Assembly (NCBI RefSeq): GCF_000953135.1
Contig: NZ_LN614827.1
Span: 1,517,001-1,581,000 of the forward strand
Reading direction: 5' to 3'
Source: Legionella fallonii LLAP-10
GTDB lineage: Bacteria > Pseudomonadota > Gammaproteobacteria > Legionellales > Legionellaceae
DNA length: 64,000 nt
In this document: positions 1-64,000 of the stretch, piece after piece
Layout: every line of letters starts with the position of its first letter
How positions within the stretch are numbered: the first letter of the stretch is position 1
Program-made: the position numbers and the translations under genes
The notes under the pieces: model-generated
Databases searched by the model: none
The model's input: only the letters and a program-made list of their open reading frames with translations
Told to the model about the DNA's origin: nothing

Positions 1-2
1 GG

Positions 3-410
3 ATACCTATGGCCTATGTGGCTTCTGAAACAGCATTAAATGGCAATTTTATCGTTTTATTCGTTATTAATTTCTTATGGATTCTCGCTTATGACACGAT
101 GTATGCAATAACGGATAAAGAAGATGATTTAAAAATAGGGGTAAAATCTACCGCTATTTATTTTGCTAATTACGATCTATTAATTATTGGGATGCTTTTA
201 TTTGTACTTCATAGCTTATGGTTCTGTTGGGCTTTGATCAATAAAGTTCAATTGGGATTTTACGTTTTTTGGGCCGCAGCTATTTTGATATTGATTTATC
301 AACAAAAGTTAATCAGTAAAAGAGTGCCTGAGGATTGTTTTAAAGCCTTTACAGTTAGTATTTATTATGGATTATTGATGTGGTTTGCTGTTGGAGCGGC
401 TTTGATGTAA
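3..410 (+). CDS. ubiA: 4-hydroxybenzoate octaprenyltransferase, C-terminal part
   Basis: This is the last 135 codons of a gene that begins before the window; the frame is open from base 3. UbiA is an integral membrane prenyltransferase that attaches the polyprenyl tail to 4-hydroxybenzoate in ubiquinone synthesis. The visible part has the family's second aspartate-rich segment (YDTMYAITDKEDDLKIGVKS), a FKAF motif near the end and four or so hydrophobic helices. The match to E. coli UbiA is clear along this whole stretch. The methionine at position 9 is internal, not a start. Confidence 0.93.
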   Translation: MPMAYVASETALNGNFIVLFVINFLWILAYDTMYAITDKEDDLKIGVKSTAIYFANYDLLIIGMLLFVLHSLWFCWALINKVQLGFYVFWAAAILILIYQQKLISKRVPEDCFKAFTVSIYYGLLMWFAVGAALM

Positions 411-430
411 AAGTCGTCAAGGCTTTTATA

Positions 431-573
431 ATGTGGCTGGTTGCAAGTAACTAATAAGAAAAAAACAGAAGAATTCGCGTTACTTATAGCTTTCCCGGAT
501 GCCAATCCGGGAGACCATGAGCGTAGCGAATTCCTTAAGTTAAGTGCCATTCGTTACTTGCAGCCGGCTACAT
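431..573. repeat. Concentric inverted-repeat element (MITE-like or large stem-loop)
   Basis: Three nested inverted repeats share one centre near base 502. The outer arms at 431-451 and 553-573 match at 18 of 21 positions. The middle arms at 471-478 and 526-533 are perfect (gaattcgc/gcgaattc). The inner stem tcccggat/atccggga at 493-512 has a four-base loop. It lies between convergent ubiA and the lipoprotein gene, and has no T-run, so it is more like a small mobile repeat than a simple terminator. Confidence 0.75.
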
Positions 574-575
574 GA

Positions 576-962
576 TTAATAAATATCGCTGCCATTATCG
601 GCTACAACGCGAGTATGTCGTCCATAGATTACCAATATTTTTTGCTTGTTTTTAAGCTTTAAATCTTCAGATTGTACAACGGAAATAATACCCCCTGAAT
701 TGAGTTTAATAACGTACTCAACTCCGTGAGTTTGATTATATCCTCCTTCCATAAAGTTTTTGCTATTAGGATTGGTCCCCTCTGCGTTTTGTCTATGAAG
801 ATTAACTGCTCGCTTAGAAATAATCACGCCAGGGATTACCTTTTTAATTTTACCAATTTCATTGGCATCATATTCACCGGGAGGTAGATCTTTATTACAA
901 GCTACTAAGAAAAGTCCTAGTAGAGACACTAGAGTGGATTTAAATACGGTTTTTATTCTCAT
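576..962 (-). CDS. Predicted outer-membrane lipoprotein, SlyB-like
   Basis: A 128-residue protein with a lipoprotein signal: charged start, hydrophobic stretch and lipobox LVAC with the acylated cysteine at residue 22. The C-terminal half (a GVEYVIKLNSGG-type segment, then VVQSEDLKLKNKQ and VIYGRHTRVV) resembles the C-terminal part of SlyB/Pcp-type 17-kDa lipoproteins, but the glycine-rich membrane-spanning zone of those proteins is absent. So export and lipidation are well supported and the family is tentative. The gene stands alone, convergent with ubiA. A GGAG stretch about 11 bases before the ATG can serve as ribosome site. Confidence 0.7.
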   Translation of the reverse strand: MRIKTVFKSTLVSLLGLFLVACNKDLPPGEYDANEIGKIKKVIPGVIISKRAVNLHRQNAEGTNPNSKNFMEGGYNQTHGVEYVIKLNSGGIISVVQSEDLKLKNKQKILVIYGRHTRVVADNGSDIY

Positions 963-984
963 GGTGATTAAAACTCCGATAATT

Positions 985-990
985 ATTATA
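985..990 (-). promoter_or_regulatory. Probable -10 box for the lipoprotein gene
   Basis: On the minus strand the hexamer TATAAT occurs 23-28 bases upstream of the lipoprotein start codon. No convincing -35 box is visible at 16-18 bases spacing, so the call rests on the -10 hexamer and its position. Confidence 0.4.
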
Positions 991-1141
991 AAAGCATCTC
1001 GTTATTTTAACCGAGTTTTTCTGAATGTTTAATTCATTTTTATTTATTGGGTTCTTTGTATCACCACAATAATCGGGAAGAATTAATAGTGATAAAAAGG
1101 TGACTTCCACTAAATCATGCACATTTTTTATTAAGACATTA

Positions 1142-1918
1142 TTAGTTGATTGACTGTTTATCTACTAGATCTTCTAAAAGACTGCTTGCACCAATTCGGA
1201 ACCAGTCCTTACTTATTTTTTTGTGCATTATTAATTCCGCCAGATAAGCAAAGTTTCTAGCTTGCTCTGGAGTTTTTATTCCTCCAGAAACCTTCACGCC
1301 GCATTTTTTACCAGAGTCTTGTATAGCACTTAATATGGCAATTAGGGCGGGTAGTGAAGCACCTTGATTGATTTTACCTGTTGATGTTTTAAGGAAATCA
1401 CAGTGAAAATTTAAGAGCTCTATACATAATTGGTAGATACTTTGCATTTCTGGGAAAGCGCCAGTTTCTAAAATTATCTTTAAAGTAAGGCCATGTTGCT
1501 TACAATATTCAGCGATAATACTGCCGTGGTTTAATGCTTCTTTTTTATTTTCTCTTAGATATATTTGATAAGGGAAGACATAGTCAATTTCCTTAAAACC
1601 TAACTCCCGCGCTGTATTTATTTCATTAATGCAGTCTTCTATAGAAGCATTTCCTGTCGGAAAATTGATAACTGTTGCAAGGTTTGTAGTACTTTCTAGC
1701 TTAAACTGGTTTAAATAATAAGTATAAATACAAACAGCAGCTACCGGATGGAGCTGCGCTAAGTTCTTGAGATGGTGTAACTCATTGACAGTGGCATTTT
1801 CTTTTAACAGAGTCAAATCCATGGTTCGGATCAACTGATCAGCAGTTATTTCCGAGAGGCTGACTCTCGTAAAAAGAAAATGCTCTAAAACACTATTTAA
1901 ATGAGTTTCTATAGTCAC
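1142..1918 (-). CDS. deoC: Deoxyribose-phosphate aldolase
   Basis: DeoC splits 2-deoxyribose 5-phosphate into glyceraldehyde 3-phosphate and acetaldehyde, feeding deoxynucleoside sugars into central metabolism. The 258-residue protein has the Schiff-base lysine in the FLKTSTGK motif (K177), a second lysine in VKVSGGI (K209) and the conserved aspartate near residue 111. The start is GTG and overlaps the stop of the upstream phosphorylase gene by four bases (GTGA), so the two are translationally coupled. With the phosphorylase and cytidine deaminase upstream it forms a nucleoside-salvage unit. Confidence 0.93.
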   Translation of the reverse strand: MTIETHLNSVLEHFLFTRVSLSEITADQLIRTMDLTLLKENATVNELHHLKNLAQLHPVAAVCIYTYYLNQFKLESTTNLATVINFPTGNASIEDCINEINTARELGFKEIDYVFPYQIYLRENKKEALNHGSIIAEYCKQHGLTLKIILETGAFPEMQSIYQLCIELLNFHCDFLKTSTGKINQGASLPALIAILSAIQDSGKKCGVKVSGGIKTPEQARNFAYLAELIMHKKISKDWFRIGASSLLEDLVDKQSIN

Positions 1919-2754
1919 GCTAACCCTATGATATATTGTTTCATTAAGGTGTTAAGCTTTTCAGCTGCACTGGATGCCATTTTAACTACTGCATCATGAC
2001 TATGACTGGTTTGAGCAAGGCCTGTTGCGTAATTAGTTATCATGGCAATGACCGCGACGTTCATTCCACAGTGGTTAGCTACCAATACTTCTGGAACAGT
2101 AGACATGCCTACAGCGTCTGCTCCTAATATTTTAAATGCTCTAATTTCTGCAGCAGTTTCATAATGAGGACCTAATACAGAGATATAAACACCCTCGCTT
2201 AATCTGATTCCGTTATTTTGAGCAGTTGCTAATAGCTCTGTGCGCATTGTTTTGTCATATGCATTATCTAGAGGATAAAATCTAGGTCCAAATTCATCAT
2301 CATTAGGTCCAATCAGTGGGTTGCTTGGCTGCAAGTTAATATGATCAGTAATCAGCATTAACTCGCCAGGACCAACTTCCTCTCTAAGAGACCCTGATGC
2401 ATTTGTTGCGATAAAGTAATTACAACCTAGAACTTTCAATGTTCTAACATAGGTTTTAACAACTTCATAATTTTCTAAGCCCTCGTATGTATGGGCTCGA
2501 CCTTGCAAACACACTACACCTACACCGTTACAGTAACCAAGAATTAATTTTCCTCCGTGTCCTTCAACAGTAACTTTGGGGAATCCTGGTAGTTGGTCAT
2601 AGTCTATAGAGACAGAGTCCTCTAACTCTTCAGCAAACTTACCTAGTCCAGAACCTAAAACAACTCCTACAGTTGGTTTAAATGATGGGAGCAGCTTCTT
2701 AATATGATCTGCTGCTAAATAAGGATAAGTGTTTTTTGTTATAGGATTAGTCAT
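1915..2754 (-). CDS. punA: Purine nucleoside phosphorylase (trimeric, inosine/guanosine type)
   Basis: Phosphorolysis of purine (deoxy)nucleosides to free base and (deoxy)ribose 1-phosphate in the cytosol. The 279-residue protein has the hallmarks of the trimeric PNP family: the phosphate-binding GVVLGSGLG near residue 30, LQGRAHTYEG, TNASGSL, and the base-binding region with GMSTVPE and ITNYATG. It is not the hexameric DeoD type. The deoC start overlaps its stop, and cdd lies 12 bases upstream. The sugar phosphate it makes from deoxynucleosides can, after isomerisation, be the DeoC substrate. The symbol is the common family name; E. coli calls its homologue xapA. Confidence 0.9.
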   Translation of the reverse strand: MTNPITKNTYPYLAADHIKKLLPSFKPTVGVVLGSGLGKFAEELEDSVSIDYDQLPGFPKVTVEGHGGKLILGYCNGVGVVCLQGRAHTYEGLENYEVVKTYVRTLKVLGCNYFIATNASGSLREEVGPGELMLITDHINLQPSNPLIGPNDDEFGPRFYPLDNAYDKTMRTELLATAQNNGIRLSEGVYISVLGPHYETAAEIRAFKILGADAVGMSTVPEVLVANHCGMNVAVIAMITNYATGLAQTSHSHDAVVKMASSAAEKLNTLMKQYIIGLA

Positions 2755-2766
2755 ATAATTATCCGA

Positions 2767-3162
2767 TTAGGGGTTAAAATCAAAAGCTAGAGGCAATAAT
2801 TGATCAATAGACAAGCTTTGGAACACTGTCTTTTCATTGCATAAATAAACCATCGTATCAGCGGTTGAGAACTCATGAATTCTTTGTCTGCATGCGCCAC
2901 ACGGTGGGCATAATAAATTATTATGAGCTACAACGACGATACTTTTAATTTTCTGCTCTCCCGCAGCAATCATGTGACAGATGGCGGATGACTCAGCACA
3001 AATACTTAAGCTATAAGAACCATTTTCTACATTAACTCCAGTATATAAGTTACCTTTGTCTGTACAGATACACGACGCAACTTTAAATTGAGAATAGGGT
3101 GTATAAGCATTAGGTAATGCCTTATATGCCTCTTTGATCATTTGTGCAATTGTATTATTCAT
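2767..3162 (-). CDS. cdd: Cytidine deaminase
   Basis: Zinc enzyme converting cytidine and deoxycytidine to (deoxy)uridine. The chosen start gives 131 residues, typical of the small tetrameric class. Zinc ligands C55, C88 and C91 and the proton-shuttling E57 lie in CAES and PCGACRQ. An in-frame start 54 bases further upstream exists, but it would overlap the preceding gene by 19 bases and has no ribosome site. The start at 3162 has an AAGAGG-type site six bases away. First or second gene of the salvage cluster. Confidence 0.92.
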   Translation of the reverse strand: MNNTIAQMIKEAYKALPNAYTPYSQFKVASCICTDKGNLYTGVNVENGSYSLSICAESSAICHMIAAGEQKIKSIVVVAHNNLLCPPCGACRQRIHEFSTADTMVYLCNEKTVFQSLSIDQLLPLAFDFNP

Positions 3163-3197
3163 TATCAGCCTCTTGAGTAACCGAAAGAATATACTAA

Positions 3198-3998
3198 TTA
3201 CAGAGTCATTGAGCAAGTCTGTTGTTTGGAAAGAGGCACATCATCTAATTCTAATTGATAAGTTTTAGGTTCTTCATGTGCATGTAATGGGCCTTTACCG
3301 TGGTAAGGGCGAGGGGAATTTATTTCTTCAAGTTCATTTTTCGGCCCCAATGACTTAACCATTTGATCGTGGCTAGTCGATGGAACAGGAGTTGGTGGAT
3401 GATTGTCACAGGTATAATTTAGCCAAATTTCAGCAACAAGGATACTTAGGCCTGCAATAGTGATAGCTGAAACTACAAGTATAGGAATGGTCAGAGGAGG
3501 AAATAAGAAAATTAAGGTAGCACTAAGGGCTGTTGCCACGCTAATAGCTGCTAACGTGGTAGCATAGGACGAATAAGCCTCTTGATAACTATGAGAGTAA
3601 TTTTCGTCTTTAGGGTGGGGATTGTTTAGTTTGTGATATTCACTAGTGGCCCACATTAAATTACTGGCTACAAATAGCCAAGCTGCGGGGAGTAATAGTA
3701 CAGGAGCAAAAAATCCTGCAATGCTTAACACCGTTGCAATAAGTCCAAGAATGGCTGCAAATAGGTGTTGCTCCTTAAATTGTGCAAAACCATACCATTC
3801 TTCTTCATTATAAGTATGCTCTGGATGGAAATGGCTGCTTATAAACCATACGCCATACCCCATCATATAGAGTATTAGCGAGATCCCATTACAAATAGGG
3901 GCAGCAAGAGGGAACGGTAGGTACTGAGCTTTCCCACACACGAAACCAGAAAGAAAGAAAAATGAACTAACTTTACCCAAGATTGATGTTGTACTCAT
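3198..3998 (-). CDS. Multi-spanning membrane protein of unknown function
   Basis: A 266-residue protein I do not recognise. It has about six hydrophobic segments (near residues 7-27, 33-55, 78-100, 100-118, 145-168 and 168-192) and then a polar cytosolic-type tail of roughly 70 residues. The tail is rich in Pro, His and Glu, with an ELEE patch about 50 residues from the end. It lies upstream of cdd on the same strand, 35 bases away, but nothing ties it to nucleoside metabolism. A long polar tail after a helical membrane region is seen in some Legionella secreted proteins; here that is only a possibility. Confidence 0.7.
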   Translation of the reverse strand: MSTTSILGKVSSFFFLSGFVCGKAQYLPFPLAAPICNGISLILYMMGYGVWFISSHFHPEHTYNEEEWYGFAQFKEQHLFAAILGLIATVLSIAGFFAPVLLLPAAWLFVASNLMWATSEYHKLNNPHPKDENYSHSYQEAYSSYATTLAAISVATALSATLIFLFPPLTIPILVVSAITIAGLSILVAEIWLNYTCDNHPPTPVPSTSHDQMVKSLGPKNELEEINSPRPYHGKGPLHAHEEPKTYQLELDDVPLSKQQTCSMTL

Positions 3999-4181
3999 TA
4001 AACCCGAGCCCTCAACATGATATTTTTTTGTACATATTACATGAATTTGTGACTAAAATCCAGTGAAAATTGGTTTAAATGCTAACTTTAAAAAACTATT
4101 TCTATTTTTTAGCAATTTAAAGTGGCTTTTGGACTATTTAGAGTAAAGTAGAGGATGATGAACGGATACTATTTAAAATAA

Positions 4182-5567
4182 TTAGTTTATCGTTTCATTG
4201 TTTGGAGATAAGCGTAAAGGAAGAATAATGCGAACTAATAGCCCTCCGTCCTCTGCATTTTTAGCAATAATTTCCCCATGGTGTAAGGTTATCGCTCTAG
4301 ATGCTATGGCTAATCCTAGACCATAACCACCGGTTTTCTTCGTTCTTGACGTATCCACTCGGTAAAAAGGGTTAAATATTTTCTCTAATTGATCTTCGGG
4401 AACTCCCGGACCATTATCTTTAACATCCAGATAGATTTTATCCTTAGCATCATTATGGTGAAGGGATATATGGATTTGTTGATGTTCCGGAGTATAGTGC
4501 AGGGCATTACGTACTATATTTTCAATGGCTCTATGAATTAAACGTTTATCGACTATTAGCTGACAGGGCTCTATTGTTTCAGTGCTAATACGATTGAGCT
4601 GATCTCCTGATTCATAATTAGCGTCATGTATAATATCTGATATTAATTCAGGGATATTAGTTTTAGCCAATTGAAGATCTGTGGTTGATTTATCCAAACG
4701 GGCAAAATCTAAGATCTCACTAATTAAAGCATTTAATCTAGAGCTTTCGAGCTCCATACGATTAAACTCATTGTCAGCTAAATGATTGGTTTTCTTTTTG
4801 CCTAACTCAATAGCAATATTCAGACGTGCTAATGGGGAGCGTAACTCATGGGAAATATCTTGTAATAAACGTTCTTTAGAGCGAACTAATGCTTCTAATT
4901 GTTCTGCCATGCGGTCAAAATCTTTACTTAATTCGGCAATTTCATCTTTTTTATGGCCTCTAAAATGCCCCACACGGGTATAAAGTTTTCCTGTCGCTAT
5001 GGATTTTGCTGCCATTCCTAACGTTCTGAGTGGCTGGGTTAAATACATGGAGAGTAAGTAACAAATAAGACCACTAATAAAAATCGCTAAAGTTAGGCGT
5101 ATGGCAAGTCCTGCCCAAGGAATTTGAACAAAATAAGATATAGGTTTTTCACTTACAGCGGCTAATCTATAAAATTTGCCTGATGTGGATAAAATTTCAT
5201 GGCTGACTATTAATTTTCCTGCAGTAAAGATCCCTTCACTCAGCTGATCGTTAATAAGATTTTCAGCAACTTTTTTGACGCTTTCCGGAGGATCTTGCGC
5301 ACCAACAATTTCGCCGCTGCTTGAAAGCAACCATAGGGACATATGCCGGGATAGGCCTATTTGATTAAGCCATTTGAGTAGAGCAGACCTTTGTCCTGAC
5401 TCAAAGGTAGCGACAGCCGCATTTGCATAGCTGTCCATAAACATTTGTTCTCGCACGGGTTGAGATGATTTTTGTGCAATTTGACTCGTAACCCAGGCTG
5501 TAGTGAAAATAATCAGTATGGTGGCTAACCAAAACGAAACGAATATTTTCCAATACAAACTACGCAT
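4182..5567 (-). CDS. cpxA: Sensor histidine kinase CpxA
   Basis: Inner-membrane sensor of envelope stress that phosphorylates CpxR. The 461-residue protein has two membrane helices bracketing a periplasmic domain (about residues 30-155), a HAMP linker, the phospho-acceptor motif DISHELRSPLARLN, an N-box with NIVRNALHYTPE, and the DNGPGVPE and GGYGLGLAI ATP-binding motifs. I chose the ATG at 5567, which overlaps the end of cpxR by eight bases; an upstream TTG at 5582 is the alternative. In Legionella pneumophila CpxRA is known to control several dot/icm and effector genes. Confidence 0.9.
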   Translation of the reverse strand: MRSLYWKIFVSFWLATILIIFTTAWVTSQIAQKSSQPVREQMFMDSYANAAVATFESGQRSALLKWLNQIGLSRHMSLWLLSSSGEIVGAQDPPESVKKVAENLINDQLSEGIFTAGKLIVSHEILSTSGKFYRLAAVSEKPISYFVQIPWAGLAIRLTLAIFISGLICYLLSMYLTQPLRTLGMAAKSIATGKLYTRVGHFRGHKKDEIAELSKDFDRMAEQLEALVRSKERLLQDISHELRSPLARLNIAIELGKKKTNHLADNEFNRMELESSRLNALISEILDFARLDKSTTDLQLAKTNIPELISDIIHDANYESGDQLNRISTETIEPCQLIVDKRLIHRAIENIVRNALHYTPEHQQIHISLHHNDAKDKIYLDVKDNGPGVPEDQLEKIFNPFYRVDTSRTKKTGGYGLGLAIASRAITLHHGEIIAKNAEDGGLLVRIILPLRLSPNNETIN

Positions 5568-6240
5568 TAAACATGTACCCAAATCCGCGAACCGTTTTTA
5601 CTATAGGTTCTCCTTCTGGATTATCACCTAATTTGTTTCTCAAATTACTAATGTGGACATCGATACTTCTATCATAGGCAGTATATTTTCTGCCTAGGGC
5701 GTATTCTGTTAGTTCTTCTTTCGAAAAGGCTTGCCCTGGTGACTTAATTAACATTTCTAAAATATTAAACTCAGCATTAGTTAATTCAAGAAATTTTCCT
5801 GCCATAGTGACATGGCGTTTTGAGCAGTCAACAACAATATCATGGTGCTCAATAACCGGTCTCGATATGGGGATTTTCATAGTCCGTCTTAAAATAGCTC
5901 TTAAACGAGCAACTAGCTCACGAGGATTACATGGTTTAGGCAAATAATCGTCTGCACCAATTTCTAATCCCACGATTCTGTCTATATCATCTCCTCGGGC
6001 GGTTAACATTAAAACAGGAGTTTCTAGGTGTTCTCTTATTGCTTTTAAGACTTCGAAGCCATTTAATTTAGGCAACATTACGTCAAGAACAATCGCGTCA
6101 AACACCTGGTTTAATGCTTTTTTAATACCACTTTCGCCGTCATGAACACATACTACATTAAATCCCTCGGGCTCCAAATATTGGGTGAGCAAGTCAGTAA
6201 GCTCTGCGTCATCATCAACGATGAGAATATTGCTATTCAT
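5560..6240 (-). CDS. cpxR: Response regulator CpxR
   Basis: OmpR-family DNA-binding regulator, 226 residues: receiver domain (residues 1-120) with acidic pocket D9-D10, phospho-acceptor D53 in VLDVMLP and K102 region KPCNPREL, followed by a winged-helix domain ending in the usual TVRGFGYMF. It is transcribed just ahead of cpxA, with overlap, and follows corC by three bases. It may therefore be co-transcribed with the phoH-ybeY-corC genes upstream, an uncommon arrangement worth noting. Confidence 0.92.
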   Translation of the reverse strand: MNSNILIVDDDAELTDLLTQYLEPEGFNVVCVHDGESGIKKALNQVFDAIVLDVMLPKLNGFEVLKAIREHLETPVLMLTARGDDIDRIVGLEIGADDYLPKPCNPRELVARLRAILRRTMKIPISRPVIEHHDIVVDCSKRHVTMAGKFLELTNAEFNILEMLIKSPGQAFSKEELTEYALGRKYTAYDRSIDVHISNLRNKLGDNPEGEPIVKTVRGFGYMFNA

Positions 6241-6243
6241 TAA

Positions 6244-7110
6244 TTATCCTTCAATATTAGTTTTTGAGCTGTTGCTTTGAGGTCGTTTATCGATACATTC
6301 TAATAATTTAATTCTGCGGGCATCGGCATTAATTACTTTAAATTCTAGATTATCTATGGTGATCGTTTCACCGCGTTTTGGTAGGTATCCAAAGCTATTC
6401 ATCACAATACCACCAATTGTATCGTAGATATCATCGCTGAAATTAGTATGCATCTGCTCATTAAATTCTTCAATAGGTGTATGTGCTTTAATAATATAAT
6501 GATGGTCGTGGTGAGTTTTGATATAGGCGTCATCATCTATATCAAACTCATCTTCAATATCGCCTATAATCTGTTCAATAATATCTTCTATAGTGATGAA
6601 ACCAGAAACTTCTCCATATTCATCAACAACGATAGCCATATGATTGCGATTACAACGAAATTCGCTAAGCAAACTGTCTAGGCGTTTGCTTTCAGGAACA
6701 AAGGTCACTTGCCTGCAGGTATCGAGCAAATCAAAAGAATCAGGATTTCCTACTTGAGAGTTTAATAAATCTTTGGCATGTAGTATGCCAATAATTTCAT
6801 CTGAATTTTCACCAGTTACAGGAAAGCGTGAATGTCCAGTTCGTGTAACAACTTTAATGATTTCATTATATTCATCATCTTGATTGAGACAAACCATTTG
6901 ATTTTTAGGCAGCATGATGTCACGTGCCCGCATTTTCGAGAAGTGAATGGCGCCTTCTATCATGGCCAAAGTTTCAGAACTAATTAGAGATCTGATTTGT
7001 GCATCTCTTAATAGATTTACAAGCTCTTCCTGATTTTGTGGCTCACCTTGTAAAAACTGTTTCAGTCGAACAAACCACGAACCACCTTCTTCCTCTTTAT
7101 TCAAGATCAT
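6244..7110 (-). CDS. corC: CBS-domain protein CorC/YbeX (HlyC/CorC family)
   Basis: A 288-residue soluble protein with two CBS domains (about residues 65-190; MLPKNQMVCLN and the DEYGEVSGFITIEDIIE signature) and a C-terminal CorC_HlyC domain. The family has been linked to magnesium/cobalt efflux and, for YbeX, to ribosome homeostasis. Its ATG lies inside the end of ybeY (14-base overlap). The phoH-ybeY-corC order is conserved in gammaproteobacteria; the usual next gene, lnt, is missing here and cpxR follows instead. Confidence 0.9.
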   Translation of the reverse strand: MILNKEEEGGSWFVRLKQFLQGEPQNQEELVNLLRDAQIRSLISSETLAMIEGAIHFSKMRARDIMLPKNQMVCLNQDDEYNEIIKVVTRTGHSRFPVTGENSDEIIGILHAKDLLNSQVGNPDSFDLLDTCRQVTFVPESKRLDSLLSEFRCNRNHMAIVVDEYGEVSGFITIEDIIEQIIGDIEDEFDIDDDAYIKTHHDHHYIIKAHTPIEEFNEQMHTNFSDDIYDTIGGIVMNSFGYLPKRGETITIDNLEFKVINADARRIKLLECIDKRPQSNSSKTNIEG

Positions 7111-7573
7111 TTACCTCTAAGTCATAGGGATTGGAATAACCTAGCTCATTTAAAAGTTTTATTTCAAGTGATTGCATTACAGAGGCTTCGTCTTCTTTAA
7201 TATGATCGTAGCCTAACAGATGCAGGACTCCATGAATTACTATTAGAGACCAATGTTCTTTAAGTGATTTGTTAAGTTGTTGGCTTTCAGCCAGTAATAC
7301 TTCAGGACAAATAATAATATCGCCTAATAGAGGGTATTCAAGTTCTACATGTTCAGGTACTGAACTGGGGAAGGCAAGCACATTAGTCGGTTTATTTTGT
7401 TTTCTATAGGTATGATTTAAAAAAATCATTTCGTCAGAATTGACTAAACGTATCGTTAATTCAGCATCATCTTGATGATCCCTGAGCGCAAGCTCAGCCA
7501 GACTGATTAATTCACCATCAGCTAAAGGCAATGGGGTATCAGTGGCATTTTGGAGGTCAATATGGTATGTCAT
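7097..7573 (-). CDS. ybeY: Endoribonuclease YbeY
   Basis: Zinc-dependent endoribonuclease needed for 16S rRNA 3' end maturation and ribosome quality control. The 158-residue protein carries the metal motif H114-x3-H118-x5-H124 in HGVLHLLGYDH and the substrate-site segment RKQNKPTNVLAFP. The start overlaps the phoH stop by four bases and the end overlaps corC, so the three genes are translated as a coupled set. Confidence 0.94.
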   Translation of the reverse strand: MTYHIDLQNATDTPLPLADGELISLAELALRDHQDDAELTIRLVNSDEMIFLNHTYRKQNKPTNVLAFPSSVPEHVELEYPLLGDIIICPEVLLAESQQLNKSLKEHWSLIVIHGVLHLLGYDHIKEDEASVMQSLEIKLLNELGYSNPYDLEVNDLE

Positions 7574-8520
7574 TTTTTATTCTCTTTATATTCATGGTCA
7601 TAACAGTCGACAATTTTAGACACTAAGGGATGTCTTACAACTTCACGACTAGTAAATTTATGAATGCTTATTTCTGGAATATTTTTAAATAAATCGAGCG
7701 CATGAGCAAGTCCAGAATCAGTTCCTTTGGGTAAGTCAACTTGAGTGATATCACCAGTTATGACTGTTTTAGAGCCGAAACCCATTCGAGTTAAAAACAT
7801 TTTCATTTGCATGATCGTTGTATTTTGAGCCTCATCCAATATGATAAATGATTCATTTAGAGTGCGACCACGCATAAAGGCGAGAGGTAAAACTTCAATA
7901 ATATCACTCTGAATCATTTTTTGGGTTTCTTTAAAACCAATCATTTCATATAAGGCATCGTATATTGGCCGTAGATAAGGGAGTACTTTTTCGACTAAAT
8001 CTCCAGGTAGGAATCCTAATTTTTCACCAGCCTCAACCGCGGGGCGAACAAAAATAAGTCTATGTACCTCTCCTTTTTCAAAACTTTCTATGGCTTTAGA
8101 TACTGCAAGATAGGTTTTACCTGTTCCAGCTGGTCCAACAGCAAAAGTGATGTCACAACGATCAATTGCATCAAGGAACTCTGCTTGTTTATTATTTCGG
8201 GCTGCAATTATTTTGCGAGATAACTTTATATGATGAGTCATTGCGCTTTGATAATCCTCACTAATTAAAACACGAATTGTTTGTATATCTATGGGGCTCT
8301 TCGATAAAGGATACAATAAGTTAAGTATTTTTCTTACTTCATGAAATTGCTCTTCGCGCTGACCGTGTAGAATAACAACGTTCTGCTTAAGCTTTATGGT
8401 TAAATTGAAATATTCTTCTAGAAATTTAAAATTACTATGTAAAACTCCGCAAAGATTGGCAATTTCTTGCGTACTAAGAGGTGGTAATTTTATAATGTTA
8501 CTGTTCAGCGTACTACTCAA
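7570..8520 (-). CDS. phoH: PhoH-family ATPase YbeZ
   Basis: A 316-residue P-loop ATPase that works with YbeY in rRNA processing. Walker A is GPAGTGKT (about residue 130) and Walker B is FIILDEAQNTT. The start codon is TTG: an in-frame TAG lies five codons upstream and no ATG follows for a long way, so TTG at 8520 is the best choice although its ribosome site is weak. It is the first gene of the leftward phoH-ybeY-corC-(cpxRA) run. Confidence 0.9.
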   Translation of the reverse strand: MSSTLNSNIIKLPPLSTQEIANLCGVLHSNFKFLEEYFNLTIKLKQNVVILHGQREEQFHEVRKILNLLYPLSKSPIDIQTIRVLISEDYQSAMTHHIKLSRKIIAARNNKQAEFLDAIDRCDITFAVGPAGTGKTYLAVSKAIESFEKGEVHRLIFVRPAVEAGEKLGFLPGDLVEKVLPYLRPIYDALYEMIGFKETQKMIQSDIIEVLPLAFMRGRTLNESFIILDEAQNTTIMQMKMFLTRMGFGSKTVITGDITQVDLPKGTDSGLAHALDLFKNIPEISIHKFTSREVVRHPLVSKIVDCYDHEYKENKK

Positions 8521-8950
8521 GGGTCTTTTAATCTACTTAATAACCATACTTTAAGAATAGTTCAAAAGCTATATCTTCTGCAAGTTTAATCGATCTAATT
8601 AATGTTAATCGCGAGTTTGGGATACGAGCGCGGGACAATGTAGATTGGATGCTGCGTTAGCATACCCCAGGAACGGTGTGGGAGCAAAAATCAGGAGAAA
8701 CACCGCATTAGAAATTCTTTGTATACCCAACTATGGTGCAATAAAGTCAATCTTGATCTTGGGTTACGCTAACGCTGCACCCAGGCCAAAACTAAATCTT
8801 CCCTATTACACCGCGCTAGTACGGATTACGTATCTTCTTTTCTTTAAGGTAGTGCCATTAGAGCCTACATTACTCATAAAACTGATTACGAAATGCTGAT
8901 TTAGTTGATATACATGTTATAATCTTTTGATTTTAGAGTAATTCATTTTT
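8521..8950. other. 430-base intergenic region with degenerate repeat fragments
   Basis: The gap between divergent phoH and trpH holds no credible gene. It has two patches resembling the palindromic repeat seen at 13800: a tgtagattgg motif followed by a gctgcgttagcataccc stretch (about 8638-8668), and tgggttacgctaacgctgca near 8760-8779. They look like decayed copies of a dispersed repeat. The last 40 bases carry the trpH promoter. Confidence 0.5.
8915..8923 (+). promoter_or_regulatory. Extended -10 promoter of trpH
   Basis: TGTTATAAT is a perfect extended -10 element (TG-n-TATAAT), 28 bases before the trpH ATG. A -35 box is poor (tgctga, 18 bases upstream), as is usual when the extended -10 is strong. 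Confidence 0.6.
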
Positions 8951-9775
8951 ATGATAGATCTTCATTGCCATAGTACCTTCTCTGATGGGATGTTAAGTCC
9001 TGAGGAATTGATAAAAAAAGCTCAAATGCATGGGGTAAGGTGTTTGTCTCTTACTGATCATGACACTGTGGCTGGTTATACTGCACTAAATCAAGCGGCT
9101 GCAAGTACTGATATTAAAATTATCCATGGAATAGAATTGAGTACGCGGTGGAAAAAATATGATATTCATATATTAGGCTATCAAATCAATCATACATCTC
9201 AGTTCAATGAATTAATTGAACATCAGAATCGAAGTAGGGTTGATCGGGCAATAGAAGTCGCTAATCTGCTGCAACGAGTGGGTGTGGAGGATGCTTATAA
9301 CAAAGCCTGTGTGCTTGCGGGTCATAAACGAATTGGACGACCGCATTTTGCTCACCTTCTTATTAATGAAGGCAAGGCACGAGACATGAAATCTGCTTTT
9401 AAACAGTTTTTGGGGCGGGGCAAAGTGGCCTATATTCCAACTCCATGGATTACTGTAGAGGAAGCCGTTAAGGGAATAATAGAGGCTGGTGGCGAAGCCG
9501 TTATAGCCCATCCACTTAAGTACGGATTGACGCGTTCTAAACTGCATGAGTTAATCAAAGATTTTAAGGGGGCTGGAGGTGTCGGCATGGAGGTCGTTTC
9601 AGGGGAAGTGACAGTGACACAAATACAAGAAATGGCTGCAACATGTATACGATTCAATTTATTGGCCTCTTCCGGTTCAGACTTTCATGGTGACACAATT
9701 TCTCGCATAAATCTTGGACGACAGCAGCAACTACCAGTAAACTGTCAACCTATTTGGCACAATTGGAACATTTAA
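8951..9775 (+). CDS. trpH: PHP-domain phosphoesterase TrpH/YciV (RNase AM type)
   Basis: A 274-residue PHP-family metal-dependent phosphoesterase. In E. coli the homologue removes 5' nucleotides from RNA (RNase AM) and acts on 3',5'-bisphosphonucleotides. The start DLHCHSTFSDGMLSPEEL with LTDHDT gives the first metal motifs; RPHFAHLL and a final GSDFHGD supply later ligands. It is followed after 11 bases by yciO, the same neighbour as in E. coli (yciV-yciO), and opens a long rightward operon. Confidence 0.88.
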   Translation: MIDLHCHSTFSDGMLSPEELIKKAQMHGVRCLSLTDHDTVAGYTALNQAAASTDIKIIHGIELSTRWKKYDIHILGYQINHTSQFNELIEHQNRSRVDRAIEVANLLQRVGVEDAYNKACVLAGHKRIGRPHFAHLLINEGKARDMKSAFKQFLGRGKVAYIPTPWITVEEAVKGIIEAGGEAVIAHPLKYGLTRSKLHELIKDFKGAGGVGMEVVSGEVTVTQIQEMAATCIRFNLLASSGSDFHGDTISRINLGRQQQLPVNCQPIWHNWNI

Positions 9776-9786
9776 CAGGGGACTTT

Positions 9787-10407
9787 ATGAGTCAGTTTTT
9801 TGCAATACATCCTGATAATCCTCAAGCTCGCTTATTGAGAAAAGCGGTTTCTATTATTGAAGAAGGTGGATTAATTGTTTATCCAACTGATTCTGGTTAT
9901 GCATTGGGGTGTGGGCTTGGAAATAAATCAGCACTTGAACGGATAAGACGTTTAAGACAGCTTGATAAGAACCATAATATGACTTTAGTCTGCCGCGATT
10001 TATCGCAACTAGGTCTTTATGCTAAAGTATCGAATTCCATATTTAGATTATTAAAAGCATTTACCCCTGGGGCCTATACTTTTATTCTCAATGCTACTCA
10101 TGAAGTACCTCGATTAATGCTGCATCCTAAAAGAAGAACGTTGGGGCTTAGAATACCGGACAATACAATAACACTATCCTTGTTAGAATGTTTAGAGGCT
10201 CCTTTGATGAGTACTACTTTGATTCTTCCGGGTGCAAGTGCTCCACTAAGTGAACCTGAAGCGATAAGAGATCTCTTAGGCAATCAAATAGATCTCATTA
10301 TAGATGGTGGTAATAGTGGCCACGAGCCGACCACAGTGATTGATTTAACTGGTGATTATCCAGTGATTTTAAGAGAGGGAAAAGGGGATCCTGAACCCTT
10401 TAGGTAA
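9787..10407 (+). CDS. yciO: YciO, Sua5/YrdC/YciO-family protein
   Basis: A 206-residue member of the YrdC-like fold family. YrdC/Sua5 make threonylcarbamoyl-AMP for tRNA t6A; the YciO branch has a related but less certain role. Visible signatures are GGLIVYPTDSGYALGC near the N terminus and the ending VILREGKGDPEPF. The ATG at 9787 is chosen because an AGGGGA site lies six bases before it; an earlier in-frame start would overlap trpH by 22 bases. Confidence 0.88.
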   Translation: MSQFFAIHPDNPQARLLRKAVSIIEEGGLIVYPTDSGYALGCGLGNKSALERIRRLRQLDKNHNMTLVCRDLSQLGLYAKVSNSIFRLLKAFTPGAYTFILNATHEVPRLMLHPKRRTLGLRIPDNTITLSLLECLEAPLMSTTLILPGASAPLSEPEAIRDLLGNQIDLIIDGGNSGHEPTTVIDLTGDYPVILREGKGDPEPFR

Positions 10408-10454
10408 TTCAGGAACAACATATTGTTTTAATTATCAACTAAAAGAGGATATTG

Positions 10455-11669
10455 ATGTCATCATTATTTACTTCCAATAAACGAGTTGTTTCTGGAATGC
10501 GTGTCAGTGGAAGGTTACATCTTGGGCATTATCATGGTGTATTAAAAAACTGGATTAAATTACAACATCAATATGATTGCTTCTTTTTTGCGGCAGATTG
10601 GCATGGCTTAACAACTCAGTACGAAGATCCTAGCTCAATTGAAAAAAACCTTTGGGATATGATCATTGACTGGCTTGCTTGTGGGGTAAATCCAGGGCTA
10701 TCTACAATTTTTATACAATCTTGGGTTCCTGAGCATGCCGAGTTACATCTACTTTTATCTATGATTACTCCTTTAGGATGGTTGGAGCGAGTTCCTACGT
10801 ACAAGGATCAGCAAGAAAAGCTAAAAGAAAAAGATTTATCAACTTATGGCTTTTTAGGCTATCCCTTATTACAAAGTGCCGATGTTTTACTTTACCACGC
10901 AGATTATGTACCTGTTGGTGAAGATCAAGTCGCCCATATCGAGTTAACGCGTGAAGTTGCTCGTCGTTTTAATTATATTTACGGTAAAGAAGCGAACTTT
11001 GAAGAGCTAGCTAAAGAAGCTATAGCAAAAATGGGTAAAAAGAATGGAAAAATTTATAGCGAGTTACGACGACAATTCCAAGAAAATGGGGTGCACGAGT
11101 CTATAGAGACTGCGAGGGCCCTTTTAGAAGATCAGTCTAATTTATCTATTGGTGATAAAGAGCGTTTGTTGGGGTATTTGGAAGGTGCTGGTAAAATAAT
11201 TTTACCAGAGCCACATCCCTTACTCACTGAAACAGCTAGAATGCCGGGAATTGATGGACAAAAGATGTCCAAGTCGTATAATAATACCATTATGCTTAGA
11301 GAGACTCCTGAGCAGGTTGAAAAGAAAGTTTTAACTATGCCTACTGATCCTGCGCGAGTGAAACGCACAGATCCTGGTGAGCCGGAAAAATGTCCCGTTT
11401 GGCAATTCCATAAAATTTACTCTGCTACTGAGGTTAAGGATTGGGTTCAGACAGGGTGTCGCTCTGCGGGAATTGGTTGTATTGATTGTAAACGACCTGT
11501 GATCGATGCAATTAAACAGGAATTAGCTCCTATCCAAGAATCTATTACTGAGTACGAAGCTGATTTAGGATCTGTGAAACGTATTGTGAGCGAAGGGAGT
11601 GAGGCTGCTCGAGAAGAGGCAAGTAGAACATTGAATACGGTCAGAGAAGTGATGGGCTTGGATTATTGA
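10455..11669 (+). CDS. trpS: Tryptophanyl-tRNA synthetase
   Basis: Class I aminoacyl-tRNA synthetase charging tRNA-Trp. The 404-residue protein has the HIGH-like motif LHLGH at about residue 23 and the KMSKS motif in GQKMSKSYNN. It is longer than E. coli TrpS (334) because of an insert between the nucleotide-binding half and the KMSKS loop and a CIDCKRP-containing C-terminal part, as in the longer bacterial TrpS type. The ATG at 10455 has AGAGGA five bases upstream; the TTG one codon earlier is less likely. Its stop overlaps the scpA start. Confidence 0.92.
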   Translation: MSSLFTSNKRVVSGMRVSGRLHLGHYHGVLKNWIKLQHQYDCFFFAADWHGLTTQYEDPSSIEKNLWDMIIDWLACGVNPGLSTIFIQSWVPEHAELHLLLSMITPLGWLERVPTYKDQQEKLKEKDLSTYGFLGYPLLQSADVLLYHADYVPVGEDQVAHIELTREVARRFNYIYGKEANFEELAKEAIAKMGKKNGKIYSELRRQFQENGVHESIETARALLEDQSNLSIGDKERLLGYLEGAGKIILPEPHPLLTETARMPGIDGQKMSKSYNNTIMLRETPEQVEKKVLTMPTDPARVKRTDPGEPEKCPVWQFHKIYSATEVKDWVQTGCRSAGIGCIDCKRPVIDAIKQELAPIQESITEYEADLGSVKRIVSEGSEAAREEASRTLNTVREVMGLDY

Positions 11670-12463
11670 TGAGTACAGAGTTGTCGGATAAACCTGAAAT
11701 TCGGGCTATAGTTGATGGTAAAGAGTTAACTCAAGTTCCTGATGACTTGTTTATCCCCCCTGATGCTTTAGAGGTACTGCTGGATTCATTCAGTGGTCCT
11801 CTTGATCTACTGCTCTATCTAATTCGTAAACAGAATATAGACATACTTAATATTCCTATGGTTAGTATTACTGAGCAGTATCTGCAATACATTCAGTTGA
11901 TGGAGTGTCGTCGATTAGAACTCGCTGCTGATTATTTATTGATGGCTGCTATGCTGGCTGAAATTAAATCCAGATTATTACTGCCAACCCCTGCTAATGC
12001 TGATGAGCCGGAAGAGGAAGACCCACGTATGGCGCTGGTAAGACGACTACAGGCCTACGAACAAATAAAACAAGCCGCTGAATTAATCGATGCCTTGCCA
12101 AGAAAAGAACGAGACAACTTTGCCGTTCAAGTAATGCCTACAGAACTTGAAACGATTAAAGTTCATCCAGAAGTTGAATTAGCTGATTTAATTGATGCTA
12201 TGAAATCTTTAGTGCAAAGGGAGGCGCATTTAGCACATCACCAGATTGCTCGGGAAATTATGTCCGTTCGCGAACGAATGAGTCAGGTGCTTTTGCAAGT
12301 GCAGCAACATAAGGTTATAGAATTTACTCAGTTATTCACTCTTGAAGAGGGACGAATGGGTTTAGTCGTTTCTTTGTTAGCTATTCTTGAGCTAGCAAGA
12401 CAATCTTTATTAATAATCACCCAAACGCACCCTTTTTCGCCAATACATTTGCAGGCGGCTTAA
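11669..12463 (+). CDS. scpA: Segregation and condensation protein A
   Basis: Kleisin subunit that bridges SMC ATPases in the chromosome-organising SMC-ScpAB complex. The 264-residue protein shows the ScpA N-terminal signature (SFSGPLDLLLYLIRKQNIDI), a helical RLELAADYLLMAAMLAEIKS segment, an acidic linker and the C-terminal winged helix (VSLLAILELARQSLL). The start ATG shares an A with the trpS stop (TGATG), showing coupling. scpB follows after one base. Confidence 0.93.
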   Translation: MSTELSDKPEIRAIVDGKELTQVPDDLFIPPDALEVLLDSFSGPLDLLLYLIRKQNIDILNIPMVSITEQYLQYIQLMECRRLELAADYLLMAAMLAEIKSRLLLPTPANADEPEEEDPRMALVRRLQAYEQIKQAAELIDALPRKERDNFAVQVMPTELETIKVHPEVELADLIDAMKSLVQREAHLAHHQIAREIMSVRERMSQVLLQVQQHKVIEFTQLFTLEEGRMGLVVSLLAILELARQSLLIITQTHPFSPIHLQAA

Positions 12464-12464
12464 A

Positions 12465-13043
12465 ATGGATGAGAATAAATTAAAAAATATCATTGAAGCG
12501 CTTTTACTCAGCTCAAATGAGCCTATTACTCTGGAAAAAATACAAGAAATTTTTGATGAGAGGGGAAGGCCAACTATTGAAGAGTTAAACCATGTCATAG
12601 CCTGTTTAAAAGAGGATTATTCAACGCGTGCTTTTGAATTAGTTCATGTTGCTAGTGGTTATCAAATGCAAACTAAATCTGAATACAGCTATTGGGTATC
12701 TCGTATGCAAATTGAAAAACCGACCAAATATTCACGTGCATTACTTGAAACTTTAGCCATAATTGCTTATAAGCAACCTGTGACACGTGCTGATATTGAA
12801 GAAATACGAGGTGTGGCAGTTAACAGTCAAATTATAAAAACTTTAATGGAGCGTGAATGGATCCGCATTGCAGGCCATAAAGATGTTCCAGGTAAACCGG
12901 CTGTATATACAACAACAAAAGAGTTTTTAAATTATTTTAATTTAAATTATTTAAATGAACTTCCTGCGTTACCAGAGGTTCTAGAAACATTGACTGTGCA
13001 GCATAATGCACATCAAACTAATGAAGAGTGTATTATTGAATGA
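12465..13043 (+). CDS. scpB: Segregation and condensation protein B
   Basis: Partner of ScpA in the SMC complex; a 192-residue protein made of two winged-helix domains. The motifs ALLLSSNEPIT near the start and the LETLAIIAYKQPVTRADIE signature with EIRGVAVNSQI are typical. It starts one base after scpA and its stop overlaps the rluB start by four bases (ATGA), so trpS-scpA-scpB-rluB is one transcription unit. Confidence 0.94.
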   Translation: MDENKLKNIIEALLLSSNEPITLEKIQEIFDERGRPTIEELNHVIACLKEDYSTRAFELVHVASGYQMQTKSEYSYWVSRMQIEKPTKYSRALLETLAIIAYKQPVTRADIEEIRGVAVNSQIIKTLMEREWIRIAGHKDVPGKPAVYTTTKEFLNYFNLNYLNELPALPEVLETLTVQHNAHQTNEECIIE

Positions 13044-13780
13044 GCAGTGAACGGTTACAAAAAATATTAAGTCAGGCGGGACTCGGTTCTCGTCGTGAAA
13101 TGGAACGATGGATTGAAAATGGATGGGTTCAGGTTAATGGTAAACCCACGAAACTGGGTGACTCAGCAGGCCCTCTTGATAAAATCACAGTAAAAGGAAA
13201 ATTAATAGCTAATCCATTGAAGGTAAAGCAAAACATACGAGTCTTGCTTTATCATAAGCCTGTTGGTGAAATATCAAGCCGCCATGATCCTAAACATGAG
13301 AAAACAGTATTTGATAATCTGCCTCATTTAAGGCAAGGACGTTGGATACAAGTTGGACGCTTGGATCTTAATACTTCTGGTTTACTTATTTTTACTAATA
13401 ACGGCGAATTAGCGAATCAGTTGATGCATCCTAAATACGAGCTTGAAAGAGAGTATGCTGTTAGGGTTCATGGTGAAGTTACCCCCGAGGCGTTACGTAA
13501 TTTAGAAAAAGGGGTTACTTTAGATGATGGCCCAGCCAAATTCACTCATATAGAGTTTCGTGGTGGTGAAGGCACCAATTCTTGGTATCATGTTACTCTA
13601 AATGAGGGACGAAATAGGGAAGTGAGGCGTATTTGGGAGTCACAAGGTGTTGAGGTAAGTCGCCTAATTAGAATCCGTTATGGAAAGATTTCCATGCCAA
13701 GATTTTTAGTTCGTGGTCAAACTTATGAGTTAACTCCTAAAGAAGTGAGTGATTTTCTTGCTTCGTTGCCTAAGAGTTGA
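13040..13780 (+). CDS. rluB: 23S rRNA pseudouridine-2605 synthase
   Basis: A 246-residue RsuA-family pseudouridine synthase: N-terminal S4 RNA-binding domain (ERLQKILSQAGLGSRREME), catalytic aspartate in GRLDLNTSGLL, and the NEGRNREVRRIWES motif. The position after scpB and near yciO/trpH parallels the E. coli trp region, which supports RluB over its paralogues RluE/RluF. The C-terminal tail is short compared with E. coli RluB. Downstream is a palindromic repeat that may end the transcript. Confidence 0.9.
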   Translation: MSSERLQKILSQAGLGSRREMERWIENGWVQVNGKPTKLGDSAGPLDKITVKGKLIANPLKVKQNIRVLLYHKPVGEISSRHDPKHEKTVFDNLPHLRQGRWIQVGRLDLNTSGLLIFTNNGELANQLMHPKYELEREYAVRVHGEVTPEALRNLEKGVTLDDGPAKFTHIEFRGGEGTNSWYHVTLNEGRNREVRRIWESQGVEVSRLIRIRYGKISMPRFLVRGQTYELTPKEVSDFLASLPKS

Positions 13781-13799
13781 TTATTGCTTCGTGTCATTG

Positions 13800-13823
13800 T
13801 TGGGTTGCGCTGCGCTAACCCAA
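13800..13823. repeat. Palindromic intergenic repeat after rluB
   Basis: ttgggtt and aacccaa form a perfect 7-base stem around a GC-rich ten-base loop, 19 bases after the rluB stop. Similar tgggttgcgctgcgctaaccca units recur in degenerate form near 8638 and 8760. There is no T-run, so any terminator role is uncertain. Confidence 0.6.
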
Positions 13824-13858
13824 TCTACAAGTCTGAGCTTCTTGCTTAATGGATACCA

Positions 13859-13889
13859 TAATGTCGGGCAATTTGTTGTTCGATCTATA
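13859..13889. repeat. Dispersed repeat, atgtcgggcaa family, copy 1
   Basis: The stretch aatgtcgggcaatttgttg followed by ttcgatctata matches the copy at 28222 at most positions and weaker copies near 36868 and 38935. The consensus forms a hairpin (cgggcaa/ttgcccg); this copy has a damaged right arm. Confidence 0.55.
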
Positions 13890-14028
13890 GGTGCGGCATT
13901 AGCTCAACCAGCAATAATGTAACAAGTCTGGGAGCCTTAAAAATCTCGTCATCCTGATGAGTTTACGATGATGGATCTCTTGAAGAGGGCATAGGCGTTA
14001 TGGATATAATAGTATCTATTCTAATTAC

Positions 14029-16464
14029 TTATTGATTTTTAAGCCAATTACTAATATGCTCTTTCGTCAAATCAATAGCATCCATGAGTTGTTTATATAA
14101 CTCTTCCAGTAAATTAGACTGTCCATTCTTTTGGTAACGTTCTAAATATTCGCAAGCAATTTTGAATCGAATCATGCCACAATAAGCTGCACCTCCTTTC
14201 ATTTTATGGGCTAGAGATTGTATTTTACTCCAATCTTTTTGGGCATAGGCCTGTTCTATTTTTATTCTGTCTTCATCAATACCATGGTGAAGCATTAGAG
14301 TGACCATATCGGATAATAACTTTTTATTTCCTAAAATATTAATTCCCTTTTCTAAGTCAAATAAGGGAAACTGAGAGATATTTAATAATTCTTCATCAGG
14401 TGGTAAGTCGGTTTTTTTAAGGAGTTCAATCGTCGCTGCATTTGCAGTATTCTTTTCTTTATGATTGATAAACTCTTCAACAATACCCTGAATAAGTTTG
14501 AATGTGGCTGGTTTGATCAGTATCTTATCCATTCCCCCGTGAAGGCATTTTTCAGTCTCTGCACCTACAGTATGTGCCGTTAATCCTACTATAGGTGTTC
14601 TTTTTCTATTAGACTGCTTTTCCCATTGACGAATAGCCTTAGTTAGTTCTCTACCTGACATACCTGGTAAACCAACATCTGTTACAATTAAATCAAAGGC
14701 CTTAATTTTTATTAACTCTAGAGCCAATAACGCATTTTCAGCCGATTCATAACGACAACCGACATTGCTAGCGGCAATTTGCAACATTTTAAGGGCGATA
14801 GGACTATCTTCTACTAATAATAGATAGGGAGCTTCTGGATTAATTACTATTGGTTGATTTAGGGGAATTTGATTATCTAAAGAGGTGTTTGTCGTTTTTT
14901 CTTCCATTCCTTTTACAATGTTAGGTTCATCATATTTGATGTTTTCTGCGAGGCCAATTTTTAATAACAAATCAAAATAGAAAGTGGTTCCATGGTTAAC
15001 TTGACTAATTAATTTAATTTCCCCACCTAAAAGCTCAACATAAGACTGAGCAATATGTAGTCCAATTCCATGTCCTTTATATACGCCTTTATACGAAGGG
15101 TTTACTCTAAAAAAACGATCAAATACTTTTGATTGCAATTCTTCAGGAATACCAATACCGGTATCAATGACGCTAAATCGTAGACGAACAGAGTCCTCAA
15201 AACGTTCAAGTAGCTCAACGTCAATACCAATATACCCTTTTTCGGTAAATTTAATAGAGTTGCCTACTAGATTTAATAAGATTCTATGCAGTTTAGTAGG
15301 ATCACTCACGAGATACTGGGGAACCTTTTCCGGGATATTAATTATTAGATCGAGATTTTTTAGTTTGATTGTTGGTAATTCAAGTTCCGCAATATCTTGA
15401 ATGGAACTATATAAATCAAACGTCTCATTTAAAAGATCACTATCGTTGACATTTTCCGCGGAAATTACGTCCAATATCCCATTGAGTAAGCTTAATAATT
15501 GTTTGCCACTTTCATTAACCCAATGAGCATATTGTTTTTCTTCTGCATCGTTAGTTTTATCTTCCATAATTTTGGACATGCCAATAACTCCCGTGAGAGG
15601 TGTGCGAATATCGTGACTCATATTGGCAATAAATTCCGTTTTAGCTTGATTAGCCGCTTCTGCGGCTATTTTGGAAGCTCGAAGTTCTTCTTCCATTTTT
15701 TTTATGGAAGTAATGTCCGTAGAAATACCAATAGTTCCTATGACATTATTATCTTTGTCAAGTAAAGGTTCTTTAGAGGTAAGAAAGGTATGGACTTGTC
15801 CATCGGCTAGAGTAGCTGTTTCTTCTAATTTAATTCCTTTTTGGCTACTCATTATTTTTTGATCAGTTTCAATGATTTTATCTGCTTGATCTTTCCAAAC
15901 AAAATCATAATCTGTTTTGCCTATTACTTCTGATGGATCATTGAATCCTGCCAATTTTGCATGCGATAAATTGCTACCCAAAATAACATTATGTGTGTCT
16001 TTCCAATAGATATTCGCAGGGATGAGGTGAATTAAACTGTCAAGATAAGTCTCTGTTTTTCTTTGATTTTTTTGTAAAGAGTCTATTTTTTCGGTTAGGG
16101 AAAAAATAGACTCATAATCATCAGATAAATCCTTTTCAAAGAAAACGGTAATGCCACAAAAATAGATCTGAACAACTTGAAAGGTTACTGATTTATTGAG
16201 GGCAATGAAATAAGTTCTATTAAATGAGCCAATATTTTCAGGGTCCATTTTTTTATTAGAAAAACGAATTCCTAAATTTTCAATAAATGAATGCTGTGTT
16301 TGACCAATTAAATCAGACTTGCTCTTCAAACAAAGAAACTTACGGTATGATTCATTGCAACCTAAGTATGCATCCTCGCTATTCACCCAAAAAACATGAA
16401 TTGAAGAGTTGTTAAATGCTTTATTTAATAAAAAATTCAATATCTTTTTAGCAATCCAACTCAT
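14029..16464 (-). CDS. Hybrid sensor histidine kinase (PAS-PAS-HisKA-HATPase-REC-HPt)
   Basis: An 811-residue kinase with no membrane helix, so probably cytosolic. The order is: PAS-like sensor domain (about 20-120), second PAS/PAC (about 140-255), phospho-acceptor H284 in NMSHDIRTPLTG, ATP-binding domain (about 385-500; IDTGIGIP, GHGIGLHIA), receiver with D596 in VTDVGLPGMSG, and a C-terminal HPt with H753 in LAHKMKGGAA. This is the ArcB-like full phosphorelay layout, and every phosphoryl-transfer residue is present. No response regulator gene is adjacent. The start overlaps the end of the synthetase gene by 17 bases, so the two are expressed together. The partner regulator and the ligand are unknown. 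Confidence 0.9.
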   Translation of the reverse strand: MSWIAKKILNFLLNKAFNNSSIHVFWVNSEDAYLGCNESYRKFLCLKSKSDLIGQTQHSFIENLGIRFSNKKMDPENIGSFNRTYFIALNKSVTFQVVQIYFCGITVFFEKDLSDDYESIFSLTEKIDSLQKNQRKTETYLDSLIHLIPANIYWKDTHNVILGSNLSHAKLAGFNDPSEVIGKTDYDFVWKDQADKIIETDQKIMSSQKGIKLEETATLADGQVHTFLTSKEPLLDKDNNVIGTIGISTDITSIKKMEEELRASKIAAEAANQAKTEFIANMSHDIRTPLTGVIGMSKIMEDKTNDAEEKQYAHWVNESGKQLLSLLNGILDVISAENVNDSDLLNETFDLYSSIQDIAELELPTIKLKNLDLIINIPEKVPQYLVSDPTKLHRILLNLVGNSIKFTEKGYIGIDVELLERFEDSVRLRFSVIDTGIGIPEELQSKVFDRFFRVNPSYKGVYKGHGIGLHIAQSYVELLGGEIKLISQVNHGTTFYFDLLLKIGLAENIKYDEPNIVKGMEEKTTNTSLDNQIPLNQPIVINPEAPYLLLVEDSPIALKMLQIAASNVGCRYESAENALLALELIKIKAFDLIVTDVGLPGMSGRELTKAIRQWEKQSNRKRTPIVGLTAHTVGAETEKCLHGGMDKILIKPATFKLIQGIVEEFINHKEKNTANAATIELLKKTDLPPDEELLNISQFPLFDLEKGINILGNKKLLSDMVTLMLHHGIDEDRIKIEQAYAQKDWSKIQSLAHKMKGGAAYCGMIRFKIACEYLERYQKNGQSNLLEELYKQLMDAIDLTKEHISNWLKNQ

Positions 16465-19400
16465 TCAAAGTATCCGCAAAATAATTGTGTAGTGTGTCGC
16501 TAATATACCTTACATTGGGAAATTGGAGAATTGAATCATGGTTCCCAGGTGTTAAATAAACGTCAATTTCTTTAGCTGAATGAAGACTTAAGAAATTTGT
16601 AGCATCATTCATGGCTGAAAACTCGCCTGCTTGTTGCTGCGCTTTAAATAACATAATTCTTTTCTTAATTTTAGGTGGAGTATAAGCGAATCCTAAATCT
16701 TGCAAGCGGCAGTAATAAAGCTCCATCCATGGTTTTGGGTCAATATTTTCATTGGATAGTGCTTTTGCTACTCGTTCATATTGATTCATGATACTTGCCT
16801 TCAGTGCTTCTTTTGCACTTATATCCATAAAATCTGATACAACCCACGTATCAAAGGAAATGATAAAATCAATGCAGTCATCAAGTTTTTTTTCTTCGAG
16901 TTGGGCCGTCATTTCTAGGGCGAGCATGCCACCAAAAGAGTATCCTGCGAGAATAAACTTGCTATTTTTTATTTGTTTTAAAAGTAGGTGATTATAATAT
17001 TTTGCCATGGAATGTATGTCATCAAATAAAATTTGATTAGCATCGATGCTAGGATCTTGAATAAGATAGCAAGGTTGATCATTGGGTAGTAGTTTGATTA
17101 AATCAAGATAACAAAAACCAGTACCACCTATTGGATGGATAAATACGATAGGGGTTTTATGATTGCTCCCAATTTTAATAATCTTAAGTGCATTCTCATA
17201 CTGTTTTGCATGATCAACAGTAGATGAAAAATGTGCTTCACTGATTAGAAGGCTGATTTTTTCACTTAGTAATTTAACAGTTGCGTATTCATATAATAGA
17301 GAGAAATTGATTTTTACATGAAATTGATCATTTATCCTACTTATGAGATTCAGTGCTGAAATAGAATTTCCGCCTATATCAAAAAATTCTGCATTAATAC
17401 TAATATTCTTGGGGTTTATACGTAATATTTCAGCATATATAGATATTAATTTTTCCTGCAATAAACTAGCAGCAGACTCATATTCGGTATAGCTTGTGTA
17501 ATGCAAATCCATCTTGGCGAGTAATTTTTTATCTGCTTTGCCATTTTCTGTTAATGGAACTGTATCTATTTGGTGATAAAAATTGGGGATCATATAGTGA
17601 GGTAAAAAGGTTTTTAAATAATGATACAAATTAATATCAGTAAGTGAGTTTCCTTCTTGTAATAATACGTAGGCAAATAGTTGGTGATGATGATCTTTAT
17701 TTTTTACAAGAACTATTGCTTGTTCAACAAGATGATGAGTTTCTAATTGAGCCTCAATCTCATTCAATTCAATGCGGTATCCATTAATTTTAATTTGATT
17801 GTCTTCTCTACCGATAAATTTTAAATGCCCGTTGGTTTGCCAGGTAACAATATCACCGGTGTCATAAAGTCTTTTATTATGATGAGTAATAAATTTTTCT
17901 TGATTTAATTGAGGCTGATTAATATATCCGCGAGCTAACCCAACTCCCCCTAAATATAATTTTCCAGGGGCACCAATGGGTTTTGGATTCATATCTTTAC
18001 CTAATACATACACTTGGGTACCAGTAAGCGGTTGACCAATAGGTATAGGATTCACTATATCTCTTTGATTTTTAACCACATAAGTTGTTGAAAAAGTAGT
18101 ATTCTCTGTTGGTCCATATCCATTTATAAAATAGCGAGGTCTTTTTTTCTGTTGAAATACTCGTTCGATCGCCTCGGACAGTACAGCTTCACCGCCAACA
18201 GCTAGATAAGTAAGATGCTGAAACAGATAAGGTGCGGTATAGGCATATGCGTGAAATAGTTGAGTTGTTAGAAAAAGTATGGATATTTCTTCGTTTTTTA
18301 ATATAGATGAAAATAAGTGCTCATCGAGAAGAGTCTGTTTATCAATAAGTACTAATGTAGCACCATTAAGTAGGGCTCCCCATATTTCAAGAGTGGCTGC
18401 ATCAAAAAGAAAACTAGAGGTTTGAGCAACTCTATCGGATGATTTTATTTTTATATAATTTGCGTTTTTTACTAATCTTAGTATTCCTGCTTGTTCAACG
18501 CTTACACCTTTAGGGGTTCCAGTGGAGCCAGAAGTATATAGAATATAAGTTAACTGATTAGGATTAAATTGATTATTATCTACAGGTGAATCTGATTCAG
18601 CCTGGATACTATTATCAGTAATAGATATTTTAGTCACAGAGGGTGATATTTCCTCTATATTGGGGATAAGTTCATTACTAGTGATAATGATTGATATACT
18701 GGCATTATTAATAATGTAGCTAATGCGAGCAGCAGGTATATCAATTTCCAAAGGAACATAGCATCCACCGGCTTTTAATATACCCAAAATAGCAATAATT
18801 CGATTAATGCCTTTTTCCAGAAAAATACCGATAGGCATTTCTGGACTGATCATTGTTTTTTGTAATTTATGAGCCAGTTGATTAGAAATTTTGTCTAGTT
18901 GCTCATAGGTTAAAGTATTTTCATGATGTTTTACGGCTATTTTATTCGGGTGGGCTGATACTTGTTCGGCAAAATAATTTAAAATGGTTACATGCTCTGG
19001 TTCATTTATAATCGGTGGATTCCATTTATAAAATAGAGTATTTATTTGCGTGTCTGTTAACAGAGGAATACTAAGAGCGGGGCGATCTTGATAGACAGCT
19101 ATATTTTTGAGAAGCGTCTTAAACGCTGAAATCATATGTGTAATGGTGTTTTTATTAAACAGTAATGTATTGTATTCAAATATTCCATGTAATTCAGAAT
19201 TAAATTCCTGCATATAACAAACTAGGTTTCCGAATCTGCATTCATCGCAGGAGTCATAAATTAATTCAGCATGATCGTCTGAATAAACTCTTTTACATAC
19301 TTCATTGTTAATTACGAGTTCATTAATGGGGTAACTTTGAAATATAAAACCAGCTTGACTAAACGAATGAATTTTGGAGTTGACCTGTTCTCCAGTTAGT

Positions 19401-22399
19401 TGCGCCATTTCATTGAAAGGAAAATCTTGGTTTTCAAATACGTCGTGTAATAATTTTTTATTTTTCCTAATTAGTGCATCAAATGTTTCATCAGGATTCA
19501 GATGTAATCTAATTAAAAGCAAATTAACGAAAAAACCTATAACGTGCGCCACATGAGAGTGGTGCCTTCCTGATACAGCAGTTATAAAATTAACATCATT
19601 TTGGTTGGAGTAGTGTGATAAAAATAATCCAAAAGCGGTAATAAGTACATCGTATAAAGTGGCTTGATTATTAATAGAGATTTTTTTAAGTTGTCGTGTA
19701 ACAGTATTACTTATTTTAAAATTAATCCGTTTGCTTAATTGTTTTTCAGTTCCTTCTTTTCTAGCCTTATCATAAATTAACTCTAGTTTAGGCATTTTAT
19801 TTAGTTGTTTTACCCAAAAATCCTTTTGTTTCGTTAACAGTTCTTCCGATATATTATCTCTTTGCCAAGAAATGAAATTTAGAAATGAGGACTGGTTTGT
19901 TATAGATAAAGGAATATTTTTCGAAAGAGTATTATAAAGTTGGCTGAGATCATGTAACAAAATATTTAATGACCAGCCATCATGTATTATATGGTGAATA
20001 CAAAATAGAAAAATGGTCTTGTCTTTTTCTATGTGAGCTAAGGATACTCGAAATAGAGGAGCGGCCCCAAGATCAAAATGTTGGTGCTTAAATTTCTTTA
20101 GATAATTTCCGAAATCCTGATTGGCTAAATTTTTAAAGATATCAATTTTGAAATCAATTGATTCTAACGGATTTAAAATTATAAATGGTTGATTCTCTTG
20201 TTCTGAGAATGAAAATCGTAAAGCATCATGGCGGGCCATTAGCTGTTTAAAAGCCTTCTTTAAGTGTTCTTTACTCACATTGCCTTTGATTTCATAAGCG
20301 ACAAATATGTTGTTTTTTCTGCTTTCCGGAGAAATTTTTTCATCGTACCATATTCGTTTTTGCGCAGATGATAGTGGAATAGTATCGTATCCTATTAAAT
20401 TTAAAGCAGGGGCTTTTATTTCTGTTTGCTTAATTTCTTTTAATAAAAGCTTGAGGAATTTGTCTATAGTATAATTAGGTTTTAATAAATCAAAAGGCGT
20501 GATTTCTATCTGATATCTTTGGTATATATCGCTAGCAATTAATACACTTTTAAGCGAGTCAATACCAAGATCAATAAATGAGATATCAGTTTTTTTTGTC
20601 CATAAATCATGTTGTTTCAGAATTTCTAATATGCTGATTTCAAGAGCATCGGTACCTTGGGTGATATTCCGTTTCGACTCTTTAGTGTTCATGCTTTTTT
20701 GGAAATGCTCATTGGCAATTTCCAACATAAAACCATTCGAAATGTTCGTTTGATGAGAGTCCTTTTTGTTTTGTATTGTACTTTGATTTTTTTGCTCAAA
20801 AATTTCAGGAGAAATTTCTTTAATAAAATCAATGGATAGTATTATATGATCGATTGGCTCTTGATTATTCTGGCCATTTAATTGCTTAATAAAATTAATA
20901 GCAGGAATATTCTTTTCTGTTTTCGTGAATCGTAACTTTATCGTGCTTATGCCATTTTGTGACGCAGTATCTGCCAAATGCTTTATTATTTCGAATTCTA
21001 TGCCTCGACCTAAAATTCGGCAACTTAAAAAGAAGCCATTAATAATAAGTTCATTATTATGAAAATCATATGCTACAACACCAACTAATCCATATTCACC
21101 GTATTTATCTGAGACCTCTATAACTAAACAATGTGGCTTTTTATTATGGATACTATGTTCAAATTCGACAGCGGATATGGTGTTGGGTAATAAATTAAAT
21201 TGGTTGGTTCTTTGACTTAATTGGATTACTCTTTGTAAATCATTTGTTGTTGCCTCACGAATGCAGGTTTTAATTTTGAGATTTTTTATGAATTGTTCAT
21301 ATGAAAAGCTTTTTTCTTTTAATTGATGACGTAATTTATTTTGTTTATAAAATTCAGTTCTTTTTTCATCTTCGTTACTTTTTTCAAGGTAATCAAAAGC
21401 CCAGATATTTCTTAAAAAATGTGATCTATTAAAGTTAGAGTTTTTTTCACTGTTACTTCTTTTGGGCAATTCAATAACAAATACTTCGGGGATAGTAGAT
21501 TTAACTTCGGCGCATTCTATGTTGTTATCATCTATAAAAATAAAACTATCCAGACCAAGATTCAGCTCTTGAGCTAAAGATTGAATATTAATTGATTTGG
21601 GTTGCCAATTAATTCTATGACCGCAAATATGCTTTTCAAGATCTAACACTATATCTTCATGGTTCTTAAACACGTTTAAAACAGAGGACTCGCTATTTTT
21701 ACTACAAAGACATAATAGGAATCCGGCATGATGAAGTTCAATCATAAACTCTTGTATTGCAACGTATTCTTCATCAATGATAATGCCATTGATCCCATCT
21801 TCTTCTATTATTCCATTCCATAATGTACCGTCGCAGTCTAGTACAATAACTTTGCTAGGCTTTCTTGAAAGTAAGGAGTATTTTCTTGCTATTGTTAATC
21901 CCATCAAATTATAAAAATCTAGACTATATGGAATGTGTCCATGTTTTTCGGTGAAATTATCAAATATAAGAGATAAATTAGATTCCTTTAACATTTCTTT
22001 TGAGGTCACCAACAGAGTGTTTTTCCAAGCATGGCTTTCTAGCTGGATCTGGTTTTCAATTTTTGTGTAAAATTGTTCATCGTTTTGAGATTTAACCTCT
22101 GTAGGTGTGATGATGATTAATAGGGGAATACGTTTGGTTCTATTAAAGCGGTGTAATGCTGTCAATAATTCTTCCGGGCTTTGAGCCGAATCATTTAATG
22201 GGTTAAACAAGTCGGATAGCCTGACTAAAATGACATTAACACCTTCTTCGTTTTGGTTAAATTCACTATTCGGTAAGAGTATCTGTTGAAAAGTTTGGTT
22301 GTAAAAGAACTGAATTTTTTGCTCAGAAAACTTTTTTAAAATCGACTGCAAAGAGGGTCTGAGTATGTCAGCAGTGAATGTCGATGTGATATTAATCAT
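16448..22399 (-). CDS. FkbH-primed single-module nonribosomal peptide synthetase
   Basis: A 1983-residue multidomain enzyme. Residues 1-540 are FkbH-like: HAD motif DCDGTLW at about 188-194, then a GNAT-like half with QRTNQFNLL and FFLSCRILGRG. A carrier domain follows (DSLKS, Ser 615), then condensation (HHIIHDG at 802-808, intact), adenylation (TSGSTGTPKG at 1289; NGYGPTE; LTENGKADKK), a second carrier (GGNS, Ser 1679) and a thioesterase (GYSFGG with Ser 1821; GNHDS with His 1954). FkbH proteins are known to load a glyceryl unit from 1,3-bisphosphoglycerate onto a carrier. The expected product is therefore a glyceryl-amino acid, freed or cyclised by the thioesterase. The start at 22399 has an AAGG site and a promoter just upstream; a start 45 bases earlier would overlap that -10 box. 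Confidence 0.9.
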   Translation of the reverse strand: MINITSTFTADILRPSLQSILKKFSEQKIQFFYNQTFQQILLPNSEFNQNEEGVNVILVRLSDLFNPLNDSAQSPEELLTALHRFNRTKRIPLLIIITPTEVKSQNDEQFYTKIENQIQLESHAWKNTLLVTSKEMLKESNLSLIFDNFTEKHGHIPYSLDFYNLMGLTIARKYSLLSRKPSKVIVLDCDGTLWNGIIEEDGINGIIIDEEYVAIQEFMIELHHAGFLLCLCSKNSESSVLNVFKNHEDIVLDLEKHICGHRINWQPKSINIQSLAQELNLGLDSFIFIDDNNIECAEVKSTIPEVFVIELPKRSNSEKNSNFNRSHFLRNIWAFDYLEKSNEDEKRTEFYKQNKLRHQLKEKSFSYEQFIKNLKIKTCIREATTNDLQRVIQLSQRTNQFNLLPNTISAVEFEHSIHNKKPHCLVIEVSDKYGEYGLVGVVAYDFHNNELIINGFFLSCRILGRGIEFEIIKHLADTASQNGISTIKLRFTKTEKNIPAINFIKQLNGQNNQEPIDHIILSIDFIKEISPEIFEQKNQSTIQNKKDSHQTNISNGFMLEIANEHFQKSMNTKESKRNITQGTDALEISILEILKQHDLWTKKTDISFIDLGIDSLKSVLIASDIYQRYQIEITPFDLLKPNYTIDKFLKLLLKEIKQTEIKAPALNLIGYDTIPLSSAQKRIWYDEKISPESRKNNIFVAYEIKGNVSKEHLKKAFKQLMARHDALRFSFSEQENQPFIILNPLESIDFKIDIFKNLANQDFGNYLKKFKHQHFDLGAAPLFRVSLAHIEKDKTIFLFCIHHIIHDGWSLNILLHDLSQLYNTLSKNIPLSITNQSSFLNFISWQRDNISEELLTKQKDFWVKQLNKMPKLELIYDKARKEGTEKQLSKRINFKISNTVTRQLKKISINNQATLYDVLITAFGLFLSHYSNQNDVNFITAVSGRHHSHVAHVIGFFVNLLLIRLHLNPDETFDALIRKNKKLLHDVFENQDFPFNEMAQLTGEQVNSKIHSFSQAGFIFQSYPINELVINNEVCKRVYSDDHAELIYDSCDECRFGNLVCYMQEFNSELHGIFEYNTLLFNKNTITHMISAFKTLLKNIAVYQDRPALSIPLLTDTQINTLFYKWNPPIINEPEHVTILNYFAEQVSAHPNKIAVKHHENTLTYEQLDKISNQLAHKLQKTMISPEMPIGIFLEKGINRIIAILGILKAGGCYVPLEIDIPAARISYIINNASISIIITSNELIPNIEEISPSVTKISITDNSIQAESDSPVDNNQFNPNQLTYILYTSGSTGTPKGVSVEQAGILRLVKNANYIKIKSSDRVAQTSSFLFDAATLEIWGALLNGATLVLIDKQTLLDEHLFSSILKNEEISILFLTTQLFHAYAYTAPYLFQHLTYLAVGGEAVLSEAIERVFQQKKRPRYFINGYGPTENTTFSTTYVVKNQRDIVNPIPIGQPLTGTQVYVLGKDMNPKPIGAPGKLYLGGVGLARGYINQPQLNQEKFITHHNKRLYDTGDIVTWQTNGHLKFIGREDNQIKINGYRIELNEIEAQLETHHLVEQAIVLVKNKDHHHQLFAYVLLQEGNSLTDINLYHYLKTFLPHYMIPNFYHQIDTVPLTENGKADKKLLAKMDLHYTSYTEYESAASLLQEKLISIYAEILRINPKNISINAEFFDIGGNSISALNLISRINDQFHVKINFSLLYEYATVKLLSEKISLLISEAHFSSTVDHAKQYENALKIIKIGSNHKTPIVFIHPIGGTGFCYLDLIKLLPNDQPCYLIQDPSIDANQILFDDIHSMAKYYNHLLLKQIKNSKFILAGYSFGGMLALEMTAQLEEKKLDDCIDFIISFDTWVVSDFMDISAKEALKASIMNQYERVAKALSNENIDPKPWMELYYCRLQDLGFAYTPPKIKKRIMLFKAQQQAGEFSAMNDATNFLSLHSAKEIDVYLTPGNHDSILQFPNVRYISDTLHNYFADTLNELDC

Positions 22400-22435
22400 A
22401 CAGTTACCTTTAACCTTATCTATCGAATTTTTAGC

Positions 22436-22465
22436 ATTATACATTATTTAGCTTTTTTTTGTCCC
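22436..22465 (-). promoter_or_regulatory. Promoter of the synthetase-kinase operon
   Basis: On the minus strand GGGACA (22460-22465; four of six to TTGACA) and a perfect TATAAT (22436-22441) are separated by 18 bases. The -10 box ends 36 bases before the synthetase ATG. The position fits a short leader and supports the chosen start. Confidence 0.6.
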
Positions 22466-22622
22466 GACTGGTGAATTTATCTGCATTAAAATCGAGAGAA
22501 ACAGTTTATGGAAATATAGCCCCTACCAATTTGTTGTTTATAAATACAATTTTCATGCTATATCGATGTAAATTTTGTGTATTTATGTGAAAAATGCTTG
22601 ATGTGATAAGAACACGGCCTCT

Positions 22623-23588
22623 TTACTTTTCGTCTATAGTGGTGCTCCATTTGAGTGCCATACTTACTCCAATAATTATTTCAGAAAGCAAAAGTAGTTG
22701 AATTAAAAAAACAGCCATCGATATATGATTCGTATCGAATAAAGGGGCTCTCAAAAATACGGCAAAACTAAGCAGGAATCCTGAAAAGAATACAGCAGCC
22801 ATAGTGCCAACCCAACCGTAACAGACGCTAATGATAATCGTAACTATGAGATTGGCTATGGCAAGTAAAATTGTAACTAAAGGAGCATGGTTTTGGGTAA
22901 GTAAAAAACTAATGACTAGTAATAATGAATATAAACTAAGCCCTTTTATGCTCAGTTTTTTGATGGAAAGGGGTAGCTGGAAATGGCTATCCCAGGTAAC
23001 TAATGCACAAGAAAAAATAAGAATGGCATTTAAATTGGCTAACCACCATTGCAAAAATTGTTGATATGAGATCTCTTGATTTGGCATTGATAAAGAGTAG
23101 AAAAAAATAAGTAAAATAGTAGTTAGGCCTGTTAACATTGTTGTAAATAAAACAAATTTGCAATACATTGCCAATCGATAAAAAATCAATGTTGGGGCAA
23201 GAAAACGATATTGAAATGCTCTAAGAAGCACTGCTTGTAATGAGAAGACAGTGGCACAACCTACTGCGGTCACAAAAATAGCGCTTTCAAGAGTGTATGC
23301 AAGAAAACTACCTACCCAAATTCCTGGTAATATACTATAGCCACGTAAAAAAATGAGTGCACAAGCAGACCCGGTGGCATACCATAGTGGGGCTGGAAAT
23401 GGCAATAAAGTACTTAGCTTTAAACCACTGTACTGTAGCAAAAAGGTAAAACAATTTATGATGAGTAGACGTTGTAAAACAAGTTTTTTAAATTGACTTT
23501 CTAACGAAGGAGTAGACTGAAGTTGTTGAGAGTGTTGATTTACAAGGAGCGTCATTTTGTGCCATTTATTTAAATTGCTTCGAGTCAA
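22623..23588 (-). CDS. MASE1-type integral membrane sensor protein without output domain
   Basis: A 321-residue protein made of about eight to ten hydrophobic helices and little else. The segment PAPLWYATGSACALIFLRGY...ILPGIWVGSFLAYTL matches the MASE1 sensor domain, which normally sits in front of GGDEF, EAL or kinase domains; here no output domain follows. The start codon is TTG, decided by a perfect AGGAGG six bases upstream; the ATG 33 bases inside has none. It lies upstream of the synthetase on the same strand with a 223-base gap, and diverges from the methyltransferase gene. Confidence 0.75.
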   Translation of the reverse strand: MTRSNLNKWHKMTLLVNQHSQQLQSTPSLESQFKKLVLQRLLIINCFTFLLQYSGLKLSTLLPFPAPLWYATGSACALIFLRGYSILPGIWVGSFLAYTLESAIFVTAVGCATVFSLQAVLLRAFQYRFLAPTLIFYRLAMYCKFVLFTTMLTGLTTILLIFFYSLSMPNQEISYQQFLQWWLANLNAILIFSCALVTWDSHFQLPLSIKKLSIKGLSLYSLLLVISFLLTQNHAPLVTILLAIANLIVTIIISVCYGWVGTMAAVFFSGFLLSFAVFLRAPLFDTNHISMAVFLIQLLLLSEIIIGVSMALKWSTTIDEK

Positions 23589-23626
23589 GAAGAGCCTCCT
23601 ACAAACAAAAAAAGGTGAATGAGAAA

Positions 23627-24250
23627 ATGGTTGACCCTAATTCTTCATTATCCAACTTAAATATCAATGACATTGATACCCTATGTTATCATTACTTAAA
23701 TACTCTGTATTCTACTACGTTCGAGAAGCGCCGCTCAGATAAAAATATCTGTACAACCTATGGTGAAATTCTCCTACCGAGTATCGATAAACTATTACGA
23801 ATAATCAAGTGTTCTGATGATGATGTCTTTGTTGATTATGGTTCAGGTCTTGGAAAAATTGTAATACATGTTTTTCTAAAAACCGCAGTAAAAGCCTCTT
23901 ATGGCATAGAACTTTCGCCTGAATTGCACCAACAGGCTATAAATGCAGCTAAAAAGCTGCAATGTGATTTGCCTGAGTTCTATGACGGTGAGCGAAAGCT
24001 TGGATTTTTTTTAGGAGATTTTTTAGAAACTCCTGTACCCAATGCAACTATCGTTGTAATCAATGCTACTTGTTTTACACCTTCATTATTAACTAAATTA
24101 GGAAAAGTACTGGAGAATACGCCGAGTCTTCATACTGTATTATCGACGCGTCCCATTAATAGCTTACAACGCTTAACTTTTAACAAGACAGTTCGTGTTG
24201 AATGTTCATGGGATACCGCATTATGTTATATTTACGGAGGAAGGGGATAA
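23627..24250 (+). CDS. DOT1-like class I methyltransferase
   Basis: A 207-residue protein with the layout of the eukaryotic DOT1 catalytic domain. It has TYGEI (DOT1 YGE motif), the SAM-binding FVDYGSGLGKIVIHV (motif I), YGIELSPELHQQA (acidic end of strand 2), a LGDFLE segment, and VINATCFTPSLLTKLG, which corresponds to the NNFAF-type loop. DOT1 methylates histone H3 Lys79 in eukaryotes; the substrate here is unknown. Family members in Legionella could act on host chromatin or on a bacterial target. The start at 23627 has AGGTGA eight bases upstream; a GTG at 23615 is inside that site. A 34-base gap separates it from the divergent MASE1 gene. Confidence 0.75.
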   Translation: MVDPNSSLSNLNINDIDTLCYHYLNTLYSTTFEKRRSDKNICTTYGEILLPSIDKLLRIIKCSDDDVFVDYGSGLGKIVIHVFLKTAVKASYGIELSPELHQQAINAAKKLQCDLPEFYDGERKLGFFLGDFLETPVPNATIVVINATCFTPSLLTKLGKVLENTPSLHTVLSTRPINSLQRLTFNKTVRVECSWDTALCYIYGGRG

Positions 24251-24280
24251 TATAACTGAAGCAACAGTTCAAAAAATATT

Positions 24281-24324
24281 CGTCATGACATGACGTTTGC
24301 TTTGTCATAAATGACAATAGCAAA
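24281..24324. repeat. Two adjacent perfect or near-perfect palindromes
   Basis: cgtcatgacatgacg (24281-24295) is a perfect 7-1-7 palindrome. Directly after it, tttgctttgtcat and atgacaatagcaaa (24296-24324) form a 13-pair stem with a two-base loop and one bulge. No T-run follows on either strand, so this is either the methyltransferase terminator in unusual form or a protein-binding site ahead of rlmD. Confidence 0.55.
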
Positions 24325-24430
24325 GTTCGTGTGATATTCTTCGCCATAGTGCATTCCGTTAATTAAAATGTTGAATTAATAGTCATAATTCAGTGAGTGC
24401 ATGATGATATTTGCTCAAAAATCGCCAAGT

Positions 24431-24565
24431 TAGACCTTTTCAGAAACTCACTGAGGGGGATGAAGTGCGAGGTGAGATGATGCACCGAATAGGAGTGTAC
24501 GCGCAGGTTCGGGCACTGAAGCGACGAAGCAATTTCCCCATCAGTAGAGTTTCTGAAAAGGTCTA
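24431..24565. mobile_element. 135-base MITE with terminal inverted repeats and TA ends
   Basis: The left end (24431-24454, tagaccttttcagaaactca plus ctga) is mirrored by the right end (24541-24565) with one inserted base; similarity continues inward through gggga/tcccc, giving about 30-base arms. Both ends carry TA, the target duplicated by IS630/Tc1-mariner elements. The interior of about 80 bases cannot code for a transposase. It sits just upstream of rlmD and may supply or disturb its leader. Confidence 0.75.
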
Positions 24566-24599
24566 TTGATGTAACGTGATAGTTTTAGAGAATAATTTA

Positions 24600-25934
24600 A
24601 TGAAAAGAGTCAAATCAAGACCAGATTCTAGCCCTCATTCGGCTCAAATTGTTAATTTAAGCCATGATGGTAAAGGTGTGGCACGTATCAATGGTAAAGC
24701 TACTTTTATTCAAGGAGCACTACCTGATGAAACCGTTGAGTTTCAATATACAAGGGTAAAAAAAGATTTTGATGAGGGACGCTTGTTGTCTGTTATTAGC
24801 CCATCTCCTTTGCGAGTTACTCCTAAATGTCCTCATTATGAAATGTGTGGGGGATGTTCCTTGCAACATTTAAGTGAAAAAGAGCAAATTCATTTTAAAC
24901 AGGAACAGCTTTTAGACTTATTGTCTCGCTTTGGCCACACACAGCCACAAGAAGTTTTATCACCCTTGGCTAGCAATCATTGGAATTATAGAAATAAAGC
25001 TCGTTTAAGTGTGCGCTATGTAGAGAAAAAACAGGCTTCTATGGTTGGTTTTAGAGAGCGCAATAACCCTCGCTACATTACAGAGATCACCCAGTGTCCC
25101 GTTTTAAATGCTAGATTAGATGCTGATATTATCCCTTTAAGGCAATTAATTGATGCAATGGAAGATAAACATTGTATTGCACAAATTGAAGTTGCTGCTG
25201 GTGATGAGGAAATAGGACTTATTTTTAGAAATTTAAATCCGTTAACGGCCAATGACGAATTAAAAATCAAACAATTTGCCGAGCAGTGCCGGTATAAAAT
25301 ATTTCTTCAACCAGCGGGTCCTGATAGTGTTTATTGTTTTTATCCTCCAGAGGCAAGTGAATATTTAACTTATAAATTATCTGACTATAATATAACTTTT
25401 CAGTTTCACCCTAATGACTTTACTCAAGTCAATGCTAACCTAAATAGGCTAATGGTTAATCGCGCACTACAATTAATGGACTTAAAAAGTTCTGATATAG
25501 TGCTAGACTTATTTTGTGGGTTGGGTAATTTTTCGCTTCCTATGGCTCAATTTTGCTCTAAAGTTGTTGGCGTTGAAGGCAGCAAAACTATGGTTGATCG
25601 GGCTTACATGAATGCTCAAGCAAATCATCTGACGAATGTTGATTTCTATGCAGCCAACTTGGATGATATAGCTGAAGTTAATAATCTAGTGAAACAATCA
25701 TTCAATAAAGTATTAATAGATCCGCCTAGATCGGGCGCCTTGGAAATTGTAAAGCAAATGGACTCCCTTAACCCTGAGAGGATTGTATATGTATCCTGTA
25801 ATCCAGTAACATTAGCCAGGGATGCAGATATATTAGTAAATCAAAAAGGCTATGTTTTGATAAGTGCGGGTGTTATGGATATGTTCCCTCATACGGCTCA
25901 TGTTGAATCAATAGCTTTATTTGAAAAAGGATAA
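24600..25934 (+). CDS. rlmD: 23S rRNA (uracil-1939-C5) methyltransferase
   Basis: SAM-dependent enzyme making m5U1939 in 23S rRNA. The 444-residue protein has an N-terminal TRAM domain, an iron-sulfur cluster site ([13 protein letters not shown] plus the later CPVL cysteine), and the Rossmann-type catalytic part with [18 protein letters not shown] and the catalytic cysteine in YVSCNP. The ATG at 24600 is preferred over a GTG at 24576 because the family begins close to the TRAM domain. relA follows after five bases, the same order as in E. coli (rumA-relA). Confidence 0.93.
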
Positions 25935-25939
25935 AATTC

Positions 25940-28147
25940 ATGGTCAGAGTAAAAGATACCATTCCATTATCTTCCGACGGTAGTATTGATGTAGGAATGT
26001 GGCTACATCAGCTTGGATCTAAAGGCTATCTGGAAAATCTTGAGCTCATTCGTAATACCTGTACCTTAAGTCAATTAGCTGGGCTTGAACATGCAACGGA
26101 AACAGGACAAACCTGTTTACAACAAGGTTTGGCAATGGCTGATTTGCTTGCAGATCTTGAGGTTGATCAGGAAACCTTAGCCGCTGCTATCATTTTCGAA
26201 AACGTCCATTACGCCGGCTTGTCTATCGATGATGTGGAGGAGCAATTAGGCCATAATATTGCCAAGCTAGTTAAAGGAATAGAAAAAATGAGTGCCATGA
26301 ATAATTTTCAGGTGCTTAATAAATATCCACAAAATAAACATCAAATCGATAATATTAGAAAGATGTTATTGGCTATGGTGGATGATGTACGGGTCGTTTT
26401 AATCAAACTTGCCGAACGTTTGTGCATTCTGAGAACGGCTGGACATTTGCCTGAGGAAACTCGCAAACAAATTGCTACTGAAGCGATGGAAATTTATGCT
26501 CCTCTTGCTAATAGGCTGGGAATTGGGGCTATTAAATGGGAAATGGAAGATTTAGCTTTTAGATATTTACATCCTGATGATTATAAAGCTATAGCAAAAG
26601 GACTTAAAGCCAAACGATTGGAAAGGGATAGTTTTGTTAACAATATAGTTGCTCAACTCAATCATAAAATTCAATCAATGGGGGCCCATCATTTTGCTGT
26701 TTATGGGCGCTCTAAACACATTCATAGTATTTACAAAAAAATGCAGCGTAAAAATGTTTCTCTTGATGAAATATATGATGCTACTGCTGTGCGAGTATTG
26801 GTTGATACAGAAGTTCAATGTTATGAAGTATTAGGAATGGTTCATAGTATGTGGAAGCAAATTCCTGTTGAATTTGATGATTATATTAATAATCCTAAAC
26901 CTAATGGTTATCAATCATTACATACAGCAGTAGAAAGTCCAGAGGGTCGGGCTTTTGAGGTACAGATTAGAACATTTCATATGCATGATTTGGCGGAAAT
27001 GGGGGTCGCTGCCCATTGGAAATATAAAGAAGGTCGAGTACAAGAAAAAGAAAGCCATGAACGTAAAATTGAATGGTTGCGTGATGTATTAGCTTGGCAT
27101 CAAGAAATGGCCTCGAATAAAGGGGTTGCTGAGAGCATTACGACGGAGTTTCTTGAAGATAGAGTCTATGTTTTCACTCCGGATGGGGATGTAATAGATA
27201 TGCAGCAAGGAGTGACTCCTCTTGATTTTGCTTATCATGTCCATAGTGATGTGGGGCATCGATGTCGTGGTGCTAAGATCAACGGGGCTATAGTGCCTTT
27301 AACCTATCAATTAAAAACTGGTGATAAGGTTGAGGTATTAACTGGTAAAGAGATTAAACCTTCTCGTGACTGGATCAACCCCCATCTTAATTATTTAAAA
27401 ACTGCTAGAGCTAAGGCTAAAATTTTGCATTGGTTTAAAATGCAAGATTATGATGAGAACGTTCAAGATGGTCGCGAATTACTAGACAAGGAATTGAAAT
27501 CACTAGGCATTAAGTCGGATAAATTAAATGATGTTGCTGCATCGTTGCATTTTAAGAGATTAGACGATTTATATGCTAATTTAGGTCGAGGCGACGTTAA
27601 AATAGGGCAAATAATTAATAAACTTGCGCCTCCAGAGATCTCTGAACAAAATCTATTAAAATTTGTAAAACAGCAACAAAAACAGCCAGAAGTTACGGGT
27701 AGCGATTTAAAAGTTGAGGGGGTAGGGAATCTGCTTACTTTCATGGCAAGATGTTGCCAACCGGTTCCTGGTGATGAAGTGGTGGGTTATATTACAGTTG
27801 GCCGAGGAGTTTCCATACATAGAAGAGATTGCCCCAACATTATTCATGCTAGTGAAAAACAAAAACAGCGCTTTTTGCAAGTACATTGGGGCAGTGCGAC
27901 ACGAGAAAATTATGTTGTGGATGTGTTAATAAAAGCCTTTGACCGAACTGAATTATTAAAGGACCTTACCTCGTTATTATCTAATGAAAAAGCCCATGTT
28001 TATTCATTACAAACGAGCAGCAACAAGCATGAAAATATGGCCTATATTAATTTAACTGTTGAAATAGATGGATTAAGTAGTCTGTCGCGTTTGCTGACGA
28101 AGTTGGAGCAAATTCCTAATGTGCTTGAAGCACGACGTGTACTTTAG
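25940..28147 (+). CDS. relA: GTP pyrophosphokinase RelA, (p)ppGpp synthetase I
   Basis: Ribosome-associated alarmone synthetase of the stringent response, 735 residues. The N-terminal hydrolase domain lacks the catalytic HD pair (FENVHY at the expected place), as in monofunctional RelA. The synthetase domain has YGRSKHIHSIYKK, EIYDATAVRV and the ExDD-type FDDYINNPKPNGYQSLHT. Then come a TGS domain (VYVFTPDGDVIDM), a zinc-finger region (FMARCCQPVPGDEVVGY) and a C-terminal ACT domain. A palindromic repeat follows the stop. Confidence 0.95.
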   Translation: MVRVKDTIPLSSDGSIDVGMWLHQLGSKGYLENLELIRNTCTLSQLAGLEHATETGQTCLQQGLAMADLLADLEVDQETLAAAIIFENVHYAGLSIDDVEEQLGHNIAKLVKGIEKMSAMNNFQVLNKYPQNKHQIDNIRKMLLAMVDDVRVVLIKLAERLCILRTAGHLPEETRKQIATEAMEIYAPLANRLGIGAIKWEMEDLAFRYLHPDDYKAIAKGLKAKRLERDSFVNNIVAQLNHKIQSMGAHHFAVYGRSKHIHSIYKKMQRKNVSLDEIYDATAVRVLVDTEVQCYEVLGMVHSMWKQIPVEFDDYINNPKPNGYQSLHTAVESPEGRAFEVQIRTFHMHDLAEMGVAAHWKYKEGRVQEKESHERKIEWLRDVLAWHQEMASNKGVAESITTEFLEDRVYVFTPDGDVIDMQQGVTPLDFAYHVHSDVGHRCRGAKINGAIVPLTYQLKTGDKVEVLTGKEIKPSRDWINPHLNYLKTARAKAKILHWFKMQDYDENVQDGRELLDKELKSLGIKSDKLNDVAASLHFKRLDDLYANLGRGDVKIGQIINKLAPPEISEQNLLKFVKQQQKQPEVTGSDLKVEGVGNLLTFMARCCQPVPGDEVVGYITVGRGVSIHRRDCPNIIHASEKQKQRFLQVHWGSATRENYVVDVLIKAFDRTELLKDLTSLLSNEKAHVYSLQTSSNKHENMAYINLTVEIDGLSSLSRLLTKLEQIPNVLEARRVL

Positions 28148-28221
28148 CCTACGTCAAAACTCCTTTTTGAAAACTCGCCGGAATCTGCCAAATATGTCTG
28201 CTCCCCTATCGGTGTTGAGCG

Positions 28222-28252
28222 CAATGTCGGGCAAGTTGTTGCCCGGCCTATG
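28222..28252. repeat. Dispersed palindromic repeat, best-preserved copy
   Basis: cgggcaa (28228-28234) and ttgcccg (28239-28245) form a perfect 7-base stem with loop gttg. With the flanks aatgt and gccta it matches the copies near 13859, 36868 and 38935. It lies between convergent relA and the DUF498 gene, where it may act as a bidirectional RNA hairpin. Confidence 0.65.
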
Positions 28253-28277
28253 TGTCGGCTACGTCATTAATAATGAT

Positions 28278-28643
28278 CTACAAAATAAATCCAGCTACAA
28301 CAATACGATGCTCACTGAGTAAAACATTATAAGTACGACATGCCGCACCAACAGACATGCACTCAATGCCTATACGATGCTGTGATAATTCACTAATTAT
28401 TGCTAAAGGAGGAAATTTACCTGTATTTTTATGACCAATAATGATAAGTTCAGGATTAAATTTTAATAATAAGTCAAGATAATGAGCATCAATGTCTTCA
28501 ATGTTATTAATTGATAAATCGGTAATGATTTCTTTTGGGGAAACTATTAAACTATTTTCGTAAATAATGGAGTTAATCTGAATCTTCTTATCACTGTAGG
28601 CCTGAACTGCATGACGTTCTGCTGCTTCTAAATTGATATGCAT
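28278..28643 (-). CDS. Mth938-like (DUF498) domain protein
   Basis: A 121-residue protein of the Mth938/NDUFAF3 family: YENSLIVSP, LLLKFNPELIIIGHKNTGKFPP, and the IECMSVGAACRTYNVL motif. The human homologue NDUFAF3 helps assemble respiratory complex I; the bacterial proteins have no proven activity. It lies alone on the minus strand between relA and alaC, 59 bases from the divergent alaC start. Confidence 0.85.
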   Translation of the reverse strand: MHINLEAAERHAVQAYSDKKIQINSIIYENSLIVSPKEIITDLSINNIEDIDAHYLDLLLKFNPELIIIGHKNTGKFPPLAIISELSQHRIGIECMSVGAACRTYNVLLSEHRIVVAGFIL

Positions 28644-28702
28644 GATTTAAAAATTTCATTAAATTATAGTGGTTAACAGAGTATATCACAGAGGTAAATA
28701 TA

Positions 28703-29896
28703 ATGAGTCAATTTCCACGCATCAAACGCTTGCCCCCTTATGTATTTAACACCATAAATCAACTCAAAGTTGAAGCGAGAGCGCGTGGGGAAGATATCAT
28801 TGATTTTGGAATGGGAAATCCTGATCAGCCAACACCCCCCCATATAGTAAATAAATTAATAGAGGTAGCTCAACGACCTGATACCCATCGATATTCTATG
28901 TCTAAAGGAATCCCTCGGCTGAGACGGGCTATGGCCGGTTGGTACCATCGTAATTATGACGTTCACTTAAATAGTGAAACCCAAATATTGGCAACTATTG
29001 GTTCAAAAGAAGGGTTGGCTCATTTAGCTTTGGCTATCAGTGGTCCTGGAGATACCGTCTTGGTTCCTGATCCAGCCTATCCTATTCATACCTATGGTTT
29101 TATTATTGCCGGAGCCAATGTAAAACAAGTTCCTTTAATCGATGAAACTCAGTTTTTATCTGCAGTTGAAGAGGCAATCACTCAAACCTGGCCCAAGCCT
29201 AAAGCTTTAGTCATTAATTTTCCGGCTAATCCCAGTACTCATTGCGTCGAGTATTCCTTTTTCGAAAAAGTTGTGGATTTGGCAAAACGTCATCAAATCT
29301 GGATTATCCACGATTTAGCCTATGCCGACATTGTTTTTGATGGCTATAAAGCTCCTTCTATATTGCAGGTTCCCGGGGCTATCGATGTTGCAATTGAAAC
29401 TTATTCTATGTCCAAGTCCTACAATATGCCTGGTTGGCGTGTAGGTTTTGCCTGCGGTAATGAGGAATTGGTTGCTGCTCTTACTCGAATTAAATCTTAT
29501 TTGGATTATGGAACATTCACTCCCATACAAGTAGCAGCCATTACCGCTTTAGAGGGTTCAGATGATTGCGTGAAAGAAATTAGAGAACTCTATGAGCGAA
29601 GACGCGATATTTTATGTGATGGATTAAATGAGATTGGTTGGACAGTAACAAAACCCAAAGCAACTATGTTTGTTTGGGCTCCCATCCCGTCCCATTATGC
29701 TTCTATGGGATCATTAGAGTTTACTAAGTATTTATTAAAAGAGGCTCAAGTTGCGGTATCTCCAGGAATCGGTTTTGGCCAGCAAGGAGATACTTATGTA
29801 CGCTTTGGTCTCATAGAAAATAAAGATCGCATGCGCCAAGCACTAAGAAATCTAAAAGCATTATTCAAGCGAGACGGCTTGCTTAAGGCTATTTAG
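28703..29896 (+). CDS. alaC: Glutamate-pyruvate (alanine) aminotransferase AlaC
   Basis: A 397-residue class I/II pyridoxal-phosphate aminotransferase. The N terminus [17 protein letters not shown] and [12 protein letters not shown] are diagnostic of the AlaC (YfdZ) branch. The PLP lysine lies in [12 protein letters not shown], the stacking tyrosine region is [10 protein letters not shown], and NFPANPSTH provides the cofactor aspartate/asparagine region. A good AGAGG site precedes the ATG. The rpfE-like gene begins one base after the stop. Confidence 0.9.
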
Positions 29897-29897
29897 C

Positions 29898-30707
29898 ATG
29901 GATGTAGTTATTAATTCGGATTGCAGTTTCATTCCGGAACATTCAAAACCATTGATGTCTGAGGGAACGGTCTCTCTAAACTTTTTGCAATGTCTCGGCC
30001 ATGACCCGTTCGATCCTCCTTTAGCGGATATGTTAAGTCATTCTTTGCAACTGGAGGAGAAATGGTGGGTTCTAAGTCCTATCAGTTGGCAAGCGACTCA
30101 TAATGATGCAATGATCGTTGCGGCGAATAAAGAATTGCATCTTAATGAGGAAACATCGAAATATTGGTTTCAACTGTATGCTGATTATTTAGCAGATGAG
30201 GATATTAAGCTTCATTATTACGATGCAGAAACTTGGCTATTGCACGTCGCCAATAGACCAATGATCAAGGCCAAGCCGGTTCACAAGTTGTTGAGCCGTT
30301 CTTTGATGCCTGAATTAGAGCAATTAGACTCCAGCATGTATTGGCAAAAATTTTTTACTGAAGGACAGATGTTTTTTGCTTCACAACCGGCTCAATCAGT
30401 GATAAATGGAGTGTGGTTGTGGGGTGGGGCTCCCTTATCTGGTAAAAGTGCAGTAACGGTTTGTGCTGATGAACAATTGATTTCTATGGCTAAAGTTTGC
30501 TCTGACAAGGTAACCCTTTATCACCCATCCGTATCACTAAAACAATATTCTATTTTATTAGTAAGCCATATGGACATCTTGAGTAAACAACATCAAGAAG
30601 AACTAAAGAAAATATCTGCTCACTGGTATTGGAATAATACTGCTTACACTAGTGGTGAGCTTAACTGGTTTACTCGTCTTTGGAGCGCCCTGACTCATGC
30701 TTATTAA
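29898..30707 (+). CDS. RpfE-like protein of unknown function
   Basis: A 269-residue protein with the features of the RpfE/COG4255 family (sometimes misnamed phosphoglycerate mutase). The central LLSRSLMPELEQLDSSMYW...EGQMFF segment and the NGVWLWGGAPLSGK stretch are the best conserved parts. Its biochemical role is not established. It sits between alaC and recJ, overlapping recJ by 11 bases. The rpfE-recJ pairing also exists in Xanthomonas, which supports the family call and suggests a long-standing link. It is soluble, with no signal peptide. Confidence 0.7.
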   Translation: MDVVINSDCSFIPEHSKPLMSEGTVSLNFLQCLGHDPFDPPLADMLSHSLQLEEKWWVLSPISWQATHNDAMIVAANKELHLNEETSKYWFQLYADYLADEDIKLHYYDAETWLLHVANRPMIKAKPVHKLLSRSLMPELEQLDSSMYWQKFFTEGQMFFASQPAQSVINGVWLWGGAPLSGKSAVTVCADEQLISMAKVCSDKVTLYHPSVSLKQYSILLVSHMDILSKQHQEELKKISAHWYWNNTAYTSGELNWFTRLWSALTHAY

Positions 30708-32436
30708 ACAACGTATACTACCTGCTGTATCTTTGAATTTACCTAATACTCCTGATGTATTAAAGCGTATTTATGCAGCTAGAGGTATTTCTGATGAGTC
30801 TCAGCTAGATAAGCAATTACAGACCTTGCTTCCTTTCAATACCCTCAAAGGGATTAATGAAGCGTGCGCACGATTGGAAATTGCCTTACGTGCTCAGCAG
30901 CGTATTCTCATTATTGGTGATTTTGACGCTGATGGGGCAACATCAACTGCTGTAGCCATCACCGCTTTACGAGCTATGGGGGCTCAATTTGTTGAGTATT
31001 TAGTACCTAATCGTTTTGAATTTGGATATGGTTTAACTCCAGCTATAGTCGAGGTTGCAAGTAAATGGCAACCGCACTTAATTATTACCGTTGATAATGG
31101 AATTGCTAGTTTTGATGGGGTTGAAACCGCAAATCAATTGGGAATAGACGTATTGATTACGGATCATCATTTGCCGGCAGAAACAGTACCTAATGCCTGT
31201 GCTATCGTGAATCCCAATCAGCAAGACTGTCCATTTTCTAGTAAATCTATAGCAGGCGTTGGTGTTATTTTTTATGTAATGCTTGCTTTGCGCAGGCATC
31301 TTAGCAACAACGATTGGTTTGAGGAGATGGATATACCCGAACCTAATATGGCTAGTTTTCTTGATTTGGTTGCGTTAGGGACGGTCGCAGATGTCGTGGG
31401 CCTGGATCAAAATAATAGGATTCTAGTCAATCAAGGCATGGCGAGAATACGTCAAGGTTTATGTCGTGAGGGTATTAAAGCACTGATTGAAATATCAGGT
31501 AAAGAGTGTTCTCGTTTAAGAGAATCTGATCTTGGATTTGCTGTAGCCCCGCGATTAAATGCAGCAGGGCGATTAGATGACATGGCTTTAGGAATAGAAT
31601 GTCTTATTAGTACAGACAAGCAACAAGCAAGAAACTACAGTAAGCAGCTCGATGAGTTAAATCAAGAACGAAAACAAATCGAAACAGAAATGAAAGAACA
31701 AGCGATGCATGCCTTAGATAAGCTGCATATTAATGTAGATTATAAAAATGATCACTTACCCATCGCACTTTGTCTTTATGATAAAACTTGGCACCAGGGC
31801 GTCATTGGTATTTTAGCCGGAAGGATGAAAGAGCGATATCATAGACCAGTTATTGCATTTGCTTTAGTCAATGGCCATGAGTTGAAGGGATCCGCTCGTT
31901 CTGTCCCTGATTTAAATATCAGAGATGTATTAGCTGCAGTAGATAAAGATTATCCTGGATTAATTACAAAGTTTGGCGGCCATGCCATGGCTGCAGGTTT
32001 AAGTATTGATATTAAATCGCTTGATGATTTTCGTAATGCCTTTGTTGCTGAAGTGAATAAGCATTTGGAGTTATCGCAATGTGAGGGGGAAATTCTGACG
32101 GATGGTCCACTGCAACCGGAGGAGTTTAATTTGGAAACTGCTCAGCTTCTTCAACAGGCCGGCCCCTGGGGACAACAATTTGCCGAACCTGTTTTTGATA
32201 ATGTTTTTGAAATACTGGATCAACGGCTTGTTGGTCAAAATCATCTGAAAATGACCTTAGTTTCCTCCAAAGGAGGAGAACAAGTTGATGCAATTGCATT
32301 TAACATTGATTTAAAAGCATGGCCCAATCATAGAGCTAAATACATCCATGCGGCTTATAAGTTAGATATTAATTTCTTCCAAGGTAGAACTCGGTTGCAA
32401 TTATTGATTCAAGCGATGAATGTTATTAATCCGTAA
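30697..32436 (+). CDS. recJ: Single-stranded-DNA-specific exonuclease RecJ
   Basis: 5'-3' single-strand DNA exonuclease of recombination and mismatch repair, 579 residues. DHH-family motifs are in order: IIGDFDADGATST, TVDNGIASFDG, TDHHLP, GVGVIFYVMLALR, APRLNAAGRLDDM, and the DHHA1 part HQGVIGILAGRMKERY with GGHAMAAG. The ATG lies inside the end of the rpfE-like gene. A repeat hairpin follows the stop. Confidence 0.95.
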   Translation: MLIKQRILPAVSLNLPNTPDVLKRIYAARGISDESQLDKQLQTLLPFNTLKGINEACARLEIALRAQQRILIIGDFDADGATSTAVAITALRAMGAQFVEYLVPNRFEFGYGLTPAIVEVASKWQPHLIITVDNGIASFDGVETANQLGIDVLITDHHLPAETVPNACAIVNPNQQDCPFSSKSIAGVGVIFYVMLALRRHLSNNDWFEEMDIPEPNMASFLDLVALGTVADVVGLDQNNRILVNQGMARIRQGLCREGIKALIEISGKECSRLRESDLGFAVAPRLNAAGRLDDMALGIECLISTDKQQARNYSKQLDELNQERKQIETEMKEQAMHALDKLHINVDYKNDHLPIALCLYDKTWHQGVIGILAGRMKERYHRPVIAFALVNGHELKGSARSVPDLNIRDVLAAVDKDYPGLITKFGGHAMAAGLSIDIKSLDDFRNAFVAEVNKHLELSQCEGEILTDGPLQPEEFNLETAQLLQQAGPWGQQFAEPVFDNVFEILDQRLVGQNHLKMTLVSSKGGEQVDAIAFNIDLKAWPNHRAKYIHAAYKLDINFFQGRTRLQLLIQAMNVINP

Positions 32437-32452
32437 TAAGTTTTGGGAATTG

Positions 32453-32500
32453 TAGCCTGGATGAAACGAAGTAAAACCTGGACTGCTTCCACTCAGGCTA
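32453..32500. repeat. Intergenic repeat hairpin after recJ
   Basis: tagcctg (32453-32459) and caggcta (32494-32500) are perfect inverted repeats around a 34-base interior containing tggatgaaacgaagtaaaacc. This resembles the small tagcc(c/t)ggatgaa-type repeats scattered in Legionella intergenic DNA; a related gtagcccgggtta string is at about 39234. Confidence 0.5.
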
Positions 32501-32534
32501 TGAAATATCACAGGACATAAGAAACGTATATTTT

Positions 32535-32564
32535 TGTACATACGCTAGGTATATAGGGTATAAT
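32535..32564 (+). promoter_or_regulatory. Promoter of dusA
   Basis: TGTACA (32535-32540, four of six to TTGACA) and a perfect TATAAT (32559-32564) are 18 bases apart. The dusA GTG start lies 30 bases after the -10 box, so the leader is short. Confidence 0.55.
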
Positions 32565-32594
32565 AGTTGCATTAGTGTTAGTTTTAATACCATT

Positions 32595-33611
32595 GTGTCT
32601 CATTCATTACTATCAAAATTATCTATTGCTCCAATGATTGATTGGACCTATGTGCATTTTCGTGTCTTTATGCGATATCTTGCTCCTAATGCATTACTCT
32701 ATACTGAAATGCAAACAACGGGAGCAATAGCAAACAATCCGGGGCGTGCATTATTTTTTCATCATGTTGAGCATCCATTGGCAATTCAATTAGGTGGCTC
32801 GGATCCTAATGCTTTGGCTGAATGTGCCCAAGTCGCAGAGCAGGCTGGATATGATGAAGTAAATCTCAATCTGGGTTGTCCTAGTGATAAAGTTCAAGCG
32901 GGGCGTTTCGGGGCTTGTCTGATGAACGAACCAGAACAGGTTGTCCAATGCATCAAAGCGATAAAAAAAGCCGTCTCTATTCCTGTTACTGCTAAAACAA
33001 GAATAGGTATAGACCATCAGGATAGTTTTGAGTTTTTTAGTGCCTTTGCTCATCGTTTAGTGGATGCTGGGAGCGACAAGCTTATTATTCATGCGCGTAA
33101 AGCTTGGTTAAATGGCTTAAATCCTAAACAAAATAGGACTATTCCACCGGTAAACTATGAGTTCGTTTATAAGTTGAAGCAACAAATGCCTCATATACCA
33201 ATGGTTATTAATGGCAATATTTTAAATAACGAAGAAATTCATTATCACTTAAATTATGTGGATGGTGTAATGGTGGGGCGGTTGGCATGTGATAATCCCT
33301 ATAAAATTGCTGAAATTAATAAGGCTCTTTATCCTGATTCTACCACGCTAACACGTAGTCAATTATGGTTACGATATAAAGAATATTTATTAGATGAATA
33401 TCTGAATAAAGGGGTATCACTGAGCCTATTAGTTAAACCTATGTTTAATTTAGTTCATGGTTTACCGGGCGCAAGTCAGTGGAAAAAAAAGCTAATGCTT
33501 ATTGTTCAGACAAAAAATATTGCTTTATTTGATGAGTTAAGCTCATATTTATTCGATTTAGAATCAAAAGCTACTCGTGATGACTCGCTTTTGCCTGCGT
33601 CACTTGTATGA
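32595..33611 (+). CDS. dusA: tRNA-dihydrouridine(20/20a) synthase
   Basis: FMN-dependent reductase that makes dihydrouridine at positions 20/20a of tRNA. The 338-residue protein has the active-site cysteine in NLNLGCPSDKVQAGRFGACLM (the catalytic Cys is in the GACLM part), HARKAWLNGLNPK, TRIGIDHQDS and the FMN-binding NGNI...DGVMVGR. Length, NPKQNR and the HARKAW motif fit DusA rather than DusB or DusC. The start is GTG with no clear ribosome site, but the conserved LSIAPMIDWT begins only eight residues in, so a later start is unlikely. Confidence 0.9.
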   Translation: MSHSLLSKLSIAPMIDWTYVHFRVFMRYLAPNALLYTEMQTTGAIANNPGRALFFHHVEHPLAIQLGGSDPNALAECAQVAEQAGYDEVNLNLGCPSDKVQAGRFGACLMNEPEQVVQCIKAIKKAVSIPVTAKTRIGIDHQDSFEFFSAFAHRLVDAGSDKLIIHARKAWLNGLNPKQNRTIPPVNYEFVYKLKQQMPHIPMVINGNILNNEEIHYHLNYVDGVMVGRLACDNPYKIAEINKALYPDSTTLTRSQLWLRYKEYLLDEYLNKGVSLSLLVKPMFNLVHGLPGASQWKKKLMLIVQTKNIALFDELSSYLFDLESKATRDDSLLPASLV

Positions 33612-33708
33612 TAAATCATTCAAACCTAAGGTATTCGTGGCATTTTACCTTGAATTCGAGTACATTAATGAGTTTGTTATTTGGAACCTCCAGAGGAATA
33701 TCTAGGCC

Positions 33709-36402
33709 ATGCTGAATACGTTGATTAAAAAGATGTTTGGAAGCCGGAATGAGCGTACATTGCGGCGTATGGAAAAGGCGGTAATGGCCGTCAATGCATT
33801 TGAACCTCAAATGCAAGCGTTAACAGACGCCGAATTGGCAGCAAAAACCGAACATTTTAAAGCACGTTTTGCTCAGGGTGAAAGTCTTGATGAATTGCTT
33901 GCTGAAGCCTTTGCAACAGTAAGAGAAGCATCTATACGCACTTTAGGCTTACGTCATTTTGATGTGCAATTGATTGGCGGTATGGTATTGCATGAAGGTA
34001 ATATCGCTGAAATGCGCACAGGGGAAGGTAAAACATTAGTAGCTACTTTACCTGCTTACCTTAATGCCATTAGTGGCCGGGGTGTCCATATAGTAACAGT
34101 GAATGATTATCTTGCGAAACGAGATAGCCAATGGATGAAACCTGTTTTTGAGTTTTTAGGATTGACCGTAGGCGTTATTTTTCCTGATATGCCTCATGCT
34201 GAGAAAAAAGCCGCTTATAGTGCTGACATAGTGTATGGAACAAATAATGAATATGGATTTGATTATTTGCGCGACAATATGGCATTTAGTCCTGAAGACA
34301 AAGTACAAAGAGAGCTTAATTTTGCCGTAGTCGATGAAGTCGATTCTATTTTAATCGACGAAGCACGTACGCCATTAATTATTTCTGGAGCAGCTGAGGA
34401 CAGTTCCGAATTGTATATCAAGATCAACAAACTAATTCCTCAATTGACGAAACAAGAAGAAGAGGGTGGTGAAGGTGACTATACAATTGATGAGAAGCAA
34501 AAGCAGGCTCATTTAACTGATGCTGGTCATGCGCATATTGAGGAGTTGCTTACTGAAGCTAAACTTCTGGATCCGGGCGAGAGTTTATATCACGCCAGTA
34601 ATATTATGCTAATGCATCATGTTAACGCAGCACTGAAAGCACATGCTATGTTCCATCGTGATATTGACTATATCGTTAAAGACAATCAAGTGGTCATAGT
34701 CGATGAGCATACCGGTCGTACTATGCCTGGTAGACGTTGGTCTGAAGGTTTACACCAAGCGGTTGAAGCTAAAGAAGGGGTAAGCATTCAAAATGAAAAC
34801 CAAACTCTAGCATCAATAACATTCCAGAATTTTTTCAGAATGTATAATAAATTATCTGGAATGACCGGAACTGCTGATACAGAAGCTTATGAGTTCCAAC
34901 AAATTTATAATTTAGAAGTGGTCGTTATACCAACTAATAAACCAATGATGAGAAAAGATGAGGCTGATTTGGTTTATTTGAGTCAGGCGGATAAATACCA
35001 GGCTATCATCCAAGATATTCGTGAATGTAGTGAACGTAAACAACCGGTACTCGTTGGTACAGCATCTATTGAAGCATCGGAATTCTTAAGTCAGCTACTG
35101 AAGAAAGAGAACATCAAGCATCAGGTGCTTAATGCCAAATTCCATGAGAAAGAAGCACAAATTATTGCTGAGGCAGGGCGTCCTGGTTCAGTAACTATTG
35201 CAACTAATATGGCAGGAAGGGGAACAGATATTGTTCTAGGTGGTAGCTTAGCCGCAGATTTGGCTCAATTAGCTGAGACTGCAACTGATGCCGAAAAAGA
35301 AGCAGTAAAACAAACATGGCAAAAACGTCATGATGAAGTATTAAATGCTGGTGGCTTAAGAATTATTGGTTCTGAGCGACATGAGTCTCGTCGTATTGAT
35401 AATCAGTTACGCGGTCGAGCTGGTCGTCAAGGTGATGCAGGAAGCAGCCGTTTCTATTTATCTCTTGAAGATAACCTAATGCGCATTTTTGCATCAGAGC
35501 GAGTAGCTTCTATGATGAAGCGTCTAGGGATGAAACCTGGAGAGCCTATCGAGCATACTCTGGTTACTAAAGCCATTGAAAATGCCCAGAGAAAGCTCGA
35601 AGGCTATCACTTCGACGTCAGAAAGCAGTTGTTGGATTATGATAATGTCGCTAATGATCAACGACAGGTTATTTATACTCAACGTGCCTCAATTATGGGA
35701 ATGTCGGATACAGAAGAGGCAGTTACCATGATGAGAGAGGAAGTAATAAACAACTTAGTTGACACTTATATTCCTCCACAAAGTCTAGAAGATCAATGGG
35801 ATGCTAAAGCATTAAGTGATGTTTTACATGATGAATTTAAAATTAATGCACCTGTGCCAGAATGGATTGATGCAGATCATCATATTCAGCCTGAGCAGAT
35901 CAAAGAAAAGATCCTCGCTTTAGCATTTGAACTTTATGATGAAAAAGTAAGAAGAGCAGGAAGACCGGTACTGTCTCAATTTGAAAAGTCAGTTATTTTA
36001 CAAACTTTGGATAGTCAATGGCGTGAGCATTTAGCTTCTATGGATCAATTACGCCAAGGCATTCACTTGCGAGGATATGCACAGAAAGATCCAAAACAAG
36101 AGTATAAAAAAGAAGCATTTACTTTATTTACCATGATGTTGGATAACTTAAAGTATGATGTTATTAAACTGTTGATGTCTGTGGAGGTTCAAACTGAAGA
36201 AGATGCTAATGCCGTGGAAGAACAACGACGTGCAGAGCAAATTCATAAGATGAGTTTAAATCATGAAGATCCATATGGTGCGAATGACCAACAGCAAGAG
36301 CACACGACCTATAAGCGTCATGAAAAAAAAATAGGTCGTAATGATCCATGCCCTTGTGGTTCTGGCAAAAAATATAAATCCTGTCATGGAAGTCTTTCAT
36401 GA
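33709..36402 (+). CDS. secA: Preprotein translocase ATPase SecA
   Basis: Motor of Sec-dependent protein export. The 897-residue protein has Walker [14 protein letters not shown] (about residues 102-114), [13 protein letters not shown], the [15 protein letters not shown] motif, [19 protein letters not shown], and the C-terminal zinc-binding tail [14 protein letters not shown] used for SecB and lipid contact. An AGAGG site precedes the ATG. The mutT start overlaps the stop by four bases; secA-mutT is the order in E. coli as well. Confidence 0.97.
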
Positions 36403-36800
36403 AAGTAGCTGTTGCTATTATTACTGATAATCAACAGCGCATTCTGATTACCCAGCGTCCCTCTCATGTTCCTCATGGGGGATACTGGGAGTTTCCTGGT
36501 GGCAAACTTGAAGCTAATGAGCTGGCTGAGCATGCTTTAATTAGGGAAATTAAAGAAGAGGTGGGTATTGAAATACATCGATACCAGTTTCTTGGTCAAA
36601 TTAATCATCAGTATCCTAACAAATTAGTGCAATTACTTATTTTTCATGTAACTCAATTTTCTGGTGAGCCTACTTGCCTTGAAGGACAGCTCAATATGAA
36701 ATGGGTAGAAAAAAACAATTTAAATCCTGACGATTTTCCCGAAGCGAATCAGAAAGTTTTTGACTTAATCCCCAGACTAGAGCTGATTGAGATTGATTAA
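36399..36800 (+). CDS. mutT: 8-oxo-dGTP diphosphatase MutT
   Basis: Nudix hydrolase that cleans 8-oxo-dGTP from the nucleotide pool. The 133-residue protein has the Nudix box [23 protein letters not shown] (about residues 36-58) with REIKEEVG intact, and WEFPGGK before it. Coupled to secA by an ATGA overlap. A degenerate repeat follows. Confidence 0.92.
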
Positions 36801-36827
36801 TCTGGGTGAAAGAGAAATATAATTGCT

Positions 36828-36900
36828 TCTATGTGAGTGATTTTTCTGAGATGAATTGTGGCGAGGATATTGGATTGGGTAATTTGTTGCCCGACCAACA
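36828..36900. repeat. Dispersed repeat copy, long form
   Basis: ttctatgtgagtgattttt, then gaggatattggattgggtaa and tttgttgcccgacc, align with the segment at 38887-38955 (ttctatgttagtgattttt ... gaagatattttgtcgggtga). The right half carries the ttgcccg arm of the family seen at 28222. The two copies flank the outer-membrane protein and acetyltransferase-like genes as a pair of direct repeats. Confidence 0.55.
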
Positions 36901-37075
36901 AGTTAAGAAAGCCGCTGTCATCCATAGGAGCTTGCGACGAGGGGGTTCTTGAGTATGGCATAATGCGTTTTGTAGAAGATTCTTTGCTATGAAGGGGCTT
37001 TCACTTATAATGGTAACGAACATTGAGCGAGTATCTTTTAAAGACTCTTTATTGATTGAAATGTGAGTAATTTAA

Positions 37076-37882
37076 ATGGATTTTGCATGTAAACGACCCG
37101 TGTATTATCTCGTCTTAATATTCACTTTGATACATTCTGTTATAGCAATAAGTTCTTCTAGTCCTTGTGGCGCTCATGATGATCTGCTTTTATTTATTGA
37201 TAGACCAACTATTGAAGATAATGTTTGTGTAGCTCCTTACAAAGCGATTGTATTAGAAACAGGCTATCAATATCAGAAATTATTAAATCAAGGAACTGAG
37301 CAAAATCTTCCGGAGGCTTTATTACGCATTGGGCTTGCTAATCGGTTTGAATTTAGTGTTTTAATGCCTAATTATATCCATCAAACTATTTTTCCACACC
37401 ATGGTCTTAGTGCAACTTCATTAGGTATTAAGCATGAAATTGCTACAGGGGAAAAGTGGGTTACATCTATGGAAGGATTTGTCATTCTTCCTTCTGGCAG
37501 CGCAGCTTTTGGTAGTCGCAAAACAGGGGCAACAGTTAATAGTCTTTTTGGTTATAATCTAACAGCAGAGTTTAATCTATCTGGTATGCTAGGTGTCAGC
37601 TCACAATCACAACCTATTGACTCTGGTGGACATAGTTATTGGACTGTCAATCCTGATCTTGTCTTATCTTGGTCCACAAACAAAATAAGCTTATTTGCAG
37701 AAATTTATGGTCAGAGCAAAACAGGACCACATGAAGGGAGTGGCTTTAATTCTGATGCAGGAATACTCTATTTGATTAGAAAAAATATAGCGATTGATTT
37801 AGAGGTGGGGCATAGAATTAGCGGCACATTGGGGGGCTTTGATCGTTATATTGGCACAGGAATAAGCATTCAATTTGCTTAA
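37076..37882 (+). CDS. Predicted outer-membrane beta-barrel protein (MetA-pathway/transporter-like)
   Basis: A 268-residue exported protein: signal peptide with hydrophobic core at about residues 10-26, then alternating beta-strand-like segments with glycine-rich turns and a C-terminal Phe-Ala ending (GTGISIQFA). The pattern LETGYQYQK...LPEALLRIGLANRFEFSVLMP is typical of the family annotated as putative MetA-pathway-of-phenol-degradation or transporter barrels. The substrate is unknown. It stands alone between repeats. Confidence 0.65.
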   Translation: MDFACKRPVYYLVLIFTLIHSVIAISSSSPCGAHDDLLLFIDRPTIEDNVCVAPYKAIVLETGYQYQKLLNQGTEQNLPEALLRIGLANRFEFSVLMPNYIHQTIFPHHGLSATSLGIKHEIATGEKWVTSMEGFVILPSGSAAFGSRKTGATVNSLFGYNLTAEFNLSGMLGVSSQSQPIDSGGHSYWTVNPDLVLSWSTNKISLFAEIYGQSKTGPHEGSGFNSDAGILYLIRKNIAIDLEVGHRISGTLGGFDRYIGTGISIQFA

Positions 37883-38040
37883 TATTCAGGTTAAGAGCAG
37901 AGAGCATTTGAAGCATGAAAATATTATTGATTTTTATTTATCACATCGTCGTAATCCCACTTTTTGAAGAAATTCATGCAACAAAATCATAGCGATTAAT
38001 AAGGAATTTAAATGGAATTACAAATTGAAAAGGAGTTTTC

Positions 38041-38760
38041 ATGAAGGAACAAATAGTACTTGCAGAAGAATATACGAGTAAAAAAGAAAAATTAATTGAA
38101 ATTTTAGCGATGTGGATGCAAACCATACAAAAATATAAAGAAGAACATAATAGAAAAAATGAAACTTTGATTTATGCTTGGACCGAAACATTTAAGGCCA
38201 TGATGACCCACTTAAAATCGGAGCGTAATAAGACCGATTGTTTTCTCATTTTAGATAATGATGGGGAATTACAAGGTATTGCATTTGGTGTGAAATTACG
38301 GCGTGGGAATATATCAGATACAATACAAGGTATCTTAAAAAGCTCTTACCATGTATTGGCTATGTTGACTGCTCCGTGGAATATTGTTGGTCGTGCTTTC
38401 ACTCCTAAATCAGAAGAAGCTAATCAGCCTTTTACCGATAAATATAAAAAAATCGGCACTCGATTAATTAGATTGATTGCTAATCACGCTGCGCGAAAGG
38501 ATGTGGTACAACTCGTCGCTGAACCAACACCAATGTTTGATGTTGATGGCTTTTTCCGCGCAACGCTATTTGCTCAGTCCTATGTACAAATAGGTTTAGC
38601 TTATGAGCTATCCCAATCCAAATTTGAAGAAGTTAATACGTTAATAGTGGAAGAAGAGCCTTGTACTAAGGTCTTTGGTGCTTCCTCTAATGCTATAGTG
38701 ATAGAGGACTATCTTCCGCTCTTTACAGACATAGACAATACTCTGAGTTTTAATCGTTAA
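38041..38760 (+). CDS. Hypothetical protein, possible GNAT-fold acyltransferase
   Basis: A 239-residue soluble protein I do not recognise. The segment YKKIGTRLIRLIANHAARKDVVQLVAEPTP looks like the acetyl-CoA-binding loop and helix of a GNAT fold, followed by an aromatic-rich region (FDVDGFFRATLFAQSYVQIGL) that would be the C-terminal half. The N-terminal 60 residues are a lysine- and glutamate-rich helix. The family assignment is weak; no signal peptide or membrane segment is seen. A GGAG site precedes the ATG (aaaaggagttttcATG). Confidence 0.6.
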   Translation: MKEQIVLAEEYTSKKEKLIEILAMWMQTIQKYKEEHNRKNETLIYAWTETFKAMMTHLKSERNKTDCFLILDNDGELQGIAFGVKLRRGNISDTIQGILKSSYHVLAMLTAPWNIVGRAFTPKSEEANQPFTDKYKKIGTRLIRLIANHAARKDVVQLVAEPTPMFDVDGFFRATLFAQSYVQIGLAYELSQSKFEEVNTLIVEEEPCTKVFGASSNAIVIEDYLPLFTDIDNTLSFNR

Positions 38761-38885
38761 GTCACGTTTTTATTCGAGCAGGGCGATCAATGGGGAAGAA
38801 GTAGTAGCTTGGTTGCTTGGTTGCAAGCCACTAGGCTACGCATGCTTTGCACGACTTTATAATAAAGCAGCCAGAGATATAGGAC

Positions 38886-38955
38886 TGGTTCTATGTTAGT
38901 GATTTTTGGATAGGAGTTACGGTGAAGATATTTTGTCGGGTGACCTTGGCCTACG
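38886..38955. repeat. Dispersed repeat copy, second long form
   Basis: Direct-repeat partner of the segment at 36828: ttctatgttagtgattttt, gaagatattttgtcggg and ggcctacg match in order with small gaps. Part of a non-coding stretch 38761-38989 in which I see no gene. Confidence 0.5.
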
Positions 38956-38989
38956 TTAACTGAAGTTGTTACTCATGCAGGTAATAAGA

Positions 38990-39169
38990 TTATGTGGACG
39001 AGTTTATATTCTTTATAAATCGATACATTAGAAATGTGCCAATAATGAAAAAGTAAATTCCAACAAGCCATACTCCGAGCAATGGATCAAGAAGAAATCC
39101 AATAAACACAATCGCTAAGATAATTGATTGAATAAGTATTGTTATTACACTTGCTGAAATGCTTCTCAT
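38990..39169 (-). CDS. Small two-helix membrane protein, 59 residues
   Basis: An uninterrupted 59-codon frame with an AAGGAT ribosome site eight bases before its ATG. The product has two hydrophobic helices (about residues 6-27 and 31-50) separated by a DPLLGVW turn, and a short basic and polar tail (YRFIKNINSST). The N-terminal MRS and the loop give a plausible hairpin topology. No family is recognised. It lies upstream of, and on the same strand as, the MFS exporter gene, but the 178 bases... run from this gene away from it (the exporter lies at higher coordinates), so they are not in one operon by order alone. Confidence 0.6.
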   Translation of the reverse strand: MRSISASVITILIQSIILAIVFIGFLLDPLLGVWLVGIYFFIIGTFLMYRFIKNINSST

Positions 39170-39347
39170 GTTTAATTATCCTTATCACTTAAATCCAACG
39201 GGCGAATATTTAGTGGTGTCAACTTAATGATGTGTAGCCCGGGTTAGACCACATTCGCATATTACCCTGCACTAACATGAGCTAAGCTATAAAAGCCTAA
39301 GTTGTCGCCATTAGACGAATTCTCTTATATAAATTATTTATGATCAA

Positions 39348-40571
39348 TTAGCTTCCTGATTCAGCCTGCACTAAAGGTCGTTTTTCTTGAATAATCAAGG
39401 CCCAAGCTAATGATACAACAATAACCATGGAGCTAATAATTAATAGCGCCACAGGTTTGATCGAGCCGTTAAAAGAATAGCTTCCTATACCGACAATACC
39501 CGCAACAATGGTGTGGCGAAGAGCATTGCTCATTCCTGTTGCAATGCCACGCATTTCAGGGTAGACGTTTGCCGATTCTGTGCCGTAGATAGGTGCTGCT
39601 AGTGTGATTCCAGCTGAAAATATGATCATGGCCGCACAAATTAAAAGTGGTTGCGGTTCAGTGGACGCAGCAAGCATTAAGAACATGGCCCCTATAGATG
39701 CGGTGATTAGCCCGATAATTTTTGTTTTTTCTGTGCCCAAGTAACCAATGATCCAAATGCTGAGAAAAGAAAACACCGCAAAAGCAGCTGGTGCAGACGC
39801 TTGATAAAATCCATAGCTTGTTTTCGATACACCAAGGTAGTCAATAAATATTAATGAGAGATTGGATATAAAAACAACAAAGCCTGAAAATGATAAATAG
39901 CAGATGAAGGATGAGGCCATAAAACGAAAACTGGTCAAAACAATGCCATAATTTTTGGTTATTGTAATTAAAGAAAATAATGTGCGATTTTTAGGTGGTA
40001 GCGTTTCAGGAATAAACCATAAACTCCCAAGAAGAGAGCAGGTTGCTAAAACGGCAATTAGAAAGAAATTCGCCTGCCATCCGAAATAGATATTTAAGTA
40101 GGAACCAATAACAGGCGCTGTAGCCATTACCCCTGTAATAAAAAGATTAAGGCCTCCACATAACTGAGCTACTCTTTGCGGCTCGTATTGCTCTAAAATC
40201 ATAGCAAAAGAAATGACCATAGGTGCGGCAGCTCCTATGCCTTGAATGAATCGACAGAAAAGAAATAAGTTAAAGTTATTAGCAAGAAGACAACACCAAC
40301 TAGCAAGGGTAAAGACCACTAAGCCTAATTGTAATGTTCTTTTCCTTCCAAATGAGTCTGATAAAGGCCCAAACAGCAGGCTTCCCAAGCAAATCCCCAT
40401 AAAGTTAAGGCTCAATGTTTTTTGAATTGCCTCAGCTGTGGTTGAGAAAAAAAGTTTCATATCCGGAAAAGCTGGAACATAAATATCTGTTTCCATACAG
40501 ATTGTTGAGTACATTAAGGCTATCATTGCTAAAAGAGCGAAGGACTGAGTTTTTTTCATGATGGTAACCAT
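39348..40571 (-). CDS. MFS drug-resistance transporter, Bcr/CflA family
   Basis: A 407-residue inner-membrane exporter with 12 predicted helices. METDIYVPAFPDM in helix 1 (the D-Y-PAFP signature of 14/12-TMS drug/H+ antiporters of the Bcr/CflA group) and motif A GPLSDSFGRKRT between helices 2 and 3 are clear. The substrate cannot be read from sequence. The start may be at 40571 or the ATG four codons later (40559), which begins with the more typical MKKTQ. Confidence 0.85.
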   Translation of the reverse strand: MVTIMKKTQSFALLAMIALMYSTICMETDIYVPAFPDMKLFFSTTAEAIQKTLSLNFMGICLGSLLFGPLSDSFGRKRTLQLGLVVFTLASWCCLLANNFNLFLFCRFIQGIGAAAPMVISFAMILEQYEPQRVAQLCGGLNLFITGVMATAPVIGSYLNIYFGWQANFFLIAVLATCSLLGSLWFIPETLPPKNRTLFSLITITKNYGIVLTSFRFMASSFICYLSFSGFVVFISNLSLIFIDYLGVSKTSYGFYQASAPAAFAVFSFLSIWIIGYLGTEKTKIIGLITASIGAMFLMLAASTEPQPLLICAAMIIFSAGITLAAPIYGTESANVYPEMRGIATGMSNALRHTIVAGIVGIGSYSFNGSIKPVALLIISSMVIVVSLAWALIIQEKRPLVQAESGS

Positions 40572-40681
40572 AGCCTGCGTCTATGTAATTAGTGGCAATT
40601 CTACTTGAAAAGATGGACGATACTCAATCACATTATTTATTTTAAAGTACTTTTGTAAAAATCTACGTTTTGCCTTTGTTC

Positions 40682-41416
40682 TTAGTCAAAATCGATAAAC
40701 AGGGGGGAATGATCTGATACCTCAGCGGACATCACCGCAAATTGGTTAACAATAATTTCTGGAGAGGTAAGTATATAATCAGCAAATTGTTCTTCTTTCG
40801 AATAAAAGCGCGTCCGAGTTGAGCGTATTTTATAATCTTTAATAAGGTTTTTCATATCGCGCTCTAATATGCTCATGCTTTGTGTTTCTGGCCTTAAATT
40901 AAAATCTCCGCATAATATTTTGGGTGTATTAATTGTGTCCATAAACTGACGAATTCGGTTGGATTGGTCAATTCGTTCGGGCGTATCTTTTTTCCCTTGG
41001 CCATTCCAGAGGCCATGGACATTAAGAATAGAATAAATCTTATTATTTAATTCACATTCAATCCATTGTAAATTTCTGTCATGATTTAGGCCTATGCCTG
41101 GATAATGTCGTCTCCGATGGATATTAATCTCGCCTTCACCAATAATATCAATGTTATTTTTTATTAACATTCCTATACCATAAACATTTTCAACCGCGGC
41201 TTTAAAAATAGCGTGGTGTTCTGGAAGTAGTTTTTGTAAATCGGTGAAAATATTAAGGCTTAGCTCTCTGTCTTTATCTTTATTGGCTATGGTTCTGTGG
41301 GCATTATGATAGACTTCTTGAAGACAAAAGATATCTACGTCTCTATTGGCATGAATAAATTTTAATAGGGGATTTCTAAGATGGCCGCCCCATATATTTA
41401 AGGTAATTAGTTTCAT
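40682..41416 (-). CDS. Endonuclease/exonuclease/phosphatase-family protein
   Basis: A 244-residue Mg-dependent EEP-fold hydrolase: LITLNIWGG at the N terminus, FCLQEVYHN (metal-binding Glu), SILNVHGLW, LCGDFNLRPET, and the final SDHSPLFIDF motif. All catalytic elements are present. The family includes DNA repair nucleases, sphingomyelinases and inositol phosphatases, so the substrate is open; no signal peptide is present. Located 16 bases downstream of zapD on the same strand. Confidence 0.82.
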   Translation of the reverse strand: MKLITLNIWGGHLRNPLLKFIHANRDVDIFCLQEVYHNAHRTIANKDKDRELSLNIFTDLQKLLPEHHAIFKAAVENVYGIGMLIKNNIDIIGEGEINIHRRRHYPGIGLNHDRNLQWIECELNNKIYSILNVHGLWNGQGKKDTPERIDQSNRIRQFMDTINTPKILCGDFNLRPETQSMSILERDMKNLIKDYKIRSTRTRFYSKEEQFADYILTSPEIIVNQFAVMSAEVSDHSPLFIDFD

Positions 41417-41432
41417 TTATAAGCGATTCTAT

Positions 41433-42179
41433 TTATATCTGACAAAAAGCAATTTCCATATTAATAATTTTATCACATACCTCGTGGGCCGTAGCTAATT
41501 CATATAATCTAATCGTTACACTATGGTGCCCTAGTTGTAATTTTGGAGTAATGCCCATAGTCTTGTCCATTTTTAATAAGATAAGGTGATTCACCGATTT
41601 TGGGGAAATGCTGTGTTGATAAAATCCATTATAAGTCGTAATTGGTATATATTGAGTTGATTCGCGTAAAAGGGATAAATAAATTGTTACTGTTTGTTCT
41701 AAATCCATTAAGCACTTCATCCATTGAGTGATAGTTTTTTGTCTCATCAGCGGAGCTGAATCAAACCATAATACTAAATGAGGCGAGTTAAACTCACATT
41801 CTTTGGTATTTGGATGGTGAATTTGTCTTAAGGTTTTTAAAAACTCATCATCATGTATTGAATTACCAAATCCTCCTGGCGTGTGATTGAGTGCGTGAAT
41901 TTGAGTCATTAGACTATCTAGCAGAGCTTTATTTTCTATAAGATTACTTTTTTTTAAAACATGTTCTATGCGAATTAATTCTTTTAGAAATCGGCTTTTT
42001 AGCTCAGGCTTTTCTATAACATCAATCATTTCAATAATATGCTTTAAAGCAAAACGATGAATTAATTCATGTGATTCATGACATGCTTGATTAATTGTTT
42101 TAAATAAAAATTCCAAGCGTAGAGCAATTCGTGACAAAAAATGAGTGGCTAGTTGAAAAATAATTGTATCTTCATACAT
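41433..42179 (-). CDS. zapD: Cell division protein ZapD
   Basis: FtsZ-bundling protein of the divisome (formerly YacF), 248 residues. The N-terminal helical domain (TIIFQLATHFLSRIALRLEFLF) and the later QIHHPNTKECEFNSPHLVLWF, KTITQWMKCLMDLEQTV and FYQHSI segments match the family along its length. The conserved partner coaE lies directly upstream, with a 154-base gap; the third usual gene, yacG, is not here. Confidence 0.9.
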   Translation of the reverse strand: MYEDTIIFQLATHFLSRIALRLEFLFKTINQACHESHELIHRFALKHIIEMIDVIEKPELKSRFLKELIRIEHVLKKSNLIENKALLDSLMTQIHALNHTPGGFGNSIHDDEFLKTLRQIHHPNTKECEFNSPHLVLWFDSAPLMRQKTITQWMKCLMDLEQTVTIYLSLLRESTQYIPITTYNGFYQHSISPKSVNHLILLKMDKTMGITPKLQLGHHSVTIRLYELATAHEVCDKIINMEIAFCQI

Positions 42180-42333
42180 AAAATCTGGCCGTCCCTAACA
42201 TACTTTGATTTCTAGCACTCAATCTTTTTAAGTATAAAAGTTATAAACTGGGGCTTAAGGGTAACATAAAAGATATTGAAAACAAAAGATATCTTTATCT
42301 TTTAGTCAACTGACTATGGTGTCAGTACGTAAT

Positions 42334-42936
42334 TTATTTTGATCTGCTCTCATTAAGATATTTATGATGTAGTTTTTCTAGATTATGTCGTAAAGCATCC
42401 AGTCCTGAGTCATTAGTGATCACATCATCTGCAATTTTTAAACGAGAATTATCATCTGGTTGAGTTGATAGGATGGCTAAAGCTTGTGCATCAGAGCATT
42501 GATCACGTTCCATGACGCGTGCTATTTGCATATTTTGGGGTGCGATAATTGCTACTATTTTATTGAGATAAGGGTAGTTTTCTTTTTTCAGTAATAATGG
42601 AATCTCAACAACGCAATAAGCGGTGGTACATGAACTAACTAGATATTCTATTTGAGTGCGAATTAGTGGGTGTAATAAATTTTCTAACCATTGGCGTTCA
42701 TTAGGCTGAGAAAAAATAATCTCCCTAAGACGTTTTCGGTTGAGCTCTCCATTGTCTAATAGAACATCGGAACCATAATGTTCAAAGATTTGTTTATAAG
42801 CAGGTGTATTTTTTACAGTTAATTCTTTGGATATCTGATCTGCATTGATAACCTGAATACCAAAACTTGAAAAAAGTTTGGCGGCGGTAGTTTTTCCACT
42901 GGCTATATTACCAGTTAATCCAACAGCAAATACCAT
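42334..42936 (-). CDS. coaE: Dephospho-CoA kinase
   Basis: Last step of coenzyme A synthesis: phosphorylates dephospho-CoA at the 3' hydroxyl of ribose. The 200-residue P-loop kinase has GLTGNIASGKTTAAK (residues 6-20), DADQIS-type NADQISKEL, and LLHPLIR and EIPLLLKK. The start shares a base with the upstream gene's stop (TAATG), so it is coupled to the small secreted protein gene and, through it, to the EAL gene. Confidence 0.93.
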   Translation of the reverse strand: MVFAVGLTGNIASGKTTAAKLFSSFGIQVINADQISKELTVKNTPAYKQIFEHYGSDVLLDNGELNRKRLREIIFSQPNERQWLENLLHPLIRTQIEYLVSSCTTAYCVVEIPLLLKKENYPYLNKIVAIIAPQNMQIARVMERDQCSDAQALAILSTQPDDNSRLKIADDVITNDSGLDALRHNLEKLHHKYLNESRSK

Positions 42937-43382
42937 TACATTTGTTCCCTTGCATTAAGATTGACGCAAGTAACCAAATTAATGTAACAAGTATCAGGAA
43001 CCACACTTTTTTCCTTACAATAAGCTTGTGCAGCCAAAGCCGCATCATCACGATGTCTATAAAAATTACTTTGCCAAGGTTCGGCGGTTTGATCTAATGC
43101 GGTGCATCGCCATTCTGGTTTTATACTCATTCCTTGATTAAATTCTTCGCAATCCTCTTTTGAGGCTTTACATGATGCAGGGGTTTGACTTCCTTTTTTG
43201 CATTCTGCAAAGGCAATATTGAGCGCCATTTTTTGGTATATATTTCGTGCAGTCCACTGTTGGTTAGCATTGTCATGAGTGGTACATTGCCAAAAGTTAA
43301 TTTTTTCTGCTATAGGCGCAGAAAATCCTTGAATGCATGCAAGCATCAATAATAATCCATAGTATTTAATATGATGATTCAT
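42936..43382 (-). CDS. Small secreted cysteine-rich protein with an internal duplication
   Basis: A 148-residue protein with a signal peptide (cleavage likely near residue 22, after FSA). The mature part is two copies of a roughly 50-residue unit. Each runs W-x-C-T, a Q-x-W position, an alanine-rich helix, A-x-C-K or Y-C-K, then P-x-(S/T)-C and C near the end: FWQCTTHDNANQQW...ECKKGSQTPASC and EWRCTALDQTAEPW...YCKEKSVVPDTC. Four cysteines per unit suggest two disulfides each, in the periplasm or outside. The family is not recognised. Its start overlaps the EAL gene's stop by 17 bases and its stop overlaps coaE by one base. Confidence 0.75.
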   Translation of the reverse strand: MNHHIKYYGLLLMLACIQGFSAPIAEKINFWQCTTHDNANQQWTARNIYQKMALNIAFAECKKGSQTPASCKASKEDCEEFNQGMSIKPEWRCTALDQTAEPWQSNFYRHRDDAALAAQAYCKEKSVVPDTCYINLVTCVNLNAREQM

Positions 43383-44991
43383 TTCTACTCCCTTTTAACA
43401 GGTCAATTAATTTTTCAATGGATAACGCTTTTGAAAAATACCAACCCTGCAAATATCGTACTTCTTTCATTGCTAGATAATTAACTTGTTCTTCTGTTTC
43501 AACACCTTCTGCAATGATAATTAAATTCAAGCGCTTAGCCATATTAATAATGACATCATTTAACGATTCTGTAATTGCTTTTGTTCCTATAGCCTGTACA
43601 AATAACTTATCAATTTTTAAATAGTTGAAAGGAAAATGGTGTAGATAACTAATACTAGCATGTCCCGTGCCATAATCATCGACTGCTAATGAAAATCCTG
43701 ATTGACGTAATTGGCGCATCTTATTAAAAAATATTTTGTTGTTTTTATCCAATAAATCGCGCTCGGTGATTTCAAGAATAATTTGAGTCGGGGATATGGC
43801 ATATTGTTTCATTAACACAGCAAATTGTTCAAAAAACATAGTATCAATAAAGTGGCAGGCTGAAATATTAAAACCAAGATGAAATGAGGGATTTTTCTTT
43901 AGGATAGTTCGTGTTTCAATAAAGGATTGCTCTATAATTTGCAAGGTAATCGGCACTATTAAGCCATTAGTTTCGGCCTCTACGATAAAAAAGTCTGGCA
44001 TTATCACTTTGTCTTCGTTTCCGTCATTATTCTCATTACTTTGCCATCGTAATAGAACTTCAACACCAGAATATTGGTTCGCCTCTCGATCAAAGAGCGG
44101 CTGATAGGCAGGGTAAAATTCTTTATTCTTAATTGCCAACTTCATTGAGCCTACTAATGAGTAACGTTTAGAGAGTAGAGCATGCATGATGAAATAGAGG
44201 AAACCTGAAATAATAAAAATAATCAAACTAACGACTATTTCTCTATATCCTAAATTATTAAACATGGTCTCTTCGTTAACAAAAACAACAAGGCTGACTC
44301 CATCGACACTATATAATTTATTGAACGCAAACATTGCCCATGGGTTTGAGAGTGGGATGGCATCACGATCATAGTCAATGAACCAGATTGATTTGCCATC
44401 TTCACGTTCTATTTTAAAAATATTATTTTTTTGACGATAATCATAGAGCGCTATAATGCTTGGGGTCTTTTCTGTAGGCGTAATGGTATTTTTAAATATT
44501 GATGCAAGGACTAGGACACCGACATAATAATTACCTATTTTTTGTTGAAGCAAATAAACCGGTTGGTCAAATATGGGTAGGGTGAAGGGCCCTAAAATGG
44601 TTCTTGCTTTATTATGAGATAAAGTTAATCCCTGAGTATCTTCTATAGTTGAACAGAGTAGTTTGTTCTTATCGCTTACTAGGATGCCAGCAATACGGGG
44701 AAAATTGAGGGTGATATGTTCTAAATGAGGGTATAGTCCTTCGTTACATTGAGAAATATTTTTTTCATATACCGGAAGGGTATAGACCTCCTGAAAAAGA
44801 TCTTCAATCAGTCTATCCATATCATTCCCTAACTGTTTCGCTGTATCCGAAATGTCTTTGTATGATTTTTCTAGACTGACCTGCCAATTAATATAGAGAG
44901 CGAGCAAAAGCAGGAGGAACGTAACCAGCATCCAAAAAAAAGTAAACCGTTTATAAATTATTCTCGAGATTTTTTGAAATAGTTTGTCCAT
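43366..44991 (-). CDS. Membrane cyclic-di-GMP phosphodiesterase, CSS-motif plus EAL
   Basis: A 541-residue inner-membrane protein. Helix 1 (about 18-37) and helix 2 (about 250-272) enclose a periplasmic CSS-type sensor with cysteines at about 82 and 113 (LLCSTIED), which can form a redox-sensitive disulfide. The cytosolic EAL domain has EVLLRW (EVL for EAL), FNISACHF, LEITERD, VDDYGTG, KIDKLFV, AEGVETEEQ and LQGWYFSKAL, so it looks catalytically complete. No GGDEF domain is present. The gene overlaps the end of bioA by 41 bases and is coupled downstream to the secreted protein and coaE. An ATG 27 bases upstream is an alternative start. Confidence 0.85.
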   Translation of the reverse strand: MDKLFQKISRIIYKRFTFFWMLVTFLLLLLALYINWQVSLEKSYKDISDTAKQLGNDMDRLIEDLFQEVYTLPVYEKNISQCNEGLYPHLEHITLNFPRIAGILVSDKNKLLCSTIEDTQGLTLSHNKARTILGPFTLPIFDQPVYLLQQKIGNYYVGVLVLASIFKNTITPTEKTPSIIALYDYRQKNNIFKIEREDGKSIWFIDYDRDAIPLSNPWAMFAFNKLYSVDGVSLVVFVNEETMFNNLGYREIVVSLIIFIISGFLYFIMHALLSKRYSLVGSMKLAIKNKEFYPAYQPLFDREANQYSGVEVLLRWQSNENNDGNEDKVIMPDFFIVEAETNGLIVPITLQIIEQSFIETRTILKKNPSFHLGFNISACHFIDTMFFEQFAVLMKQYAISPTQIILEITERDLLDKNNKIFFNKMRQLRQSGFSLAVDDYGTGHASISYLHHFPFNYLKIDKLFVQAIGTKAITESLNDVIINMAKRLNLIIIAEGVETEEQVNYLAMKEVRYLQGWYFSKALSIEKLIDLLKGSRNESSY

Positions 44992-46318
44992 TTTTTTGCG
45001 CTTTAGTATAAGCTGCATTTATAGAGTTTAGTGTTATTTCTGCTAATTTCCCAATAGTTTCTTTATCTGTATTCAGGGGCGGAAGCCAATATAAGGTTCT
45101 GCCTATAGGTCTTATCAATGCTCCATATTTTAGAGCTTGTTGATATACTTCATTTCCTATTCGGTAATTGCCTATGGGCATCAAGTCAGCTGCAACCAGG
45201 GCACCAATACCACGCACATTGTGCAACTTACCTGTGGCCTCAGCAACCTGTGTTAACCATTTGAACATGTTATCTCCTAACTGTTGGGCTTGGCTGATAA
45301 TTTGTTCCTCATGCATCGTTTTAATGGTTGCTAGGGCCGCGCTAACAGCTAAGGGGTTACCACTATACGTATGAGAGTGTAAAAATGAGTTGCCTTTTTG
45401 ATAGTCATCATAGAACAAGTCAAAAATAGTATTATCCACCATGACACAACTTAAGGGGATAGAACCGGAAGTCATGCCTTTGGATAGACAGATCAGGTCG
45501 GGTGTTATATGGGCATGATCGCAGGCAAGCCATTGTCCTGTGCGTCCCAAGCCCGTCATTATTTCATCAGCAATCAGGTAGATATCTTTAGATTTGGCCC
45601 AGGAAGAGAGCTTTTGTAAGAAATCAGCACTGTAGCATAGCATGCCCCCAGCCCCTTGAATGATGGGCTCCAGTATAAGCGCGCAAACGTGCTCGCTGAC
45701 TTCATCTAGTTGCTTGACTACAGTGTCCCAATAATGGTCAGAACACGTCCATAGAGGATCATCAACACCACTCACATAAGGAATATTATCGATAAAGTAA
45801 CAAGGAATACTAAAAATTTCGTAAGGTTTTTTATAGACTCCTAAGTCGCTTACCCCCATTGTCCCTAATGTTTCACCATGATACCCATTTTTTAGTGCGA
45901 TAAATTGGTTTTTGTTTTTATAGCCTTTCAATTGAGCTGCATGCATGCTCAGTTTCATGGCAATTTCAACAGCACTTGCACCATCACTAGCAAAAAAAAC
46001 ATGTTGCTTTTTAGTGATATGAGTTAATTGCTCGGCTAATTCAACCATATTAGGATGTGTTGTATTGGCACCAATGACGTGCTCAAACGATTTTAATTGT
46101 TTTTCAATAGCAGAAATAACTGCAGGATGGCCATGTCCTAAAGATTTGCACCACCAACTCGAAATGGCATCAATTAAGGGGCCTCGATCAGTATATAAAT
46201 AACTTCCTTGGGCACGATCAATCACTAAGGGTGGACAGGCCTCAAAGTCTTTCATTTGGGAGCATGGATGCCAAACATGTTTTAAGTCTCTTGCTATTAA
46301 TTGTTCTACGTTGACCAT
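44951..46318 (-). CDS. bioA: Adenosylmethionine-8-amino-7-oxononanoate aminotransferase
   Basis: PLP enzyme converting 7-keto-8-aminopelargonate to 7,8-diaminopelargonate with SAM as amino donor. The 455-residue protein starts with HVWHPCSQMKDF (substrate-binding W-H-P-C-x-Q-M), has GYHGETLGTMGVSD, the cofactor-binding IADEIMTGLGRTG and the PLP lysine in CLSKGMTSGSIPLS. It diverges from bioBFHD with 73 bases between them. The last residues overlap the EAL gene, linking biotin synthesis and c-di-GMP turnover in one transcript, perhaps by chance. Confidence 0.95.
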   Translation of the reverse strand: MVNVEQLIARDLKHVWHPCSQMKDFEACPPLVIDRAQGSYLYTDRGPLIDAISSWWCKSLGHGHPAVISAIEKQLKSFEHVIGANTTHPNMVELAEQLTHITKKQHVFFASDGASAVEIAMKLSMHAAQLKGYKNKNQFIALKNGYHGETLGTMGVSDLGVYKKPYEIFSIPCYFIDNIPYVSGVDDPLWTCSDHYWDTVVKQLDEVSEHVCALILEPIIQGAGGMLCYSADFLQKLSSWAKSKDIYLIADEIMTGLGRTGQWLACDHAHITPDLICLSKGMTSGSIPLSCVMVDNTIFDLFYDDYQKGNSFLHSHTYSGNPLAVSAALATIKTMHEEQIISQAQQLGDNMFKWLTQVAEATGKLHNVRGIGALVAADLMPIGNYRIGNEVYQQALKYGALIRPIGRTLYWLPPLNTDKETIGKLAEITLNSINAAYTKAQKNGQTISKNLENNL

Positions 46319-46331
46319 TTATTTAAAATTT

Positions 46332-46361
46332 GGTTGACAAGTTTGTGCGCCACTTTATCAT
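46332..46361 (+). promoter_or_regulatory. bioB promoter with possible BirA half-site
   Basis: TTGACA (46334-46339) and TATCAT (46356-46361) are 16 bases apart, a strong sigma-70 promoter 30 bases before the bioB GTG. The -35 box lies in GGTTGACAA (46332-46340), which matches the right arm of the E. coli bio operator (GGTTTACAA) at eight of nine positions. The left arm, expected near the bioA start codon, matches at only about five of nine, so BirA control is only a possibility. Confidence 0.6.
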
Positions 46362-46391
46362 GTCCAACATCATGAATAAAAGGGGAATACT

Positions 46392-47339
46392 GTGTCTGAG
46401 GCTAAGAAAAAATGGTCAATCGCTGAAGTAAGTGCAATTTATCAACAATCTTTTAATGATTTACTTCATCAAGCCCACCTATCTCATAGAAACCATCACG
46501 AGCCAAACTCATTGCAATTCGCGACTTTACTCAGCATTAAAACGGGCGCCTGTCCTGAGGATTGTGGTTATTGCTCCCAAAGCGGACACTTCAAGACCCA
46601 TGTAGAAAAAGAAAAACTGATGTCTGTTGCTGACGTGTTACAAAGTGCTCAGGAAGCAAAAAATGGCGGAGCAAAGCGATTTTGCATGGGGGCTGCCTGG
46701 AGATGTGTACCAGATAAAGCGATGCCTGAATTAAAGGAAATGATCGAAGGGGTTAAAGCATTAGGCCTAGAAACCTGTATGACTTTGGGGATGCTCAATA
46801 AAGAACAAGCTGAGGGTTTGAAAGAAGCTGGCTTGGATTTCTACAATCATAATATAGACACCTCCCCTTCCTATTACGACAAAGTGGTGACTACACGTAA
46901 GTTTAGTGATCGTCTTGATACATTAAATACGGTGCGAGAAGCAGGAATTAATGTCTGTTGTGGTGGCATTTTAGGTTTAGGAGAAACACGAGAAGATCGT
47001 ATCGAATTTTTATTGACGCTTGCCAATATGGACACTCCCCCAGAAAGTGTTCCTATTAATCGATTGATTCCTGTTGAGGGTACTCGTCTTGCTAATTCAA
47101 CGCAGGTGGAAGGGATCGAGTTAGTCAGAACAATCGCTACAGCACGAATTCTTATGCCTAAAAGCTTTATTAGGCTTACAGCGGGTCGTACTGAAATGAG
47201 TGATGAGTTACAGGCTTTATGCTTTTATGCTGGGGCAAATTCTGTGTTTATTGGTGATAAATTATTGACAGAAGAAAATCCTCAACGGCAAAAAGATAAA
47301 GTGCTTTTTAGCAAGTTAGGCTTGACCGAGATGGTATAA
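46392..47339 (+). CDS. bioB: Biotin synthase
   Basis: Radical-SAM enzyme that inserts sulfur into dethiobiotin. The 315-residue protein has the SAM cluster motif TGACPEDCGYCSQSGHF (C-x3-C-x2-C), the auxiliary-cluster cysteines in FCMGAAWR and ETCMTLG, and the RLTAGR ligand motif. The start is GTG with AGGGGA upstream. bioF starts immediately at the next base. Confidence 0.96.
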   Translation: MSEAKKKWSIAEVSAIYQQSFNDLLHQAHLSHRNHHEPNSLQFATLLSIKTGACPEDCGYCSQSGHFKTHVEKEKLMSVADVLQSAQEAKNGGAKRFCMGAAWRCVPDKAMPELKEMIEGVKALGLETCMTLGMLNKEQAEGLKEAGLDFYNHNIDTSPSYYDKVVTTRKFSDRLDTLNTVREAGINVCCGGILGLGETREDRIEFLLTLANMDTPPESVPINRLIPVEGTRLANSTQVEGIELVRTIATARILMPKSFIRLTAGRTEMSDELQALCFYAGANSVFIGDKLLTEENPQRQKDKVLFSKLGLTEMV

Positions 47340-48482
47340 ATGACCGTGCTTGAGAAAATCCGAGAATATACTGGGCAGCTAAGGCAACAAGGTCTGTTGA
47401 GGGTAAGGCAGTTATCAGAACCTACGAACTCGACATTGATTCATTTTGATAGCAATGATTATTTGTCGTTAACGCAGGATAACGACATTGCAGAGGCGTA
47501 TCGGCAGGGATACAGCACTTATCCTAGCGGTAGTGGTGCCTCTATGTTGTTGAGCGGCTATCACCCCAATCATCAAGCCGTTGAGCGAGCCTTTGCTGAA
47601 CTATTAGAGGTTGATGAGTGCATTTTATTTTCCTCAGGTTACGCAGCGAATTTGGCAATTACTGCATTATTAGGTTCTATTAAAGCTCATTGTGTCGTTG
47701 ATAAAAGTATTCATGCTTCTGTTTATGATGGATTAGCTTTATCTCAGGTATCCTATACTCGATATCAACATAATGATATGTTGGATCTCGCACAAAAACT
47801 AAACCCAGTTGCTTCCGGAGCAGTCGTACTCACGGAAGGAATTTTTAGTATGAGTGGGCAGACAGCGCCCTTAGCTGCTATTGCTGCATTATGTCATAGC
47901 AATAAAACGACGCTATTGGTTGATGAGGCACATTCCTTTGGTATTCTCGGATCAAAGGGCAGAGGAGCGGTTTATTCTCATGGTTTAACACAACATGACG
48001 TCCCCTTAAGAGTTATCCCTTTAGGTAAAGCATTTGCTGCTCAAGGGGCGATTGTCGCGGGGCAACAAGAGTGGATACAGGCCTTATTACAGGCGGGGCG
48101 TTCTGTAATTTATTCTACAGCAGTCAGTCCTGCGCTAAGTTATGGGCTATTAAAAACTTTGGACGTGATAGTTAATGCGGATAATCGAAGAGAAAAATTA
48201 AATCACTTAGTAGTTTTATTCAGAGAAAAAACCACAAGCTCTCCTTTGCAATGGGCTGATTCTGTTACTCCTATTCAGCAGTTGCAATTAGGATGTCCTC
48301 ATTTAGCCCTTCATTATGCACAAGAGCTTAAAAAGGCAAGATTTAGTTGTTTTGCTATTAGGACGCCTACAGTCAATATAAAAGCAACAGGGTTGAGGGT
48401 TATTCTTAACTATAATCATCAAGAAGAGCAAATCCATCATTTTTTTAAAACATTGCATACTATTTATGAACGTACACATTAA
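47340..48482 (+). CDS. bioF: 8-amino-7-oxononanoate synthase
   Basis: PLP enzyme joining pimeloyl-ACP and alanine. The 380-residue protein has [31 protein letters not shown], the cofactor motif [11 protein letters not shown] and the PLP lysine in [11 protein letters not shown]. No gap from bioB, and a 17-base overlap with bioH. Confidence 0.93.
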
Positions 48483-49185
48483 ACGTTATGGCCAGGGGAT
48501 GCCTTTAGTCTTTTTTCATGGATGGGGATTTGATCACCAAATTTGGTTGTCATTAATTCCAGAGCTACAAAACCACTATGAGCTTGTTTTAGTCGATTTA
48601 CCTGGCTTTGGGCGTACTGACATGATGGATTGGCCGACTTTTAAAAGATTTTTATTAGAGTTCCTGCCTAGAGAGTTTGCAATAGCCGGTTGGTCTATGG
48701 GAGGACTTTATGCTACGAGGCTGGCGATAGAAGAACCAAAGCGAGTGCTCTATTTATTGAATATTAATTCGTCCCCACGTTTTGTTGCGGAGGAGAGTTG
48801 GCCGGGAGTTACTAAAGAGGTTTTTTCTCATTTTTATAAAAATCTTTCTCTAGACATCAGTAAAACGCTAAATGAGTTTATTGCTTTGCAAGTCAATAAA
48901 AGTAATATCCAATTTTCCTTGGGTGCTCCCCCATCTCGGGATGGATTAGAGTCTGGCCTAAGTATTTTGGATGAATGGGATTTGCGTGAAGAGATAAGAG
49001 ACTTGCTACAACCAACCTGTTATATGTTTGGGCGATTGGATCCGATTACGCCTGTAAAAACGATGCATAAGATGCAGCTGGATTATCCCGACTTTAAGTA
49101 TGTTCTTTTTAATAAAGCAGCTCATATGCCGTTCTTATCGCATTCGGAACTATTCATTAAAGAAATTTTAGAGTTTATTAAATGA
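48466..49185 (+). CDS. bioH: Pimeloyl-ACP methyl ester carboxylesterase
   Basis: Alpha/beta hydrolase that removes the methyl group from pimeloyl-ACP methyl ester, ending the BioC-BioH route. The 239-residue protein has the oxyanion segment [12 protein letters not shown], nucleophile GWSMGG, acid in FGRLDPITP and histidine in [10 protein letters not shown]. It occupies the place bioC has in E. coli (between bioF and bioD); no bioC is seen in this window. Confidence 0.88.
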
Positions 49186-49832
49186 AACGATACTTTATTA
49201 CAGGTACTGACACTGATTGTGGCAAAACCTATGTAACATCTCAATTAGTTAATTTTTTTGCTAATACTGCTGCAATTAAACCCGTGGCAAGCGGCTGCTC
49301 TTTTATTGATGGGCAATTAGTTAGTGCTGATGCGCAACAATTACAACAAAATAGCCGATTGTCTCTTGATGTAATTAATCCATGGCGATTTAAATCGCCG
49401 GTATCTCCTCATATAGCCGCTAAAGAGGATGGGGTAGAGCTATCTATTAGTGAAATAGCCGATCATTGCTTGAACTTACAGATAACAGGGATTGATAATT
49501 TACTTATAGAAGGGGCTGGTGGTTTGATGGTGCCTTTAAATGATAAGGAAACCTGGATTGATTTTTTAACACAAACCGAAATACCCGTTATTTTGGTGGT
49601 GGGAATGAAGTTAGGTTGCATTAATCATGCGTTGCTGACTGAAACTGCTTTGAAGGTTAATAAAATTAATTGTGCCGGATGGATCGCAAATTGTTTCAAT
49701 TCTGAGATGTTAGCCCTGGCAGAAAATATTGAAACTTTAAAAAGAATGCTTCATGTTCCTTTACTGGGTATTACGCCGTATTCTGGCAAGCTTGCAGCAG
49801 GGCGGGAACTTTTGCATATTATGCAAAATTAA
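49182..49832 (+). CDS. bioD: Dethiobiotin synthetase
   Basis: ATP-dependent carboxylation and ring closure of diaminopelargonate. The 216-residue P-loop enzyme has [18 protein letters not shown], the KPVASG substrate lysine, [10 protein letters not shown] and [12 protein letters not shown]. The start overlaps the bioH stop (ATGA), so bioB-F-H-D is one operon that ends here. Confidence 0.93.
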
Positions 49833-49957
49833 AAATTGGGGAAAAAAACTAGCTATTCTTTCACATATATAATGCAACATCTGTTGTTCATTTTATGCTA
49901 GTTAGCTATAATTAAATGTTCAATTAATGTTATTTGAAGTTTATGGAGTTATTTTCG

Positions 49958-50269
49958 ATGCCAATTTATGAATATGAATGTACAAGTTGTCATCATCATT
50001 TTGATTTAATTCAAAAGGTCACGGCTGAACCGGTAAAACAATGCCCAGTATGTTTTAATAATTCGGTAGTTAAATTAGTTTCTGCAGCTGGTTTTCAACT
50101 TAAAGGGACTGGTTGGTATGCCACAGATTTTAAAAATAAAGGCACGTCCTCTACAAATACGTCTAATAAAAAAGAGGGAGCTAGTTCTGATTCAGGTACT
50201 ACGGCATCTACGGAAGCGACTCCGGCAGCAAGTACTGAAAAGAAAACGACTAAAGGTGATGCTGAGTGA
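49958..50269 (+). CDS. FmdB-type zinc-ribbon regulatory protein
   Basis: A 103-residue protein: the N-terminal 45 residues form the FmdB zinc ribbon ([16 protein letters not shown] ... QCPVC), with two CxxC pairs, followed by a low-complexity Ser/Thr/Lys tail. FmdB-family proteins are annotated as putative regulators but the role is not established. The start MPIYEY at 49958 is the family start and has GGAG nine bases upstream. In many gammaproteobacteria this gene precedes a DUF502 gene and aspS, as here. Confidence 0.88.
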
Positions 50270-50898
50270 AATTCAAGCCCGTACGAAGTTACCTACTTGC
50301 TGGCCTTGTAGTATGGTTACCTATACTGATAACCATGGTAGTGCTTCGTTTTATTATCGATTTGCTTGATAACACGCTTGCCTTAATACCTAAGGCCTAT
50401 CAACCTGAGCAGTTAATAGGAATACATATTCCTGGTTTAGGGGTCATATTATCTTTGGTTTTGTTGGTTAGTACGGGTATTTTTGCCACCAATTTTTTTG
50501 GTCAACGACTTGTTAACTGGGGGGAGTATGTCTTGTCACGAATCCCCCTGGTTCGCTCTATATATTATTCAGTGAAACAAGTGATTCATACGGTTCTATC
50601 GACCAATAGTGAGGCATTTCGTAAAGTATTATTAATTGAGTATCCTCGCAAGGGGCTTTGGACCATTGGTTTTCAGACCGGCGGCGCAAATACTGAAATT
50701 AATAAACATACTCATAATGAAATGATTTCTATGTTTATACCAACAACGCCTAATCCTACATCTGGATTTCTTCTCATGGTTCCTAAACAAGAGGCCATTG
50801 AGTTAAATATGAGTATTGATGAGGCATTGAAGTTTATTATCTCTTTAGGTGTCATGCAGTCTAACAACGCTAGCATGCCATTAGTAACTACAAAATAA
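50266..50898 (+). CDS. DUF502 family membrane protein
   Basis: A 210-residue inner-membrane protein with two helices near the N terminus (about residues 8-30 and 52-76) and a cytosolic remainder with [18 protein letters not shown] and the [15 protein letters not shown] motif, both hallmarks of DUF502. Function unknown. The start GTG overlaps the zinc-ribbon gene's stop by four bases (GTGA), and aspS follows after 18 bases. Confidence 0.88.
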
Positions 50899-50916
50899 AA
50901 ATTAATAGGTGGTCTT

Positions 50917-52698
50917 ATGCGTACACACTACTGTTCAGCAGTGAATGAATCGAGTTTAAACAAGGAAATTACTGTATGTGGTTGGGTACATAATAGACGC
51001 GATCATGGTGGTGTGGTTTTTTTAGATATTCGAGATAAATCTGGGCTATTACAAGTTGTTTATGAGCCAGAAAATAAAGATACATTCGCTATTGCTGAAA
51101 AACTACGCTCTGAATTTGTGGTTCGTGTTACAGGAATTGTGCGCGGAAGACCCGAGGGTATGGTGAATGAGAAAATGGCTACGGGCCGTGTAGAAGTGGT
51201 TGGCACAAAGCTTGAAATTCTCAATCAGTCTCCAACTCCTCCATTTTTACCCGACGATCACCAAGTAGTGAACGAAGATTTACGCTATAAATATCGTTAC
51301 ATCGATCTTCGTCGTACCGTAATGCAAAATAAACTAACATTAAGGCATAAACTTACTAGTTGTATTCGTAATTACCTGAACCAACAAGATTTCCTGGACA
51401 TAGAAACGCCTATGTTGACCAAAGCCACTCCTGAAGGAGCGCGAGACTATTTAGTGCCTTCTCGTGTGCATCCCGGGCAGTTCTATGCATTACCACAATC
51501 GCCACAATTATTTAAACAGATGTTGATGGTATCTGGCTTTGATAAATATTACCAAATTGTACGTTGTTTCCGAGATGAAGATTTACGCGCTGACAGACAG
51601 CCTGAATTCACTCAGCTTGATATTGAAATGGCCTTTATTGATGAAGAAGATATTCTGAGACTTATAGAGGGTTTGTTACACGTGGTGTTCAAGCAGATTC
51701 TTAATGTCGATTTGCCTGAAAAATTACCACGCATGTCTTATGCAGAGGCAATGAGACGATACGGTAGTGATAAACCTGATTTACGTAACCCTTTAGAGCT
51801 AGTGGATGTTGCTGATCTGGTAAGTGAGTGTGATTTCAAAGTATTTTCTGGTGCAGCAAATGATGTTGCTGGGCGAGTCGTTGCCTTAAAATTACCTAAT
51901 GGCTGTGATCTTAGTAGAAAAGATCTCGATGGTTATGGGCAATTTGTTGGTATTTATGGAGCAAAAGGTCTCGCTTATATCAAGGTCAATGATCGTGCCG
52001 CTGGTCTATCAGGATTGCAATCGCCTATTTTAAAATTCTTATCTGAAGATGCTATTGAAGCTATTTTGAATCGTGTTGATGCTCAATCAGGCGATGTCAT
52101 TTTCTTTGGGGCGGACAAAGAGTATATCGTTAATGAGTCAATGGGAGCCTTAAGAATTAAACTGGGGCATGACAGAAAACTACTCAATGAAGGATGGCAG
52201 TTATTATGGGTTGTTGATTGGCCGATGTTTGAGATGGATCATCAAAGTGAGAAATTGCAACCGATGCATCATCCATTTACCTCGCCACGAAACTTATCTT
52301 CTGATGCACTACGCTCCAAGCCTACTGAATCATTAGCCAAGGCTTATGATATAGTGATCAATGGTTATGAGATTGGTGGGGGCTCTATTCGTATTCATCA
52401 ATCAGAATTACAACAAACAGTGTTTGACTTAATAGGTATTAATGAGGAAGAAGCCCAAGAAAAATTTGGATTCCTTCTTGATGCATTACAATATGGTGCG
52501 CCTCCTCATGGTGGAATTGCTTTAGGTATAGACAGATTGGCAATGCTTCTTACTGATTCAAGCTCGATACGAGATGTTATTGCTTTTCCAAAAACGCAGA
52601 CGGCCTCCTGTCTCTTAACTAATGCGCCGTCACCAACTGGCACAGCACAACTTAATGAACTGGGAATTAGACTTGCACCAAATATTACGACAAAATAA
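50917..52698 (+). CDS. aspS: Aspartyl-tRNA synthetase
   Basis: Class II synthetase of the bacterial type, 593 residues. An N-terminal OB anticodon-binding domain ([21 protein letters not shown]) is followed by the catalytic core with [38 protein letters not shown], the bacterial GAD insert and motif 3 [14 protein letters not shown] strong AGGTGGT ribosome site precedes the ATG. An intrinsic terminator starts 11 bases after the stop. Confidence 0.96.
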
Positions 52699-55636
52699 GC
52701 CCATTGATAACGCCACTAATTTTAAAAATTGGTGGCGTTTCTCTTTATTTTTTTTCTTGTTGCTTTCTTTGTTGAGCAGCTTTGCTGATGCAACACCTAG
52801 TAAAGAAAGTAAAGCAACGCTTATCGAATATCTGGCTCAAGAAAAAACACATTTAACAATCGCTATAAACAATTCTGCTCAGAATATCCAGCCCAAAAAC
52901 GAGGCACAGTATAACTCGAAAATGCAGCAGATTTCGTCAATGTTAACCATGACAAATGCCAAAATTCAGAGTTTAGAAGGATTCTTAGATAATCAAAATA
53001 AGCAACAACTCGCCCTGAATCAACGGTTAAAATACTTGCAGCAGTTGCCTCTTGCTAGTGCTGAAATCAGTATTCAGGAACGGGTGGCCAAAGTTGAAAC
53101 GTTGCTTACTATAAATAAAAAAACAATTGAATTAATTAATGAAAATTTAACCTTGGCAAGAGAGCTTGAAGTTGCTTTAAAGGATGAAATAAAAGAGTTG
53201 GAGCTTTGGGAAAAGAATTATCAATTGGAACAAAAGCTGGATCAGATAAAACTAACTAAAGCTAAATTAAATCAAGAACTAAACCAACTGTATCAGAGTA
53301 ATATCAATAATAATGATAAAAAACACCATGTAACCAATAACTCTAATTTTCAACTGAGCAATGAAGTTAATCTATTGATCAATAACCAGCATATTGCTTT
53401 GATCCATCAAAACATTAATGCGCTGAATTTGCAGAAAATGATTATCAAAGCTAAGATTTTGTTGCTAAAAAATACAGACACGAAGACCTTGCAACTCGCC
53501 TTGGACTCCTACAGAGAGAGCCTTAAACAGTACGCGAATATTGAAAAATCGCTACAGCAGATGACGAGTACCCTTAATAATGAAGCCAAGTTGGCGGTTG
53601 ATACCAACTTAAAGAAATCTATTAATGCCTTGCAAAAAATATTAAACAGTCAACTGAGTGATATTACAGAACAAAAGCAAACGGTATTGTTTCAATTAGA
53701 CGACGCACAAAATCAATTAAAAAAGCTAGTCTCCTCTCGGCAGACGCTTGCTGAATATAATATGGAGAATTTGCCAGTTATTGTTAATAAATTGATCGAA
53801 ATTCCTAATTTATTTTACAAATATGTTAAAACCTTGGCGTTAAAAGTTTATGACAGTTATACCTGGCTGGATACTCTTCCGGCGGCTATTTTATGGGTGA
53901 TTCTCTCTTTGTCTGTGGTTGTTTTCTTCACACTTAATCGCTTTTTAAAATCGTTAAGCAATGATAAAGAACGTTCTAGATTAACAGGTTACCTTTATGA
54001 TGGAACTTTGACCCTGCTGCAGAGAAATATACCTTATCTCTGTTTATTTACTATGCTGTGGGCTAGTTTATATTTTACCAATATTTCTTTTGCTAATTAT
54101 CAATTGTTATTTAATTTAATCTCAGTATGGTTTACTTTCAGAATATTAATTTTAATTGCACGCCTTGGTTTACTTGAGCGAATTTCCGATTCTTCGGGTA
54201 AAGATGTTAAATTATATTATCGCTTAAAATGGTTGTTTCTTTTGGGAGGATGGACTACTGCCTTAATGGTATTTAGTCATTTATTTCCTTTGCCTTTATT
54301 GATACAAGATATTTTTAACCGATTATTCATGTTGTTTATCTTGGCTGTTTCTTTAGTAGCCTGGAAGAGTAAAGACGTTATTCCTTATTTATTAAGACCC
54401 TTTTTAAAATATAAAAAGCGGTATTTTAAAAATGCAATTTCTTTGCTAGTTATTCTGGTTCCTATTACTTTATTTACAACAGCGATTATCGGCTTATTGG
54501 GGTTTGTCAATTTAGCCTGGACTATGTGTCGTTATCAGGCCTATCTATTATTAGTATTGGTAGGTTACATCTTAACTAGAGGCTTAGTGTTTGATGCTCT
54601 GGAGTTGTTCTCCGAATGGATGATTTCATCACTGCGTAATGGTTGGTTATGGATAGAAGTGTTTTTAAAACCCATAGATAAAATATTGCGTATTATTTTG
54701 TTTTTATTAAGCATTTTAGTTCTATTTCAACTGTATGGATGGCATTCTGATTCTCTTGTGATGACTAGCCTGGGAAAACTGGCCCAATATACCATTGTGA
54801 ATTTGCCCGGTCTTCACGTTACAGTAATGAGTACCATAGAGTTTTTCATTGTTCTTGCTAGTTTTGTTTGGGCATCAAAATGGACTCGTGAATTTTGTTA
54901 TCGCTGGTTATTTAAAAATGCTAAAGATGCTGGAATTCGTAATAGTTTGTCCGTTTTCACTCAATATACCATTATTATGTTAGGTGCTTTTATTACCTTA
55001 CATGTCCTTGGGCTTGATTTTAGTGGCATGTCCATGATCTTAGGCGGTTTAGCCGTCGGTATGGGCTTTGGCTTAAGGGATTTTGCCAGCAATATAATCG
55101 GTGGAATCATGCTTCTTATTGAAAGGCCTGTGAGAGAAGGGGATCTAATTACTATTGGCGAGCATGAGGGACGAGTAGCTCATATAGGTATTCGTACTAT
55201 GAGGGTTTCTTCTTGGGATAATATGGAAGTGTTAATACCGAATGCCGAAACCTTTAATAAGCCATTTACTAATTGGACTCATCAAGACAGTATTGTGAGA
55301 ACGGTCGTGCCAATCAAAGTCAGTCGTGCGGATGATCCTGTAATGATTCAACAGTTGATCTTGGATGTTCTTGCTATCATTCCTGAAATAGAGCCCGATC
55401 CCCCGGCTCAAGTTTTTCTGAAAAAAATTGATGAAGCATTAATTGAATTTGAGGCTCGTTATTTCATTAATGTTCAGATTCATACCCGCTTTGAGATAAG
55501 ATCAAAAGTGCTATTTGCTATCACCGCTCAGTTTAAAGCAGCAGGAGTTAGGCCTCCTATAGAGCCTATTTCTATTGAGATTAAAGAAGGACATAGTGAT
55601 TTACCAGTTAAAAAACATGTCTCCACCAACGACTGA
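52655..55636 (+). CDS. MscK/KefA-like mechanosensitive channel
   Basis: A roughly 990-residue channel of the large MscS superfamily. There is an N-terminal signal-like segment ending in FADA, a long periplasmic helical and coiled-coil region (about residues 50-390), about eleven membrane helices, and the MscS core with the pore helix [21 protein letters not shown] and [16 protein letters not shown]. It would release solutes or K+ on hypo-osmotic stress. The start is uncertain: no ATG with a ribosome site lies after the aspS stop, so the true start is either the ATG at 52655 (44 bases inside aspS) or a rare codon near 52682-52703. The end overlaps mutH by 20 bases. Confidence 0.85.
52709..52757 (+). 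terminator. Intrinsic terminator of aspS
   Basis: aacgccac (52709-52716) and gtggcgtt (52732-52739) make an 8-base stem; inner aatt/aatt pairs extend it partly. It is followed by a T-rich run (tctctttatttttttt). This is a classic rho-independent terminator. It lies within the reading frame that continues into the channel gene, so that gene's signal-peptide region is partly encoded by the terminator. Confidence 0.75.
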
Positions 55637-56276
55637 AGAAGAACTCATAGAGCGATGTAACATGCTCGAGGGACTTAGCTTTGGTCAATTGGCTATGGAG
55701 CTAGGATTGATTATTCCTGAACATTCAAACCAAAGGAAGGGTTGGGTAGGGCAAGCGCTTGAATTGGCTTTAGGTGCTAATGCTAATAATAAAGCAGTAC
55801 CCGATTTTCAACATCTAGGAATAGAATTAAAAACCCTTCCTATAGCTAAATCAGGCAAACCGACAGAGTCGACTTTTATTACTTCAATTCCTTTGCTTAC
55901 TATTCATCAGGAAGAGTGGAAATCGTCGCAATGTTATGCCAAATTAAAGCGTATTTTATGGATTCCAACTGAAGGAAATACCGATATTCCTTATCTTCAT
56001 AGGAGAATAGGCCGCGGTTTTTTATGGTCACCTGAACCCCATGAAGAGCAGGTTCTTGCGGAGGACTGGAATTATTTGACATTGCAAATCAGCGTTGGCC
56101 AACTCGCGACTATAGATGCTAAAGCCGGAGTATATTTACAAGTCAGGCCTAAAGGGGCTAATGGTAAATCTTTGTGCTATGGCTATGATGAGGAGGGAAA
56201 TAAAATAAAGACCCTACCGAGAGGTTTTTATTTACGTAGCTGTTTTACAGAAACAATAATAAGGAAACAAATTTAA
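55617..56276 (+). CDS. mutH: DNA mismatch repair endonuclease MutH
   Basis: GATC-specific nicking endonuclease that, with MutS and MutL, directs repair to the unmethylated strand. The 219-residue protein shows ETEEQ-type [25 protein letters not shown], and the catalytic D-E-K set in PDFQHLGIELKTLP, matching E. coli MutH throughout. MutH normally occurs only with Dam methylation, so a dam gene is expected elsewhere. The start at 55617 lies inside the channel gene's end. A short GC hairpin (ccttcttccattgaggaagg) downstream may help end the transcript. Confidence 0.92.
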   Translation: MSPPTTEEELIERCNMLEGLSFGQLAMELGLIIPEHSNQRKGWVGQALELALGANANNKAVPDFQHLGIELKTLPIAKSGKPTESTFITSIPLLTIHQEEWKSSQCYAKLKRILWIPTEGNTDIPYLHRRIGRGFLWSPEPHEEQVLAEDWNYLTLQISVGQLATIDAKAGVYLQVRPKGANGKSLCYGYDEEGNKIKTLPRGFYLRSCFTETIIRKQI

Positions 56277-56357
56277 AACCTGATAACTATGGGACAGTAC
56301 CTTCTTCCATTGAGGAAGGGGTTAAGGTTGATTGGCTTTTACTATGTCTTTTTCGTG

Positions 56358-56393
56358 GGGTAGCGACCCCATCCGTGTCAGAATTTACGGTTT
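56358..56393 (+). repeat. Tn3-type left terminal inverted repeat
   Basis: gggtagcgaccccatccgtg and tcagaatttacggttt, 36 bases, pair with the right end at 57955-57990 with three mismatches. The G-rich outer end and TTACG-containing inner part have the form of Tn3-family 38-base ends. Confidence 0.75.
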
Positions 56394-56398
56394 GAGAT

Positions 56399-56829
56399 CT
56401 AAATTTGCTCTAAAACCGTAAATTCTCCCACATCCTCTATTTCCGATTGATCAATAGCAGTATTGGTAAAATAAGTACCCATTGTAATCAAATGCTTATG
56501 TGGTAAAAGTGATATAAGAGTTAGTGTCTTATCACTTATAACTTCTCCGTTGTTTTTAAGTTGGGTAATAATTTCTGTCATTTTCATCGTATTCCAATAC
56601 AATACAGCATTCGATACGAGGCTTAAGCAGCTTGCTTTATTCATGATTTCTTCGTAGTCACCAACTTGAAATTTTCCTTGGTTTGCAAAAAAATACAGCG
56701 TGCTAATTGATGGCGATGTTCTCCCTTGTTTATTTGGCGTTGAACTTTATCTCGAATGTCCCTGTCAGTGATGTATTGTAAAATATACTCTGTTTTAAGG
56801 GCTCCAATGTAATGAACTATCCCACCCAC
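56399..56829 (-). pseudogene. Tn3-family transposase TnpA, C-terminal fragment
   Basis: Two reading frames carry consecutive parts of the TnpA C terminus. The first (56641-56829) has LKTEYILQYITDRDIRDKVQRQINKGEHRHQLARCIF, the conserved RQLNKGE-type region. The second (56399-56644) has NKASCLSLVSNAVLYWNT followed by the family's usual ending (LPHKHLITMGTYF). In an intact TnpA these lie in one frame, so a frameshift near 56641 has broken the gene, and the N-terminal 850 or so residues are gone. It ends next to the left terminal repeat, as expected. Confidence 0.8.
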
Positions 56830-56899
56830 TGAGTTGGCATTTAATAGTAACCAGCTTAGTATTCAAATTGACTGTTTGAAACTGGATGGGAGGTTCATA

Positions 56900-57655
56900 A
56901 TGAATGTTAACGTATTAGGTATAGATATAGCTAAAAATATTTTTCAACTTCATGGTGCTGATAAAAAAGGTAAAAAAATATTAAAAAAACGCATTGAACG
57001 AACTCAATTAACGGAATACGTTGCTAATTTGTCCCAATGCACGATAGTCATGGAATCGTGTGGTGGCTCAAATTACTGGGCGCGAGTTTTTCAGAGTCAG
57101 GGTCATATCGTTAAGTTAATTAGCCCTCAATTTGTTAAGCCCTTTGTTAAAACAAATAAAAATGATGCCAATGATGCTGAAGCTATGGTTGAAGCATCGA
57201 GTCGTCCTGCAATGCATTATGTTCCGGTGAAACAAGTGGAGCAACAGGATATTCAATCGATACACCGAGTACGAAGTCGATTAGTCAAGAACAGAACAGC
57301 CTTAATAAATGAAATCAGGAGATTAAATTTAGAATATGGTATTGCGATGCCTCAAGGAGCAGCAAAGGTAAAAAATATTCTATTGTATGTTATTGATAAT
57401 GAAGGAAATGAGTTAACCGCGTCATCTCGTGAGTTAATGCGAGGGCTCTATGACGAATTGATTGCTATAGAGGCACGGATTAAGAGAATGGACCAGAAAA
57501 TAAAATACATCTGCAAAAAAAATGACTCATGTCGCCGCCTTCTCAATATCCCTGGGATCGGTGAACTCACAGCCAATAAAAATGCACGCATTATATGGTC
57601 ACTGTTAAAAACAGGAAATGAATTTGATTGTAATCAAAAAATGGGAGCAGCTTAA
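56900..57655 (+). pseudogene. IS110/IS1111-family transposase with internal C-terminal deletion
   Basis: The 251-residue product begins MNVNVLGIDIAKNIFQLHG with the DEDD catalytic set D9, E52, D89 and D92 in place, and reaches the helix-hairpin RRLLNIPGIGELTA. It then jumps directly to NKNARIIWSLL, a motif that in full-length members lies near the C terminus. About 80-90 residues, including the conserved serine-bearing part of the second domain, are missing without a frame change. Full members have about 340 residues. GGGAGG seven bases before the ATG decides the start. Probably inactive. Confidence 0.82.
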
Positions 57656-57850
57656 TACCCAATATTAAGTGCTTAATTTAACATAAAATATAATTCTTAG
57701 TTTGCTTTGGTTAATTTTTGATGATGGTTAATAGGTAAAACCAACTCTTTTAAAACCTGTTTTGCAACACGGCTCTTGAAGCCTTGGCTCCAATTAGGAA
57801 ATAGAGTGCGGATTTACATCAGGGCGCAAGCTTGGCTTGAACGCCGAATA
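57656..57850 (+). other. Right-end non-coding region of the IS1111-type element
   Basis: No gene here. Stretches such as aacacggctcttgaagcc, ggatttacatcagggcgcaa and ttggcttgaacgccgaatat look like the conserved right end of IS1111-type elements. In this group the guide (bridge/seek) RNA is encoded downstream of the transposase, so this segment could still contain one. The exact boundaries cannot be set from one copy. Confidence 0.45.
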
Positions 57851-57954
57851 TACGACTGCAACTATTTATCTATACCTTCTAAAAAAATTAGCTTGCAATA
57901 AGGGATGGTTCATATACGTATGCAATACATTAAAAAAGATCTTGGTAGATTATA

Positions 57955-57990
57955 AAACCGTAAATTTTGACACGAATGGGGTCACTACCC
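57955..57990 (-). repeat. Tn3-type right terminal inverted repeat
   Basis: aaaccgtaaattttgacacg and aatggggtcactaccc is the reverse complement of the left end with three mismatches. The region from here to 58168 has no credible gene. Confidence 0.75.
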
Positions 57991-58168
57991 TATATGGCAG
58001 ATATAGCAAAATCAGGGAAAGGAAGGAACAATCCTACAAGCCAAAGGCCTTTCTAATCAGTAAGGCCATACTTCTCTCCTTGAAATAAAAACCTGGGATC
58101 CATTACTTAAGATATTTACTCCATTTTATACTACATCTTTTACAAAGAATGAGCGATATTTAACAAAA

Positions 58169-58197
58169 TTAACAAATATAAGCCTTTGCTGTATAAT
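58169..58197 (+). promoter_or_regulatory. Promoter of the kinase gene
   Basis: TTAACA (58169-58174, five of six to consensus) and a perfect TATAAT (58192-58197) with the ideal 17-base spacer. The kinase ATG is 34 bases after the -10 box. This is among the best promoters in the window. Confidence 0.7.
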
Positions 58198-58231
58198 CGT
58201 TGAGAATTTGTAAATAAATCATAAAGATTTC

Positions 58232-59803
58232 ATGCCAACAATAGTTAAACTCGTTATCAATCCTTTAAAAATTCATAAGTTTAATCCAGAACATTACAAT
58301 GCCCTATATTCCTTTTTAAGCGAAGGTGGTGCTGAAGGCATTTGGAGTGGTTATAAAGACTATGAATATACTTATGGCTCTATCCAATATCAATTTAGCT
58401 TTACTCAGTCCCTGCTAAAACGTAAAAGAAAGCAAGGACAAGAAGGCGCTCGATTTGAGGTCTATGACACAAATCAATCACCTATAGGGAAAGGTGGTTA
58501 TGGCGTGGTCTATCCAATTACTGGAACCATTAAATTTACTTCGGGAGCAGCGCAAGTAAAACCAGGTGGGTGTAAGGTAGTAAAAATTCAAGATCACAGC
58601 CAAAAAAATAAAGTGATTGAGGTGAAGCAGGAATATAAAGGATTACTATTATCTGGACACTTACATCCTAAGCCACCAATTTTTATAGCAGGGTCTAATG
58701 GAGCGAAGAGCTATTTGATAATGGATCAAGCCGAAGGGGTTTCTTTAGAGAAAATACTGCACCCTAAAAAACGAGGCGAAATTTTCGAACATATTTCGCA
58801 ATTTACTGTTGCAAAGCGCATTGAGTTAACTCTTGCCCTCTTAAATGCTATAAAAAAGCAAGTAGAGGAAAAAAAACTTGTACATAGAGATATAAAGCCA
58901 TCAAATCTAATCGTTGATCTCAATCAATCACCACCCAAAGTTACTGTTATAGATTTTGGTTTTAATTTGAAGCAAGGACTGCAGGATTACCGTAAGGTTG
59001 GCACGAGAGCATATCGACCTCCTGAGTCTTTTGTGCTTTTTCCAAGGTATTCAATAAAATCTGACGTGTACTCGGTAGGGCGTGTTTTAAGTTATTTATG
59101 GGGTGATTATTATCTTAATTATTATATCCCCAAAGATAAGGATTTAGATTATATAAAGAATAAATCAACTAACAATGATTTGTTCAATACTCCTACAATT
59201 AAATTTGTCCTAACAATGGATGATCAGAATAAGATTAGAAATCATCTCAATCAGATGATAAGTATTGATTCCAATTTGCGGCCGACCTTAGACGAATCAA
59301 TTAGGCTCTTTTCTCAAATGAACTTTCAATATTACGAAAAGTTAGACCAATTAAATAGGTCGTTTTTTGATCAGGAACGATTAAAGCAACCTCTGGACCG
59401 CATAAGAAAACAATTGATTAAACTAAAAGAAAAAGAAATTGATTTAAGAACTCGTGGGTATTCAAATGCAGCAGACAGAATGCATCATTTAGTAAGGGAG
59501 CTGCAAATAAATGCCGAGCTCATTGCTAATGAAAATGATTTAGTTCTATTAAAAGGTTATAAGAACGCCTGCCTGGCTGAAATCGATGCAGCTAAACCTG
59601 TATTACAAAGTCATAGGGGGATCTGGTGGTTAATAGCAGAAATTGTAACAGCAATTAGCCTTTTAGGTGTTGGTTATCTCATTGCTGTAGGGATAAATTA
59701 TGCCTGTACCAACAAAATTGGTTTATTTTCTCAGACTAAATCAGAACAATTAGTTGATGAAGTTAAAGAGTCCTTATTGAATTTGGTACCTTCTCCAATA
59801 TAA
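58232..59803 (+). CDS. Eukaryote-like Ser/Thr protein kinase with C-terminal membrane anchor, candidate Dot/Icm effector
   Basis: A 523-residue protein. An N-terminal region of 75 residues matches nothing I know. The kinase domain (about 78-370) is complete: GKGGYGVVYP loop at 86-95, lysine K118 in VVKIQ, HRDIKPSNL with D220, K222 and N225, DFGFN at 241-245, and a VGTRAYRPPE activation-loop end. A helical linker follows, then one hydrophobic helix (about 464-489) and a tail ending NKIGLFSQTKSEQLVDEVKESLL. The tail resembles the C terminus of the J-domain protein at 62629. No signal peptide is present. A host-directed, membrane-anchored kinase is likely, but secretion is inferred. Confidence 0.8.
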   Translation: MPTIVKLVINPLKIHKFNPEHYNALYSFLSEGGAEGIWSGYKDYEYTYGSIQYQFSFTQSLLKRKRKQGQEGARFEVYDTNQSPIGKGGYGVVYPITGTIKFTSGAAQVKPGGCKVVKIQDHSQKNKVIEVKQEYKGLLLSGHLHPKPPIFIAGSNGAKSYLIMDQAEGVSLEKILHPKKRGEIFEHISQFTVAKRIELTLALLNAIKKQVEEKKLVHRDIKPSNLIVDLNQSPPKVTVIDFGFNLKQGLQDYRKVGTRAYRPPESFVLFPRYSIKSDVYSVGRVLSYLWGDYYLNYYIPKDKDLDYIKNKSTNNDLFNTPTIKFVLTMDDQNKIRNHLNQMISIDSNLRPTLDESIRLFSQMNFQYYEKLDQLNRSFFDQERLKQPLDRIRKQLIKLKEKEIDLRTRGYSNAADRMHHLVRELQINAELIANENDLVLLKGYKNACLAEIDAAKPVLQSHRGIWWLIAEIVTAISLLGVGYLIAVGINYACTNKIGLFSQTKSEQLVDEVKESLLNLVPSPI

Positions 59804-60212
59804 GAAATGATGTAATTAGTGGAAGGGAAATGTATCTCTGGGACTAGAGAATCTTCATCAGAAGGTTATCTAGAAGAACTATTTGGGGTTAAATTACAGA
59901 AACGGGGTAAATGCGAACTTCCCCTAGGTTAAACACATCTATTATGTTATGGTTTCCAAAAACGGACGCTTATTATCTGTTGCACAAGCAGGAATGCGTG
60001 TCTTAATAGAAATAATTGCTGTACGAATCATTGAGGAGTAGGGCTAAAGAGGGCTTTACTGATGTTAAGCAACAAAGCCTTGGCACGACATAATGGATTA
60101 CTGAAACAAGAACAGAAATCAGATTTTTACGGATCAGAAACAGGTGAATAGGTGATTAAATTGCTAAATACCAATTTAGGCTGTTCACTACTTCGAGTAG
60201 CACCTTGTAAAA
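59804..60212. other. 409-base region without an intact gene
   Basis: Only fragments are visible. A 30-codon frame beginning near 59948 (MVSKNGRLLSVAQAG) reads like part of a coding remnant but matches nothing I recognise. cggggtaaatgcgaacttcccc near 59904 could fold weakly. Together with the dead elements nearby this looks like decayed DNA. Confidence 0.4.
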
Positions 60213-60947
60213 TTATGAATGTTTAGGAGGAGTGATAATATCAATATCGTTGAAATTATTTTTGATTTGAGTAGTTGCATTAAAAATAGTAGGTTTTTTT
60301 GTATACTCGGCGTCGACACTTTGCAATGTTGAAGCTAACGTTTCTAAATTAGTATTTGCAGAGCCTATAATGGTTGTTAATACTTCTTTCGCATTTTCTT
60401 GGAATGCAAGGCACATTGTTATGCCATCTTTATAACGAGGTGGAACTTGTCTATACAAATCAGATGCGGTAGGAATAGTTTTGTTGAAATTCGTATCAAA
60501 TATTTCCATCCCTGCATATATCTGCTCATTTATACCGGCAACTCTTAAAACTTGATTGAGAGTAGTTAAAATTATCAAGGGATCTTTCTCTTCTAAAGCA
60601 CTACAAATTTCATCCGTCCACAAAGACGAGCCTTTACGAACGAAATAACGAATATTAAGCTGACATTCTTTAGGTAAGTTCTGAGGTTTATTAACAAAGT
60701 CTAAGTAGTTGGGATTGCTTCTTGAAATTTGTTCGTTGCCATTATAACGAAATGTACTGTTACGGCATATGGCAAAGCAAAGATCTGGGGAGGATGGTAG
60801 CGACAAATCGCTCATGTTAAATCCATGGTCCGTTCCTTCCTCCATAACCAATTTTTCCAGTGTCTTATATTTTGCTGTACCGGGTTTGTTTTGCGAGCTG
60901 TTATTAGAGCGTACTGTACTTTTATCTTTCTTTATTTCAAAAAACAT
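60213..60947 (-). CDS. Orphan hypothetical protein, possible effector
   Basis: A 244-residue soluble protein with no recognisable domain, signal peptide or membrane segment. It begins MFFEIKKDKS and is polar, with asparagine, serine and threonine above average. The middle (ECQLNIRYFVRKGSSLWTDEI and DPLIILTTLNQVLRVAG) looks folded; the C terminus is low-complexity and ends in a basic and proline-containing tail. An AGAGA site five bases before the chosen ATG favours it over the ATG 15 bases upstream. Location between a kinase gene and dead insertion sequences and the lack of relatives fit a Legionella accessory or secreted protein. Confidence 0.55.
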   Translation of the reverse strand: MFFEIKKDKSTVRSNNSSQNKPGTAKYKTLEKLVMEEGTDHGFNMSDLSLPSSPDLCFAICRNSTFRYNGNEQISRSNPNYLDFVNKPQNLPKECQLNIRYFVRKGSSLWTDEICSALEEKDPLIILTTLNQVLRVAGINEQIYAGMEIFDTNFNKTIPTASDLYRQVPPRYKDGITMCLAFQENAKEVLTTIIGSANTNLETLASTLQSVDAEYTKKPTIFNATTQIKNNFNDIDIITPPKHS

Positions 60948-61098
60948 AAAAATCTCTGGCATGTTTCTATAGATTAATTATAGATTAATTAACAAAAAGA
61001 AATCAAATTGAAATTAAATTGTTCCTATCAGAACGTTTTTTCCTTCAATAAAAATAAAAGTCTGGTTTTGTATTATAAAATTAATCGCGGATTATTAG

Positions 61099-61500
61099 CC
61101 GCAGAAGTCATGATACTGGATGATAGTATGAAAGCAATTGCCCAAGGGGGGCTCTATGTTGCTGCAGTAATGGACTTATTTTCTCGTCGTATTGTAGGAC
61201 TTGCAATGAGTGAGCGTATGACCGCTGAACTAGTAATAAGTTCATTAAAACAAGCAATTCCTCATAGACGTCCAGAGCAGGGTCTTATGCATCATTCTGA
61301 TAAAGGATGCTGGTACACCAGCAAAAATTTTCAAGAACTACTTAAGGAAAATAATATTATTGTAAGTATGAGTGGGACAGGTAACTGCTATGATAATGCA
61401 GCCATGGAAAGCTTTTTTCACACTGCATTTTGAATATTATAGGACTAGAGAACAGGCTATTTCTCGATTTGATCTATTTTTAATTCAACACAAAAAGAAT
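61099..61500 (+). pseudogene. IS3-family transposase (OrfB) fragment, frameshifted
   Basis: The integrase-core part of an IS3-type OrfB. GGLYVAAVMDLFSRRIVGLAMS, HHSDKGCWYTSKNFQELL, SGTGNCYDNAAMESFFHT carry the second D and the E of the DDE triad. The frame stops after FFHTAF. The normal continuation, EYYRTREQAISRFDLF, follows in another frame from about 61433, showing a one-base shift. The N-terminal half and the ends of the element are missing. Confidence 0.82.
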
Positions 61501-61528
61501 CTAACGTTAGATGAGTCGAGAAATAGCC
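61455..61528. repeat. 13-base perfect inverted repeat at the IS3 fragment end
   Basis: ggctatttctcga (61455-61467) and tcgagaaatagcc (61516-61528) are exact reverse complements with a 48-base interior. The left arm lies in the transposase remnant, so the right arm may be a fold-back copy made when the element was truncated. Confidence 0.6.
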
Positions 61529-61540
61529 TCGTTTCTTAAA

Positions 61541-62172
61541 ACATAGAGGGTGATCTGAATATAAAGCAGTAGATCATCTAGTGAAGTAAAAAAATCCAAG
61601 TCAAGACTGTTTTTTTATAATTTTTTTGTTATTATAGCAATCCGCCCAAATATATCCCTCACATTTTTTGTTGTGGATATCATTTTATCTTTCGCCCAGC
61701 TCGTTTTTTGATTTTAAACTTCTTTTTTATAAAACCCCTTGTCCTATATGGATAGTTACAATTTACTTGACATTAAATAAACACTTACTTATCCCCATTT
61801 TCTGTGGATAACTCTGTGAGTACACAGGGGTTAATCTATAGAATCCAGTACTTAGATGGATGAATTTTCTTTTAAACAAGTGCGGTAAAAAATGAACTAA
61901 CGAAGTTTTTAGGTTTAGTGAAGTAATTTTTGGAGAGAGACTCATCCTTTGTTAGGGGAAGATGAGTCTTCTGTCGCACAGATTTAGAGTAATCATCCAC
62001 ATCCTTGTGGCGGGCATCGTCCATGACACCTAGGAAAAACTCCTTTTAAGACATCCATTGTCTTTACTCTGAAATCAGTATAGCAAAGAATAAAAAAACT
62101 CATTAGGGACTTTGTTCTTAATCGGTGTAAGAAATGTCTTATAATGATAGAAGAAAGAGCAGAGTACTGATA
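61541..62172. other. AT-rich non-coding region with DnaA-box-like sites and a hairpin
   Basis: No credible gene in 630 bases. A perfect DnaA box (tgtggataa, 61803-61811) has two near matches, ttatcccca at 61789-61797 and tgtggatat at 61672-61680. agactcatc (61938-61946) and gatgagtct (61961-61969) form a 9-base hairpin with a 14-base loop. ccaca/tgtgg at 61997-62010 is a smaller one. This could be a relic of a plasmid or element origin, or chance in AT-rich DNA. Confidence 0.4.
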
Positions 62173-62295
62173 TTAGAGCAGAATCTGAATATCGATTTCA
62201 TATTCCCCATAATCGATACCTTGGCGAGTAATGATATTAATAATTAAATTTTCCAAGGCCTCTTCACTTAGTAACGTGTGATCAATTTTAATCAT
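62173..62295 (-). CDS. UPF0270 (YheU) family protein, short or truncated
   Basis: A 40-codon frame, MIKIDHTLLSEEALENLI followed by NIITRQGIDYGEYEIDIQ, matches the N-terminal 38 or so residues of the UPF0270/YheU family. Normal members have about 70 residues and continue with a helix (KVEQVKRQL-like); here the frame ends after ILL. An AAGG site six bases before the ATG is preserved. Most likely a real family member cut short by a recent mutation. Function of the family is unknown. Confidence 0.6.
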   Translation of the reverse strand: MIKIDHTLLSEEALENLIINIITRQGIDYGEYEIDIQILL

Positions 62296-62395
62296 GTTGT
62301 GCCTTAGGGATGACATTATTCTTGGTTTGTAGTCTATGCCATTTTTTTATCTCAAGTGTCATCCTTTGCGATTCAGTTTTTAATTCAGACAGTAC

Positions 62396-62506
62396 TTAAT
62401 TAAATTTTTTTAGTTGTTTTCTAGAAGCAAGCTTAGAAATAACCACAGAAGTTGTCGCAATTATCAGGGTGTAATAACTCGTTGGCATAACTTCAAATTC
62501 AAGCAT
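62396..62506 (-). CDS. Possible 36-residue peptide with one hydrophobic segment
   Basis: A short frame starting MLEFEVMPTSYYTLIIATTS, then a basic end (SRKQLKKFN). A GAGAG site lies five bases before the ATG. One marginal membrane segment. No family is known and it may be chance. Confidence 0.3.
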   Translation of the reverse strand: MLEFEVMPTSYYTLIIATTSVVISKLASRKQLKKFN

Positions 62507-62628
62507 AAGAACTCTCTAATTAACGCATCATTTATTATTCAATAATTCAGTTCTAAAAAAGTAGCGATTGCGAGCAGTAATTTCGTTTTGAAGAGGCGCG
62601 TTACTTTTTTTTATCCCTCCCATGGATT

Positions 62629-63942
62629 TCAGGAGCAACCAGGTGACAACCATTCAGTTTGCGCTATATTTTCAATCAATTGTTCTCGCTGAGTAGGTGC
62701 AAAAAAGCATCGCTTATTTAAAGCATATTGAATTCCCAAAGCAATTAAGCCTATTCCTGTTAAAGCAATAGCAATATTGACGACAATGATTTTCCATTGC
62801 TCGCGATGAATCGCCATTTCGTCATCTTTGGCATGTAATTTATGCATAAAGGATTCTTTAAAAAGGCTTAGGTTTTCTTTTTGCTCTTCAAGAGGGCGCT
62901 CAAAAAATGCTTTTAAATCTTTTTTAAGTTCCAATCCCAGCAAAAGAGCGGTTTTGCCTTTCTCAACATCTTGGCTGATGAGATAAACGCCATGAGCAAT
63001 CATTTGGTCAAGACGATGGGTCAGTAAATGAAGCGCAGGAGGGCCAGTCCATAAAAAAGAACGCGACGTTTCTTCATTCAATTCCCCGGACTTTTCCATG
63101 GCATAGAGTGGCGGCCAAATATTGAGCACCATATTTTTTTGTGACACAACGCGGAGCGTTTCATCATTTAATAAGCCAACCTCGTATAAGTATTCAATGG
63201 CTGAGCCTACTGACTTGGCTTTTTTCCCAGCCAGGAGCACTATTTCAAAATATTTTTGATTGAGAATGCCTACTAGTTGCAAACGGCCTACTCCATTATG
63301 AATCGCGCAGGCGTGTTGGTGTTGCTGCATCAGTCGCTCGAAATTGCCCTGAGTGAGTAAACTAACTTCCCATAACCTATCTAATATCATGGACAAGGAG
63401 AACAAATCGCTTTCGGAGTCAATTAAAGTTAATTGCTTAAAATTGGCAGGGGTCAAACAGTGGGCGTCGCGCAAGGCAAAAATTCCTTCCGCGCTGTTAA
63501 TTGTCTTTTGTTGGTTAATGTGTTGAATTAAAACGTCTTTTCCGCCAATGAGGCGTTCAATTTCCAGCATTTCATCAGAGTGATTAAACCCCATGGCTAA
63601 ATCGTACAAGCGTTTGCGTTTATCACATCCCAAAATAACGGGAACAACCGTACAAATTTTAGTTAAATGCGAATCAATAAGGCGAAGTTGCGTTTTAACT
63701 TCGTCAGAGGGATTACGACGATAAATGGCATGTAGTCGTTCTTGTCTCCGGCATAGGCGGTAATCTACATAATTGATCATTTCCCAAAATGTATCGTAGG
63801 CCTCCTGAATGCGCAGGAACTCTTCTTCTTTTCCTGGCACTCTATCCGGATGTGTCGCCAAAACCAGACGACGGTACGCTTTTTTAATCTCTTCTTCGTT
63901 TGCATCCTGGGTCAGCCCCAGTTGTGCGTAATAATCGGCCAT
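62629..63942 (-). CDS. J-domain protein with helical repeats and C-terminal membrane anchor, candidate Dot/Icm effector
   Basis: A 437-residue protein. Residues 1-65 are a J domain with the HPD motif at 31-33, which stimulates Hsp70 ATPases. The middle (about 140-330) is built of units of 35-45 residues with a recurring pattern of a helix, then L-L/L-N/T-x-x-N/E-x-F/T: EVSLLTQGNFERLM, LVGILNQKYFEIVL, EVGLLNDETLRVVS, KSGELNEETSRSFL. Such repeats are common in Legionella-specific proteins. One hydrophobic helix (about 385-408) precedes the tail LNKRCFFAPTQREQLIENI, similar to the kinase tail at 58232. GGAGGGG before the ATG is a strong ribosome site. It may recruit host or bacterial Hsp70 at a membrane; secretion is inferred. 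Confidence 0.78.
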   Translation of the reverse strand: MADYYAQLGLTQDANEEEIKKAYRRLVLATHPDRVPGKEEEFLRIQEAYDTFWEMINYVDYRLCRRQERLHAIYRRNPSDEVKTQLRLIDSHLTKICTVVPVILGCDKRKRLYDLAMGFNHSDEMLEIERLIGGKDVLIQHINQQKTINSAEGIFALRDAHCLTPANFKQLTLIDSESDLFSLSMILDRLWEVSLLTQGNFERLMQQHQHACAIHNGVGRLQLVGILNQKYFEIVLLAGKKAKSVGSAIEYLYEVGLLNDETLRVVSQKNMVLNIWPPLYAMEKSGELNEETSRSFLWTGPPALHLLTHRLDQMIAHGVYLISQDVEKGKTALLLGLELKKDLKAFFERPLEEQKENLSLFKESFMHKLHAKDDEMAIHREQWKIIVVNIAIALTGIGLIALGIQYALNKRCFFAPTQREQLIENIAQTEWLSPGCS

Positions 63943-64000
63943 ACAGCCCCTCCGTCAATAAACCACTTACATTAGGTATCCAGAAACATTTGAGGTCAGC

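What the first reader, a model, noticed from the sequence alone, without database searches (positions are those of the whole stretch)
14029..22465. Synthetase and phosphorelay kinase in one bicistron: a possible signal-and-sensor system
The sequence shows an FkbH-carrier-C-A-carrier-TE synthetase whose stop overlaps by 17 bases the start of a hybrid histidine kinase with every phosphotransfer residue present. One promoter precedes both. The kinase has no membrane helix and two PAS-type domains, so it could bind a small cytosolic ligand. A lone single-module synthetase with no exporter, resistance or tailoring gene next to it fits a signalling molecule better than an antibiotic or siderophore. 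That the kinase senses the product is inference.
Basis: partly seen in the sequence, partly recalled or inferred. Interest (0 to 1): 0.85.

Follow-up and report, generated by a model that had tools for sequence, protein, structure and literature searches.

The report
Swappable signal-maker and sensor gene pairs
Bacteria of the Legionella family carry many two-gene cassettes, each joining a small-molecule-making enzyme to a sensor protein whose detecting part changes whenever the enzyme's chemistry changes, which points to a large, unexplored set of chemical signals and their matching receivers.

Summary
The bicistron is real: an FkbH-ACP-C-A-PCP-TE synthetase overlaps by 17 bp a soluble PAS-HisKA-HATPase-REC-Hpt kinase. 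It belongs to a family of cassettes. Of 98 related kinases examined, 55 have a second N-terminal sensor region and 49 of these have an adenylation-domain synthetase as neighbour; of 41 without it, 4 do (p = 9e-16). Partners fall into seven main architectures, 52 of 53 with one A domain. The kinase's PAS2 domain follows synthetase type (nearest neighbour 48 of 48; 6 type changes on its tree, the minimum); the kinase core does not (4 of 48; 20 changes). At the window's chromosomal site two close relatives carry different cassettes: synthetase and PAS region differ as one block, the kinase core stays 81-90% identical. PAS2's nearest solved relatives are VqmA, receptor of the autoinducer DPO. FkbH-type pairs recur in four genomes outside the family. 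Best reading: the synthetase makes a one-amino-acid-derived signal that PAS2 senses, and synthase and sensor are exchanged together, like comQXP pherotypes. Ligand, product, export and output are untested. A 2016 paper already proposed monomodular Legionella NRPSs as signal makers; the parts I read do not mention this sensor family.

The parts
16448..22399 (-). single-module synthetase, likely true extent (start MINITSTFTAD); ORF opens at 22444
   Evidence: start by comparison with orthologue in G047
20870..21856 (-). FkbH domain (predicted to load a glyceryl unit; DCDGT motif)
   Evidence: TIGR01686, residues 197-525, 268 bits; loading chemistry recalled
20441..20647 (-). first carrier domain, GIDSL
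   Evidence: PP-binding, two stretches in the protein; motif at 627; boundaries approximate
19046..20386 (-). condensation domain, HHIIHDG
   Evidence: PF00668, residues 687-1133
17525..18973 (-). adenylation domain; specificity residues DALQAGGTF
   Evidence: PF00501 and PF13193; code by motif mapping
17261..17455 (-). second carrier domain, GGNS
   Evidence: PF00550, residues 1664-1728
16517..17152 (-). thioesterase domain, GYSFGG
   Evidence: PF00975, residues 1765-1976
14029..16464 (-). soluble hybrid sensor histidine kinase, 811 aa, 17 bp overlap with the synthetase
16066..16464 (-). N-terminal region (PAS1 position), poorly conserved
   Evidence: no Pfam hit here, PAS stretches in relatives
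15679..16065 (-). PAS2, the domain that co-varies with the synthetase type; VqmA-like
   Evidence: PF08448
14962..15645 (-). HisKA (H284) and HATPase core, exchanged independently of type
14488..14820 (-). receiver domain (D596)
   Evidence: PF00072
14071..14277 (-). Hpt domain (H753)
   Evidence: PF01627

Best explanation
The pair is a signal-and-sensor cassette. The synthetase builds a very small molecule from one amino acid; here probably a glyceryl-capped amino acid, released or cyclised by the thioesterase. The cytosolic kinase of the same operon senses that molecule through PAS2, a relative of the DPO-binding PAS domain of VqmA, and passes phosphate through H284, D596 and H753 to an unidentified response regulator. 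Across the family, synthetase and PAS block are exchanged as a unit while the HisKA-REC-Hpt chassis is kept, so new signals plug into an existing output. Shown by computation: domains, adjacency, co-variation of PAS2 with synthetase type, block exchange at one site. Inferred: product, binding by PAS2, phosphotransfer, and whether the signal acts between cells or only inside one cell.
For: Adjacency: 49 of 55 kinases with the extra N-terminal region against 4 of 41 without it; one of the 49 (L075) was fetched through its synthetase, and without it the count is 48 of 54 (p = 1.3e-15). Reverse: 25 of 26 FT-A-PCP-TE loci show the kinase within 1.5 kb (3 of the 25 in pieces); the other is cut by a contig end. 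Geometry: 39 of 39 same-strand pairs have the synthetase upstream and 14 of 14 others are divergent, so the sensor end always faces the synthetase. Co-variation by nearest neighbour, subtypes, the two leftover partners set aside: PAS2 48/48, PAS1 43/48, HK 3/48, REC 4/48, Hpt 2/48; shuffled about 5 of 50, at most 13. Trees: 6 against 20 type changes, minimum 6. Block exchange: G051 against G062 at the window's site, PAS1 19% and PAS2 43% but HK 90%, REC 84%, Hpt 81%. In G047 the FkbH pair has only PAS2 (51-62% to other FkbH-type PAS2, at most 44% to other types), fused to an unrelated kinase. Outside the family, 15 of 16 PAS2 hits agree with the PAS2-type prediction. PAS2 profile: VqmA entries 6ide, 6ugl, 6kju at 1e-15. 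No gene family recurs near more than 6 of 53 pairs.
Against: No ligand, product, phosphotransfer or response regulator was determined. VqmA-like PAS domains are common (163 of 339 class genomes, 4 of them of the family), so likeness to VqmA alone proves little. Six of 55 long kinases lack a visible synthetase, two of them on short contigs. Three FkbH synthetases (G006, G174, G318) have no PAS2 kinase on their contig. A formyltransferase-A protein of 855 residues (L276) shows no kinase within 1.5 kb. The sensor end lies next to the synthetase, so linkage explains part of the co-inheritance, and same-type PAS2s may partly reflect common descent. In two of the five out-of-family pairs the winning PAS2 type leads narrowly (121 against 113 bits, 135 against 129). 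The kinases were ranked by likeness to the window's, so the sample is not random.
Confidence: 0.74

Rival explanations
1. The kinase is an ordinary cluster-situated regulator: it reads an external or metabolic cue and switches on the synthetase, whose product is an effector, for example against amoebae or competitors, and is not itself sensed.
For: Kinases beside biosynthetic genes are common regulators (recalled). Many kinases of the same family have no synthetase within reach (37 of 41 short ones), so PAS2 can probably sense other things.
Against: Sensor type follows synthetase type across seven main types and across subtypes of A-domain code, and out of family; a shared external cue would not do that. 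No gene family, and so no exporter or tailoring family, recurs near more than 6 of 53 pairs; exporters were not searched for one by one.
Confidence: 0.13
2. Pure linkage: synthetase and the 5' end of the kinase are inherited together only because they touch, while recombination keeps reshuffling the 3' end.
For: The PAS-encoding end always faces the synthetase (53 of 53), and breakpoints fall at the PAS2/HisKA junction in all 12 kinase pairs looked at, which were picked for high core and low PAS2 identity.
Against: PAS1 lies nearer the synthetase than PAS2 yet follows type less well (43 against 48 of 48), is far less conserved within a type (26% against 55%), and is gone in G047 and in the C-A-PCP-R kinases while PAS2 stays. 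The pairing itself persists in two orientations and in other families. Fast evolution of PAS1 could explain part of this.
Confidence: 0.08
3. The kinase responds to the synthetase protein or its loading state by contact, not to a released product.
For: Co-directional genes often overlap or abut (14 of 39).
Against: Synthetases of seven different layouts would need separate contacts; divergent pairs exist (14 of 53); PAS2 resembles small-ligand PAS domains.
Confidence: 0.04

Closest known systems
DPO-VqmA quorum sensing (Vibrio and phage VP882)
   Same: cytosolic PAS receptor for a small autoinducer; VqmA is the nearest solved relative of PAS2 (receptor role and PDB identities of 6IDE, 6KJU, 7DWM from passages of PMC8284805; that DPO derives from amino acids is recalled)
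   Different: VqmA carries a DNA-binding HTH domain, not a kinase; DPO is not made by a synthetase encoded next to its receptor gene (recalled)
comQXPA pherotypes of Bacillus
   Same: signal-making part and N-terminal part of the sensor kinase vary strongly while the cytoplasmic kinase part is conserved (passages of PMC4008528)
   Different: ComX is a ribosomal peptide sensed outside the cell by a membrane kinase; here single-module synthetases and a soluble kinase, with changes between unlike chemistries
Legionella Lqs system (LqsA, LqsS)
   Same: autoinducer synthase and sensor kinase in the same genus (starts of abstracts in listing)
   Different: LqsA makes an alpha-hydroxyketone; no carrier-protein synthetase (recalled); its kinase was not compared here
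Monomodular NRPS clusters B-D, G, I of Legionella (Tobias et al. 2016, PMC5126622)
   Same: same synthetase kinds by description: NRPS/PKS hybrid, N-formyl amino acid with reductase or TE release, acylated amino acid with similar release; B-D proposed as signals because a 'transcriptional regulator' lies nearby (sections 17 and 20 read)
   Different: the words 'kinase' and 'FkbH' do not occur in its main text; sensor family, co-variation and exchange are not in the parts read

Membership tests
Quorum-sensing synthase and receptor pair | synthase and receptor genes linked | tested here: met
   as synthetase and candidate receptor
Quorum-sensing synthase and receptor pair | receptor specificity domain co-varies with the synthase | tested here: met
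Quorum-sensing synthase and receptor pair | product released, accumulates, and triggers a density-dependent response | not testable with these tools
   needs chemistry and culture work
Pherotype-type locus (com, agr) | signal gene plus sensor half exchanged as a block, kinase half conserved, at one locus | tested here: met
   G051 against G062; between species, not within one
Pherotype-type locus (com, agr) | no cross-talk between variants | not testable with these tools
   needs experiment
VqmA | VqmA-like PAS domain | tested here: met
   E 1e-15, profile A2
VqmA | C-terminal HTH DNA-binding domain | tested here: not met
   kinase, receiver and Hpt instead
VqmA | DPO-contacting residues | not tested
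   no structure could be predicted; residues not compared
Hybrid kinase with receiver and Hpt | HisKA, HATPase, REC, Hpt with phospho-residues | tested here: met
FkbH-loading synthetase | FkbH domain followed by a carrier domain | tested here: met
FkbH-loading synthetase | loads a glyceryl unit from bisphosphoglycerate | not testable with these tools
   chemistry recalled

The most novel reading that the evidence does not exclude
A combinatorial signalling platform: a common phosphorelay chassis into which interchangeable blocks of synthetase plus VqmA-like PAS are plugged, giving each species its own private set of one-amino-acid-derived signals (glyceryl, formyl, aldehyde, dehydrogenated, methylated or ketide-extended), all feeding one or a few regulators. 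I know of no other receptor family whose type can be used to predict the chemistry of the signal made next door.
Probability: 0.5. Interest if true: 0.95.

Novelty: new variant of a known kind. Interest (0 to 1): 0.88.

Why it matters
If right, one bacterial family holds dozens of unread chemical languages, each coming with its own receiver, and the receiver sequence predicts the kind of synthetase beside it. It gives otherwise mute monomodular synthetases a function, offers a natural set of sensor-kinase fusions with a repeated junction, and makes the evolution of signal specificity testable across seven main chemistries instead of within one.

Tried and rejected
Matches of one 15 kb stretch of a second contig to 6 Legionella plasmids show the genome is Legionella, species unnamed; a stretch of the third contig found nothing. 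Strong within-genome homogenisation of kinase cores was expected and only weakly seen: nearest core in the same genome for 6 of 63 kinases (HK) and 8 of 63 (REC), against 1.4 expected. A recurring third gene was sought within 5 kb of 53 pairs: the largest cluster has 6 loci (acetyltransferase-like by my reading, 1.3-4.3 kb away); a short-chain-dehydrogenase-like gene lies near all four C-A-PCP-R pairs. The promoter claim was rejected as no better than shuffles. ACAD-A-PCP synthetases outside the family: 3 of 369 genomes (the sample holds 4 of the family), and only the A-PCP part matched. Literature for the pairing, by listed titles and abstract starts: 9 of 9 hits listed; 1 of 1; 15 of 30; 15 of 179; no hit; none is on it except the 2016 paper discussed. 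Only open-licence PubMed Central papers were searched.

Full report
What is there. The synthetase is FkbH-ACP-C-A-PCP-TE and the kinase PAS2-HisKA-HATPase-REC-Hpt with a poorly conserved N-terminal region. They overlap by 17 bp. The active-site motifs looked for are present. The likely start of the synthetase is 22399, by its orthologue in G047. Upstream lie a MASE1-like membrane protein (below Pfam's cut-off) and a divergent DOT1-like methyltransferase gene.

The pair in relatives. Of 143 genomes of the family (an order-wide search, covered the same number), FkbH-type orthologues over the whole length were found in G047, G022, G024 and G132 (56-58%), and in G083 (89% over the part seen, cut by its contig end). 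Four of the five have the full kinase directly next to them. In G047 the neighbour is a different 442-residue kinase that kept only PAS2, 51-62% identical to FkbH-type PAS2 and at most 44% to other types; it lacks PAS1, REC and Hpt, and a separate receiver-domain gene lies beside it. G025 holds a broken, distant FkbH synthetase with a kinase and an FkbH fragment at a contig end. G006 has an FkbH synthetase without a PAS2 kinase on its contig. G117's FkbH gene lies on a 5.2 kb contig without one, so it cannot be judged.

The kinase family is a synthetase companion. I examined 98 kinases in 97 loci, taken from the top's list (itself cut) plus one found through its synthetase (L075), in neighbourhoods fetched. 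Two start inside the core. Of the other 96, 55 have the core beginning at residue 240 or later; 49 of these have an A-domain synthetase within 300 bp. The other 41 have it in 4 cases, all with a C-A-PCP-R partner (Fisher p = 9e-16; without L075 48 of 54, p = 1.3e-15). The cut at 240 was set after seeing the data; no value lies between 217 and 247. Of the 6 long kinases without a partner, L066 and L233 sit on short contigs. Of 59 genomes in the set, the window's included, 40 have at least one pair.

Partner chemistry. Pfam on 10 partners (with one 5-protein set each) and seeded domain search on all 53 give: formyltransferase-A-PCP-TE (13), formyltransferase-A-PCP-reductase (8), A-PCP-KS-AT-KR-ACP with or without TE (13), ACAD-A-PCP (5), A-methyltransferase (4), C-A-PCP-reductase (4), FkbH type (4, one cut by a contig end), others (2). 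52 of 53 show one A domain and L228 shows two, though a few partners run off the stretch fetched. A-domain specificity residues are the same or nearly so within most types or subtypes (positions by motif mapping, numbering recalled): FkbH DA(L/F)Q(A/V/L)GGTF, reductase types DAFALGGTF or DAWSV(A/G)AVC, TE types DLPG(L/M)GEVS or DAWSFGLID; the A-PKS type varies more. I do not assign substrates firmly.

Orientation. 39 of 39 same-strand pairs have the synthetase upstream, 14 of them overlapping or abutting; 14 of 14 opposite-strand pairs are divergent. The sensor-encoding end of the kinase gene therefore always faces the synthetase.

Co-variation. Leaving out kinase pairs 60% or more identical and setting aside the two leftover partners, the nearest neighbour by PAS2 has the same synthetase type in 48 of 48, by PAS1 in 46, by HK in 4, by REC in 4, by Hpt in 6; shuffled labels give about 9 of 50, at most 18. 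With subtypes: 48, 43, 3, 4 and 2 of 48; shuffled about 5 of 50, at most 13. Searches had counted the two leftovers (L075, L228) as one type, giving 50 of 50 for PAS2. Maximum-likelihood trees of 52 typed kinases, leftovers excluded: PAS2 needs 6 changes of type, the least possible; the HK core needs 20; shuffled 33.

Block exchange. At the window's site, next to rumA-relA, the window holds the FkbH pair, G051 an A-methyltransferase pair and G062 a formyl-A-PCP-reductase pair; G083 has its FkbH pair beside the same rsuA-side genes, its contig ending in the synthetase. G062 was seen on the rumA side and with two genes shared with G051 on the other. Of 40 rumA loci of the genus examined (44 genomes have the gene), only G051 and G062, the first two in identity, show such a pair; L302 shows a shorter HK-REC-Hpt gene, and some loci are short. 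The DNA of G051 and G062 matches through HK-REC-Hpt (80%) and again from rumA (85%), with no blastn match between. Protein identity is PAS1 19%, PAS2 43%, HK 90%, REC 84%, Hpt 81% and jumps near residue 260. Twelve kinase pairs picked for high core and low PAS2 identity all break between residues 243 and 275.

Outside the family. A PAS2 profile matched 163 of 339 genomes sampled from the class, four of them of the family. Of the 20 loci returned, 16 are from other families: the 5 with a synthetase next door match FkbH-type PAS2 (4) or the PAS2 of the two-A-domain partner (1, itself beside a two-A synthetase); of the 11 without, 10 match PAS2s of kinases without a synthetase best and 1 matches the A-methyltransferase type (flanks of at most 1.5 kb seen; one-sided Fisher p = 0.0014). 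Two of the five lead narrowly. The four FkbH cases (G146, G316, G422, G172) each have one FkbH match in the genome, in an ORF of about 2070 residues beside the kinase; in G172 the match is under NCBIfam's cut-off. Two further genomes (G174, G318) have longer FkbH synthetases (4609 and 3125 residues) without a PAS2 match on the same contig.

What PAS2 resembles. Its nearest solved relatives are 6ide, 6ugl and 6kju (E about 1e-15), then BvgS PAS 6zj8 (4e-11) and 7dwm (6e-5). PMC8284805 (passages) identifies 6IDE, 6KJU and 7DWM as VqmA with DPO, a cytoplasmic receptor whose PAS domain binds the autoinducer; 6ugl as VqmA is recalled.

Reading and limits. The simplest account is a family of signal-and-sensor cassettes, with PAS2 as receiver and a conserved phosphorelay as output. 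PAS1 is nearer the synthetase but follows type less well and is lost in G047, which speaks against mere linkage. Not shown: product, binding, phosphotransfer, response regulator, export, whether the signal leaves the cell. Tobias et al. 2016 (PMC5126622; sections 17 and 20 and passages read) predicted products for several of these synthetase kinds and suggested that clusters B-D make signals because a transcriptional regulator is near; 'kinase' and 'FkbH' do not occur in its main text, and PAS2 co-variation and block exchange are not in the parts I read. The titles and abstract starts listed (15 of 30 and 15 of 179 listed in the last two) show no other paper on the pairing, and one search found none.

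Noticed in passing
L322 (G000:C1:3310001-3321000), 678-9660: The same genome has a second cassette: A-PCP-KS-AT-KR-PCP-TE synthetase (2323 aa) overlapping a 681-aa PAS2-HK-REC kinase in which no Hpt domain was found; a 149-aa ORF with Hpt similarity lies just upstream.
   Followed up: partly
L185:10394-11218 (+) and other formyltransferase-type synthetases: A region of about 260-275 residues between formyltransferase and A domain has no Pfam match in the one case tried, yet its like was found in all 21 FT-type partners.
   Followed up: partly
L171, L175, L178, L187: The C-A-PCP-reductase pairs have a short-chain-dehydrogenase-like gene nearby (4 of 4), and are the only paired kinases of the set whose core starts before residue 240 (no PAS1).
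   Followed up: partly
L073:4243-6670 (G047): A natural fusion of FkbH-type PAS2 to an unrelated histidine kinase core, with a receiver-domain gene beside it.
   Followed up: yes
22623-23588 and 23615-24250: A MASE1-like membrane protein without a catalytic partner domain (below Pfam's cut-off) and a divergent DOT1-like methyltransferase gene next to the cassette.
   Followed up: no
14029-22444: G+C of the cassette is 32.6% against 37.0% for the window, in line with acquisition by transfer.
   Followed up: no
56834-57655: IS110-type transposase ORF of 273 aa, matching the DEDD domain only.
   Followed up: no
about 1075-1120 aa ORFs's list, e.g. G062:C34:62919-64679: A single-A-domain protein of about 1100 residues occurs in many of the genomes listed; its link to a kinase was not checked.
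   Followed up: no
L276 (G124:C1:486702-489239): A short formyltransferase-A protein (about 855 residues) without carrier, TE or kinase in view; others of similar length are listed.
   Followed up: no
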